In this document: in pieces, positions 1-64,000 of the stretch
Position numbering within the stretch: the stretch's first letter is position 1
Layout of the letters: each line of letters begins with the position of its first letter
NCBI GenBank assembly: GCA_903813345.2
Contig: CAIIXF020000006.1
Coordinates: 40,062,848 to 40,126,847 of the forward strand
Origin: Owenia fusiformis
Taxonomy: Eukaryota > Annelida > Polychaeta > Sabellida > Oweniidae
Direction of reading: 5' to 3'
Length of the DNA stretch: 64,000 nt
Notes under the pieces: model-generated
Database searches by the model: none
The model's input: the letters and a program-made list of their open reading frames with translations, nothing else
What the model was told of the DNA's origin: nothing
Position numbers and translations under genes: made by a program

Positions 1-706
1 GCGTTGATTATCAATGATTTCAAGCCCTCTAAAGTTTGAAAAATGAAAATACCTAGTGTTAATCCATAGATCATGATCGAAAATTAGAAATCATTTTTTG
101 GAGAATATACATACCACTCGTATGGTGCAATCTTATAGTCAATAAAATGTGTGTACTGTTTTTTTTAGATGAAAAACATTAGCAGAATGCATGAAAATAC
201 TCCCCCGATTCATTCAATCTACAAACAACTTGCGGCCGTTTGATGTATTGAGTGCTTTTGTGCCTATACAGGAACTGAGATATCTCATAATTTGCAAGTT
301 ACTTATCTTTTTTATTAAATGCTATATCTACACATAAAAACATGAAGATTCCTTATTAATTGAGGGAGTTATTGCAGAATGAGATGGTGGTATTTTTTGA
401 GTCGCGTTGTATAACTGGTTGATACTCTGGTTGATATTTATGTGTACATACGATTGTTAACTTGTTGTTGTCATATTAGTGTTACTGGTATATTATATAA
501 ATATTCAATAAAAACTTTAAGTGAAAACCTGTCATTAGAACAACAAATAGTACAAATAGTGATTTTTTGAAGTTTTCCACTACTTAGATTTTTCTAGATT
601 TTTGATATGTGTTTGAAGTTTTTATCTCATCAATATGCATTTGTTGCACTAGGTTTAATTAGGTGTGCAATTTTTTCATTTTTTTTGATAATTTTACTGG
701 AGTATA
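1..706. other. AT-rich flank, no gene seen
   Basis: No open frame, splice-bounded exon or clear repeat is visible here. It is AT-rich filler with short T and A runs. Confidence 0.5.
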
Positions 707-1578
707 CCTCAATCTGTTCATAAAAGCGTAGAACTACCTTATCTGTTTATAAAATGTTAAACTACCTTATCTGTTCATAAAAGCGTAGAACTACCTTATC
801 TGTTCATAAAATGTAAAACTACCTTATCTGTTCATAAAAGCGTAGAACTACCTTAATCTGTTCATAAAAGCGTAGAACTACCTCAATCTGTTCATAAAAG
901 CGTAGAACTACCTTATCTGTTCATAAAATGTAAAACTACCTTATCTGTTCATAAAAGCGTAGAACTACCTTATCTGTTCATAAAAGCGTAGAACTACCTT
1001 ATCTGTTCATAAAATGTAAAACTACCTTATCTGTCCATAAAAGCGTAGAACTACCTTATCTGTTCATAAAAGCGTAGAACTACCTTATCTGTTCATAAAA
1101 GCGTAGAACTACCTTATCTGTTTATAAAATGTAAAACTACCTTATCTGTTCATAAAATGTAAAACTACCTTATCTGTTCATAAAAGCGTAGAACTACCTT
1201 ATCTGTTCATAAAAGCGTAGAACTACCTTATCTGTTCATAAAATGTAAAACTACCTTATCTGTTCATAAAAGCGTAGAACTACCTCAATCTGTTCATAAA
1301 AGCGTAGAACTACCTCAATCTGTTCATAAAAGCGTAGAACTACCTCAATCTGTTCATAAAAGCGTAGAACTACCTCAATCTGTTCATAAAAGCGTAGAAC
1401 TACCTCAATCTGTTCATAAAAGCGTAGAACTACCTTATCTGTTCATAAAAGCGTAGAACTACCTCAATCTGTTCATAAAAGCGTAGAACTACCTCAATCT
1501 GTTCATAAAAGCGTAGAACTACCTTATCTGTTCATAAAAGCGTAGAACTACCTTATCTGTTCATAAAATGTAAAACTA
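707..1578. repeat. 28-30 bp minisatellite, about 30 units
   Basis: Thirty head-to-tail units can be counted. The A type contains ataaaagcgtagaactacct; the B type contains ataaaatgtaaaactacct and is 1 bp shorter. The joint between units is either ttat or tcaat, giving unit lengths of 28, 29 and 30 bp. B units occur at positions 2, 4, 8, 11, 15, 16, 19 and 30, and the tcaat joint dominates units 20-27. Variants are therefore clustered, as expected of local amplification by unequal exchange or slippage. Unit length is not a multiple of three throughout and stops are frequent, so it is not coding. Confidence 0.97.
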
Positions 1579-2746
1579 TTACAAAAGAGTGGCCAGAAGT
1601 GAAGGTGTGCCTGAAATATTAAAAGCAGCAATAAATGGATAACAGTGATAAATTAAAACCTCACATCTTATATGCATCTATACATCTATATTTTAACAGG
1701 ACACATATTTACATACCGTACAAGTACATACCTCAAAATATATAGTAATTTTTAGGAACTGCTAATCAAGAGTTCCGTGTAAGTAATAAGATAAATACAT
1801 GCATCACTTTAATTGTTTTCATGACAGATGAATAAGATTGGATAATGGATTCAAGAATTAATTCAAATGTTTTGTTATTGTTTTCTGAGTGAGTAAACTA
1901 ATTGAGTGATTTGGCATGCTGCCATGTTTTCACCAAGTGTTTTGAATGAGATGGGATTTTCTTACAGGGAATTTGGATTCAACACATTTAGCGTTCAGTC
2001 ACACTGTAAATATGCGACTTTGACTGCAAACCAGTATACCGTGTTGTTGTTTTATGTTTTTGTTTTGTTTTCGTAATAGAAAATGGCCCTTACTCTGTAT
2101 ATAATTTATGTTGATAAACTTAGCTGCCATCTTTTGTTTTGTAATGAAGCTCTTGGATCAAAAGCATTGAAATGGTAGTTTTTAACATGATCTTAAATTT
2201 GCAGGATTGCCCCAGACTGTTAACAACTATATTGCATAGCTTTGTAAAGGATTTTTGAGTCAAAAGCATTGAAATGGTAGTCTTTCTATTTTTTTTATTT
2301 GGTTTTCAATTGGCAGGTTTGCTAATCATAGTGTTGCCTTACTCTGTATATAATTGAGAATGATAAATTCCACTCCCATGTTTTGTTTTTCCAATAGACC
2401 ATTTCTAAATCCAATATTGGATTATACTTTATTTTATTTATTTATTTAATTGCTGATCATCCAAACAAGACTTGTGTAGAATTGTGTAATAATATATTGT
2501 TTGATTATTAATGAACAATATCTAAAATGTACATATTTTCCACTTTGGAAATGCATATATATCATCTTGTGACCAGCATGTAACACTCAAGCTTTGTGCT
2601 GGTTCCTGAATTTCTCATTATTTTGCAACTTTTATTAAATTACATGCAGAGTACCAAATTACTACTGCACCCATGTCTCTTTCTTTCTTGCAATTATCAA
2701 CGTGCAAGAAAATTCACAATATTAAAGGGGGTCTGCTTGTGTGTAT
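1579..2746. other. Noncoding stretch before the retrotransposon ORF
   Basis: No ORF1-like frame is visible, so this is either ordinary flank or the 5' untranslated part of the element that follows. It contains a diverged internal duplication: cttactctgtatataatt occurs near 2089 and 2338, and aaaagcattgaaatggtag near 2159 and 2262. Confidence 0.5.
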
Positions 2747-5700
2747 AATGCTTCTGTTTTTGGATACTGGATGATTTAAATGTACATGTGTCATGCCCCT
2801 GGACTGAATTCCCATTCTTTTCAATCATAGACAATAGTGAATTTATTGATTCTGTTCCAAATGGTGCTTCAATGAATAATTTTGAAAATAAAATATTCAA
2901 TCCACTTGATATGAAAGTTGACGATCCTGATGCCCCAGACTTTGATCAAACTACAAAAGACTTCATGGCAAAAAGTGAATATGTAACACTTTCTAATTTT
3001 AACGACAATCTCAATTCTAAGAATAATATAGATATGTCAATCATCCATTGTAATATTCGCAGTTTGCCATCAAATCATTGGAAGTTGACAAATCTTTTGG
3101 CATCAATCGATAAGAGAATCTCTATTATTGCACTATCCGAAACATGGTTATACAAAGATCAAGAGGCTACTTTTTCTCAGTTTATGAATTACAAAGGATA
3201 TTTTAAATCTCGTACTTCCAGAGGTGGAGGGGCTGGTCTCTTTATTCATAGTTCACTTAAAACTAAAGAAAGAACTGACCTTATATTCAATAATGAAAAT
3301 TGTGATGTCATAACTATAGAAATTATTGTAGAGCATGGGAAGAATATTTTAGTCACTAGTATTTACAAACCACCTAATGTCGATGTTGAAGAATTCAACA
3401 ATGATCTTGATGTTTATTTGTCACATATTTCAAGAGAAAATAACAAATTAAATTACATTGCTGGAGATTTTAACATTGATCTCTTTAAATCATTTGAACA
3501 TGATCTTACAGAAAGTTTCTATAACACTATGACTGCGTATAACCTCTTGCCCGTGATTTATAAAGCAACTAGAGTGACTTCTACATCTGCTACTTCAATA
3601 GATAATATTTTCACCAACGATCCAAAGATTGACTTATGTGGTATAATTTATAATGATATTTCAGATCACTTTCCAATTTTTGCTATTTCTGATAAACCTA
3701 TCAACAAAACTAAGTTTATAAAAAAATCAATTAGAAGATACACAAAAGAAAATATTCTAAAGTTCAAAGAAATAACTTCACATGAAACTTGGGATAATAT
3801 TACTGAACTCACTGATACAAACGAATCTTATGATAAATTTGAGGATAAGATGTCAAGTATCTATAATGAATGTTTCCCATTAAAACAAGTTACAATTAAA
3901 TTAAATAACAATAACCAGAAGCCATGGATAACATCGGCAATACTTAAATCAATTAGAAATAAAAGCAAGCTCTATAAAAAATATCTTAGAAATCCAAATG
4001 ATCAAAACAAAAACCAATACAAATCCTTTGCAAATCAGTTAAAAACCATCATAAAATTGTCTGAAAAACAGTATTATAATAACAAATTTGAACATAATCA
4101 GGGCAATATTAAGGCAAATTGGCAAATAATAAATGATATACTTCAAAGGAAAAATAAAAATAACAATATTTCAGATACTTTCCTTCAAAATAATGTTGAA
4201 ATAACAAATAAACAGGAAATAGCTAATCAATTTAATAATTTTTTTGTAAACGTTGGAGAAAAACTAGCAGCAAAAATACCAAAATCAAATAAAAACTCTT
4301 TAGACTTTATGCAAACAATAGGGAGACAAGCCGCCACTCTTTTCTTAGATCCAGTTGAAGTCAATGAATTGAATAAAATAATAAAAAATTTAAAACCTTC
4401 TGCAGCGGGACACGATGACCTTAAACCTTTTATCATTAAAGAATGCGGATCATTATTTCACGGTCCTCTTTTACATATTTTTAATCTATCTCTCACAAGC
4501 GGAATTTTCCCAGATCGACTTAAAATAGCAAAGGTTATTCCTATATATAAAAAAGATGACGCACATTTTTTCACAAATTATCGCCCAATATCAGTTTTAC
4601 CCGTGTTTTCTAAGATTCTGGAAAAGATTATGCACAGTAGAATTACTACATTCATAGATACAATTGACATTCTGTACATTAACCAATTTGGATTTAGGGA
4701 AAAAAGATCTACTTCCATGGCTGTCTTGACTTTTATTGAAAAGATTAGAAAAGCAATTGATGATGGTGAATTTACAATAGGACTATTTCTTGACTTTTCC
4801 AAAGCCTTTGATACAATTGATCACAACATTCTATTTAGTAAACTTGAATTTTATGGTATTCGAGGAGTTGCGCTCAATTGGATTAAAAGTTATTTTACTC
4901 AAAGAATTCAGAAAACATCATACAAAGATACTTTATCAGAACCTGAATTGATCACCTGCGGAATCCCCCAGGGTTCAATTCTCGGACCATTGTTTTTTAT
5001 CCTATACATCAATGATATCTACCTTTCTTCTCGACGACTATTTTTTGTGCTTTTCGCAGATGATACCAATTTATTGATACAAGGGAAAGATCTAAGTGAC
5101 CTTGCAGATATTCTCAATACTGAATTAAAACAAATAGAGGAATGGCTCATTACTAATAAATTATCCCTTAATGCTGACAAAACAAAATATATTATATTCA
5201 CTTCAACTCAAAAAAGATATAATTCAAATGATATAAGCATTTTTCTAAATAAAAAGAAGCTTCAACAAGTTGATCACATACATTTTCTAGGTATAACAAT
5301 TGATCAGAACTTAAATTGGAAGCGCCATGTTACATCTGTTAGTGCAAAAATCTCTAGAACTATTGGTATTCTATATAGGGTTAAACATCTGTTGAATAAT
5401 AAAGGATTCTTGAGCATCTATTACTCGCTTATATATTCTTATCTGATATACGGAAATGTTATTTGGGGTGAAGCGGGTAAAGGTATATTAAATTCACTAC
5501 ATCGTCTCCAGAAAAAGTTCACACGCATTGCAACAAATTCTGATTATCGAGCTCATTCTCTTCCCTTATTCAAACAACTAAACATTCTAAATATATTTGA
5601 CATAAACAAGCAATTGAAATGCCTTTTTATGTACAAATGGATTAATGAACTTGATAATTATCAGAAAATTTTCCCAAACCTCTTTAAAACTATCCAGGAG

Positions 5701-6108
5701 AGACATAATTACAACACCCGAAACAAGTGTTCTTATGACAAGCCCAAAGTACGAACAAATTATGGTAGAGCTATGTTGTCTTTCACTGCACCGATAATTT
5801 GGAATGAATTAACTGATGAAATGAAATCATCTGAAAGCATCTTCATTATGAAAAAAGAACTCAAAAAGTACCTTCTTAATCAATAGTATCATTCATAATC
5901 TATGTTAGTTTTATAATGATTTGCGGGCTTAATATGACACACACTATTTAAGCAGAAACAAATAGTATGCATTATTGCACAAGCAGATCCCCCATCTGTT
6001 CATGTATTATTATAAAACACGGGAATATACACATTATGTGTCACCCGTTTATTGTAACCTATTGTAAAGATATGATTAAATAAGAATAAATAAATAAAAT
6101 AAAAAAAA
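2747..6108 (+). mobile_element. Non-LTR retrotransposon (LINE), CR1/L2/Jockey-like, intact ORF2
   Basis: The element is recognised by its long endonuclease/reverse transcriptase ORF and by its 3' end, which closes in an A-rich aataaa-type tail at about 6080-6108. There are no long terminal repeats. The 5' limit given here is only the first base after the in-frame stop at 2746-2748, because no ORF1 or 5' boundary can be seen; the copy may be 5' truncated or the promoter may lie further left. No target-site duplication was found. Clade is inferred from the APE-type endonuclease and the C-terminal NTRN/IIWNEL-type tail. Confidence 0.93.
2788..5886 (+). CDS. LINE ORF2: APE endonuclease plus reverse transcriptase
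   Basis: This is a multifunctional retrotransposon protein of about 1,000 residues that nicks target DNA and reverse transcribes its own RNA there. An apurinic-type endonuclease comes first: CNIRSL near residue 88, SETW near 117, GDFNIDL near 226, SIDNIF near 270 and SDHFPI near 292. The reverse transcriptase follows: RPISVLP near 599, FSKAFDTIDH near 668, GIPQGSILGPLFF near 726 and the catalytic FADD near 756. A C-terminal domain has YNTRNK and APIIWNEL. The frame has no break. The codon at 2788 is GTG; the first ATG, at 2872, is the more likely start and still leaves the whole endonuclease, giving 1,004 residues. An intact frame suggests recent activity. Confidence 0.95.
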   Translation: MSCPWTEFPFFSIIDNSEFIDSVPNGASMNNFENKIFNPLDMKVDDPDAPDFDQTTKDFMAKSEYVTLSNFNDNLNSKNNIDMSIIHCNIRSLPSNHWKLTNLLASIDKRISIIALSETWLYKDQEATFSQFMNYKGYFKSRTSRGGGAGLFIHSSLKTKERTDLIFNNENCDVITIEIIVEHGKNILVTSIYKPPNVDVEEFNNDLDVYLSHISRENNKLNYIAGDFNIDLFKSFEHDLTESFYNTMTAYNLLPVIYKATRVTSTSATSIDNIFTNDPKIDLCGIIYNDISDHFPIFAISDKPINKTKFIKKSIRRYTKENILKFKEITSHETWDNITELTDTNESYDKFEDKMSSIYNECFPLKQVTIKLNNNNQKPWITSAILKSIRNKSKLYKKYLRNPNDQNKNQYKSFANQLKTIIKLSEKQYYNNKFEHNQGNIKANWQIINDILQRKNKNNNISDTFLQNNVEITNKQEIANQFNNFFVNVGEKLAAKIPKSNKNSLDFMQTIGRQAATLFLDPVEVNELNKIIKNLKPSAAGHDDLKPFIIKECGSLFHGPLLHIFNLSLTSGIFPDRLKIAKVIPIYKKDDAHFFTNYRPISVLPVFSKILEKIMHSRITTFIDTIDILYINQFGFREKRSTSMAVLTFIEKIRKAIDDGEFTIGLFLDFSKAFDTIDHNILFSKLEFYGIRGVALNWIKSYFTQRIQKTSYKDTLSEPELITCGIPQGSILGPLFFILYINDIYLSSRRLFFVLFADDTNLLIQGKDLSDLADILNTELKQIEEWLITNKLSLNADKTKYIIFTSTQKRYNSNDISIFLNKKKLQQVDHIHFLGITIDQNLNWKRHVTSVSAKISRTIGILYRVKHLLNNKGFLSIYYSLIYSYLIYGNVIWGEAGKGILNSLHRLQKKFTRIATNSDYRAHSLPLFKQLNILNIFDINKQLKCLFMYKWINELDNYQKIFPNLFKTIQERHNYNTRNKCSYDKPKVRTNYGRAMLSFTAPIIWNELTDEMKSSESIFIMKKELKKYLLNQ

Positions 6109-6143
6109 TATCAATGTTTCATGCAGCATATCAATGTTTCATG
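6108..6143. repeat. 16-bp direct repeat after the LINE tail
   Basis: The sequence atatcaatgtttcatg occurs at 6108-6123 and again at 6128-6143, with 4 bp between. It abuts the A-rich 3' tail of the retrotransposon. It may reflect an insertion or slippage event; no matching copy was found at the 5' side. Confidence 0.8.
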
Positions 6144-6916
6144 TTTTAACGGGTAAAACAATGGGGATAAAGCAATGGGGATTGAGTAAATTATAAATGA
6201 AACAATATCATCCCCATTCAATGCCCGAAGCATAAAAAACATTCATTTGAGTACATAATACTCATGACTTTTATAAATTCTATGTTGAACATTCTTAGTA
6301 AGTTTAATAAACATACGAATCTTTCATTATGACGCAGTAACTGTGCCTGACTGTTTAATGAATATGTACAGTATTATATTTTAACTGTTGCCAAAAACAA
6401 AGGTCTATACAAAATAAGTATCGATGTATTTCGTGACTCTTATATAGCTGCAGTAAACAATGCAGATAATGCCTTCCTAATATACTATGTAAAAAAGTCA
6501 GTGATTGAATAGACAGATATTTTTTTATGAATGCATAATTTATATAAGTAAAATGTACTCACTGGATACTAGTACTCTACTTTATTGATAGAAATGATTT
6601 TTGCGTGCAACATGCAACGATTTGTTTTTTAAATTGACTCTGCAAAAAGCATTTGGTATTCAGGGATATCATTAATTGGTAGTGAATCAAAAATACTTTC
6701 ATGACAAGAAATTTAAAAGTGTGGAGGCATGCAATATACATGTTTTTATATCCACTTATCTTTAACATCGTGTTTGATATTCAGGATTTATCTCCCCTAG
6801 CAATGGTTGTGCTGTATACACGATGTTTTGTTTGCCGTCGGGAATTGTTAGGCTAATGTTTTGGTATGAAACCGATATTTAATTCCTTCTAATAAAAAAC
6901 CTCCCTAGATTTTATT
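6144..6916. other. No gene seen
   Basis: AT-rich sequence without a convincing open frame, splice pair or repeat. Confidence 0.45.
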
Positions 6917-7353
6917 AAAGGAGAGGTATCGATATGGTGATCTGAATTCAACAATGTCTTTCTCATAAACCAATTATTAAAAACATTCTGTAAAAACACG
7001 GTCCTTTTATGTAATGTTGACTGATTGGCAACTATGTAATGCAAAAAATATTTTTATATATTTTATATAACTGTTTTTGTTAAAATTTTTGTTTTTTTAG
7101 TGCAAAATGACATGTCTTTCCGAACCTTGTTGGAACAAAATAGCATACACAACATTTTCTTAGACCTCTCAATATTAAAGTGATGCAAATGACATTTTTG
7201 TTGATTTAACAAAAAGTATGCAACAACTTAAAACAAAACCCCCCAAAAATAGATAAAAATTAAGACAAACCTTTCATTTCATTAACAATATACTTTTTTA
7301 AAATCAACCAAACTTTCCTTTGTACAATTGCAATATTGAGAGACCTAAACACC
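6917..7353. mobile_element. Partial copy of the 8.7-kb foldback element
   Basis: From its first bases (aaaggagaggtatcgatatgg) this stretch matches the inner foldback element at 8723-9448 for about 430 bp, including the blocks aaaacattctgtaaaaacac and ttatgtaatgttgactgattg. It then stops near gagagacctaaacacc, so the right terminal arm is missing. It is a nonautonomous, truncated relative without coding capacity. Confidence 0.85.
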
Positions 7354-7579
7354 TTTTGACATGATTGTAAATGTTGAACTTATTGCCTTCAGTTTTCAAA
7401 GATGCTAGGTCACCGCAGCCCGAAGGGTGAGGTGAATACATCCCTCAGATATATATATATATACACAGATATTCTCAGGGCCGGGTTGAATGGAAATTTT
7501 CATTCTGAGCTGTGGCCAATTGAACAATGTGAACCAGATGACCATGATTGGTATGGGATAAACAGATCATCCTCTAGTC

Positions 7580-7798
7580 GGTCCAGGATATTCTGAGTGG
7601 GATTATTCCTTCGCCAATATAATACATCTACCTGCGGGACCTACGGCCCTCGGGCAGATATATCATATTGGCCTCGGGATAATCCCAATATCCTGAACCT
7701 CCTTTTGCCAACATAATATATCTACCCTCGGGACCTACGGCCCTCGGGCAGATATATCATATTGGCCTCAGGATAATCCCAATATCCTGAACGTCATA
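7580..7798. repeat. Tandem pair of 93-bp hairpin units
   Basis: Two direct units start at 7608 and 7701. Each unit is a near-palindrome: gccaatataatacatctacc pairs with the reverse complement of cagatatatcatattggc around a loop containing acctacggccctcggg. The shared core gggacctacggccctcgggc is identical in both. The left flank gtccaggatattctg pairs with aatatcctgaac at the right end. Such GC-richer hairpins stand out from the AT-rich background and behave like miniature foldback elements. Confidence 0.85.
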
Positions 7799-8036
7799 CA
7801 TGATAATCTCTATATGTACATTTCAGAACCACGTGACATTTATAATCAGAAGCTAATGAAATCATGAAACTTAGTCAATGTTACTATATATCTGGCTCAA
7901 ATATGCTTGAGATTCGGCCAGAAAAACGTTCAATAAATTGTGACCTCTTGAATTATATAAAGATGAGACCGTTTTGGCTATATTTTTCTGACGTCATCAA
8001 AGTAACAAAATCAAGGAACTTACAAGGGGCTATTAA

Positions 8037-9556
8037 CAAATAACGCAAATAGAGTCCTATCTCAGAAACTAATTGGAGTTAGAACACCAAATCTGATACA
8101 ACGTATCACCAAACATTTTTCATTATTTCCACAAAATCTGAGGCACAAATATTACTTTATGTCAGAGCTACGGTTGCCATAGCAACCCATGGTATGGGCA
8201 TCTGAAGCTGGTCATGAATTATAACAATAAGGTATTGAACGTCTGTGCAAAATGAGTTTGAAAGACACCGTTAAGTCATACAGATTTGATGTTTTGGGTG
8301 TAACTCAATTCTGAAAAGGTTCTGTTATTGATGTGATGTACTTTTAATTGTGATGTTGGTATACCTACTCAACAATAGGTTTGCCATTATACATGCGACT
8401 TGTCGATACCCAACGATAGGATGACAGAAGATGGGCACCGAGGAAATCAGCCACACTGAAAAATGGTTGAATTGATAAGAGCAGCTGGTTATGGTTGATG
8501 AAACTGTCACTATTTAACATGAACTGGGCATTAGTTGTGAGCATGAAAATGATTATTAAAAAAATTGTGACATGATTTGAGGTGCTTCAGATGCTCATGA
8601 CTTAGGTTGCCCTAGTATGCTAAATCCTAATTGTTCCTTAATATTTAAGATATGCTTCAGGTACCCATACCACGGGTTACTATGGTAACTGTAACTTTGA
8701 CATATATCAATCTTTGTGCCTTAAAGGATTGGTATCGATATGGAGAACTGAACTCAACAATGTTTTTCTCTTAAACCAATCATTGAAAACATTCTGTAAA
8801 AACACGCTATTTTATGTAATGTTGACTGATTGACAACAATTTAATGTGAAAATTATATAGAAATATTTCATATAACTGTTTTTGTTAACATTTTTTGTTT
8901 TTTTAGTGCAATTGTTTTTGCTCCCTTGTACCAATTGTTGAGAATGAAATAAAATTTCTTTCCGAACCTTTTTGGAACAAAATAGCATATACGACATGTT
9001 TTAGACCTCTCTATATTAAAGTTATACAAAGGAATTTTTTGTTTACTTTAAAAAAGTATTCCAAAAATTAAAATAAAATCCCCCCAAAATAAATCAAGAT
9101 AAACCTTTTATTTCATTAACAAGATACTTTTTTTAATTCAACCAAAATTTCCTTTGTACTAGTACAATATTGAGAGACCTAAACATGTTGTGTTTATGTC
9201 GTTTTGTTCAAATGAGGCTCGGAAAGATGTTTCATTTCACTCTGGAAACATGATACCAAGAACAAAACAATTGTTTGATGCGTTTTCTAAAACAATATAG
9301 TATTGTATATATACATTTTTCAAATTATATTGTTACCATTCGATAGATGACCATTAAATTGACACTGTGTAGAAATTTCAGAATTTTTGATGACTGGTTT
9401 AAGAGAAACGTGTGTTTAAAAAGTTCGCCATATCGATACCCATCCTTTTCTGGAAATATTGATGAATGTTTAGTGATACTGTACTATTACGTTCAGTGTT
9501 TTAACCCCGATTAGTTTCTAAGATAGGGCTCTATATCTATTTGCGTTATTTATTGT
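8037..9556. mobile_element. Outer foldback element, split by a later insertion
   Basis: The left arm is 8037-8213. Its inner half (8142-8213) is the reverse complement of 8650-8722, and its outer half (8037-8141) is the reverse complement of 9449-9556. The right arm is therefore broken exactly where the second foldback element (8723-9448) sits. Pairing blocks include aaataacgcaaatag with ctatttgcgttattt and catggtatgggca with the ataccacggg region. The left arm carries gttgccatagcaac at 8173-8186, a match to an RFX X-box palindrome, probably by chance. No transposase frame is present. Confidence 0.88.
8723..9448. mobile_element. Inner foldback element (726 bp) inserted in the outer one
   Basis: The ends are aaaggattggtatcgatatg and the reverse complement of catatcgatacccatccttt. 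Long imperfect arms continue inward: the ctcttaaaccaatcat block near 8772 pairs with atgactggtttaagag near 9390, and acatgttttagacctctc near 8993 pairs with gagagacctaaacatgt near 9172. The element is noncoding. Related partial copies lie at 6917-7353 and 55860-56200, so the family is dispersed. Confidence 0.9.
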
Positions 9557-10062
9557 ACATTGATTTTTGAGCAGTCAGTCCTAATAAGTTCGTAAATACT
9601 TAGATTTTCAGAAAGATATGTTCCTTATATAAATACAGATGCTTGTTAAAAAGGCAATAGGGATCCAATCTATAACTCTTACAATTACGGAAAAGTTGTC
9701 GAAATTCGCGTCCCGATATTAGCATGTAACATCAACAGATTCATCGTTGTCGTTTGTTCATACATATTTACATAGTAATTGTTAGATGTCACGTTAAGAT
9801 TTACCAGTATGGTGTTTAGAAAATACAACGGAGACATCTATCAAGTGAATTTGATAAAGTACGTGAACTCAGAATACTTATATAGTCTTATTTTAATAAA
9901 GGAGTTGCTTTATAGTTGAATAAAGCTAAATAAGCAGATTCCACACTTGTTTTTATCTGTTTTCGTTGGGCCGGACTTCCGTGGGCGTCAATGTCAAAAA
10001 CTTGCAATTATGATTTATCAAAATATGTTGGTTGAATCTGTCTAAAACTCGAATGGTATATT
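9557..10062. other. No gene seen
   Basis: AT-rich spacer between foldback elements; no supported feature. Confidence 0.4.
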
Positions 10063-10917
10063 ATCACCCTATGCAGACAGAGCCTGTGGGAAATATTGGG
10101 TGCGGCGCAAATGAGCGGAGGGTGCGGAGCTAACGGTCATTTTTGAATTTAAAATTGGGATATTTCTGAAACTAAGCCGTTTTGGGACTTCAAATATACC
10201 AAGATATGTGTATTTGACACCAAATATCAATAAAATTGTGAAAATAGTAGTGCAATTCATTTTATAGCGACGCAGTATGCCTTAAACATTTTCCAGACCT
10301 ATATATTTTGAGACTATCCTTTTAATACTGCGTCCCCAGCATTCATAAAAAATGGTGTTCAAGATACACTACCCATGCAAATTATTTTTGCATCTTGGAA
10401 GCCAGGCAGTATCTGTGTGATTTTATAAAAATTCGGAAATATTTTTCAGATATGAGCCCCCTCTAAATATTGGGTGCGGAGGTACGTTTATGGAGCTCCT
10501 CCGCACCCAATATTTAGAGGGGGCTCATATCTGAAAAACATTTCCGAATTTTCATAAAATCACACAGATACTGCCTGGCTTCCAAGATGCAAAAATAATT
10601 TGTATAGATAGTGTACCTTGAACACCATTTTTTATGAATGCTGGGGACTCAGTATTAAAAGGATAATTTCAAAAGATATAGGTCTGGGAAAGGTTTAAGG
10701 CACACTGCGTCGCTATAAAATGAATTGCACTACTATTTTCACAATTGTATTGATATTTGGTGTCAAATACACATATCTTGGTATATTTGAAGTCCCAAAA
10801 CGGCTTAGTTTCAAAAATATCCCAAATTTAAATTCAAAAATGACCGTTAGCTCCGCACCCCCCGCTCATTTGCTCCGCACCCAATATTTCCCACAGGCTC
10901 TGTCTGCATAGGGTGAT
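10063..10917. mobile_element. 855-bp near-perfect palindromic foldback element
   Basis: Two arms of about 425 bp face each other around a short centre near 10490. The ends are atcaccctatgcagacagag and its reverse complement ctctgtctgcatagggtgat. Within the arms the GC-rich blocks ctccgcacccaatattt recur. Because of the symmetry the same 63-codon frame appears once on each strand (10069-10260 minus, 10720-10911 plus) with about six differences; this is explained by the palindrome. No transposase is present. Confidence 0.95.
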
Positions 10918-10995
10918 TATATGATGGCCTTGTAAATGCAGATATTGAGATAAATCAAGACAATTTTAGTTGTTAAACAAATATACATCGATTTT

Positions 10996-11432
10996 AAAGG
11001 CCCACTCTATTTCGTATTTTTAATGTTTTGGGGCAAAATAAAGACTTTTATATGCATTCTATAGAATGTCCAATGTATTGATAAGAACCCTATCTTTCAT
11101 TTGACACCAACAACAGCTCAAATGGACCACATCGAAGCTTACAATAATTATCAAAAAATAGTTTTCGATCTGTCAAGCTTGATATATATATGTTTTTATC
11201 ATTGTTATTGAAAGATGGCGAAGTTGTTTGTACAACATAATACATTCATTTTTACAGAAGTGTTGCCATTGTTTAAATCAAAAGTAATTAAAAACATGCA
11301 CTTTGTTTAGCATGTGCATGTATGTCTAATGATCTCTGAACTTCAAATGGTATTTTCTTTGTGAGTTATTTTTTTCTTGGTTCAATTAAAGCAAATCAAA
11401 CTTTGTATCATATTTGAGCGAGTGTGTGAGAA
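10996..11432. repeat. Dispersed repeat, copy A (other copy at 41132-41541)
   Basis: About 430 bp starting at aaaggcccact and ending at gcgagtgtgtgag is found again in inverted orientation at 41132-41541, which runs from cacacactcgcc to agtgggccttt. Shared blocks include ccaatgtattgataagaacc, gtttgatttgctttaat (reverse sense) and taattaaaaacatgcacttt. The two copies are clearly diverged by indels. There is no coding frame. Confidence 0.9.
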
Positions 11433-12638
11433 ATATATTTTAGTCTATTTTTTCTTCTAAATTAAGTATTGTGGGCCGTTAAGGAATGTTAACATTACAT
11501 CAATGAACATTCTGCCTACACGTTGAAACGTCATGGAAATGATTTCAATAACAAAACTGTACAAATCAAAGTTGTTATTTTGGACATTGTTTCACCGAAT
11601 TCAATTTAGCTATTAAAAAGAAGAAAAGAAGCTTAGAGGTTTAAAATTCAGATTTCTTAAAATCACACGAAAACCGAGGAAAAGCAAGATTTGTAAAACA
11701 AATGTTATTCCGAGCAGTAAATTGTATTTCAACTTAGACAAATGGGATGTACAAAATGCTTAACGTCTCTATAACTTTCTGTGTGGAATGTTGCCCCTGG
11801 TTCTGTAATGTCAGGTCGGAACACTTGAGGACTCAAGGCACGCATTGGGCAAAACCGAATCTCATTCTTATTGTAGAATACGAATAATCCTTAATGAAGA
11901 GTCATTTTGCATCAATTTTCACAGCAGTATGGGCAAATGCATTTGGCTTAATGATCATAATATTAATTGGTAATTACGACGACAGATCATTTAGCGTTTG
12001 TAGATATTACGTACAGTTGTTTTGGATACCCCAGCGATTTTAACAATCATTGTGTCAGGTCTGACTCCAGTATGGCTAGACTAGACACTGTTCTTTCTCG
12101 ATCATTTTTATTTTTCTGTTAAGTTGAAATGACTTCTAATGGATGGTCCTAGGGCGAAAAAAGCCTACACAAACTTGACTGCGTAGGAGGGCTAGTTATC
12201 ATTATTAACAAGGCAGTGGTATCTTAATTCTTAGGTAAAATAGGTATAGCGTCAAGACAATATGGTATGTGTAATAATAATGTAAATGTTTTAATTTTAT
12301 CAAAAATACCAAGAAAGGGGTGTGATGGTGGAACAACTGAGGGAGAAATATAAATAAACAACATTGATTCGCAGTAAAATTAATAATCACACTGATTTCA
12401 GATTTTTATATATAAGAAAGTTATATTTAGCACAACACAGTTCGAGGTTATTAGTTATTCACTATTACCTGTCAATGTTGTTTTTGTGTCCCTCAAATCC
12501 ATTTCCATTTGTGCTACTTGACCCGCGATGCCAGATCCTGTTTCCAAACATCCGTGATACCAAAACACATGCAGAATAGTGTGTGTATTGTTTTCATTGT
12601 GGGGAATTGGGTCACATTGTCCGTAATTGTTATGTTAG
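11433..12638. other. No gene seen
   Basis: AT-rich stretch with only short frames in all directions and no convincing splice-bounded exon. Confidence 0.4.
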
Positions 12639-13046
12639 GAAGTGAGGAGGTTGTCGTCGAGGATTGTATTTCTGCATATACTATAAATCAAGTCAAATCA
12701 GTCAATTTTCTGACAGATACAGAAAAACAACATTTTGAGGCAGAAGGCTACAAACTTGGAAATCATAAAAATAGACAACGAAGAAACTAAAACATAAATT
12801 AAAAATAAATAAGAAAGAATAAAAATAAAGGCTGTATGATCTCAAAATACACTTTTAAGCAAAGATGATGACCTATTAGAGAGCAATTCATCCTGGGAAC
12901 GAGACATTGAAACCGAAAGGACACACACTAAAAAGGAACTTAAACAGATGGAGGAGTATAGGGAGAACACCCAGCCGGCAGAACTAATAAAAACGAACAT
13001 TTCAAATCCTGAAAGAAGGTTTAATTTAACGGAATATGACCAGTAG
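12639..13046 (+). pseudogene. Broken coding-like remnant, two frames, unknown family
   Basis: Two polar, coding-like segments follow one another. The first, from 12639 to a stop at 12788-12790, contains TEKQHFEAEGYKLGNHK. The second is open from 12840 to a stop at 13044-13046 and contains SSWERDIETERTHTKKELKQ and NPERRFNLTEYDQ; it has no early ATG and lies in a different frame. About 50 AT-rich bases separate them. The sequence before 12639 (gttatgttag) resembles a 3' splice site, so the first part may be an exon. The family is not recognised. A decayed host gene, a retrocopy, or a dead element ORF are all possible. Confidence 0.45.
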
Positions 13047-16000
13047 TTGAAATCTTTGATATCAGTTTTTGACGAACAATTTATTTACAAAATTACAATT
13101 ACGTATGGACAGAAAATCCTTAATTAGAATAGTACAATAACGTCATTTCGAAGGGCAATATAGTGAAACATTGGACCGAGGGCCGAGGGCTCAGGTCGAT
13201 ATAGTAAAAAGAATGCCTTCAAAAATAGCACTAAAACCCCTAGAACTGCCCCGGCAAGGTGATAATAATACACAATATACCAATACGCGGTAACGTTATA
13301 TTTCGTTCAGTTTAGCTACCTCTCGTTTGAAGAGCTCTCATGGATGGTACAGCTTCGTCTACATCCGGGTTCTTTTCCATTGGATTACACAGGGGTGCTA
13401 TTTTAAATACCACACTGCGGCTCTATTAAACATTTATGTAGAGTTTCGTTTGCACAAACGATAGGTATGTATATAATTAAGATATATGACAAAGCTTTTT
13501 GAGCTAGTTTAATCCCCAAATCCGAAGAAATCTGCAGTTGAAAATGCCGTCCAATTCCAGTGACGTCACTGATATCCCAGAAATTGATCAGACGCCATCG
13601 AAGATCGAAAAATATAAATAATGTTACTTTGAATCTCCGATTATCTTTCTGATTATTGAATAGATTGGATTATATAACTATGCTTAAGGGCTGATGGAAG
13701 ATCAGAAGCTGAGAAACGTTCAGAGTAATCGACTCGTTCGGCGGGCCAATGAAAATTTGTCCCTTCCAAAGCGATGCATCATGGGAGATATTTATGTAAA
13801 TTAGCACCTGAACTCTTGTCGCGAATAGGAGTATTCTATGGACTTGACTAAAATAGATATGCATTTATGCTACATTCTTAATAAATGATTTCCAATGGAT
13901 ATTCAATGCAACAAAAAGTGTCCCAATATTTTTCAAAACACCTTCAGGAACTCCTCGGTGTAATAGGAACAACTACACTTTATGATACAACGTAAGTAAA
14001 AGTCAATACACAAGTCTGATTTAATGTACATATCAAATAGTAGTGAAATAAAACCATGAAATAAGGTATGCAATATGGCTTTAAGATTTGCGGATATCAA
14101 AATTGCCCCCGTTCTTCTTTGTAAAGCGCAAATATAGTGTAAAATCAATGTTGTTGACAAACTTAGTATCTCAGATCTTCTGCTCAGTACTTTGAAATCT
14201 GTCACATCGTTAAGATGTCTATTCAAATATCAAAAAGTGCCATCAATTAAAAGGCAATATGTCTTCGTTAAAATGTATTTATAAGATGTTAAAGTCAGCG
14301 TCACTGCTAGAGTGCCTGGAAACGTCTACGCCTACGTGATTTAAGTACTTAAAGTAAAGCGTAGAAAAACAAACTGTTGGAAACTTAATATCGCTTTCAT
14401 CTAAGAAAAGGTGCAATTATTGAACTACCGTAATTATCAAGTACCCGTACCTCTATTCACGTTAGATTAGCGAAATAACTTTAAATCTCGCTGAAATCTC
14501 GTGTTAATGAGATTTCAATAGCTTTTCAATTTTACCATTAAAACCTTTCTTTTATTGAATGGCATATTTAAGTTCTAAGTGTGCTTGGTAGTATTGGTAC
14601 CGAGTTTGACTTTCAAAATTGTTTAAACGTATCTGGATTTAATTCAGGATGACGCCATCACTTGATGTGCATTTACTTCAATATACATTTAAGTGTATCA
14701 TTCCCTTATGTAAACATCACAGAGCTTGGGACCAACGTAAATAGATGGCAAGCATCACTAAAAAAGTTCATTACGAACTGATTGCAGTTACCGGCTCTTC
14801 GCAAAATCGAATTGAACAAGGAAGGTGGAAGGGGTAGGTTGTGGAAGGGGTAGGTTGTACCAGGGACTTTCCACAAGAGTAAAAAGTTGGGGTAGAGGAA
14901 CTTGTGCCACCTGCAATGTGTAAGCGCGGTTGTCATATACACAAGAAAGGTGCTATCATAAGATGTTAAGTCAGAACAAGGTATTCGGTAAGTCACAATG
15001 ACTTCGACCTTGCAATGTCATGTCATGTCATGTCATGTTATATGATTTGCATTCTTTCTCATATAATTTCTTCATCATATATCGGTAATGAATTGGACTC
15101 TCATGAAATATTATAGTTACATCTCGCAATCCCAAGATAATATCTTGCCATTTCAAAAAATTCCCAAAGTATTTATAACATAAGCAATAAGCATACACTT
15201 TTAGCCGAAAATCCTCAACTCTTGGGGTGTCTTGTTACCTTAAAGTAAATATCTTTACATTTGATTTCAATAAATAAATTGTAAATCAGAGAATTTCTAA
15301 GCACAACATCAGTGTGAACAATCGGGACAATAAAATGTTTATGCATGTTGCAATACAATACAACACGTATATTTCGTAGAATACATATTATATTCTAGCA
15401 TGGATATTGCACTCAACAGAATAATGTTTCTTATTACTAAAAATGAATCGCATGTGTTTATTCTGACACGGAGATTATTCATTTCTAAATGATACAGTAC
15501 TCTTATGTCATTACCTTTCGTTATTATTATATTTCGGAAAAACATTAAGATTGAAACAAAAATGTATACATTTAGAGAATCTTAAGTGGAACTTTGGGTT
15601 GTCGAAAATCTTGTCATCCCGATTTCGGAAAAAATGTTTGTCACAATAGTAAATCTTGTCATCGAATTTTAAAGATAGCGGGTCTTCGGACTTTATTCAA
15701 ACTCGAGCATACTATATTTTAGAGGCCTTAAAATTATATAGTTGATTAATCTTTGGAGCGCCGTCTTATTTTATGGCAGCCATCTTAGGAGTCTTGATTA
15801 AACTTTTCATCGCAATTGCAGGGGCGTACCTTGGATTCTCCAAAGGGGCTGCGTTTAAATCTAAATTATAAATAAATATCTAACAGGAGGGTATGCCTTA
15901 ACGTCTCGGCAGCTTCAACGAATTACAATACAGAAGCTAAGGGCTGCAGTTTTATTAAAGAATATCACCAAAAGAATAACAATAAATCCTGAAGTATTTG

Positions 16001-16713
16001 GAATAGAAATCCGGGATGAATATATGAAAAAAACATCGTGACTTCTTTTTAGAAAAATGTTTTCCTAACGTCTGCAACTTTGTTTTCATTGTGTTCCCTA
16101 GTTCCTTTCCTTTTACATTTTACAATACATATATAACTGACAAATATATGTAACTGGCAAGTGATATAAACGACCTCGCGGCGAATATCTAGAAATGGAT
16201 ATACAGTGCTGGAATGAAACGGAAATTAACCGATTACAAAATACCTAGATACATATTCATAACGGTTTGCAACGAAGATGAAGATCTAAAACCATAAGCG
16301 TCAGACAAAACTGTTCTAAATCATAGAATCCAAAGACAAGCAAGCATACATCAAACTTGTACATTTTTAAGTGAATTCTTTCGCGTTGTATTAAACAAAC
16401 TGTGATGAAACTATATCATGTTTAAAAAATTGTTTTTCAAAAAAATACAATTTCTTTTGCTGCCCTGACTGTATTGACTCAAGAGTTGATAACCTCAAAA
16501 AAACAATCGCAAGCAAAACGCCTACACAGCCGGACAATTCCTTATCAATAATATTCCACTGAATCAACCAAATCACAGTCCAAATTAATAATTAGATTAA
16601 TTACACTTTTACTGTCTATAGTCATCTAGAAATACATCCGTTGTGAATATTAATTCAACTGTCGATTTTTTTGTTATTGACTCATCGGTGGTTATTCACC
16701 CAGGAAGATATAT
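13047..16713. other. Long stretch without recognisable gene
   Basis: No supported gene. A short imperfect hairpin with ccgagggccgagggctc lies near 13170-13195, and a catgt/catgtt pentanucleotide run near 15015-15040. Open frames on the minus strand (13933-14226, 14706-14996) have no recognisable domain and no splice context, and are treated as chance. Confidence 0.4.
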
Positions 16714-16912
16714 GTGATACACCCCCTTCATAATTTTGTCAACCGGAAGGTGGATCGCCTGTTTATTTTAGGCCATTTAAAGATTTATCATATTTGTCAT
16801 TTTCAAACTACTGTAAAAACGGAACAGAAAGAAGATTAAAACATCGACTGTATTCAACATGCTTTCAAATGAAGATTACCTGTTGCCAAACTTATTGAGG
16901 GGAGCGTATCAC
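16714..16912. mobile_element. MITE, family with tacactcccct termini
   Basis: About 199 bp bounded by inverted ends: gtgatacacccccttcataa on the left and the reverse complement of ttattgaggggagcgtatca on the right, followed inward by tttgtcaaccgg / cctgttgccaaa. It has no coding capacity. It belongs to the same family as copies at 21740-21937, 25799-26061, 36965-37371 and 47268-47463. Confidence 0.82.
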
Positions 16913-16968
16913 TACCACAAAGTGCGCAAGGAACAATCTTGTGCAATGTACAAGGCATTAAAACATTT

Positions 16969-17030
16969 ACCCTGCGCGCAGAGTCTAGTCAAAAATACCC
17001 TGTAGTGAAGTCGAACGAATGCAAAGGGTA
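16969..17030. repeat. Short dispersed repeat (inverted match at 33523-33601)
   Basis: The block from accctgcgcgcagagtctag to acgaatgcaaagggta recurs, reverse complemented and with a 17-bp length difference, at 33523-33601. The second copy ends in gggtagtatatcac and begins tatatcactaccc, suggesting small inverted termini. Confidence 0.75.
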
Positions 17031-17221
17031 TCAAAGCATGCAACGTGTACAATAAAAACATATTCAGTTTTATTGAACACAAAAATGTCGATGTGTTAAC
17101 ATTTTGAAAAAACGCTAACTTTGAGATACAAAGCGAAATGTCCTTCATAGGGCTTTCTTGATTATCCCTAGGGTCTTTATTTATGTATTCAATTTCTTTG
17201 GTAATATACATAAAATATTTA

Positions 17222-18076
17222 CGAGGGTTGTCCAAAAAAGTCGTCAAGATTTTGCTCTTATATCATTAATTTTTATGATTTCGGCATCAGATTTCACATG
17301 AATTATTTTGAACATTAATTGTTCACTTTTTAAAGATTGAATGAATTACACTGTAATGGTTTCATTTTTATGAATATTGCAAGAGTGTGAGTTTTGTCCC
17401 ACCGGGGCACTTTTTAGGAGGCCTTTGCAAGTAATGCACCTTTGATGCCTTCTCACCCTGTCATGGCAATTTGTTCTACCGTGACTAGTGGAGTCCAGGT
17501 TTGGACTTGGAGCTATCATTAAGGGTCAGTTATCAATTTTTAATCCATTCTGCCACATTTTAATGTATGGTATATACTCCTTGTACTCTTTCATCATGGT
17601 AGCATGAGTGTGTGTGGCTGTGAGACCAAATTTGAATTAAACGTGGCAACTTATAGCAATGATTTCCTCTCAGCTCGGAGTTTTGCCGCCATTTTACAAT
17701 TTCTCAACCGTGACTAAGTTTAATTTTGGGGCTATTGAACTGTTGCAATATAACATCACAATGCTAAATGTCATTATCTGTGCTTTGTGAACATCATGCT
17801 GGATTCTAATGATTTAAGAAGAAAGAAATATAAAAAGCTACAAAATAACACTTTCGACTTTTCATGGTCATTAGGAAATTTGGTATCTGCCCCGCCTATC
17901 CATACCCCTGCGTTGCTATATGAACCATTTTAAGACTTAACATTAATGTATGATGCTGAAATTTCAGGATATAATATAGAACACTTAAATCATAGTATAC
18001 ACACAATTTTAGCTGAATTAAAGAATATTTAAGAAAATCAGGGAACATTTTTTCAAGACGTTTTGGACAACCCTCG
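17222..18076. mobile_element. Mariner/Tc1-type nonautonomous element with TA flanks
   Basis: The ends are cgagggttgtccaaaa at 17222 and its exact reverse complement ttttggacaaccctcg ending at 18076. Each end is flanked by TA (17220-17221 and 18077-18078), the target duplication typical of the Tc1/mariner superfamily. The inverted pairing continues for roughly 30 bp. The 855-bp interior has no recognisable DDE transposase frame, so it would need a transposase in trans. Confidence 0.85.
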
Positions 18077-18544
18077 TAGTCTTACAATATCAACAGATCA
18101 GATGTCATAGTGCTAAAATGTCCTCTGATAGAGTTACTCGTCCCTAGGGTACCTCTTAACCAAATGGGAACTTAAAAACATAACTCTAAATCAAAATTCA
18201 CTTTACCAATCTCGTCAAATACCTACAAATCATGAAAATCATAAATATTAAACCAAAATACACAATTAATCATAAAATCGTGGGTGTTTCGCGTATTTCA
18301 GTGACTTCCTTTAAAAAGCGTAACACGGTTTCATCAAAATCTTTAGAAATTATCAAATGTCAAAAATACATTAATGTTTTCACTGCTCAAATATGTATGA
18401 ATAAAAATACATAGATCATTTACATTGCCTAACAGTCTATATCATACAATTATCTGTGATTTGGACAATAAATGTTACGAGCAGTTTAGGTTAGCAATGC
18501 AATTAATAGCAAATATATATTTAATTATAACATATATAGAGGAT

Positions 18545-18678
18545 ATCCTATGATTTATGAGTGATATGATTTTTATCCACGAATGGATATGATATCTGCA
18601 CGAGCGAGCGTAGCGAGAGAGTGCAGATATCAATATCCATGAGTGGATTAAAATCATATCACGAGTAAATCATAGGAT
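18545..18678. repeat. Cruciform-type hairpin, 57-bp arms
   Basis: Left arm 18545-18601 (beginning atcctatgatttatgagtga) pairs almost perfectly with 18621-18678 (ending cgagtaaatcataggat). The 19-nt loop gagcgagcgtagcgagaga is itself repetitive. Few mismatches remain, so the hairpin is young or maintained. Confidence 0.93.
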
Positions 18679-21600
18679 GTTCTTTTTATTCCATAGTTAA
18701 AGTCATCATCAGAATTGTCGGAAATTAAGTCATTTAATTCGTATGTTCCAAACGATCCGTCGATGTTGACACTTAGCCTCGTTTTGAGTCTGAAGTAGCA
18801 AAAATCCATTAACCATCGCATACAACGTCGTATGTCATGGCTAAAAAACCGTATGCTATGGTTAAGTGAAAATTTGTCAAAAATATCATATTTTACCACT
18901 GATTACAAAAATACCGTTTTTATTTTCACATGTTATCCAATGAATATCATGCTAACTATGGAATAAAACTATTTTTGTCTTATATGTTCCTTGTTTATGA
19001 TAAAAATTACACACGCAGCTCTTTAATTAAATACCATCAAATGATTGTATGTATCTTTTGCTTGATGCTATACTTTCGGTTTGCAATTTTGACCATCTCT
19101 GTGTTATATTGCATGCCAACCAGCCATTTCGAAAGAATTTAAAAGAAATATGCTATGAATGAGGAATTGATCTTCACAGACTACAGTTACCTCACAAAAC
19201 GTCTGAATTGGTCTCTATAATATTATGCATGGTGAAACAATAGAACTCGGGGGTCATACGATATTGAAGATATATTGAGACACTTTGCTATGTTGTGGCA
19301 ATGATAGCAAGAGACAAATGGGTATGCCACGTTTAAAACCATTTCTGATTATTAAGGCACAATTGACCATAAAATGTATGCATCTGTTTTGCGAACGTAG
19401 TTATTTGACGAAATTGCGTTGGAAGATTTATGAAACACGAAAGATCGGAAGTGAGTATTAACAGATGAATCTTGCTTAAAATATAATTGCCAGCCTTTGT
19501 TCAGATAGAATACCTTAAATACAATTATTTCGTCGGAGTCTTTTTTCTTTTCAGTTCACAATTATTTATTTCTTTAAGAAATATTGGAGACAGTGTCTGA
19601 CCTTGACCTTGACCTTTGTTGTTCCAAATCTTATTTTATGTTCCTGGGCAAGGAGGATTGGCTCCCAGAGTGCACCACCGATATTCTGTCCCATATATGG
19701 GTATGTCGTAATACAAAATTCGAATTCAAACAGCCGCCATTTTGTTCACTTCAACATTTAAATCGTGAATTTTGGTCTTATTTCCAAACGAAAAATTCCA
19801 AAACTCACAAGAAACGATCGAGATATTGGTTCGAATCTTTTGAACTGTTTATTTTAAATTTATAGTCGGTTTTAATTTCAGAAAATAACGACATTTCGAC
19901 GTTTTCATTGTTGGAAAATATCGAGTTTCGATCCTGGGAGCCAATCCTCCTTGGTTCCTGGGGATAGAATGATTATGAAATCTATTTATTTTGTTGTCTA
20001 TTTTCTGAGCAACATGACAACCCCCACATCAACAGTTATCTACATAACACGATACAATCAAATTTTGTCAATATTTCCTTTTGTAGTGATTGTAAGCGAT
20101 ATGAAGAATGAAACAGTTTTTCCATTATTTCAAAAATTGAAACCAATGGGTTCAACATTTGGACTATTCTCATATCACATTTCTTGAGCAAATAAGACTG
20201 CACAGACAAAAAGTATGTACTTTAGAATTTGATAGTAGGTACGCTAAAATGAATGACTGTGAAGTTCGAATGAATGTGAGGAAAATCCGACAAATGGGTT
20301 TCTTGTTATCATCATGATATTTAGTGAGATTTTAATAACTTCAAAAAAGAACCGGAGAAATAGTCGATAACCCCTAACATGCGAAAACATTTGAAGCAAA
20401 TCCTGATCGTTTTTTCCTTCTATAGTATTGACGAAATTATTAGAAAACCCCGTAATATGGTAGCAAAAAAAAATTGGTACTATCTTGGATTTTTACGAAA
20501 ATCCGATAAGCAGTTTTCCTGAAATCGCGCTGATATGTTTATGTTTCACAATCACGACCACTGAAATGACAAGCATCCTCATTGGTTGTAAATCAAAGCG
20601 ATGCACTCAGCTCATCAATTCATACCCCCGCGATTGTGATTGGTCGATAAATGTTCTTGTCCGATGTCGATTGGTCAGCTACGCAGGTCTCAGCAAGATT
20701 GCGCATGTACGAGTTTGTACGTGAACTTAAACTCTTTACATTTTAATTGACTTGGAGATGCATTTACACTACACGAAATTAATGTTTATCAAAATGCCAA
20801 TGATCATGTTATAGCTTTGCGGTTGGATGTGAGGTGTGTAAATCTATCAGAAAATAGTTTAAGTAATTCTGTATTGCCAAATATATCATATGTAGATAAA
20901 GCGGAGTATCCTTACGGGAATACTTATTGCAAAATAATTTCAAAAAGTAGGTTAAAAGGGATTTTTCTCTTCGGGGTCATTTTTCATTTTTCTCAAACTC
21001 AATCAGGTCACGACATTGCCATTTTGGGTAATTGTTTTGGCAAACTAGATACGCCCCTTACATAAGATTGCCAACCCTAGATCCCCTTTTGGATTGCGTG
21101 TATTGTTTTTCAAATTAGAGTAATTAATTGAATTTGCAATAAATATCCGAACTACTGTCATATGATAATGGAAGTTTAATGTACATCATCAAAGGCTTGA
21201 CTTTGGAATACTTCCTGCCTTGCCGAAATTATAGAGACGAGTGTTAGGCTAATGGACAAGAAAGTTGTTTTGCAAAGAGCCATGCCCTTTAATAAGTTAT
21301 GAGATGAAATATCATAACGACAGACTACTTCGATTTACTTTTTTTCACTGTGATTTGCTATTCTTATAATTCATACAATTATGTTTTTTATCAAATACTA
21401 CCAAACTTTTAGTTGATGGTGAACGCTTCACACTAGGACAATTTTGGCTAGGCCTCATTCGAAGGTATTTGGACAATGAACACTCGAATTTAATGTCCAA
21501 AATGTGAGCATTGTATGGGGTCTAATTACACTTGTTTCAAATTGATCATTTCCTCATCGATTGTTATGTGTGTTTTTTTCAAACACATTTCTATGGTAAC

Positions 21601-22230
21601 AAGGTGTTAATATTAGTCATTACGACTCTTGCATATATTATCTACATAAAGTTAATATATGTAATAAAAGGTGTAATTATTAGTAAATGGACACATTACC
21701 AGTTACCACTACCGAACATATTATGCTTTGGCACTCTTTGAAGACCCCCTCCCCCAAATAACTTTGGCAAGCGGAAGTTTTCATTTGATGACATACTTAA
21801 GGGTGTCAATGTTTGAATATTAATATTGTTGAATATTAAAATTGATGATTTTTTTTAAATCACAAAACATGAACAGTCTTTGATAAGTGATCGAAAAAAA
21901 CTTCCGATTGCCAATCTCATGGAGGGGAGTGTATTTCTATTAGACATCTATTTGAGCTAGCTTTGCAAGATCGCGAGTTACAGATTATACGAATGTAAGC
22001 CGTGTAGGAAGAATAGTACGAAAGATTACAGCACATATGTAAGAATGTACTTCTTCTTAAATTTGATTGCTTTATTACATCCAATCAGCATTATTACCGA
22101 TCGTGGTGCGAATACATCAATTAATTAAGTAGTGGCATTATAGGCATACTCAAACTACTCATAATGCATAATAATGGGAAATGACTAGTGGATTGTGTTT
22201 ATCTATCGACAGGTGCCACTTCGTCTCTCC
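18679..22230. other. Mostly featureless; contains two small repeat structures
   Basis: No supported gene. A 20-bp perfect inverted repeat (caaggaggattggctcccag) lies at 19649-19668 and 19934-19953, 265 bp apart. A solo copy of the tacactcccct-family terminus lies at about 21048-21076, and a complete MITE at 21740-21937. Several short plus-strand frames (19584-19865, 19951-20187, 20485-20724) lack domains and splice context. Confidence 0.45.
21740..21937. mobile_element. MITE, tacactcccct-terminus family
   Basis: Left end gaagaccccctcccccaaat then ctttggcaagcggaagtttt; right end, as reverse complement, gaaatacactcccctccatg then gattggcaatcggaagtttt. The arms match over more than 40 bp with mismatches. 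The interior is AT-rich and noncoding. Confidence 0.78.
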
Positions 22231-22270
22231 CACATTTATAAGGAGTATTTAAAAGAATTGTTTCAGTTAC
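22231..22270 (+). promoter_or_regulatory. Candidate core promoter (TATA box and initiator)
   Basis: The TATA-like tttataagga lies at 22235-22244, and a pyrimidine/CA initiator (tttcagtt) follows about 28 bp downstream, the usual metazoan spacing. It stands immediately before the candidate small gene. This is inferred from motif and spacing only. Confidence 0.4.
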
Positions 22271-22402
22271 GAACTTTATTTACAATATAACGCACCAGCG
22301 GTATATTGCAGAGGTTGAGTTTGGACTAAAGGATATGAGAGTACGGTTCATGTGAAACGTCTATGCCGTAGGCATGTCGTCACAGAGCTAAACAATTCAC
22401 AC

Positions 22403-22848
22403 ATGGAGGAACAACAAACATTTGACGCTATTAAGAAAACTTTAAATCAAGATAATTATCGCCCTGCATTAGGATAACTGCTTTTTTGAAAATGTATTTC
22501 ATGTTGTTGAGACTATTAAGTTTGTGCGTGAGAAAGACACACCTAAAAAGGACCCTGTTCCTGTTGTTACTAATGGCACTCATGACAAACACTATGCCAG
22601 GTAAATATTTGTGTCACATATTATAGCCTTTAACATCTTTTTTAATGTTCGCAATTTTCTTTTTGATTTTTTAAAAACTCTGTGTAGATTTCAACACAGA
22701 CTTAACAAACGCTATACCAGGTAAATATTTGTATCAAGTAGCCTATAACATATCTAATAATATGACACGTTTATTTTCATCTTTTTATAAAATATGTCTA
22801 GCCCTCAACACAGGGTTAAATTCTATGACTTTTGTTAAGAACTGGTAA
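22403..22848 (+). CDS. Candidate small three-exon gene with duplicated micro-exons
   Basis: Three exons are suggested by splice signals: exon 1 to 22600 (ccag then gtaaatattt), exon 2 22688-22720 (33 nt, between tgtgtag and gtaaatattt), and exon 3 from 22802 (after tgtctag). Exon 2, exon 3 and the end of exon 1 resemble each other, so a small exon was duplicated. Two frames stay open across all three exons. One starts at the ATG at 22492 and begins with a basic then hydrophobic stretch (TLFLLLLMALM), like a signal sequence; it ends TGG TAA at 22844-22849. The other is polar (REKDTPKKDPVPVVTNGTHD), ends at 22838, and joins the upstream ATG frame (22403, MEEQQTFDAIKKTLNQDNYR) if one G near 22472 is ignored. 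Which frame is used is unresolved. No family is recognised. Confidence 0.4.
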
Positions 22849-23051
22849 GAAAAATCAAGTCTTCCTTATGTGAGTCGAACTCACGGCCCGTCATTTTTCG
22901 GCCAATAGCTAAGAATTAAATTATTGTACATGATCGAAAATTGATTTATTTCAAAGTATGAATCTACAATTAGAATATAATAGTAGCGAGTAACATTTAG
23001 ATTATTGGCCTCTATACACATAACTATATTATGTATATAACTAAGGCTCAT

Positions 23052-23210
23052 TATGAATACAAAGGAAAAATAATTGCACCTAAAATTGCAATGGACTGTA
23101 ATTCGAAGGGTCTCCTATAAGCTGTTATATGTGCGGGTTGCGGAGAGATTTATATCGACCAAACAGGTGATTGTCTCCGTAACCGAATCCGAATACCCAT
23201 AAAAAACATT
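23052..23210 (+). pseudogene. Penelope-like retroelement remnant, GIY-YIG endonuclease
   Basis: Translation from 23052 gives a fragment containing IAPKIAMDCNSKG, one in-frame stop (TAA at 23115-23117), then AVICAGCGEIYIDQTGDCLR. The pattern C-x2-C-G-E-x-Y-I-x-Q-T-G with a following arginine-rich stretch is characteristic of the GIY-YIG nuclease found at the C-terminus of Penelope-like elements, where it nicks the target DNA. The reverse transcriptase part is absent and the frame decays after 23210, so this is a dead 3' fragment. The GIY tyrosine position reads E-I-Y-I, as in many of these elements. Confidence 0.72.
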
Positions 23211-23454
23211 TTATAAATGTGTTTAAACCAAAACTGAACAATAAATAAAAAACGTTACCAATAGTAACAAAACAAACATTAAATATATACAAAAATAAAT
23301 TTATAACGTCGTAATGCGATTTCATGTACAGTTCTGGAGATTTAAAATGAAACGAGTAATAACTGAATTTCTTCTTCGTTTTCTTTATTTTCTTTAATAA
23401 TTTCACAGGGTGCAGTCAGGGGTGACTGCAACCGCAGTAAAATTAAATAACTTC

Positions 23455-23730
23455 CTAACCATGGTGTTTTGGCTCTTCAAATTTAGCACAAACTGTCTTC
23501 ATTCACTGCATAGTAAATCTGTAGAGTGAAATCAAAATCACTTCAGGGACTTTACAGCCATGGTCGAAATACTTTCAAATCGCAGTCAAACGCCCTGGTT
23601 CAGGCAGACTAAAGAAGGCATTTTGACCATGGCTGTAAAGTCCCTGGAGTAACTTTGATAAAACTCCACAAATTCACCACACAATGAATGAGGATAACAC
23701 ACTATGGTAAGAAAGAGTTGGTTTTATTGG
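23455..23730. repeat. Inverted repeat with about 105-bp arms
   Basis: The core is exact: agggactttacagccatggt at 23545-23564 pairs with accatggctgtaaagtccct at 23626-23645. Weaker pairing extends outward to about 23455 on the left and 23730 on the right (tcattcac, ctaaccatggtgtt). It resembles a miniature foldback element. The loop is about 60 bp. Confidence 0.8.
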
Positions 23731-23750
23731 TGTGGCAATCACCTATGACT

Positions 23751-24020
23751 GCGTTTTTCGTATTTTCCTAGTACGACTGTCTTTTGAGCAGGTGTCCAAG
23801 GCATCATGTTTTACAACTTACTAACAACAGGAGCTATACACACACAGTCTTTTCTTTCTTTTCCTGAAAAAGCGAACATAATTGAATTAGTAGTTTCTAA
23901 GACATAGTTATATTCCATTCGCGTTTTTCATATTTTCCTAGTACCACTGTCTTTTGAGCAATTGTCCAAGACATCATGTTTTACAACTAACTAACAACAA
24001 GAGCTATACATACACAGTCC
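23751..24020. repeat. Two-copy duplication, 168-bp spacing
   Basis: The stretch at 23751-23851 (gcgtttttcgtattttccta, ggcatcatgttttacaactt, gagctatacacacacagtc) recurs with few changes at 23919-24020. It is noncoding in all frames. Confidence 0.88.
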
Positions 24021-25798
24021 CTCATTTCTATTCTGAAAATATGAACACAATATTCAGAATAATTATCAGCGACGATGTATGTTATCTTATAAAATAATAG
24101 GTTAAAACTCGGATCTTATGCAATAATCACCGACAATGCATTTATTGAGCCCTGGACTTAAAACGTCCAACCCGCTATGTTATTAATGAAAGAATTAACA
24201 GGGAGCGTGGCTTATTGTTAATGAAATAGTTCGACGCGAAAGTGTGAACGTAAGCAACAGATTATATTATCTGATGCAACTTACCCTGGGTGTAAGTCCT
24301 CGTTGTAAACAAGACCCTTACGCAATAAATGACAGACAACAATTTGAGTCTCTGGCCCAATTCCTCTATCATAACTATTTATTATAGTTTGAGTAGTAAA
24401 GGAATGGTAAAAATGGGCATTAAAGGTGTTTTAAAAGCACCATATCCCTGGGTAGATTTCTTTGTAATATTCTCGCAAGATATAACATAACTTTAAATGA
24501 CTGTGTGGCTTTTAATCTAATCTAAATCCTTAGATTTATCTCTTGTCTCAAAGTAGCCCATAACTCCATCTTTATAATGACCACTGCACTTAGTGTGACA
24601 TTAGTGATAAAGCATATTTTCCACTGAAGTGACACAACCCCCTGGTTCTGAAATGAGACCATTCATAAAGGCAAAGACAGTGTTACACAGCGTTTTATAA
24701 TAATACCTAATAATAACAGCTTTAAAATAGAATATATTTGACAAAAGCAGTTGCTTTGCATTTTGTTTACCATCGATGAAGGTAAGCAATACATGTACGT
24801 CTTTTGTAGATGCCATATGTGTAGTAGTGTTTCCTTAATTAATCCTGGAAAGCAGACCAAAAGACCCCTCCTTGGAGGAGCCCTGTTTTCTGTTATGTGC
24901 ACTCATACATAGGCATACGATGCACACCACAGCCTTTTGTATGAGTTCTTGACTACTTTATAGTCGTAGTTCTGTTTTTTAGTTTTTTCTTAACATTATT
25001 GTTCTAGTCTCTTTGTAGACTAGGATTGGTGATCTTTTCAATATTTTGTTTTAATCATGTTTATTGTCCAAAGCAATGAACATACCATTGATGGCGCACT
25101 AAAACCCAAGAGTGACATCCTATGTAAACCTCACGGTGGGTCAAAAAGGCAACGATTTTTTGAATAGGGCGAGTTATACGTACAGGATAGCGTTTAGTTT
25201 TGATTTTATATGCATCGCTTAAAGTGTCCAATATTTACGACATAATGTCGTAAATTCTCACTTGTTTTTTTAGTGGGCAGATTAAATTTGTGATTTTGAT
25301 AATAATAAAAAAACGTATTTTTCCTGAAGGGTACTGGTGTCATTTAGTGAGTCAATATACACCCGCTGCGACGTTTAAACGGATTGGGTTGCTAATTAGG
25401 CATGTGCTGTATACGTTCTATCCTGAACGTAATCTGAATGCCTGATTAGTCTCAAAGGTTCCAAGTCTGCGCATGTCAATACAATTGTAAAATACGTAAC
25501 CTTTCACTATACATAAACTTCGTATATTTGAAGATGTTGTTGACAGCGAATAATGAAAGGATGTGACTGGGCATGATGAATTGAAATTAAAATGGATGTT
25601 AAGCCGGATATGCCAGCGACGAGAGAAAATAACGAGGTGTCAAAATAACGACGTATTCTGACCCACGACATCCCTTTTCTCACATAGTCTAGGAATGTTA
25701 CCACTAAGATGTGAGAAGTATGTGTCTAAGATTTAAGGGGGTTGTATTTAATTGCAAAGAATACATGTCTTAAGGAATCCCAAAGGAAATAATTTATT
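24021..25798. other. No gene seen
   Basis: No supported gene or repeat. Minus-strand frames at 24601-24816 and 24663-24902 overlap each other in different frames and show no domain. Confidence 0.4.
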
Positions 25799-26061
25799 TA
25801 CACTTCCCTCAATAAGATTGGCACCCGGGAGTACTTCTTCACTTATTAACGTCTGCTTATGTTCAAGGCAATTACAAAAGACATCAAATTTTAACTTATC
25901 AAAATCTGCCCATACCCGGCAATTACAAAAGATCGTCAATTTTCATATTTTTCCGAACTTTTGTTATTAAGTAACAAAATTCAAGATTCAAAGATTCAAA
26001 CATTCACATGCTTTGATACGCAATGAAATTTTCCCGTTGCAAAACTTATAAGGGGAGTGTA
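25799..26061. mobile_element. MITE, tacactcccct-terminus family
   Basis: Left end tacacttccctcaataagat followed by tggcacccggga; right end as reverse complement tacactccccttataagttt followed by tgcaacgggaa. About 263 bp and noncoding. It matches the 16.7, 21.7, 37.0 and 47.3 kb copies at the termini. Confidence 0.82.
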
Positions 26062-26389
26062 CGATTAAGATTAGCTTATATAGATGTGTTTATGTGTGAT
26101 TAATTTGAATAAAAAGGTCCATTCGCACATGCGTTGTACTTATCAAATAACGTATACAACTGTGAACAAACATAGTTATAAAACCAAATTCGCCCACACA
26201 TTAGCCTGTTGATTTGCTTATGTGGCAGAAGAACAATGGGTGGAACGTGATACCTACATCATTGACTGGGGTCCCCTTGGGCTTATTGTTATTTCGACGC
26301 ACTGTTTTCAAAAGTGAACGTCACTCCACAGATACATAAAAATAGAACTATACAGTACGTATAAAAAAAATGCAACAGATTGTTATCTC

Positions 26390-26780
26390 GGAAAAGCACA
26401 AAACCAGTGATAACAGCATTGATTTCATTCAATGTACCATAAAGCCATGTGGGTCCTCTTTCTAATGGTATATCATTCCTTGATATTGGGTCATGGTTGG
26501 GCGAGTAATTATTCTTTAAGCAAAGTGGGCCAAAATTACCTTGGGGCCAAGTTATAAACATCCCAGAAGTCAGTGCACGGGGCCCATTGCAATTTTGGAA
26601 GAAAACATAAAACCAATGATGACTGCATCCTTTTCATTCAATTTACCAAAAACCCAAATTACTCCCCTTTACAATGGAATGTCATTCATTCACATGGAGT
26701 CATGGTTGTCCGAATAATCATTATTTTGTAAATTGGGGCAAAATTCAGCTCAGACCCAAGTTTTTATGGGATGTGTGAAA
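26390..26780. repeat. Two-copy duplication, about 206-bp period
   Basis: The first copy (about 26390-26575) and second (about 26598-26780) share blocks such as aaaaccagtgataac / aaaccaatgatgac, ggtatatcattcct / gaatgtcattcatt, and tcatggttg with following cgagtaat / cgaataat. The copies are strongly diverged. Confidence 0.75.
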
Positions 26781-29287
26781 CAGACTGTAAAGTGTTTATA
26801 CTCATACTTTTGCAAGAATACATCCTATACCTCCTATACACTCCTATATTAAAAGATAGGTGTAACCTCTAAAAGTTAGTTTTACAGAAATTTACGATTT
26901 TTTGAAAAAGGTACTTCAAAACCACTTTTTGAAATCAAAATAAAAAGTTTCACATATGACACTTTGATAAAATTGGGTAAGACTACAATATAAGCCAAAG
27001 TGGTTTAAACTTTATGATGGGGTTTTCAAGGAAAATGGGTCTTATCACAGATTTTTTCAATATTCTGATTTTTTGATTATCTTAAAAAGCAAAGAGACCT
27101 TTCAAACGAGCCACGACTCATATTGAAATGTTTGCTTGCATATATAGACCAAAAAAATCGGATTTGAATTTAGCACATTTTCCTCCTAATCCTTGGCACA
27201 TTTTTGGCTGTGTAGTACTTTGTAGTAATTTTTGTGATAAGACCGGTTTTCCTATGGCCAGGCTCATATGTGAAGCTTATATTTGAAATAATATGAAAAA
27301 TGAAGAATGACAAAAGTATTTTGACAGTTTAGCGTATTAGCTTAGAAACACTTATCAGAGAACAATGCTAAATTAACGAACTGATTTATCATTGTTACAA
27401 CTGGCGTGAATAATAATTCAGGTACTGAGCTGAAATCAGGCTTCCGTAAGTCGATAAAACGTAAGAAGACAATTGGTCCATTACTCACGCATTTGTCGAG
27501 GCGTGTTGATTTATAAAAGTATCGGAGTATTCGGGCGGCTCGCACCATATATGATGCCAATCAACTAGTTTCCATAGCGGATTCTTCCGTGTTCGTTAAT
27601 TTGTTCTCAACCAATCAAGCGAATGAGTCATTAACTTTATTATCCATAAATTTCCAATCAATGCATTCTTGGATTTATTTATTCATTTGGACACCCTTCG
27701 CGTAGAATTTAGTTATAAACTACCCACTAAGACCTATTAAGACCATCTTACACTTTAGCAGCCCCCGCTCCCAGATATAAACTACCCCCACCCTCCCGTC
27801 TGATTCCTCAAGTAGAACCTACTTGCTACGGGGGAGGGGGGGGGGGGGTTTCCAATATCAGTGGAAAGAGACATAATATCAACAAAATATCGGGCCTAGA
27901 TATTTGCTTGTCCTGGGACCTATATTTGTTTTGTTCTATGTTGACATTTGTTAGCTTATGCTTATCTAATTTTTAAATGTTATATCAGCTAAGAGGGACA
28001 AAAATGTAACAAATGCTTCAATTTGATTTTCTCAGGGGTTCATCTTCTAGACATTCTTGATGTAATTTTGGTATTTAATTCAAATGAATCTTTCATATTT
28101 CCATTTTATTGCAATAATTCTGAATCATAATGCATCGACATGATATAATAATGATAGCAGTGCTTATTGTAATGACATATATCCGAATTCCTCAAATTAG
28201 TTTGGGCAGGAAAGGGACTACTAAGCTCTTATTTCAATTATTTTATTTTATTTATGTTTTACCTATATTGGGCCATTGTATGGGCTTCTTTTGCTTATTC
28301 ATCAACAGTATCACCCTCTAAACTGCACTCCTGTATTTCGAAAAGGTAGTCAACTTGTCTAGTTTGTCTTCATTACAAAAAAAAAATATTTTAAATTGAT
28401 TTCAATTTTATTTATTGGAAATAATACCAACTTTGAACTGGATCCATTATTTTGTTAGTACTAATGTTTTTTATTGGGCCTTTTCCTTGTTCTACTTTGG
28501 ATTCCTTCATTCATTCATTTGTGTTAATGTGACCCAGGTGAGACTGAACTCGGATTGAATTTGCATTCATATGAAAGATCGACCCAGTGGGACTATATTT
28601 CGCCAATTTAGTTACTTTGGAATCTGCAATGTGTCATTTGTTTGTGTTTTGATCTCGCATAAGCGCGTTTATTTGTTTATTCGTTTGTTTGATTCTTTGT
28701 TTGATTGTTATTTGTTTATATTATCTATTCATTCATTCATCAATTAGTTGATTTTTTTTGCTTATTTTATTTATTTATTTATTTATTTCTATTCAAACAC
28801 TTGGCTATTTTATTCATTCGATTAATTTGGGTGTTGCGTAGCTGTATTTGTATAATATTCATTTGTTTGTTTGTTTGTTTGTTTATTTGTTTGGTTTGTT
28901 TGTTTGTTTTGCCAAGTGGAATTCTTTTTCCTTTTGAAATTTATATATTCATATATTTATGTTGATTTGAACTCTGTTGACAACAACAAATTTGGTGTTT
29001 GGTCTGTTTTACATAGTTTGATTTGATTTCTGATGAATGGATATTCATCGCAATAAAAGGAAAATAACTATTATTCTCGATAAATTCCCTGAAATGCTGA
29101 AATCAAGTTAACCAAAGTGGCATCTTCCCCCTTTCCGTAAGGTGATCACGTATAATGACATTTTAATCATAAATCGATAATTTGATACGTGCCCATAGTA
29201 TAATGCCAACATATGAAGTACTATACTTTCGTGATGATGTCACAGTTGAAGAACGGGAACTCATTATACTGTACAAAGTGATTTTTT
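26781..29287. other. No gene; low-complexity tracts
   Basis: No supported gene. A G run lies at 27831-27848, and attt/gttt tetranucleotide microsatellites at about 28720-28910, which make the open frame at 28705-28965 an artefact of simple sequence. Confidence 0.5.
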
Positions 29288-29510
29288 CTCGTTCTAAGAA
29301 CTACTCCTCTAGACTCACTTGACGTTTCTACTAGAATGTGTTCAATATATATAATTAATTATTGTCGTCTGCGTTGCATCGAGGTGCATTATGGGTAATG
29401 GTCGCATAAAGGTTGTACCATAGATGATCTCGTTCTTCTACTCCTTACACTCACTTGGCGTCTTTTCTAGAGTGGCACTGCAGATTGCTTAATACGTTCA
29501 TTATATCATT
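29288..29510. repeat. Two-copy duplication and a conserved 38-bp motif
   Basis: ctcgttct...actcct...actcacttgacgt at 29288 is repeated with changes at about 29428. Between them, attgtcgtctgcgttgcatc followed by aggtgcattatgggtaa (about 29364-29401) recurs in inverted orientation at about 36580-36617, so it marks a dispersed repeat. Confidence 0.65.
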
Positions 29511-30599
29511 ATTTTTTTCTTGAAAAATATTGTAAGAACTGAGTTCGACGGCGTTTATGTTTTGTAATGGTGATTAGCGACTTGGATGTCTTTGGAAGGA
29601 TGATTTTACATCACGCATTTTGCATATTTGTTGCTATGCAAGCATACCATTTTCCACACATTGCACACTTCGTAAACTGTTAAATTCACGGCAAAACGGA
29701 AGTTTTTTGAGAATGCCATCCAGGGTTTGCAGTTCTGTACTACTTCTCCGTACAACCAAATTTACACAACCTACATGGAATTCACAAACTGTTTACCATC
29801 AAGAAAACCCGTGCCATGTAAACTTACCCTATACTATTGGTAATTTTAGTAATGTGATACCATGCGGTATCTGTATGATGGAGACGTTCTGCTCGACGTT
29901 TTTCAGCTTAAATATAAAGGCACTAGTACCAAAGGGAAAGGACCAAAAGTTGTAATGGAACTTAGCAAGAAAAAGCAAACTCTAAGTGCATACCAGTCAA
30001 GAAAAACAAACCCCATATAGCCCAAAAAACATATTAACGGATTTAAATTCCGTAACGCCTTCACCGGATAGTTTGCGGATACTTTTTAACTATAACCCGT
30101 AGTGCGAAACGCTTCTATTATATCATTTTAGTAACGTAATATGAGTACCGTGTGGCTTCTACGGTATACCTCATTACTATTTACATGGGGTAATTTCAAC
30201 TTTAAAATCACCTATTTTATATTGTAATTTTACGTGACACCAGTGCAAAAACTATATAGAAAAGCTGGTGTTGACAGACTATACGTAGATAACGTAGCTG
30301 AGTCTACGAGTTAATTTACCTAATCCAATACTAATCTAGGATTAACACATTTCAATATACGAGTATTTGTCATATTTATTAGAGGCATCTTTACAAATTG
30401 AGGATAAATATGTCTAATATTGTTTTTTATGTAGGCTTTTTATTGTCATTGTTATATCTATTCGGCTAAGCAATGAGTATACCAAATTACTAAACCAAAA
30501 TATGATGAAATTAGATCTTAGCAATTGCAAAATATATTATAAGTTTTTTTTATGGTAAACATAAAGCGAAAAAAGTAATGCGTTGTGTGCTGACCATTC
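29511..30599. other. No gene seen
   Basis: The plus-strand frame of 111 codons at 29620-29955 has no domain, no splice context and unremarkable composition. Nothing else is supported. Confidence 0.4.
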
Positions 30600-31475
30600 C
30601 ATCAAATATGTTCTTTCTAAATCTGTGCATGATCACGCAGGGGGAATGTACAGTTTAAGGAATAACATCTGAGTGGAATGGAGCAGCCACGATGCTTTGA
30701 GTCTTGGACTTAAATTCTTTTCACACATTACAAAATATTTCCTACAAAACCACCTAAAAGATACAAAATCACTAAAAGAACAGATTTCTAATGACACCTT
30801 TTGCAACAAAACATCAATTTCATGTAGTCACTTAGCAACTATACAAAAACACATGCATTATTGATATTTCACACACTCCTGTCAATCAAAAATACTGCGT
30901 TCAGATTGGCTGGAATTATACACACCTTACCTAGTTATGTGTGAATTATCTATAATAGTGACGTTGTTGTTTCCAAATCTTTGCATGACCCCGCAGCGGG
31001 AATTTTTTCACACATTGCAAACTATATTCACGAAATCATCTAAAAAATACAAAATCACTAAGAGAACATATTTTCAATGAAATGTTTTGCAAGGGTCAAG
31101 TTGGCAAAGAATCAATTTCAATCTTAAGAGTCAAGATATCATCTTGACAACTGTTTAACAAGAGACTTTGAATGTGGCAGGCTCGTAGCCAGAATTTCCC
31201 AAGGGGGGGGGGGTCACTTCTCCAAAAAGTTCTAGGGGGGAAGGGGTTAACTTTGGCAAATTTGGCCAGAAATCTCTCAAAAAAAGTCAGAATGGTGACA
31301 AACTGCATGATATTGAAAAAAGAATTGGCCAGGGGGGGGGGGGTCGCCAGAACCCCCGAACCCCCTGGCTACGGGCCTGGTGGTGATGGGTGATTGATAT
31401 AATATAGTTATATGTGAAATACTGTATTCGGGTTAGCTGGAATCGGATACACCTTGCCTTGCTTTGTGTGAAAAA
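30600..31475. repeat. Diverged tandem duplication, about 350-bp unit
   Basis: Blocks repeat in order: gcatgatcacgcagggggaa (30627) / gcatgaccccgcagcgggaa (30984); ttttcacacattacaaaata / ttttttcacacattgcaaac; atacaaaatcactaa; and ttcagattggctggaatt (30900) / ttcgggttagctggaatc (31427). A MITE (31178-31379) interrupts the second unit. A third, partial copy lies at 51318-51422 (ttattttcacacattgcaaa). Confidence 0.78.
31178..31379. mobile_element. MITE with caggctcgtagccag termini
   Basis: The 15-bp ends caggctcgtagccag and ctggctacgggcctg are inverted with one mismatch. They bound about 202 bp with several G runs and the ccccgaaccccc block. The base pairs flanking both ends read gtgg, a possible short target duplication. 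Termini of this kind are common in marine invertebrate nonautonomous DNA transposons (hAT- or piggyBac-like); superfamily is uncertain. Confidence 0.85.
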
Positions 31476-32818
31476 TGGATACTTTACTGCAATTAAAGGT
31501 CCATCGAGAGGAACATATCATAGACAACTGTAATTGAACCTCCAGACGTGAGCATTGGACGTAACTATTTATCCAAAGTAATTTATTTAGGACGACCAGA
31601 CAAGTTTGAATGAATTCAAAATATGAAATTGAACTCATTTTGTGAAATCTGGTTTGTCACTTATAATCTCCTCACGTTGCACAAAAACAGTTTTCTATAA
31701 TTAGCAAATACTGATCTTGAAATAGAATAATTCAGGAAATTGGATTAACTTCCTATAGATATCTTTGATATCATCCTACGATGATCCCATCCCTCTTGCT
31801 GTTCGTTTAAAACTTGATTAAACAATTCAAGTGCCTGGGAGAATGATAAGATAAATAACGAATGTAGTTTAGCCTTCAATAAAAACAAACGGATGGTTAA
31901 TGAATACCTCTATCGCGGGAACTGTACCTGTTGTCTTCGGACATATTTGCTTTACTATGGCAAAATACCTTAATCACCTTAATCTACATTATACTTTCCA
32001 TTTCATGTAACTAGGACCTAAGGGTATAAATGAGGGTTTTCTTATGGCAATGGTGATATCCAAATTCAAGATAATGCCCCTTTCAATTTCCAGACGCGGG
32101 GGGTGGTAGGGCCATCTGCGACTTGCATTTGTCAATTCGTATTATCAAAATAACTTGGCGACAAACTCACAGAGACAAAAGTCCAAATCGACAAAGGAGT
32201 AATCCAGCAGATGTCAAAACACAATTCTTTTTTTTCGCTCGATTTGTCAAATAAAAAAACGACACCAAAGGGAAAAAGTAATGGGCTCAAAACGAGGTCA
32301 GACACACAAATCTTATTAACGTTGGTTATATTTCATCTCAGTTGAATCAATTAAGTTCTCTATATTTCGACAGAAGCGCATTCTCTTGTTTATTTAGCAT
32401 TTGTATTACTAGTTTTTATCAGTTTTGCATAACTTATTTGTATTACTTAATTTGGATTTTCCGCTATACCATTCTTTCATTGACACTGTCTCTGTGAATA
32501 TGGAAAACGACACCCACATGTCGTAATTTCCCGTCACGGCCGTCCATCCTCATCAGCTCTCTTCCTTTTCCCTGGGTGGTTAAAAAACATCCGAAGATGT
32601 TGCTATGAAAACATATCATGTTAATCTTAATGTATTTTGTGTTGAATCAGATGCGGATGGATTACCCGTTAATGGTTAATTTGAGATTCAGATAGCATGA
32701 ACCTTTGATGGATTAATCGTTGCGATTACAAATGGCATTGATCTTGGAATCATCCCCCTTTATGTTGACACCGATCGTCTTTTCTAAAATTAAACATATT
32801 TGCTTGTACTTCATATTC
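31476..32818. other. No gene seen
   Basis: No convincing open frame, exon or repeat. Confidence 0.4.
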
Positions 32819-33170
32819 AGTAGGTCTGTTTAAGACATGATGTACTATTAATGAACCAGAAGAAATCGTTTTGAACTGTCAACTGCTATACGGTTGATTA
32901 AAACCAATGATACTCGTGTGTACATGTTCAAATATATTAGCTTAGATTTATATACATTATTGTTTATTTTCACGTTAGATCATTGTTTGGATATAGTTGG
33001 AGTTTTTTGCTGTCTTGTTCTTAGATGTTTTCTTTCAATACATATCTTCCAAAATGAAATTTTGATTGTTCCTTATACTCAAAAGGTCTGTTTAAGCCAT
33101 GTAGTACTATTATTGAACCAGAAAATAAGGGTTTGAACTGTCAAGTACTATACGGTTGATTATTACTATA
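32819..33170. repeat. Two-copy duplication, about 264-bp period
   Basis: aggtctgtttaagacatgat...gaaccagaa...gaactgtcaactgctatacg at 32822 recurs at 33086 as aggtctgtttaagccatgta...gaaccagaa...gaactgtcaagtactatacg. Only about 90 bp of each is well conserved. Confidence 0.85.
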
Positions 33171-33522
33171 TTAAGATATTGGTGGGAATATTAGTCTAAT
33201 TGCACGGTTCAGAGGCTGTAAAAACGTTCACCTGTTTTGATGGCTTTTAATTGTTCGACACGTTATAATGTCATAATTTGTCCGCTTCGTCTCGTTCGTG
33301 AATTAAACGGTTTATCAACTTATCTTGATCAGACATTGGACAATGCAAAATCATAAAAGCATTTGTTTGCTGGATGTTGTATTTTTCCTACCATTTTTCT
33401 TTACCAAGTTTGATCCTTTGCCTTTGGCGCCTTTGCAGTTGAATGAAGCACACAAAGGTTCGGTCGGGTAACTCAATCGGGGGGATATAGGTTACAAAAC
33501 TCACGGAGATTATGTATATCAC

Positions 33523-33601
33523 TACCCTTTGCATTCGTTTGACTTCACTTCTTAAAAAGAGAGCTTCGTCTTTAGTTTAACTAGACTCTGCACGCAGGGT
33601 A
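33523..33601. repeat. Short dispersed repeat (inverted match at 16969-17030)
   Basis: Contains tacccttt, cattcgtttgacttcact and ctagactctgcacgcagggt, the reverse complement of the 17.0-kb copy, with a slightly longer middle. Confidence 0.75.
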
Positions 33602-33895
33602 GTATATCACCTTGTCATGTAACGATTACACGTTGCTCAATATAACGGTAGTCCTGCTTCAAAACCCTGGGATATCTTACCCTAACAACTGTGTCAGAGG
33701 GGGTTGTAGTTCTAGACTACTGAATGGGGTAAACTTGTATTTGCCCTCATATTTTGGTATTACGATATGTGTAACTTTAACACTTAAATCAATAAAAACA
33801 CTTTAGCTTGGTGAAAACTTATCAAAGGGGGTATACATGTGTATATATACATATACATATGGCTTCAAACATGGGCATATACTATTGATCTGGTT

Positions 33896-34153
33896 CACTG
33901 GCGGATCCAGAAGCTAACAAGGGGGGGGGGGGGCAGATTTCAAATCCCCGAAAACTGTTCAGTTTCCGGGCCCCTAAATTTGGCCAACATTTTAAAATTT
34001 AAGGCCAATTTTTGGCAATATGGCCTAAAGGCCAAGTAATGCCCCAAAAGACCGGCCACTAATCGAGACCCTACAAAATCTTTGAGCCTTATTTTTTTCT
34101 TGGCCCTTCCAAGGGGAGGGGGGGGGGGGTATGGTTCCCTGGATCCGCCACTG
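33896..34153. mobile_element. MITE with cactggcggatccag termini
   Basis: Left end cactggcggatccag and right end ctggatccgccactg are reverse complements apart from one base, bounding 258 bp that contains two long G runs and repeated ggcc motifs. No frame. This terminus is typical of widespread nonautonomous hAT-like elements, by family knowledge; no clean 8-bp duplication could be made out. Confidence 0.87.
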
Positions 34154-34800
34154 TAGGTCTGTGGTGATAAAATCTAGATTGGCAAATTTATTTAGTCTCA
34201 TACTTGGGTATTATGATATTTGTAATTATATTGTTGTGTTATCATTCTTAATCCCCAAGGTTCCCGAGTCTGTCTCGGGAATAGATAAATGTCAAGGGAA
34301 AATAACAGTAGGAATTCTATGACAATGGAATCCATGTGTATTTAGATGGCTTTTCAATTAGATGTTCGGAATCATCTCTGATTTGATCTTATATGAGAAG
34401 TGCAAATTTAGTTTGATATAAATACTTAAGTACTATAGAGATTAACTTTTACGCAGAGTATCTAATATGGATTAAGAATCAATATAGAAAATATGTCAAT
34501 TGCAGAAATAAATTGGAAAGCCCTAGCATTTTTTTTATTTTCACGGTTTATAAGCAATTATACTATAGCATTTAAAATTATTTTTATCGAACAAAAAATA
34601 AAATTAGACCTTAAATCATTTCCACGATTCTGAAAATGAAGTGCTTTTAGTTCAATATCCAAAACTATCATGAAGTATATATGAAAAGAAGAAAACATAT
34701 TGCCATAAGGCTTATAAATGTTCAGTCTTGTCTTAATGCTATTTGGGTTAAGCATCTTAATTTTTTTTAGTATATAATCAATTTGTCCTTTCTCTTTTAG
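34154..34800. other. No gene seen; precedes first recognised micro-exon gene exon
   Basis: AT-rich sequence that would be intron if the micro-exon gene begins upstream. It ends in a good polypyrimidine tract and ag acceptor (tttctcttttag) at 34800. Confidence 0.4.
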
Positions 34801-37800
34801 CCTATTTCAACGGCCAGTACAGCACCCCAGTGCGGAATTCAAGAGGCGTTTCTTTAGATAGACTAAAAAGAATGGTAAGTGACGTACATATGAACTGAGA
34901 CTTTCCAAGTTGACAGTTGAATTGGAACTTATTACTTGTAGACAACAGCTGTAATCTGTTTGGTGCGAAGAAACTGTACAAACAAATTATATACACTGTA
35001 ATTAGAGATGTAATCTTATTGGTTCAACAAAACAAGTGACTGTCCAATCAGATTACAGATAAATTCAGCTATAATCTGATTGGTTTAATATATAACTAAC
35101 TCTCAAATCAGATAACAGATAAGAAACAGTCAGATGACAAATTTATTTATATATAATCTGGTTTGTGCAACATATAAGTACCTGTCCAATCAGATTACGG
35201 ATAAGTAACAATCAGATTATAGATTGATTTATCTCTTATCGGATTGGTTTAAAAAATCAAATAACCGGCCATTAAACAACGTATAGAGAACTTTGCTTTG
35301 ATTTAAATTTTGTTTGAGGTTACCAACCTTCTGCAATATCGGTGAAATAGAGAGGCATGTTCAATAAAATGGGCGTCAACATAATTTACAAAGGTTTTCA
35401 AGTCCAAATATTGTTTATCACACTTAACAGAATGACCACGATCTGTTAAAAAAAACAGCGAGTGTCATTCAAAAAATCTGAATATAGCAGACAGAAATAA
35501 TAGGTGCAAATGGATTTGAAAAACTTAAGTTTGTTTTATTGTATCTCAAAAATACATTAAGATAGGAACATGTTTCGATATATCCATTTGTAGTTCTTAA
35601 TTGGTTAGCTAATTATAAGGCATATTTCAATGGGAACAATTCTTTAAAATATGTAAAACAAAAATATATGAAGTACAATGTCATGCCAACATGCTATTAA
35701 CCTCTAACTCAATCTGAATCCTGTAATTTAAACAACCACGACACCATTGTCGTATGTGCAACTTTTTACACGCTAATTGAAATGCATCTATTACAACTAT
35801 TCTTTAAATATGGCAAACAAAAAAGATATGAAGATCAATTCCATATTTACAGGATATTAACCTCGAAGTCAATTAATGTCAGTGAAGTTTAACAACGATG
35901 GGACCATTGTCATATACGACCTTTTAGACGCTAATTGAAATGGCTCTCAAATCGATCGTGGGGTTCTCGTTAGTGTTGTCCAAATGCCTAAAACAGTTTA
36001 CATAAGTAAGTTGAGTTCATCTCTACCAATATCACAATTAAATAAATCAGAGGAGAAGTTAAACAAAGAGGATTGCTCCATTTCCTTGGTCTATATAATC
36101 TGTATGTTTTCATGGCAACCAATATTTATCACTGGGAGACATTTAGACAGTCTACTGATTACCAATTGTAAATTTACATTTATCAGCTTTAAAACAAAAC
36201 CTTATCCAGGATAATTGTATGAGATTTAATTAAAATTGCATTTTTGTTGTTTTTCTTGATTTATATTGCCTTCACAATTGCACTCGCGGATATAATTAAC
36301 TTCGACGTATGCTTCGTCTTGGCACCCACAAAGGGACTGCTACCTGTAAAATACTCTTTCAGCTCCACCAGGGTTTCTTCCTTATCATCCTCGCTACCAC
36401 TGGGAATAGCTCTCATATTATTTTATTCAATTACAGACAAGATTCTAGATGTCGATAAAACACTACTTAGTCACCTGTTTGATAATCGGCAAATCTGAAT
36501 CAAGTGAATTTGCAAAGTTCGTGTTTGTTTCAACGTAGCTCTCATTAGGTGCATGATAAATGATGTCATTGCATGCAATTTTTACCCATAATGCACCTGA
36601 ATGCTACGCAGACGACAATGCTTCCGATTCAATTCATCGCATGCAGTTCATACAGTGTCCGATTCAATTCTATTTGATTCCGCTAATTAAGACGAAAGGT
36701 AAATTTGCAGGGTTGTAATGTAACTTCAGCAATTACAATCTAACTAATCCTAAGCACACAATTTTTATTAATGATGTGTAAATTGTGCACCGTGACATTC
36801 TTTCTGAATGGCTCGTGTTATAATCAGAACTCTTCCATTCTAAAGAATTTATGGGTTTTGTGTATCATTTGGATCGTCTTGCGGGGTATAACTTATAGTA
36901 TTCCGTATCATGTTTTCTTAGGCAGATTTCACAAAAGATATTGAGCTAAAATTTGTTTGATGTGCCATCCACTCCCCTCCATACGTTTGACCTCCTTAAC
37001 TCCCCCATTGAATTACATATGTACGTGTTAAAGCCTCTTTACGTTCGAATCTTTAAAGTCAAAATTGATTTCAAAAAATCTCCTCCATTGAAATAACTAA
37101 GGAGGGGAAAATGATTTTCAAAAAATACTTTGAAGCACTGTAAGTAGTATTCAGCAAGTAAACTAAATACTTGGTGTACAATTTTTGACCTATTGTACTT
37201 AAGGAAAAAAATTGGAAAAATTTGGTGGTATTGAAAGTAAAGTTAAGTAACGTTTCCATCAATATTATACGTAATTTCATTGCAGGGTAGGTAATAAAAA
37301 TTCAAGCGTAAAGAGGCTTTAACATATATGTGGGAGCTAAGGTGGTCAAACTTATATAGGGGAGTGTATATCCTGAATATGTAAGGGTATCCTGTCATAT
37401 GAATCCATTTCTGCCTTGCTCTCGATTGTGGCAAATTGGAGCACGTAATGTAAATGATCACAGCTCCTGAACCAGTTGACTGCTTGTATTGAAACTTTCA
37501 GGAACAAATTTTCATAGAACTGTCCTGATTTGTGTAAGATTCCATTGATGTTACTTGTCTTGTTTAGGAGATTTTGCCTACTTCAATGGTCTCCTTTTTC
37601 CGGTCACCCTGTAGAATTGCTGATTGGAAAATATGTATGGCCACAGCATTCACTGCTAAAACACTAGATGACCTGCCTGAATAAATGATGGCACAATTCA
37701 TCTCAAAACGAAATTTCAACAATTGCAATTTTGTTTAATAGTCCTTCTTTCCGACGACTCAGAATTACTGATGAGGAAATATGTAGGGCCAAAGTATAAA

Positions 37801-40800
37801 TAAAGCTACGTTCACACCAACGGCGCTTTGATGGCGCTTTAAAGCGGCTTGTAAAGCGGCACCAAAGCGTAACAAAGCTTGATTAAAGCGTTTGGGTCGT
37901 TATAGGTCGTAGAAAAGTTCGGAGTAACGCGGGATATTCGGCAAGAGCGCCAAACATTTTAAAGCTACTTTCACACCAATGGCGAATGCCACGATCTAAA
38001 TCGGCGAGCAAAGCGCTGTCATTTATGTTTACTTTTCTAAAAATATCACGATCTCCTAAGTAATGTTACGCTCTAATAAGCTCTGATACGCTCTGATTTC
38101 CCGACTTGTTACGGTTCCTCACGCTATGATCCCGCTTCGACCCAGGCTTTGTTACGCTTAACATCAGGCTTTGATAAGCTTTGGTAAGCATTATTACGCT
38201 TTGGTGCGATTATGACGCTTTAATCAGGCTCTGATACGATTGCCAAGCTATGTTGTGCATTTTAGAGATCGCCTTTACCATGACGCTTTTGATCAAATGG
38301 CTGTATACAGATGCAGTAGATCCATAAAACCATTGCATCTGTGACTCGAGAAGACGATGGCAGAACAACAAGATCCAGAATTTACAGATGGACCAGATCA
38401 TGACCTATCTGAAGAAAACATGATGTTTGTCGTACGGCGTGAAAGAGCGTGAGAAAGCGTGAGGAAGCTTGTCAAGCGTAACAAAGCTTAACAAAGCGTT
38501 TCAATCCTTGATTAAAATCGTGTCAGATCTTCATGCCAGATCGTAGCAAAGCTTGAGACATCTAAACGAAGCGTGTCAAGTGGTAACATACCGTGAAGAG
38601 ACTGGGGTCCCCGCTTTGAACCAAGCTCTGTGAAGCTTTCCTACGCTTTGGGTCAAGCTTTGCTGAACTTTGTTACGGTTTGTTAAGCTTTCTCTCGGCG
38701 CTTTAACCAATTCGTAACAGTTTAACAATTTTTGGCGCTCTTGCCGAACATCTCGCTTTACTTCGAGCTTTTCTACGACCTACTACGACCCAGACGCTTA
38801 ATCAAGCTTTGTTACGCTTTGGTGCCGCTTTACAAGTCCCTTTAAAGCGCCTTGCTCGCCGATTTGAAGCGTGGCATTCGCCGTTGGTGTGAACGTAGCT
38901 TTACTGAAACCCTAGATTACATGTTTAAATGGCACAATTAATGACACATTAAGATGGCACAATTTATCTTCACTTTATTGCTTCACTATGTTTTATACTT
39001 TATTTTATTATATGCTCAAGTGGACCAGGATACATCTAAGTTTTTTTTCTAAACTGCCACTGTTGGCGGTTTTAAACTTTTAATGTTAAAATAACCCCAT
39101 ATTCATACTTGGTTTTAATGAATCCTAGCTGAGATCTTTATATTATGAAAATAGTTGTTCTTCTTCTTTATTCTTTATTACACGCCTCAAATAACTCTTT
39201 GCATTATACACATCATTGTTAAAGTACATCCTCGTCAATTTCAACAGCTTTTTTGATTAATCAACAGGTTCGCTTATCATAAGCCATTCAGTAATCATTA
39301 TATCATCATGACATATACGTCATAAGCTATTGACAGATAATTCCCAAATTATGCCCTCTAGCTTAGTTTCTTGGAAAAAAATCAAAAAATAAAAGATTTG
39401 TGATATTTATCGCTGAAAGACTCCCCGGAAAAATGGTTCAAATAAAGGTCATGAGCCTAAAAAAGAATGTATTATTTTTTGCAAATAAATGACAAGGAAA
39501 AAAGCTTACCTGTTACTTAAAAGAGATTTTCATTTCAAATCGAAGCAGCATTATTGTGGTTTCAAAATTATGTAAAACATAGCGTGACTTCACCGGAAAA
39601 TAACCCCCTAGAACCATCATATTTTGACAGATTTTCACTTGACTATCTAAAGAGCAAAAATCCTCTCGACCCCTAGTCTATTTGTTCTACCTACTTATTG
39701 CATCATAAAACATATAAATAATGCTCGTAGAGAATCTTTACCCCTTTTCTCTGATAAATTCCCATTTTGTATTTTTGAGACAATCTAAAGCCATTAGTAC
39801 CTAACACCCAAAGGTAAAATTGTTTTTTTCCATCAACGATATTAAAATGAACCCAAGATACTTTTTTAATGTATCAATGCTCATATTATGTAAACATTTA
39901 AAATCAGACACTTGGAAAAGAAACATTTATTTTCGCTATTTATAAATAGTAAGCTCATATTGTATAACATATACTCAATCCTTGATTAAGAATCTCAACC
40001 TTTAGAAATACACACCTGTACAGTATAAGTATCAAGTTTAGAAATGTTATTGACACTAATTTGCGATTAAAAACCTGTTTGCAACTGATGCATTTGTTGA
40101 AATTGCCAAACGTAGACAGGCTCAAAGAGATCGGGTCTCCTAAAACACAAATGGAGTAACCCCTTGGTTTTTTCGTGTCATTTGATTTAAAAAAGTTTGT
40201 TTATCAACTAAAAAATTCTTAGGCTTGAATTAATTCGTTTACAGTATCATTTTGACGATTGTTCCTAGCCATGAATTTCCCCTTTCATCGGTAGAAATTC
40301 AAAATAAAATTCAAAAAGCCCGCTCAAATTTGTTCCAGTCTGAATGGCTATCTCTTTCATTTTCAACGGATTGTTTTGGCTCAGAGAAGCCATATTTATT
40401 ACTAATAAGAGGTTAAATATAGATAAATCACCAAAAATCATAGTACATTGTTTTCGACTTATTGAGTTCAATTCTGAAAGTTGCTTGTTCTGTTGGTTAT
40501 CCTGTTGATTTCCTCGATATATTTGTGATATTTTGCTTATGATTTGGTCTCAAGATGTATCTTAGGTATACATGATGTTTTATGAGCAATTATATGGGGA
40601 CATTACTGATTGTCTAGAATAGAAATCTGGACGACTGGATCTTTTTAAGTAAATAGTCCCAATATACATGTATTTAATTTCCTGTTGTCAAACTTAGGGG
40701 AAGTGTATATAACAGGACTACATAACATCGCATACTATTACTAAACACTTCTATCTTGCTTTGTGTTTATACTTGTACATTTTGTTTTTACATTGCTGCG

Positions 40801-43800
40801 CAACAGGGGCTTCGGGTAAGTTGTACTATCGTAATCACACTTAATAAAGACACATACCTGCAATTCCGGTTTTATTTCAATCGTCACGTAATCACTATGG
40901 AGTACCTATAGCCATAACAATTGTTATCGTAATTAAATGGATGCAACGATCTACAAATATCTGTATGGATGGTTGGTTAAGCATTAATCGAATGGTTATA
41001 TATTTTTTCTCGATGACTTTGATAGGTGGAAATAATAAGGGGTATTTTAAGAAGCATTAATTACAACCGTTATCGTCATGATAATTTCTTAATATTGGTG
41101 TTTTAAATAATAATAATTCAATGCTTTATTGTAATCACACACTCGCCCAAATATAACACAGAGTTTGATTTGCTTTAATATTGAACCATGAAAAAATAAC
41201 TCACATAGAAAAAAGCATTTGAAGTTGAGAGATCATAAGACATGCATGCACATGTTAAACAAAGTGCATGTTTTTAATTACTGTTGATTTAAAAGATGGC
41301 GACACTTCCATAAAAAATGAATGTATCATGTTATACAAACAACTTTGATAAAAACTTGATATTTCAAGTAAGAAAATATTTTTTGATAATTTATTGTAAG
41401 CTTTGATGTGGTCTATTTGAGCTGTTGTTGGTATCAAATGAAAGATAAGGTTCTTATCAATACATTGGACATACTATGAAATTCAAATGAAATTCTTTAT
41501 TTTGCCCAAAAACGTTGAACATACGCCAAGTGGGCCTTTAACCTTCCTATTATGTAGAAAAGTGTCCCACGTGTCGATCGATGAAAATAAATTCAATAAA
41601 TCTCTACTAAGAATTGCCAATTTCTTGCTGAGACTATGAAGCGCTCGATAATTAGTGTCGCATCCATTTTGTTCCTATAACAGTCGTCGTGGAGTCGTTC
41701 TAACTCTTAATTATAACGTAGCTAACAGATAATTTGCGAAATTGAACAAACTCATTGCCGTGTGTCATGACCAAATTTGTTTTTATCTTATTTAATTGGA
41801 ACGTTCAGATGGTAAGTTAGAGCGTTCTTTCCATATTTTTTGATTGTCTGTAATTGCATGTGAAGTCGAAAGTTTACCTACGTCAGAAATATTGTTGTTT
41901 TGTTGTTGATTTCGTGTTGTGTTCCTTGTTTTATACGTGTTTAAGTAATGTTTCAATTTGGATGGGACGGATTTTGTATTGATCCCTTACAATAGTTTAT
42001 TGGCTTCTGATTACTCCGTGCATGTTGTCTGTTAATGTTGCCATTTTATCATTAATAGGGTTTAACCACTCCCACGCCAACCGCTATACATTTTATCATT
42101 GACGTTTCTTCTGCCCTCGCAACCTTTGAATACACATTTTGAATACGTTCAAACAGTTTTTCTGTAGAATTATCTTAATGACATAACATGTTAGGATTTA
42201 TTATCATTGAAATGTTTCTCGCTTTCTCATTGGATAAGAACCGATCACATGATTAAAATATCAGGGCGTATTTTATAGTTTCCTGCAGTTTACAGCTACA
42301 GCTTCGTTTTCAACTGTATACCACGGAGTATATACCACGGTAGAAAGTCACAGGCGTTCAGAATATTAGCAGATGATAACGATTTTTTGTTGTGACGTCA
42401 CAACAATATTGTAGAAAATACTTGGATACGTATGGCAACAAAGCTCCATTGTTATGACGTCACAGCTTATATTTGTAGAATTAGCATAGGTACTCATAGC
42501 AACGGTGTATCCGTTGCCAGTTGTTGGTGTTTATAAACCAGTGATGTCACAAGTAAACTCACCTTGCACGTGTGACTTTTGAGGATGAAAAATGGCAATA
42601 TCTTGCATGGGACTATAGGCCTAAGAGTGGTTATTCATATTCACGTTTTTCTTTAAAAAATCAAAATAACTAGCTTTTTGGAGCAACGTTAACATCCAAC
42701 TCAATAAATGATTTTTTGTTCTATATTCATAAGCAGGTTCAGCATAAAATAATTATAAATATAAAAGTGAACTTGATAGGAAAACCAAGACAATACAATG
42801 TGTTTCTGAATGATGAACGATTGAGAATAAAATGGGACTTTTATTTCATTAGGTCTTTTACACAATTGAACAGCAGTTCACACTGAGCTCTGACCATTAC
42901 ATGTGACAATTACATAAACTATTTTGTATTCAGCATGGAATTCTTGGTTTCATTTGCAATTTTACAGCAACATAGACAATGATTAGGATTATTTTATGGA
43001 CATTTTGTGTGGCTATAAATTAATTCTGATCTATCCTTGTCTTTGTTAAATGCTTGGTTAATTTTCTGCACATTAACAATTAAAATAATCTAAATCACAT
43101 GTTGAATTGTATGGATTTTATTTGTCAACATTAGTACTATATATTATGATTTCGATTAGCCACTGCTGAGATTTCGTACTTTGAATTGTGTAACTGCGTT
43201 TTCATGAGGAGTCGTGGGTCGTGGACCGACTTTTCACACCAGCCCCTAACGTAAAAACTCATTCTGTTATTTTCTCAATCACTAGTATAACTGCATTTTA
43301 ATAAATGCCTCGTCACCCAAATGAGAGCTTATAGATAAACCTCCAAGTGCTTTATAGGTAAAGCATAACGAATGCATGTAATGGATGTTACATAACTGTT
43401 CTACACTCCCTCTATAAGTTTGGCAATCGAAATATTTCATTGAATGGCGATTCTAAAGCCCAACAATGCCGGTTAATTTTGTTTCTTAATTACAATAGTT
43501 GAAAATATATGTCAATGTTGATGACTTTTTATCTGAAGACATAATTAGCATGCTGTGATGTATGGTTCTAAACGGAATTTCCAGTTTTCATATTTTTATA
43601 GTGGGGTTGTACATCGCTGTTCTATGTCATATACTGTGTTATAATGGCGCATTGAGATTTTAGGTTCCCCCATTCTAATGAGTATAGTCAATAGATACAA
43701 GATTTATCAGCAAGTTCATCCATTTAAACAATAGCATGCATACTTACTTCATTTGGGTACCCTTCATTTGTATTTGTATATTTATTAAACCACAAATCAA

Positions 43801-46800
43801 TTTGGCACATAATTGCTTTTTTAGTAGATGAGTCCCCTAAAGTCTGTTCTCGCATTACGTTTTTGAATCTGCTTCTTACTTAGACGCTACAATATTGTAA
43901 AATGAAATAACCAACGCCAGCGTTTTACATTTCCGATTTCCTGATTAAAAAGTGCAATAGTCTCATATTTTAACCCTAATGTGTACAATGTATGTTTCAT
44001 TAAACTAATGAAAAAAGTTGAAGAGTAAAGTACCATATTGTTGGTCATTCAAAGCTCTCGAGGGGAGTTAAAACTCAAAAGGAAGGTCAAATGGGGTCAA
44101 AAGTAGGTCAAAGTAACATAGGGTCGAGCTTTTTTCGCGATTTCTTTTTACTTTTTTCAGTCAAAAACAACATATAATGCCAGATAGGGTATGAATGTGA
44201 GAGATGTATATAGTATCTATCTTTTTAGGACAAAAACCGTGGGTTAATACCTTTCTTAGACCCAGAGATAGGTGAATTTCTACAAAACGAATAAAGAAAT
44301 GGTTATACTGTTTTGTAGACATCTGGTAAACACGTTCAGGACCTCCCAGAAAAAAACTCATGGATATATGATCACTGGTTTTTGAAAAAAACATTTTCAA
44401 TCAAATTATTTAGATCAAAACGTATCTCAGTCAATGAAAGTTAGATTACCTTGTAATGTGGTTTGTATGAAAGCGTATTTACTATGGTCTATATCCAAAA
44501 GGAAGTAAAATGAACCAGCTTATATTTTTGGTTCTAAGAAACCATAGAGATAGTGTGATTCTCACGCAATTTCTGAAAAAATCCCAAGGTCCCTCTTTTA
44601 TCTGTACCTATAGGTACTACGGTTATAAAAAATAGTTTTTCTTGGCAGAGAAGTACCGGGGAAAAATCCTCCCTCTCTGTACACATTGGGGTTAAAGACG
44701 AGATCCATTTTATTCATTTTTGCTATATGGAGTGCTTTTTGTTCTACCTTTTGGCCTTTTTCCTTTTCCAACTTGTCAAACACCTACTTTTTGTTCACTT
44801 TCATTAAAGGAATTTTCAAATTTGCTAGCCACTCCAATTTAAATATATCTAAATGTCCTTGATTCAACCTAACCGAGTTAATCTAACTGCAAAATACGAA
44901 CACCATAACGTTAAAGGATACACATGGCAAAATTTGAAACAATACATTTTCTTGATCAATATGAATGAGAATATTTTTGCCGTTCCGTTAATCTGACTCG
45001 CATTTATACCCCACGTCTCTCATTGAGCACCACCAGAGCAAGAAAGGACGCATGGGTATATATACCGAATTACAAGAGCTGAATGGGAGGTTGAGAGCAC
45101 CTTCAAATGGACGCCTTCGAAGAAGTTTCTCCTGTTGAGAATCGAATGAAACGTTACAACTTTCTATGCAAGAAATAATCGGATTTGCAATAAACAAAAT
45201 TGACTATCAACACTTCCTTAATCAGAGATCATGGAGCAATACATCGCAAGAAATTGCATCGACTATTAAGAGAAGGGTGAAATGCCGTTTACATTCATTG
45301 ATTTGCCTATCAATGATCATTAAAGATTTGTAGAACGGATATAAAATTAGTTTTCTTACATGGAAAATAAGTGAACAAGTTCAGTCTTCATTGCACCTTT
45401 AGTAAGTTTAATACCATTTATAAAGGGTACACCCACTGTTTAAATACGATACGTGTCACATGGACTAAACAAAAGAACAATTGTACAAAATGGTTTCGAG
45501 ACTAGCACGTGTAAAGTGCTAACCAATGTGAATCCAAAACCCCAGGATACAAATCTAGGATTTAAGAAAGTGAACCATGTAAGCTATGATGAAGATCAAT
45601 ATTTTACGACAAAAGATAAGCCTGGCTGCTTTCGTCGCCATCTATTGACATCCTTTGAATGAGAGATTTCAATCTGAGCCAACGATGAAAAAACAATGTT
45701 TCTCCATGTCCATTTGAAACACTTAACATTCCGGAACAGTTAATATTTACCATAATACACCTTATTGAAATTATATTTCTGTTTTCTTGTTCATGAACAA
45801 TAATGACAGGGTATGATTTATGAATAGTACAACTTCTATCAATATCGTTTCCTGCACGTCCGAGTGTTTATACGATTGCATCATGGGCAAATTTCTGTTG
45901 TTGTTTTCATTCCATAGATAATTTTTTTTCAAGATGACATTATGTATAATTCATAATGGTAATACAAACAATTAACCTATTAAATATGGCCAGAAAATCA
46001 TATGCTTGTATTCTCATTTTGATTCACAAGGTGTTAGATACTCCAACTTTACCTTGGAAGTCAAAGATGTGAATTCTTACAATTAGATATTTTGATCAAT
46101 TTTATTTAATCCACAACTCATTCACATGCATGGTTTGGATTTTTGAGGGAAATTGGTCAAATACGTTTTAACAGGACAAAACATGGTCGTCTGAAAAAGT
46201 TCATTTCTAAAAACTCAATTTCCAAATCTAAAGCTTCTTCGTTTTTATACATCATTTCTTTTAATAGTTTTGCGATGAGTTGCCAAAACTATATCTATCA
46301 TATCATATCTTCTGTTCTTCTTGTCTTTAAAAATATCAACGATACTGTCAGGTCCAAAATTGTTGATTTATGTTGAATTATTAGTATTATTAATTATTAT
46401 TATTATTTCATATTAACTAATAATATGTAAAATATACTAATGTTAAATCGAAGACAAACATAGTAATTTTGGTGACAATATCTTTATCTTGTAATGTAAT
46501 CATGGTGATTGTAATTTGCCGAACTATTAGTAGCATTATTGTAACTAATTACATGTTAAATATATATAATAGTGTAAACATAGTACCGTGTATTTAGAAT
46601 GTGACTATATCTATATCCGGTATTGCTATCATCGTACTTTGCTAGGGTACCCGCTTTAAATTAACAATGTTTGTTTTATTTTTTCAGATGTGCCAGGCTC
46701 ATCCTAGGGTACGTTGATTTTTGAGTTAAATCAAACATACATACGTGGCCTCTGTAATGTAACTCACATAATATCCTTGTTAAGGTTATAGAACCCGTGT

Positions 46801-48442
46801 TACTTGTATTGGTGTGACTTTTAGATGGAGGAGGTTATCTTTTCCAGAATTTTCGTAAATTTAACTACCTGCATTATATTAGAGACTCATTATTCAGTTT
46901 AGTTCAATATATTATTTTTTACCCATGATAACACATTGCTAAACATGTTATTTTGCTTTTTGTTTTCCAACTCTTAATACATGTGTTTCTGTTACAGAAG
47001 CTTACTTATTGCGTACTTTTTTTGTTCCAGAATTGTCCATCTGGGGTACGTATCACATTTATTTATATTTGACAAGCATTAAAAATCAGAGAGGTGGATA
47101 CCTTGAACTGTCGATAACTCGACCTACTTCCATTAACCTTGAAGTGCAACTCATATCCTAAAACAATATGAACGTATAAATTATGAGTACTATTTCGTTA
47201 CACAAGAAGGAAATTAGAGGTTCCTTGAGGCTAGTATTCTAAAACCTTCGCCATGGGTGTATGACGTTGTACAGCCCCCTACAGAAGTTTGACAATCGGA
47301 GTTAACCATTTGGATCACTCATCGAAGCCTTTTAATCTTCATCATCATTTGTCGTATTTTCGATTTTTTATAAGAAACGAAAATATGATTTAAACATTTT
47401 TAGGCTTTATTATACTATCCAATGACAACTGTTGGTTGTCAAACTTATGGAGGTGACTGTATATCAAGATACGTTCATTCATGGACTCGAAGAAAACGTA
47501 ATTGTCCATACTTTAACTCGTCCCCTGTGCCCATTACCTCTTGACAAACTATAATACCATACTCGGGCCGTGAAAACCCCAATATACAATTTTCCACTGG
47601 GTAATTTATATTTATTCAAAGCTATATTTTTTCTTACAGTATAGCAAGAGAAATGCGATTCAGGTAAGACAATGATTACGATGGGATATTACAGTTGCTA
47701 AAATTCGTTCACAAATAAAAATCTCTATAAAAGTAATAAATGTAACTAATAAATAAAACAGTTTGGCGCTCACACATCGAACCAAATCGAATTTACACAT
47801 CCTCCTGCAAAATATAAAAAGCTTAATTTTCACTATTTGTTACAGCCTACTTCGCGGAAACTAAGCATGTACGATGACTTCTATTGGTGGATTTGGAAAC
47901 TAAAAATAATTCTAGATAAGGCTCCAATTCCCGAGCTCCCAATAGATTCTGATATTAATGGAGAATCCTATATTGACTGGGAAAATTTGGAATCCGTTCC
48001 AACCAATGTAGATAATTATGATACGGTAAGTGCAAGTTTATCCCTCTCACATCTTCTTACCCTTCCCCGAGCGCACATGCCCGATATTTTTGTCTTATCT
48101 GCATTTTTGCGATATAGCTCAACTACAAATGGAAAACCGTCTCCAATCTCTGCAAAATGTTCCACTACACATTCAAATATTTGAACTGAACCATGCTGAA
48201 ATGCTTTTTCTTATTTCATGTCTCCTAATCATTTTTTCTATTCATTGATCGCGAGACTCATAGTCATAGGTCAAAAGAAACCGACTATATGATTTTTTGA
48301 TTTAATCGATTAATTGGACCTCGATGAAATCACTTCATATATAGCTCGATTTCGCTACAATTACATTTCTTTTAATCCTAAACAGATTAAAATAGTTTGG
48401 GATCAACGAATCTATGGATATGGTTTAGAAATATGTCAATGA
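34801..48442 (+). CDS. Candidate micro-exon gene (5' end missing)
   Basis: Exons inferred from splice signals: 34801-34874 (74 nt), 40807-40815 (9), 46688-46708 (21), 47031-47045 (15), 47640-47663 (24), 47846-48025 (180), 48386-48442 (terminal). Acceptors are pyrimidine-rich tracts ending in ag; donors are gtaagt, gtacgt or gtaaga. Every internal exon after the first is a multiple of three and is joined in phase 0, and one frame stays open to the TGA at 48440. Peptides in order: YFNGQYSTPVRNSRGVSLDR plus LKRM; GLR; MCQAHPR; NCPSG; YSKRNAIQ; a 60-residue acidic exon with YDDFYWWIWKLK, ending NVDNYDT; then IKIVWDQRIYGYGLEICQ. The first visible exon needs one base from an earlier exon, so the start and any signal peptide are upstream and were not found. 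No family is recognised. Symmetric tiny exons would allow in-frame skipping. A MITE lies in the 47046-47639 intron. Confidence 0.5.
34940..35258. repeat. Imperfect 60-80 bp tandem repeat rich in ATTGG/CCAAT
   Basis: taatctgattggtt and tccaatcagattacagataa recur in alternating order about four times (near 35012, 35072, 35152, 35207), giving a degenerate tandem array. It lies in the intron after the first micro-exon gene exon. Confidence 0.75.
35637..35950. repeat. Two-copy duplication, about 162-bp period
   Basis: attctttaaaatatgtaaaa...attaacctc...accattgtcgtatg...acgctaattgaaatg at 35640 recurs at 35800 as attctttaaatatggcaaac...attaacctc...accattgtcatata...acgctaattgaaatg. Confidence 0.85.
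36261..36416 (-). CDS. Short coding-like frame of 51 codons, unknown
   Basis: On the minus strand an ATG at 36416 opens a frame to TAA at 36261. It begins MRAIPSGSEDDKEETLVELK and includes EYFTGSSPFVGAKTKHTSK, a composition more protein-like than neighbouring frames. There is an upstream in-frame stop. No domain is recognised; it may be a fragment of a dead element, since a dispersed repeat motif lies near 36580. Confidence 0.22.
   Translation of the reverse strand: MRAIPSGSEDDKEETLVELKEYFTGSSPFVGAKTKHTSKLIISASAIVKAI
36965..37371. mobile_element. MITE with about 75-bp inverted arms, tacactcccct family
   Basis: Left arm ccatccactcccctccatac...gtttgacctccttaactccc...gttaaagcctctttacg pairs with the right arm, which read in reverse complement is gatatacactcccctatata...gtttgaccaccttagctccc...gttaaagcctctttacg. 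It is the longest-armed copy of this family in the window, about 407 bp, and is noncoding. Confidence 0.85.
37801..38903. mobile_element. 1.1-kb foldback element made of degenerate 10-bp units
   Basis: The ends aaagctacgttcacaccaac and gttggtgtgaacgtagcttt are exact reverse complements. Inside, degenerate units of about 10 bp dominate: aagcttnaacaaagcgt-like on the left and far-right reverse strand, gctttgatacgcttt-like in 38050-38270. A second end-like block (aaagctactttcacaccaat) near 37970 resembles the terminal sequence of the right arm better than its own, implying rearranged or duplicated ends. A short nonrepetitive island with a small frame lies at about 38270-38440. Superfamily is not assigned. 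Confidence 0.88.
38357..38452 (+). CDS. 31-codon coding-like frame inside the foldback element
   Basis: The nonrepetitive centre of the element carries ATG at 38357 and TGA at 38450-38452. The frame begins MAEQQDPEFTDGPDHDLSEE and ends VVRRERA, with the last few codons already in the gcgtgagaaagcgtgag repeat. Acidic, protein-like composition contrasts with the surrounding repeats. It could be a captured exon start, a relic of the autonomous element, or chance. No homologue is recognised. Confidence 0.28.
   Translation: MAEQQDPEFTDGPDHDLSEENMMFVVRRERA
38966..40800. other. No gene seen (would be intron of the micro-exon gene)
   Basis: AT-rich, no supported exon or repeat. A solo MITE end occurs slightly further on at 40681-40710. 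Confidence 0.4.
40681..40710. repeat. Solo right terminus of the tacactcccct MITE family
   Basis: cctgttgtcaaacttagggg followed by aagtgtatat matches the right end of the complete copies. No partner left end was found within several hundred bases. Confidence 0.6.
40807..40815 (+). CDS. 9-nt candidate micro-exon
   Basis: gggcttcgg lies between a T-rich tract ending caacag and a consensus donor gtaagt. It would add Gly-Leu-Arg in phase 0. It is the only link between the exon at 34801-34874 and those after 46688, and is supported by splice signals alone. Confidence 0.35.
41132..41541. repeat. Dispersed repeat, copy B (inverted relative to 10996-11432)
   Basis: Reverse complement of the 11-kb copy from cacacactcgcc to agtgggccttt, about 410 bp, with indels. 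Shared blocks include acatgcatgcacatg and aaagtgcatgtttttaatta. Confidence 0.9.
42387..42512. repeat. 62-bp tandem duplication with paired CRE palindromes
   Basis: Each unit starts with tgacgtca (42393-42400 and 42455-42462), followed by atattgtagaa / atatttgtagaa and tatggcaacaaagc / catagcaacggtg. The tgacgtca palindrome is the consensus CREB/ATF site. No nearby promoter is identified, so function is unproven. Confidence 0.7.
42513..45443. other. No gene seen
   Basis: No supported gene. A solo tacactcccct-family left end lies at 43402-43430 (tacactccctctataagttt). The minus-strand frames at 44161-44400, 44598-44783 and 44988-45197 have no domain. Confidence 0.4.
45444..45662 (+). CDS. Coding-like open frame without ATG, unknown
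   Basis: Open from the stop at 45441-45443 to TGA at 45660-45662, with no ATG at its head. It contains GLNKRTIVQNGFETSTCKVL and FKKVNHVSYDEDQYFTTKDK, ending CFRRHLLTSFE. Codon and residue make-up look protein-like. It could be a terminal exon (no strong acceptor is visible) or a fossil of a mobile element. It lies in the intron between candidate micro-exons but in no proven relation to them. Confidence 0.25.
   Translation: MRYVSHGLNKRTIVQNGFETSTCKVLTNVNPKPQDTNLGFKKVNHVSYDEDQYFTTKDKPGCFRRHLLTSFE
45663..46687. other. No gene seen
   Basis: AT-rich intron-like sequence ending in the acceptor ttttattttttcag at 46687. Confidence 0.4.
47268..47463. mobile_element. MITE, tacactcccct family, inside a micro-exon gene intron
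   Basis: Left end tgtacagccccctacagaag, then tttgacaatcgg; right end as reverse complement gatatacagtcacctccata, then agtttgacaacc. About 196 bp. It lies between the 15-nt and 24-nt exons without touching their splice sites. Confidence 0.78.
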
Positions 48443-48521
48443 AAAACTATTTGGTTGCTTTAAGGAAAATAATTCGATTTTCGGGAAGAGAGGTACTAAG
48501 TAAAGGAACGTGCTCATTCCA

Positions 48522-48886
48522 GGACGGTGTTCATTATAGGAGGGTGTTCACTTTAGGAAGGTGTCCATTATGGGAAGGTGTTCACTTTAGGAAGGTGTTC
48601 ATTATTGTGTTCACTTTAGGAAGGTGTTCATTATAGGAAAGTGTTCACTTTAGGAAGGTGTTCATTATAGGAAGATGTTCGCTTTAGGAAGATGTTCATT
48701 ATAGGAAAGTGTTCACTTTAGGAAGGTGTCCATTATGGGAATGTGTTCACTTTAGGGAGGTGTTCATTATAGGAAAGTGTTCACTTTAGGAAGGTGTTCA
48801 TTATAGGCAAGTGTTCACTTTAGGAAGGTGTTCATTATAGAAAGGTGTTCCCTCTAAGAAGGTGTTCATTATAGGAAAGTGTTCCA
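48522..48886. repeat. 36-bp minisatellite (18-bp half units)
   Basis: ggtgttcactttaggaaggt alternates with gtgttcattataggaaagt about twenty times. One half unit is shortened near 48601. Because 18 is a multiple of three, a frame runs through it by default, so the open frame at 48397-48636 is not evidence of a gene. It starts about 80 bp after the stop codon of the micro-exon gene and may lie in its 3' untranslated region. Confidence 0.95.
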
Positions 48887-49737
48887 TTGAACAGATTTCA
48901 CGGTATTTCTATGTATCAAGGACTTTTGGCCATCAAACCAATTTTTATATCCTTAAGTCTTTTTTACATGTGCACGTACTGCCCTCTATATTTATCAGTG
49001 ACCATCTAGAATACGTATTTATAGATATTTTGTTTTCTTTTCTACATTTAAGCGTTCATAAAATATAACATGAACAGTAATTCACACCAATAGTTACCAA
49101 TGGTGTATTTCTGATAATGAGAACTATAATATTCACAAAGGGCATGTGATGTAAAACAATCCATTGCTGTTTTATATAACAAACCCTTTCAAGTTGCTTT
49201 GTTGTATATTTAAAAGCATCTGTACGGTCATTAAATACTGTGTGACAAATTATCTCAATATCATGAGTGTACAAGCGATATGTTTAAAAAATGACTACCT
49301 CAACGTTGAAGGTAATTATTTATTGATTAGATCCACGTGGAAAAGCCTGTTTTGTCCGAAGTGCTAGATGATTTCGATCTAAAAATGCCCCATTCCCATG
49401 AACTTTAAAACCAGAGTTCATTTTTTAAAATGGTGTTACCAGTAGTTTGATTTCCTCTGAATATGTCGGGTCACGTGTGTTTAAATTGTTTCCATTGTTA
49501 TTGATTTGATTTCCAAGGTTGTCAATGTGCAGTGCTTTTGATCTCAATTGTTAATTTTCAAAAGCTCTTTAGGTGATTAGGGTGTTGATGATTAATTAGG
49601 AGTGCAAAAGCCGGGTATTTGTTCAATATTCCTGGAACTTGTTATTACTCCAGTCAAAATGCAAAAAAAACATTGATCGAACGAGATTAATTTTATTGTA
49701 CTATCAATTTGATATTCTGTTTTTCAGATATGAATTG
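48887..49737. other. No gene seen
   Basis: AT-rich; short overlapping frames on both strands near 49056-49367 without domains. Confidence 0.4.
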
Positions 49738-49839
49738 TCTCATCCAATGCCATGGAAGAAATTCATGTCTGCAGTTCATGAGGAAAGACAAAACGAAAAA
49801 ACAGTGAACACTGATTTCCGACAAGAATTAACGTGGTAA
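49738..49839 (+). CDS. Orphan terminal exon, unknown gene
   Basis: The exon follows a good acceptor (gatattctgtttttcag) and runs to TAA at 49837. In the frame with one leading base it reads YELSHPMPWKKFMSAVHEER then QNEKTVNTDFRQELTW. The frame with two leading bases is also open and ends at TGA near 49804. The first needs a preceding exon with a phase-2 donor, which the candidate exons upstream do not supply, so it may be an alternative 3' end with an undetected exon or a separate gene. Confidence 0.35.
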   Translation, partial: SHPMPWKKFMSAVHEERQNEKTVNTDFRQELTW

Positions 49840-50367
49840 TGGCACATCAATATCTTCGAACAATGAACCAAAGAGCAGTTAAAACAATGAGATTAACATC
49901 ATATTAATTGTTAGATATCCGTTTTGACCGCCATTTTTAGCAAACCGTTGAGCAGTACTAATGGACCAAGTATTCTGACAATAGGAGTAAACGCAATATT
50001 GGCATACAAATCTATATTTTTAATTTGCCGAGGTCGATACATGGCAATAGATACAAATGTCATCACCATTTTGAATTGATGTCAGATAAACAAAATCATT
50101 ATTTTGCTCTCAGTATTTTTTGACTTATGGTTCCTATATGAAACTGATGAAACCATGAAGAATACGTTTGTTGTGATTAAAACATAATGGGGATGTTTAC
50201 CCAAATAATGTTTGAACAACATTTGTAACACTCTTGTTGGGCCATTTGACGTAAAAACTTTAAATATTGGAATAATACGTGCCGTGTAATGCAAATCCAT
50301 AAAACCAAGAAGCTGCCACCAGTACAGTACAACATACCTTGAAGTCATCAATTTACTATTGCATAAA

Positions 50368-50645
50368 GGATGTTGTTCCATTCATAATAACGTTATTCCA
50401 TGCATAAGGACGTTGTTTCGTGCACATTGACGTTATTCCATGATAATGACGTTATTCCAAAAAATAACGTTATTTCATGCAAAATGACATCATGAGAACA
50501 AATCTGCATTATAACTTTTTATCATGCGTATTTACGTAGCTCCGTGCAGAAAGACCTTATTATGTGTATTAGTGTTCAATGCATGATGACGCTATGTCAT
50601 GTATAACAACGTTATACCATGAATAAGAACGTCATTCTATGATTT
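50368..50645. repeat. Degenerate minisatellite of about 20-24 bp units
   Basis: Units based on aacgttattccatgcataa repeat irregularly (aaggacgttgtttcgtgcac, ttgacgttattccatgataa, acaacgttataccatgaata). An unrelated segment of about 80 bp interrupts it at roughly 50490-50570. Confidence 0.85.
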
Positions 50646-51317
50646 TCCATAAAATAAAGATATGTTGTGCCCTCGAAAGGATACGGATATTCAACTCTAT
50701 ATGTTGTTAAATATCTGAGGCACTTTCATCAGATGACTTTCTTTAACACTTGGCCTTCTCGGGATATCATTATGGAAGTTTTCATCGCAATACAATGAAC
50801 ATATGTATAGTATCCATACATCTCAATGTTCCTCTTAATGTCAAGTTTTGAAATAAATGTAAATCATGTAAACATCATCTTCTTCGGTTTGAATTAATTG
50901 TAATAATATAAAAATGAAAGATGTATTTTGAATTTAAAAAAGTGATTGGTTTGGTAAAGATATAAAACCAAGGCTAGACATATCTTGAGCAATCTTGCTG
51001 ACAATAGGAGTTTGGGTGTTTAGTTTGCATATCGTCTTCCCCTCTAAATACTCGAGGTCTCCTTACAATGTGATCATGATGTAGCATACCGATAGGCTAA
51101 ATAGTTCGTGATTTCAAGACCAGACATGGGTAAACGTCCCGGTAAACGTGTGTATACATTTACAATAATACAGTTAAATTCAAAGCCAACTGAATGTCAA
51201 TCCATTATGTGCTGTTTCATTCCACGAAGGGGTTATTTCCCGACTTTTGTATAAAGTCAGAGCATATATGCAGTCTAAAGAATATCGCATTCGTGAAATG
51301 AATTATCCGTAAGGTAT

Positions 51318-51422
51318 TGAGTCCTTGGCTTAATTATTTTCACACATTGCAAAAATGTTTACACAGAATCATTGAAAAGAATGAATGTTTGTGCAAAGAA
51401 ATGTTTGCAAGGGATGAATTAT
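51318..51422. repeat. Third copy of the 30.6-31.5 kb repeat (partial)
   Basis: ttattttcacacattgcaaa...tttacacagaatcattgaaaag...gaaatgtttgcaaggg matches the ttttcacacattgcaaac...gaaatgttttgcaaggg block near 31008-31095. Confidence 0.7.
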
Positions 51423-53438
51423 GTAAAAATAGTTTGCTCTATTTCCCTCAATGGCAGTCACTATAATTTGTAGAATATCGAACCTACCTTAAAACAAAGA
51501 TAGTAAGCAGGAATATTACCAAGGAGGAACTGGCTGAATGTGACACCTATAATCAGGATAAGTATTATTCACAGAGGTATTTTTAGGTGGCATCTACCAA
51601 TTGCTCATATATAGGTAGTAGTACATGTGTATGAATTAGTCGAGCGACTATGACAGTGCGTTGTCGTAGCATCCAACATCCTGGCATTGTACTGCAAAAC
51701 ACTCCACCACCATGATGATAAGCAACTACAAAGGTTTGATTTGATAGAATATATACTTTTCATGTATAATTAATACTAATTTCCCGCCGTTTTTTTAGAG
51801 ACACACTATACCCTTCAAACAACTATAAAAAAGAGAATATCTCTAGTAGATCTACAAGTGCTACTTATTTAATATTCCCCAATTTGTTATTCGACATTTA
51901 CCAAGTGCATTACACTTCCAACATTTGAATCATGTAATGATATGTTACTTTATATATGCTTTTATTCTGATATTGTTTATTACGATATTTTATCAGGATT
52001 GGGAATCTGAAATCAGAATTGCCTGATAAATCGATTTAGCTGGAATTAACACTATGATAACACTTTCTTGTTATTTACCCTGGTATGGACATAGACGTAC
52101 CTTGACTTGCAACGCTCAAGTTTGTCGCAAGTTCAATATGTCGCCGTAAATGTAGTTTCAATTCATTAACATCTTCATCTTATATGTTTTCATAATACAG
52201 TATAACAAACAATTTAAACTACTGTACGTTGGTACTAAACCGTACACACTACTTTTAATGACTGTAACGAATCAACACGTGGGTTTTCCTCTTGATTCAC
52301 AAGTTTCAACTTCGTATTCTAGTCACTTTGGACTCAGAAAGTCATTACTTTGATGAGTTGAACAATATTGAAGTAACAAAACAATATCATGTGTATTATA
52401 CACGGTAACATTTATTTGATTAATTTTATTCATACATTTTGAAATTCAATTAAGAGTTGCGTGTTCTAGTCGTGCTTTGAAAATAATTTTTACATAGCAA
52501 ATGGTCATAAGTGGAAGTAAATCCGCTTGGGAATTTGATTTATTAATCCACTTAAATATAGTATAAGTGACAGCGCATGTTTACAAGTTCTATTCAAATC
52601 AAGATAATGAATGTATTAATGTTGTTTTTATTATTCAGCCAAAAATTAGTCAATTGCCTAATGTTTAAGGCTGCTAGGGAAGCGATTGATTTTTACACTT
52701 TGAACCCTTTAGAAACTTACATGGGCTCAAATCCCTAAAAATTATTGTTACATGCCCTCATAAAGGGATATGTCCATGAGGAGTAGATCAGCAATGTTAG
52801 TTGACAAAATCTCAGTCAAATCTCTTATTGTGTTTTACATCTATTTTTGCCCTTATGCTATTGTAGAATCACCGTTTGATAACAATGTGCCACATGCCAC
52901 TAATTATAGTGTTGTCGTCGCCCATTGATTCTGATGCATTCTATTCTTCACGGTTCAATATTAGGTTAGTTGTTGCAATACACCAAGACAATAATGTCCA
53001 ATTCAAGAGGAACAGCTATTTGTTCATATTGTTAATTTGTAATCTTCGATGGTTGTGTTTGCCCGTGTAGTGTTCGTCTTCCAGATTTCATAGAACACCC
53101 ATCTTTGGACTGTCAAGGAAATAACATTAATACATATTAGAAATGACTGGTGATTAATATTACATACAAGGCATGATTGATGATACATGTATAGAGATTT
53201 CGGTGCAAAGCATATGGTGATCACAAGTCTGCAGGATACGATGATAGATCGATTGACCTTGACCAGCCAGTGAGTGTAAATTTTTAGAAACTGACTTGAT
53301 GAAGTTGTCAACTCATTCTTTTTAAAAAGTTATGTTCTTTCAAGATAAAGGAGGAACATACCATCTGTGCCTTTTCGTAACAAAAAAACTGACTCCTAAA
53401 ACAATGATCACTGGGTATTTTAATTTACTACACCCTAA

Positions 53439-55484
53439 TTAGTATCTTTGAAGACTAAAAGGATACAATTCCAAATATGAAGGTACACAGACTGTCTCCT
53501 TCTTAAAGTCCACGGGGTTTCTAAGCTTCTGCAGTTGTTCTTCATACATTTTCAGTGCATCCTTCCTCGGAAAACCGTTGCCCTGGAAACAGATAATTGT
53601 TTCCTTGTAAACGCATTTAAAACAAACATATATTTTGTGCATCACTCATCAGATATGCGTTTCCTTGGTGAACGGATACGTGCATAGGATACGTGCCTGT
53701 TGCCTTGGGAACACATTTATTTCTAAACAAACATCGTCCGTGTATATTTTATCAGATGTGAAAGCATGTCGACACACTTTAAAACAAAATTTGACAACGC
53801 GAGTATCGACGTTAACATCAGTGGTGCTAGTGTACAGGGTGTCCAAAAAGTATATTTACAATTTCATGACAAAGTCTTTGTAAAATGTTATGACTTTTTT
53901 ATGGGCATCCTGTATATTTCTATACCTGGGTGAAGTATTTGCCGTGTGGTGACAATACGTCCATTGACAGGTCGAGTATACGCCGTAAGAATTCCCAGAT
54001 TTCTCCTAAAAAAAATATCAATTACTTATATACACTGACACGGTCGTTGTATATTAATATACAATGACCTTTGGGAAGGTGTGTGTTATATATGTTGTAT
54101 TTTACATAATTATTATATATACAGACAATGATTTCTGCTACTTGAGTATAAGGTAGTTTAATAGGTTCAACTTAAATAGGGTGACATCTATGTGCTGGTA
54201 CTTTAATTCGAAGCACATATAACAGCCTGTTTATTTATTTAAAGCAGAACTAATGGTTGGCTCTCAGTTCATCTCAATATATGTAGCTTTATGTGTGATT
54301 GACGAAATAAAATTGAAACCTTTTAAAGAATAAATTAGGTTAACTGAATATATTGAAAAGAATAATACAAACTGACCCACTGACATAGTTGATGGAGATA
54401 GCCATTTTGCATCAAGTATACCGGAAGTGTGAAATCATATCGACGTTAGTCGCAATATTGTAACCCAAGGAAGATGGTAAAATATGCCCCACAACATATT
54501 CTGACAAACTCAATAATCGACCAACTCGCTTTATTTAAGCATAGTCATTCATTCCAGCAACACAATTCAAATAGTTTTGATAGTGTAATACCACTTTAAT
54601 AAGCTGATAAATACAAAATATTGTCACAATGTGACTCCCGATCTTGAAGAGACTATATGTAAATAACACCAGAGACTATTGATTGATTTATGATGTTTAA
54701 TGACTAATTAATTGATAATTGTGACATGTTACCACTTTACACCCAATCCTTTATGTACTGTGTATGTCTCTTTATTGTATTTTAATGATTCCTTGCCATA
54801 TATAGGATGGATATTTTGATGTTAACCGCAATATTTGATTTCAAAATTAAAAAGTAACCCCATCTCCAATTCTGCTCAATTACGATGGCAACTTCCGGGC
54901 TATGTTTATAATCTTTAACTGTTGAGCTCTAGAATTGTATTATATTTAAATTCCATTCCAAATTGTACATGGTGTAAGATTACTTCAATGGAGTTATAGT
55001 CATATGCGATGTCATTTGCATTAAATGTGTATGATCAGTACAATTCATGGTGATTTCAAGTACACGTACATACATAAAGCAACACGACTTCCAAATTCCT
55101 TGGGATTCAAATGAACTTCTTTAGCCTAGAGTTCCCAAGCTAATTGCACCAACGGGAGTACATATGGTTGGGGAAGTACCCCCCTTATGAACTTTAGGGT
55201 TAAACGTAAAAATAAATTGCCAGCTCGAAACTGCAGTTCCCCTGACATTCCATTCACTAAGATGACAATGAAAAAAGTACATGTTATCAGATATAACACC
55301 ATAACCAGTCACAATGACCAATTGCACTTACAACATTACACGAAGTACTCAGATATGCCACAGTGCACTTACCAGTTGGCTCTGTTGTACAAGGGACAGC
55401 CGTGAGATCGTTGATGACGTAATCAAAAACTTTGCCTTCGTTCGAATACTGCTTCAATAACGGTATACAATCTTCAATCAAGAC
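53439..55484 (-). CDS. SMS: Spermine synthase, last three exons
   Basis: The enzyme transfers an aminopropyl group from decarboxylated S-adenosylmethionine to spermidine, making spermine in the cytosol. Exons on the minus strand: 55484-55373 ([31 protein letters not shown]), 54005-53926 ([26 protein letters not shown]) and 53582-53439 ([37 protein letters not shown], stop). Phases agree (1 then 0); acceptors are ttgtactag, ttttttttag and tgtttccag, donors gtaagt and gtatag. The Asp in VINDLTAVP corresponds to the catalytic aspartate of aminopropyltransferases. The final residues after YLEL differ from the vertebrate tail. The first exon visible starts in phase 0 right before VLIEDC, so the N-terminal domain and the GGGDGG cofactor loop lie upstream; they were not found to the window edge. 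A short MITE lies in the last intron. Confidence 0.95.
53835..53912. mobile_element. 78-bp mariner-type MITE in the last SMS intron
   Basis: Ends cagggtgtccaaaaagt and acttttttatgggcatcctg are inverted with mismatches, and both are flanked by TA (53833-53834, 53913-53914). The element ends 13 bp short of the exon boundary at 53926, within 12 bp of the splice donor. Confidence 0.72.
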
Positions 55485-56829
55485 CTAGTACAATACCAAA
55501 AATGGAAGAAATGAAAGCGAGGCTGTTCCAGGGAGCATATTGATATTATAAACTGATGTTATAAACGCAAAAATACAATGACACTTACCCGAGGGCACCC
55601 GGCATCCATAACTCACCTTAGTTTAATCTGTTTTTGAACACATTACTTTGTGAGCATCCATGTCTGAATTTCAAAACCTTCAATTTTTCACACTCGTTTC
55701 AACACCTTTATTTTTCGCACTCAAATTCAAAATGTCTGCCAAAACTGAGCAAAATGTCCAAACCCTAATCAGATGTAGAAGGAATTGAGTTATTATAACT
55801 TCATTTATTTATCTATTATTAAAATAAGTGAGTATATACTGGCTAGAGTTTTTGTTAGCAATCTTTGTTTTTTAGTGCAATTGTTTTTTTTCCTTTCTAC
55901 CAATGCTTGAGAATGAAATAAAATTTCTATCCGAACCTTCGTGGTACAAAATAGCACATACAATATTTTTTAGTCTTCTCATAGTTATACAAAGGAAATT
56001 TTGGTTGATTTAACAAAAAGTATTCAAAAATTAAAACAAAAACCTCAAAGTAGATAAAAATTAAAGTAAACCTTTTATTTCATTAACAAGATACTTTTTA
56101 AAAAGTCAACCAACATTTCCTTTGTACAATTACAATATTGATAGATCTAAGCACGTTGTGTACGTCTTTTTGTTCCAATGAGGTTCGTAAAGATGTATAT
56201 ATTATAATTGATAAAGATCCACGCACCGTTTTTCATTCACAGAGGTTATTTATTTTATTTTGTTTTTTTTTGTTTTTATTTCTTTATTTACACAGTTTGA
56301 ATCAATGTGTCAATTTCGCCACTACAGAGTTGATCCCTTATACTTTTTCTGATACGATACCTAATGGAATATCATACATTTCCATGTCTTTGTCATTATC
56401 TTGAATTGATAAAACCTAAATTATGTGAACCCCTTTAATCACCACTTTAAAAAGGTTGACAACAATTTTATTGATTAAAAATTAATGAAAATGCCAATTC
56501 ACGTTCTTTAAATAAACATTCATCTATTACATTTCCGCGAATTGAAAAAATCTATAACCATTAAGTATTTTGAGAGCACACTACATACTTTTATAGCATA
56601 CTTGATTAATACTTGGTATCCTTAGTCTCAGGGAAACTTTTGTCAATTCAATAAGGATAGATGTTGTAAATTACTTGACAAATACAAAAATCATGCTATT
56701 ATCCTCATCCACAAGGAAACAGAATATGTCAAATCAATATGCTTATTGTACATTTTCATATATTTATATCTTAAGGTCCAACTATCTAAAACATATGCTG
56801 ACATTCAACTGTATTACAAACTACTAAGT
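55485..56829. other. No exon recognised; foldback fragment inside
   Basis: Expected upstream spermine synthase exons (with the GGDGG loop) could not be found here on the minus strand. The only recognisable element is a partial foldback copy at 55860-56200. The plus-strand frame at 56138-56404 overlaps it. Confidence 0.45.
55860..56200. mobile_element. Partial copy of the 8.7-kb foldback element
   Basis: Shares with 8895-9225 the blocks tttttagtgcaattgttttt, cttgagaatgaaataaaatt and ccttttatttcattaacaag, in the same order. Terminal arms are missing. Confidence 0.85.
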
Positions 56830-56897
56830 GTATCGTAAATACAGTTCAAAGTCGCTTGAGTTCAACGTTCGGATACATCCCAAACACAAGCAGCAAG
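56830..56897 (+). other. Candidate untranslated first exon of the TLR gene
   Basis: gcagcaag is followed by a consensus donor gtaagg at 56898. The next good acceptor, gattgtttttcag at 57521, stands 12 bases before the receptor's start codon. The 5' limit given is approximate; no TATA box is evident. A 5' untranslated exon followed by a single coding exon is common in mollusc Toll-like receptors. Confidence 0.5.
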
Positions 56898-57020
56898 GTA
56901 AGGTTTTTAAGTCTGGTTTCAAAATAAGAAATGAATAATAATATCAAAATATCTATTTAATGTTTTCTTGTGCAAAAAATCTTACTTTCTTTGCTTCAAA
57001 CTCCCCAAAGGTCCTTGTGA

Positions 57021-57411
57021 AATGTTGCAAGTGATTTAAAACGGTCATATATTTTACCATGGGTACTTCCTGGCCACAATAGTGTTTCTTTTATTAAAAC
57101 AATATGTTTTATTTTAAATGAAGCCCCCATCATAACAATATATCGATCCAACTCTCTGGGAAATTATGGCACTTTTAAAAAAAGTAAAGCTCATTTTCTA
57201 ATAAGAGGATCTTGTTTATTTTAATTTAAACATATCGAAAGTTTTTTCTACACTATGATAACAATTTCTGAAAAGGGATGGGTATTGAAATTCGTTACAG
57301 TTAAAAACCACATATCCGATGTCATTTACCCATAGGGAAAACTTGTTTTCAGCATAATTTTGGTCATCAAAAATTGATTTAAACTAGACTTTCAATACAA
57401 TCCTACTTTTG
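57021..57411. mobile_element. Foldback-family copy in the TLR first intron
   Basis: Reverse complement of about 60255-60680: shared blocks include gcaagtgattttanacggtc, ttcttttattaaaacaatat, aacatatcgaaagttt and ttttggtcatcaaaaattga. It lacks the second arm of the complete element at 59983-60684. Confidence 0.82.
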
Positions 57412-57533
57412 TTTGACAATCAAGGATGGGGATTATAATTAAATATCTAAGTATAACATGTTCATCTAATAATACAAATTAAAAAAATACTAAAATAAAG
57501 TATGGGCCGATTGTTTTTCAGTTCAAACCTAAG

Positions 57534-59885
57534 ATGAGCATGTTCCTTCTGCTGTGTGCTGTTGTACTTGTAAATCAAGTGGCAAGTCAACCAACAGTTG
57601 AAATACCCGACTGTTATAAACTCTGTGACTGCGACAGCCTATTTTGTATATGCGTGTGCCGGACTACGAAACAAGAAAGCTATGCACATGTAAATATAAG
57701 CCATATCCTTAGATGTATTCCTAACTCTGGATCTTTAAAAAAACTTCAAATATATAATTGCAACCTCGGGGCTATTCCAAATAAGTCGTTTCATAATCTA
57801 GCGAACCTAACCCGATTATACATGGAAGATTGTAACCTAACAATCATGGAGCCTTATGCATTTCAAGGAATTAACGCACTAACTGATCTTTCTGTGATAG
57901 ACTTAGAAGAATACAACACCGGGATGTATCTCAGCTATGATGTGTTACGATCCTGTCCAGAAGTCCAGAGACTAGTTCTAGGAAAGGTTTTAAATGCAGA
58001 AGATAATTCGTTTGAAGCATTTCAACAACTGAGAAGGCGTGTTGTACAACACGATAGTCTACTGAAATATCACAACGTTTTTCGACCCCTAAGAAATCTA
58101 GAAGTTCTTGATTTAAGTTGTATTGGGTTAACGAAAATTCCGGATTTTATTCTGTCTTACCTGCCTAAATTAGAGAAACTGTATCTTTATTATAATCGTA
58201 TATCCGATTTGTCATTTGTTGGTGGAACAAGTGACCTCAAGAACCTGACGATTGATCTATCAAATAACAACATCACTACAATAATGAAAAGACATATAAC
58301 ACAGTTCAAAAATGCATCCGTGCTCTCACTGAAGCTAAGGGACAATAATATTAGCTACCTTGAACCAAATCTCTTTCATGGTATAAAACATGTGAATTCT
58401 TTGTCATTTGAAAGGAACCTTAATTTTGGGAGTGAAAACTTTTATACAGTTATAAAAAGCCTGAAGTATACAAAATTAAAAATATTAAACGTTGTTTCAT
58501 GTGGCATTGCCATTGAGAAATTCTGTGATTTTATTTTGCAACCTTTAACTAAGTCAAACTTACTTGAATTAAACTTAGAATCCAATGCCATAGGAACCTA
58601 TGAAAATGAGGCCTTTATATATGTAAGATCTCTCAACGTTTTGAAGATCTCAAACTTTAGGAGACTATCCACAGGTGCCTTAAGCTCTCTTACAAATCTC
58701 ACCAATCTTAAAATTTATGAAACACCATATATTCCTCGAACAAAATTGTCCGTTATAAATTTGAATAAGTTAATCAGCTTGACTGACCTTTTTATATCGA
58801 AAGTAGATACCACGAGGATTAGATTTCAGTTTAGTAAACTCCTACATGTACAAAACTTTCAAATCCCAAACTTGGCGAATGGCATAAGTTATAAATTACT
58901 TCATCAAGAAATATTCCAATTCTTTCAGACACGTAAATCCACTAGATTTAATATCATCAACTTGTCTGAGAATATGATGTTTCGATACTCAGTTCAAAAT
59001 TTATGTTCTTTGTTTGTAGAGATAATTGTGAATAAAATGGATTTGAGTAATAACTATTTCAAACACATCCCTGAATGTTTTTTCAAAACGTGCATAGTAT
59101 CCAATTTAAGACTGGCTGGAAATAAAATCGAATATATTGAAAGCAATTTATTTAAATTGCAAAATTTATCATTCTTAGATCTGTCAAGAAATCTAATTAC
59201 ATCAATTGATGGGAATGCTTTTCATGGAATCCCCTATGCTTCTTCGGTTTACATTCAAACAAATTTACTATCATGTGATTGCAAAATGAGAGCTTTCAGA
59301 AAATGGTTAAAAAATAGAAAAGGCAGATGTAATGTTAAATATGATAAATTCTGTAAATCACCAACTGGCCGAACACATGAAACACTTCTGGATTATAAAA
59401 TAACATGGTTAGATTGTAACAGTGAGGTATTCAAACAAATATGTGCCTTGACTGGTTGTTTTATCACCCTAATGACAATTGTGATTTTATCTCTGCTTAA
59501 ATACTTCTGGAGGGATATTAAATACAGACATATGGTGCGGAGGGCACGGCAGAGGAATGGTTACAATATCATCAAAGACAATGATGAGGACATGGAAATC
59601 TATGATGCTTTCGTAAGTTATCATTCGGAAAAAAGAATATGGGTCAATCAAGTCATGACACCGGAACTGTGTAATGGCGAACTTGATTTTACATTGATTC
59701 ACGATGACAACATAATACCAGGTCAAGAATCATACTTTAGCGGGATCATGACCCATATGGATCGTAGTCACCATATAATTTTTCTGGTCACACGAGGATG
59801 GATGAAAGAGGGGTGGAACGAGTTTGTCAGGAGAACTGAGGCTTATGGTGAGAAACAGTGTTTGCCTAAAATGGAGCGAAGATGA
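57534..59885 (+). CDS. Toll-like receptor with truncated TIR domain
   Basis: A type I membrane receptor for pathogen or danger signals, normally signalling through MyD88-type adaptors. Residues 1-19 form a signal peptide (MSMFLLLCAVVLVNQVASQ). A cysteine-rich N-terminus (CYKLCDCDSLFCICVC) is followed by leucine-rich repeats from about 65 to 580, e.g. LEVLDLSCIGLTKIPDFILS and LSFLDLSRNLITSIDGNAFH. A C-terminal cap begins LLSCDCKMRAFRKWL. The membrane segment is about 636-659 (ICALTGCFITLMTIVILSLL), with a basic stop-transfer. The TIR domain starts near 687: box 1 YDAFVSY, box 2 DDNIIPGQ, then SHHIIFLVTRGW. It stops after only about 97 residues instead of about 150; box 3 is missing from the frame. 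The start ATG lies 12 bases after a 3' splice site. Single coding exon. Confidence 0.93.
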   Translation: MSMFLLLCAVVLVNQVASQPTVEIPDCYKLCDCDSLFCICVCRTTKQESYAHVNISHILRCIPNSGSLKKLQIYNCNLGAIPNKSFHNLANLTRLYMEDCNLTIMEPYAFQGINALTDLSVIDLEEYNTGMYLSYDVLRSCPEVQRLVLGKVLNAEDNSFEAFQQLRRRVVQHDSLLKYHNVFRPLRNLEVLDLSCIGLTKIPDFILSYLPKLEKLYLYYNRISDLSFVGGTSDLKNLTIDLSNNNITTIMKRHITQFKNASVLSLKLRDNNISYLEPNLFHGIKHVNSLSFERNLNFGSENFYTVIKSLKYTKLKILNVVSCGIAIEKFCDFILQPLTKSNLLELNLESNAIGTYENEAFIYVRSLNVLKISNFRRLSTGALSSLTNLTNLKIYETPYIPRTKLSVINLNKLISLTDLFISKVDTTRIRFQFSKLLHVQNFQIPNLANGISYKLLHQEIFQFFQTRKSTRFNIINLSENMMFRYSVQNLCSLFVEIIVNKMDLSNNYFKHIPECFFKTCIVSNLRLAGNKIEYIESNLFKLQNLSFLDLSRNLITSIDGNAFHGIPYASSVYIQTNLLSCDCKMRAFRKWLKNRKGRCNVKYDKFCKSPTGRTHETLLDYKITWLDCNSEVFKQICALTGCFITLMTIVILSLLKYFWRDIKYRHMVRRARQRNGYNIIKDNDEDMEIYDAFVSYHSEKRIWVNQVMTPELCNGELDFTLIHDDNIIPGQESYFSGIMTHMDRSHHIIFLVTRGWMKEGWNEFVRRTEAYGEKQCLPKMERR

Positions 59886-59955
59886 AAGAAAACAAAGAAA
59901 ATTCTGGAGAGATCTGAAATTAGAGTTGGGCAAGAAAAAATTTGATATAAAATAA
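59861..59955 (+). pseudogene. Displaced TIR box 3 in another frame
   Basis: In the frame shifted by one base, 59863-59955 reads CLKWSEDERKQRKFWRDLKL then ELGKKKFDIK and a TAA stop. This is the normal end of a TIR domain, with the box-3 FW motif. It overlaps and follows the receptor's last codons (its TGA is at 59883-59885). The in-frame protein jumps from AYGEKQ straight into this region, so roughly 35-40 codons between box 2 and box 3 were deleted with a change of frame. This is read directly from the two frames; the size of the loss is inferred from typical TIR length. Confidence 0.85.
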
Positions 59956-59982
59956 TTGCCAATGGAAAATATGGAAAAGTTT

Positions 59983-60684
59983 ATGTGCAGTATGGCAAGT
60001 GATTTTAGACGGTCACATCTTTTAATGAGTACTTTCTAACCATAAATACAGTGTTTTTTTATGAAAACAACATGTTTTCTTTCAAGTGAAATCCAAATGA
60101 TGATAACAATATCAATCAAACAATTCAAAAAATTATGAATAGGGACCCCATGTCAATCATTTTTTCAAAATGTTGAACCTATTTACTCAAAAGAGGATCT
60201 TCTTTTTATGATTTTTACAACATGAAAAGATTATTCAAAAAGGAGTCTAAAACTTCTTCAAAAGTAGAATGGCATTGAAAGTCTAATTTTGACTATATCA
60301 ATTTTCGATGACCAAAATTAATTGAAAAAAAATGGATAGCACGAGTTTTCCCTCTGGGAAAATAACAGGATTTTAACCAACGTTCACGCATTTCAATACG
60401 CATCCCCTTTTCTGAGATTGTTTATATAGCGAAGAAGAAACTTTCGATATGTTTGTATTGAGAAAGACAAAATCCTCTGTTTAGAAAATGAGTCTAACAT
60501 TTTTTTAAAAGTGCCAAGATGGGGTCTTTATCCATCATTTTTCAGATAGTTTGATCGATATTTAACTATCATAGGGACTTCACTTTGAAAGAAAACCTAT
60601 TGTTTTAATAAAAAACACTGTATTCATGCAAAGAAAATACCTGGTGAAAGATGTGACCGTCTAAAATCTTGCCATACTGCACAT
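59983..60684. mobile_element. 702-bp foldback element in the TLR 3' flank
   Basis: Ends atgtgcagtatggcaag (59983-59999) and cttgccatactgcacat (60668-60684) are exact reverse complements, and the arms pair throughout (tagacggtcacatctttt, aatacagtgttttt, gttttccctctgggaaaat near the centre). It begins 27 bp after the end of the displaced box-3 frame. No coding capacity. Confidence 0.92.
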
Positions 60685-60686
60685 GG

Positions 60687-60800
60687 ACCTTTGACATTGA
60701 GAATATGCATAACGTTGACCCTGAGGAAGATGCTGCTATTGAGAAAATCAACCTGCGGGAAGTTAGTTTCCAAAATGAGGACCTTATAATATGCCGGTGA
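60687..60800 (+). other. Coding-like frame after the foldback element
   Basis: TFDIENMHNVDPEEDAAIEK then INLREVSFQNEDLIICR and TGA at 60798-60800. Acidic and protein-like, starting where the foldback element ends. It may be the last exon of an unrecognised gene or displaced coding sequence. It has no clear acceptor of its own. Confidence 0.25.
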
Positions 60801-61987
60801 TGGCTGTTTTTTCGCAAATAATTGTTGAGACTCTTTATTATTGTACTGTATGTTAAAACGTTATGATAGTAGATCTTATGTAACACATAATGTACTATAT
60901 CTATGAAACAGCACATTTGGTTGTTAAAATAAATGTATGTAAATAACACATGAATGTCTTTTTTATCTTTTTCCTAACGTTTTGTTACGTTTTTGAGATA
61001 ATACAGCCTCTTAACCCCCTACTATCATATTCTATATCACGGGGATGAAGATGTTTTCCAACTTTAAGTTAAAACAGAATCGGCGACACTAATTTGTTTG
61101 TTGAATTATGAAGCATGGGCCTTCTAAGATAAAGATATGCACATTTTAGTTTTAGTCATTTTCACATGTCCGAGATACAACTACCTTAAGTGATAAATAA
61201 TATCAATTGATTTGTATAAAAAAATAATTTATCATTGGGTCGCATCTCGGGTATTGCACCTCCTCCTTTGTACATGTCATGACTGTCAAGTATCTGTTAA
61301 CTTCATTCATATTAATAAGCATTAAATAATTCACATTGACGTCAAAGGTTATGCATAAAATGAACAAAACACTGAATTTTGACTCAAACAACACGTAATG
61401 AAATACCCTGAATTATTCGATTTATTATTTTACGAAAAACATTGTCCAATTAGTCAAAGAAGTAATGTGAAAACATTATTTTCAGTTCTATCAATATATA
61501 CTTCAAATGTTGCCAAAGAGGAAGGCTCCATTTGGTATAACGCATACCGGTACAATGCCTTACAGTAGCACAAGGTTATCTCCATAAATTAATTGTTTTG
61601 TTTTTATTGACCCGCCTGTACCTGTTTGACTCAACATTTTTGTTTATGTGACTAAAATACCATAGTTTATGTGGTGCTGTAAAATCATTGACATACGTAC
61701 AAAGTATTATAAATGACATGTCCTTTATATTGCCCAAGTTGCAACTGTTTCCCGACATACTAATAAGCTTATTTATCAATATGATTTGATCTACCAAAAT
61801 GGGTCGTTCTTGATAGAAAGAGAGTATCTGTACTTAATAATGAAATCATGGTATTTTTATTTAAACGACATTATTAAAAGACAAAACACCACTCAAAGAA
61901 AAGGTGTCTCTAATGTAAACTAATTTCATTATCGAATCATTGTCCATAATGCAACACTAGCGTGCATGTTATTTAGTACAACAATCG
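60801..61987. other. No gene seen
   Basis: AT-rich spacer. An aataaa hexamer lies near 60927 and could serve a plus-strand transcript. Short minus-strand frames at 61203-61394 and 61576-61797 have no domain. Confidence 0.4.
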
Positions 61988-64000
61988 TTTTTTTTTTTTT
62001 TATTAATCATCTTTATTGTATTCCATAAAATACAGATATACAAACTTAAACAATTGCCAAAGTCTAATGACATTGACGGCAATTTTGAGTGAAATCCAAA
62101 GGAATGTTATTAATTTTTTACATAATAAGTTATTTTTATGTCATGTTATTGTTAAAATAGATGAAAAAAAGTCAATAAAATATCATCACACTACACTCGT
62201 ATATCACAAAAATGTGTAAGGTTCTTTTTTTATCCCTTGGCCAGAGGGATTTCAGTTGTAACATGTTGTAATCGATTACATGTCCAAAAGATCTAGACCC
62301 TGGTGGATATAATATGCTACTATGTTCATTAGTTTCTCATTGACATCTATTGGAAATTTATTATCACCAAAAAGTAAGAACTGGGATTGATCATGCATAT
62401 TAAGTCCATCATAGTGGGTAAGGATCCCTATCGTCTCCAATCCTGCAAGTAGTGTTGTTCTCTGCTCTGTCAGCAGTGGGCATTTCAACAGGAAATGTAA
62501 AGTTGTCTGGTTTGTATTGTCACATAAACATTTAGGATTAGCAACCCGTTCAAAGTTGTGTGCATGGAGGTGAGCTTGCAAGAGAAGTCCGGACCTGAGT
62601 CGGTTTAACGGAATTTCTAGGTAGCGAGGCATGGCATTTTTTAGTTTTGACGTTGATAGGGTAGAAGCATGGCTTCCATCGCCTCTTACTATTCTTTTAA
62701 ATCTTGAAATTGGCTGGCCAATTCTATAATCTGGTGGAAGGTTATTCCAAAGGGCCATACCTTTAAAAATTGTAGATTTCTTAGCCAAAGCGCTTGTTTG
62801 AAGGGGAATCTTATAGTCCCTGTGGCTCCTTAGTGAGCGCACTTGTATATCATTCTCATAGGACCTGACAAGATTACAAATGAAAGGAGGAAAGTTATTA
62901 TATCTTGCTTTAAAAATAAATATTTTGAGATGTTCCTCTCTTCTAGAGGATAAAGTTTTCCAGTTTATTGATGAGAGAACTTTATTAGTGTTCGAGCCAT
63001 GGATTGCTCCAGAGACTAGACATGCTGCTCTATAATGTAACCGTTCAAGAGATTGCAATTTGGTATCTGATGCACTATTGTATATGATGTCACAATAATC
63101 AAAATGAGGGAGTATGTACGCATTATATAAAGTTTCAAGGTGCTTGCTTGACAAGATCTTGCAGAGTTTCTTCATGGGCCTCATCAGGCTTATTACTTTG
63201 TTAATTAAGTGGTCAATGTCAGCGTTGAAGTTTAGGTGCTGGTCAAGAGTAAGTCCGAGGTGTTTATGAGTATTACATCTAGGGACTATTTCCCCGTTCA
63301 TTTTCAGAGGAGGAGGTTCAATATTAATGTTTCTATGTCCAGTGAATATCAAATCAGCACTTTTCTGTGCTTTGAATAACATTTTCCAAGTTGCGGCCCA
63401 TTGGTCTAAGTGGTCCAAATCACTTTGAATGGGTTCATGAATATCGAGAAATATTTCATTTACATCAAAAGGATTATGGAGTGAAGTGTCATCCGCGAAT
63501 ATGAAAGTCTTTGAAACAAGACCATCCGGTAAGTCGTTGATATATATCAAAAATAGGAGGGCTCCCAACACTGAACCCTGAGGAACTCCTGCGTTAATTT
63601 TATAATTCTTGATCTGAGGGTTGTTATTATGTATTTGTGTATCTGATTCTTGAGCATCTGTATGTTGAACAGAGGACCATTCTGATAAGTTATTATTGAC
63701 CTTAACTCTGATACGCCTATCACTTAAGTATGATTTAATGAGATTAATAAAATTGTTGTTACAACCATAGCCTTTTAATTTAGTTATCAATAAGTTGTGC
63801 GGGACAACGTCAAAAGCTGAACTCAGGTCCAAAAAGATTGAGCGTATATGCTCTTTATTATCAATATGTTGATGAAGATCATGTACAATATTTATTAGTT
63901 GATTTGTTGTTCCATGTTTAGGTAAGAACCCACTTTGGAGTTTATACAAGAGATTGTGCTCGAGAAGATGAGAAAGCAAATGTCTATGAATAATGCGTTC
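61988..64000 (-). mobile_element. Second non-LTR retrotransposon, 3' part
   Basis: The T run at 61988-62001 is the poly(A) tail of an element transcribed leftward. About 270 bp of 3' untranslated sequence separates it from the end of the ORF. The element continues past the window, so endonuclease and 5' end are not seen. It is not the same family as the element at 2.7-6.1 kb: the reverse transcriptase motifs and C-terminus differ. Confidence 0.92.
62276..64000 (-). CDS. LINE ORF2, reverse transcriptase (5' end off window)
   Basis: The frame is open to the window edge, so the N-terminal endonuclease lies outside. Motifs in order: QSGFLPKHGTTNQLI, FLDLSSAFDVVPHNLL, the catalytic-loop region GVPQGSVLGALLFLIYINDL and FADDTS (63489-63500 encode FADD), then a thumb region. 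The C-terminus has LWNNLPPDYRIG and a zinc-finger-like CLCDNTNQTTLHFLLKCP, common at the end of Jockey/CR1-group ORF2 proteins. An insertion of about 20 residues (with DTQIHNNNPQIKNYK) precedes GVPQG. No internal stop is present in the 575 codons visible. Confidence 0.95.
   Translation of the reverse strand, partial: ERIIHRHLLSHLLEHNLLYKLQSGFLPKHGTTNQLINIVHDLHQHIDNKEHIRSIFLDLSSAFDVVPHNLLITKLKGYGCNNNFINLIKSYLSDRRIRVKVNNNLSEWSSVQHTDAQESDTQIHNNNPQIKNYKINAGVPQGSVLGALLFLIYINDLPDGLVSKTFIFADDTSLHNPFDVNEIFLDIHEPIQSDLDHLDQWAATWKMLFKAQKSADLIFTGHRNINIEPPPLKMNGEIVPRCNTHKHLGLTLDQHLNFNADIDHLINKVISLMRPMKKLCKILSSKHLETLYNAYILPHFDYCDIIYNSASDTKLQSLERLHYRAACLVSGAIHGSNTNKVLSSINWKTLSSRREEHLKIFIFKARYNNFPPFICNLVRSYENDIQVRSLRSHRDYKIPLQTSALAKKSTIFKGMALWNNLPPDYRIGQPISRFKRIVRGDGSHASTLSTSKLKNAMPRYLEIPLNRLRSGLLLQAHLHAHNFERVANPKCLCDNTNQTTLHFLLKCPLLTEQRTTLLAGLETIGILTHYDGLNMHDQSQFLLFGDNKFPIDVNEKLMNIVAYYIHQGLDLLDM

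Follow-up and report, generated by a model that had tools for sequence, protein, structure and literature searches.

The described systems that come closest to the locus considered here are the micro-exon genes (MEGs) of parasitic flatworms, the neural microexons (SRRM3/SRRM4, eMIC) and, for the product, secreted peptide precursors. For Hymenolepis, a MEG was defined for working purposes as a gene with seven or more exons, of which half or more are shorter than 70 nt and divisible by three, including a run of four (PMC7653826). Fuller descriptions have micro-exons making up most of the coding region (PMC4350168) or the central part consisting largely of microexons (PMC4671649), and in both the signal peptide is carried by the 5' exon (PMC4350168, PMC4671649). 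MEGs are described as apparently restricted to flatworms (PMC4350168), and exons of their size tend to be missed by standard gene finding and read alignment (PMC7653826). Treatments of micro-exon genes in the literature searched concerned flatworms, and no annelid micro-exon genes were found there, which is not proof of their absence. Exons that depend on eMIC are described as combining a weak acceptor with a long AG-free zone and nearby TGC motifs, and those of the fly have weak donors and short introns (PMC8797185).

The present locus lies in a window of 64,000 nt, the whole stretch of DNA that was analysed, from the annelid Owenia fusiformis. It is read, with a probability of about 0.6, as a lineage-restricted and apparently single-copy protein gene on the plus strand of an annelid chromosome, extending from 22492 to 48442 (Table 1). 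A signal peptide would come from the first exon, and the remainder of a small secreted protein from a 74-nt exon, four symmetrical micro-exons of 9, 21, 15 and 24 nt, a 180-nt exon and a short last exon. The part of the gene formed by the 21-, 15-, 24- and 180-nt exons is very likely real.

Gene model

Table 1 Features of the predicted gene (positions in the window; scores from a generic animal splice-site matrix)
Feature	Position	Strand	Remarks
Proposed first coding exon	22492..22600	+	ATG, long basic n-region, hydrophobic core LFLLLLMALM (signal peptide-like), phase 1 end CAG/gtaaat
Optional 33-nt exon, DFNTDLTNAIP	22688..22720	+	phase 1 to phase 1; acceptor 4.8, donor 8.8
43-nt block, diverged copy of the 33-nt exon	22802..22844	+	GTAAGA donor; frame-breaking if included
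74-nt exon, AYFNGQYSTPVRNSRGVSLDRLKRM	34801..34874	+	phase 1 to phase 0; acceptor 10.1, donor 10.0
9-nt micro-exon, GLR	40807..40815	+	acceptor 4.8, donor 11.8
21-nt micro-exon, MCQAHPR	46688..46708	+	acceptor 9.3, donor 8.5
15-nt micro-exon, NCPSG	47031..47045	+	acceptor 8.6, donor 8.7
24-nt micro-exon, YSKRNAIQ	47640..47663	+	acceptor 8.3, donor 11.8
180-nt exon, acidic C-terminal part of the protein	47846..48025	+	acceptor 7.8, donor 10.8
Last exon, coding part, IKIVWDQRIYGYGLEICQ + TGA	48386..48442	+	acceptor 6.5

An initial annotation of this DNA had proposed seven blocks, measuring 74, 9, 21, 15, 24, 180 and 57 nt in order, and these were recovered: AG precedes each of them, GT follows the first six and the last ends in a stop codon. 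Their join translates as YFNGQYSTPVRNSRGVSLDRLKRM-GLR-MCQAHPR-NCPSG-YSKRNAIQ-PTSRKLSMYDDFYWWIWKLKIILDKAPIPELPIDSDINGESYIDWENLESVPTNVDNYDT-IKIVWDQRIYGYGLEICQ-stop, and its frame had correctly been called open, with no stop until the TGA at 48440-48442. The lengths of the internal blocks had also been described as multiples of three, which is the case for 9, 21, 15, 24 and 180 nt and not for the 74-nt block. Because the length of this block is not a multiple of three and it is entered in phase 1, the 5' end had been missed; the extent first given to the gene holds for the seven blocks, and the gene probably begins some 12 kb farther upstream.

All 16 combinations of the four micro-exons leave one open frame with a single terminal stop, in agreement with the earlier statement that skipping them is frame-neutral. 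The introns after the 21-, 15- and 24-nt exons measure 322, 594 and 182 nt, and the 9-nt exon is flanked by two introns of 5.9 kb. Acceptor-like sites at 46646, 46998 and 47622 (plus strand) precede the 21-, 15- and 24-nt exons by 18-42 nt, and all would give in-frame extensions; the one at 46998 is a second in-frame acceptor of the 15-nt exon and would give a 48-nt version. No further micro-exon was adopted in the large introns, where strong sites, symmetry and an open frame were not combined well enough, and 45546-45578, 25693-25710 and 32094-32105 are possible extra micro-exons.

Downstream, a 17/34-bp minisatellite (48504-48884) begins about 60 bp past the proposed stop codon. A canonical poly-A signal is absent before 49230, where the nearest A[AT]TAAA past the stop is found, beyond the minisatellite. 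A Pfam match with E 0.3 at about 48471-48605 sits at the minisatellite and was taken as chance.

Splice sites, clustering and coding signal

Splice sites were scored with a generic animal matrix, not trained on Owenia fusiformis. On this matrix, the six donors rank in the 99.1-99.9th percentile of the window's GTs and the acceptors of five of the seven blocks in the 98.1-99.9th percentile, those of the 9-nt and last blocks reaching 89.1 and 95.9. Strict micro-pairs, defined as an acceptor and a donor both scoring at least 8 and enclosing 3-30 nt, number four on the plus strand of the window (the 21-, 15- and 24-nt blocks and 32094-32105) and zero on its minus strand. An order-2 Markov simulation of 60 x 64 kb gave 0.52 on average and never more than 2. 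At looser cut-offs there are 9 pairs per strand and no strand difference (simulated mean 5.3, maximum 10); since the strands become equal, it was concluded that looseness hides the signal.

As a genomic control, 18 stretches of 10 kb were taken arbitrarily from the same genome, both strands being counted (360,000 strand-bases). Eight pairs in it pass an acceptor score of at least 7.5 and a donor score of at least 8. Three of the eight are both in frame and open; a single 15-nt sequence, present identically on the two strands of one stretch, accounts for two of the three. None of the 18 stretches holds two passing pairs on one strand. At the locus, three independent pairs lie within 976 bp, for which the Poisson probability is about 9e-8 per given place, with cut-offs set after the site was seen. 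The 21-, 15- and 24-nt blocks are thus far above the genomic control, a comparison which, with its post hoc cut-offs, serves as a guide only. It had been argued that chance agreement of four tiny exons is unlikely; against the genomic control this applies to the cluster of three and not to the 9-nt block alone, for which 0.26 equally good pairs are expected by chance in its 11.8 kb.

Codon scores were trained on the long open frames of the genome, some of them transposon frames; the average GC content is 34.5% over 20 genome stretches. Among open windows of the same length, the 180-nt exon ranks at the 99.1th percentile. The percentiles of the other parts are uninformative (74-nt exon 68.5, four micro-exons together 46.6, last exon 49.2, first exon 58.9), and the claimed frame is out-scored by another in the micro-exons and in the first exon. 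Since the codon scores of the micro-exons carry no information, the case for them rests on splice sites, clustering and phase.

These results bear on the possibility that every block arose by chance, as splice-like sequence in non-coding DNA, or that they are the remains of a dead gene. Nine micro-pairs on both strands at loose cut-offs, most exons having no coding signal of their own and no homologue in Pfam or PDB would all be expected in that case. The strict count of 4 against a simulated 0.52, the clustering and shared phase relative to the genomic control, the codon score of the 180-nt exon and the full join without a stop nevertheless make it very improbable. That the exons belong to a repeated or mobile element can be given next to no weight: a dispersed repeat does lie at about 47338-47471, in the intron that separates the 15-nt exon from the 24-nt exon, and has nine further genomic pieces of 71-88% identity, but none of the nine covers an exon. 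Exon queries against the genome each found only themselves, the 180-nt exon giving one match, itself, in a search that may miss weak matches.

The proposed 5' end and a probable local duplication

For the first exon, ATG-initiated frames with a hydrophobic core of at least 2.8, a donor of at least 8 and a phase 1 end were searched, and 22492-22600 was the sole candidate on either strand of the window. The same filter returned three candidates in 360,000 control strand-bases; as these three sequences resemble genuine signal or membrane segments, the result suggests that the filter is specific. The ATG of the candidate exon is the first after an in-frame stop, and a genome search at E 0.001 turned up no further copy of the segment. 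The signal peptide was judged by hydropathy only, on the candidate exon, and its hydrophobic core is unusually far from the start. In the predicted transcript, this exon would be joined to 34801 across a first intron of 12.2 kb.

Translation might instead start at the ATG at 34872-34874, in which case the earlier part would be 5' UTR, the 22492 exon would be unrelated and a cytoplasmic protein of 101 aa beginning with MGLRMC would be made. Such a start would require no phase-1 upstream exon, and it finds some support in the end of the 74-nt block, AAAAGA-ATG, followed by a codon beginning with G, as well as in the uninformative codon scores of 22492-22600. It is held to be unlikely, however, in that no stop interrupts the claimed frame of the 74-nt block, which has a higher codon score than the other two frames, and a candidate signal-peptide exon of matching phase exists upstream.

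In the preferred gene, which starts at 22492, the first exon is followed by related sequence. Over 32 nt, the end of the 33-nt block and its donor copy the corresponding part of the first exon with 91% identity. On its acceptor side, the 43-nt block has 72% identity to the same side of the 33-nt block over 50 nt, acceptor included. Inclusion of the 33-nt exon keeps the frame, and that of the 43-nt block leads to an early stop. The region 22688-22844 appears to have arisen by tandem duplication of exon sequence on the spot, and one of the copies can still be used.

Splicing of the micro-exons

The 21-, 15- and 24-nt exons have strong sites and are followed by short introns, so that their inclusion is probably routine. 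The 9-nt exon is the likeliest to be regulated because of its weak acceptor, a long AG-free zone (89 nt), upstream TGC motifs (at -13 and -10 from the acceptor) and the two 5.9-kb introns around it. The combination of AG-free zone and TGC was found in 9 of 2373 acceptors of similar score, the features having been picked after the exon was seen. In all three acceptor features the 9-nt exon resembles eMIC-dependent exons, whereas its strong donor and 5.9-kb introns set it apart from them, and the 21-, 15- and 24-nt exons lack most eMIC features. A Pfam search for SRRM_C gave no match in the genome and none in any control genome either, and is therefore uninformative.

Constitutive splicing of the predicted gene has about an even chance. 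The fuller form of this reading, in which the micro-exons are real but constitutive, one protein is made, and small size and symmetry reflect old intron positions rather than the making of variants, is placed a little below even. It agrees with the strong sites on three of the four micro-exons and with the short introns after those three, which fit constitutive use at least as well as skipping; moreover, an ordinary annelid gene, Platynereis Dlx, is described with two microexons (PMC3199776). It accounts less well for the symmetry of all four micro-exons, each in phase 0, and for the context of the 9-nt exon, which resembles that of regulated exons.

Comparison with flatworm micro-exon genes

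The predicted exons number seven in the initial annotation, eight with the first exon and nine with the 33-nt exon, against the minimum of seven in the working definition. Short symmetrical exons make up 4/7 in the former model and 4/8 or 5/9 in the present one, 4/8 being exactly at the threshold of one half; the last exon was left out of this count on account of its UTR. A run of four is present (9, 21, 15 and 24 nt) and depends on the 9-nt exon, the weakest of them. Measured against the fuller descriptions, micro-exons form 14% of the coding sequence, rising to 20% when the 33-nt exon is included, rather than most of it, and 21-29% of the part between the first and last exon, which is thus not largely microexonic. 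The genome is also not that of a platyhelminth, as it has four matches to the annelid erythrocruorin linker domain; all four exceed the cut-off of the family, one of which does so only together with its neighbours in the reading frame.

What the locus shares with flatworm MEGs is a series of consecutive tiny symmetrical exons, a proposed 5' signal peptide, longer 3' exons and a small product lacking domains. It differs in that there is no gene family here and in its annelid genome, and the likeness is one of predicted layout. The locus is MEG-like in layout yet is not classed as a MEG, since it sits just at the threshold of one working rule and falls short of the fuller description; the resemblance to flatworm genes that had been drawn at the outset stands to the same extent, for the layout and one working definition and not for a gene consisting mostly of micro-exons.

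Predicted protein and possible peptide

The predicted protein has 162 aa, or 173 with the optional 33-nt exon, and would probably be secreted. The joined protein has no Pfam match up to E 10, and its best two PDB matches (E 1.4 and 1.6) were taken as chance, which is in keeping with the earlier remark that no family is recognised. Rfam gave nothing at the gathering threshold, and five peptide strings of the protein had no occurrence in the literature text searched. On these comparisons with Pfam and PDB, neither giving a convincing homologue, the product appears to be an orphan protein.

One KR closes the 74-nt exon and another lies within the 24-nt exon, with MGLRMCQAHPRNCPSGYS between them, all residues of which except the first come from micro-exons. 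As a further inference, possible but rather doubtful, the protein may be a peptide precursor that would be cleaved behind LKR and at YSKR to release MGLRMCQAHPRNCPSGYS, in which a single disulphide is possible. The possible signal peptide and the KR on both sides of an 18-residue stretch with C-x6-C recall secreted peptide (neuropeptide) precursors, from which the protein differs in that no amidation signal stands immediately ahead of a KR, the peptide is not repeated and Pfam gives no match. A vasopressin-like reading of RNCPSG was dropped on account of the wrong cysteine spacing and the lack of a neurophysin part.

Neighbouring elements

A Pfam scan of the three plus frames of 6001-49600 and of one frame of 49001-63997 gave no convincing domain on the strand of the gene; a sub-threshold zinc knuckle (E 0.0039) lies at about 12586-12630 on the plus strand, within a 111-aa open frame. 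On the plus strand at 57483-59885 there is an open frame of 800 aa with leucine-rich repeats (Pfam LRR_8, E 9.7e-37) and the start of a TIR-like region below the cut-off (E 0.16), inside which the frame stops. Since the TIR-like region is interrupted by this stop and no continuation is evident in the three plus frames to 60500, the frame is read as a putative Toll-like receptor that was cut short or has decayed.

A non-LTR retrotransposon at 2749-5886 (plus strand) has a 1045-aa frame with endonuclease and reverse transcriptase domains, and a 29-bp tandem repeat of 29.5 copies occupies 712-1568. The intron before the 9-nt exon contains a long fold-back at about 37794-38910, made of imperfect inverted repeats with arms of 32-81 nt that are 85-96% complementary, which is probably a non-autonomous DNA element. 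In the flanking DNA, a frame with a fibrinogen C-terminal domain (E 2.3e-28) was found in the 10 kb upstream of the window and one with an olfactomedin-like domain (E 7.1e-16) in the 10 kb downstream.

Biological meaning

The most far-reaching interpretation would be that of an annelid secreted peptide gene in which a disulphide-closed peptide comes almost wholly from four micro-exons and is edited by splicing, MEG-like yet independently arisen, with an extra micro-exon gained through tandem duplication of the first-exon end. This is a speculative proposal with little likelihood; if true, there would be up to 16 forms of the released peptide, which would differ in whether they contain the cysteines or the KR cleavage site downstream. 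The predicted gene is a useful test case because exons of such size are often missed by standard gene finding and read alignment. If it is transcribed as predicted, it would place a MEG-like layout outside the flatworms, and the origin of such a layout without parasitism would be open to study.
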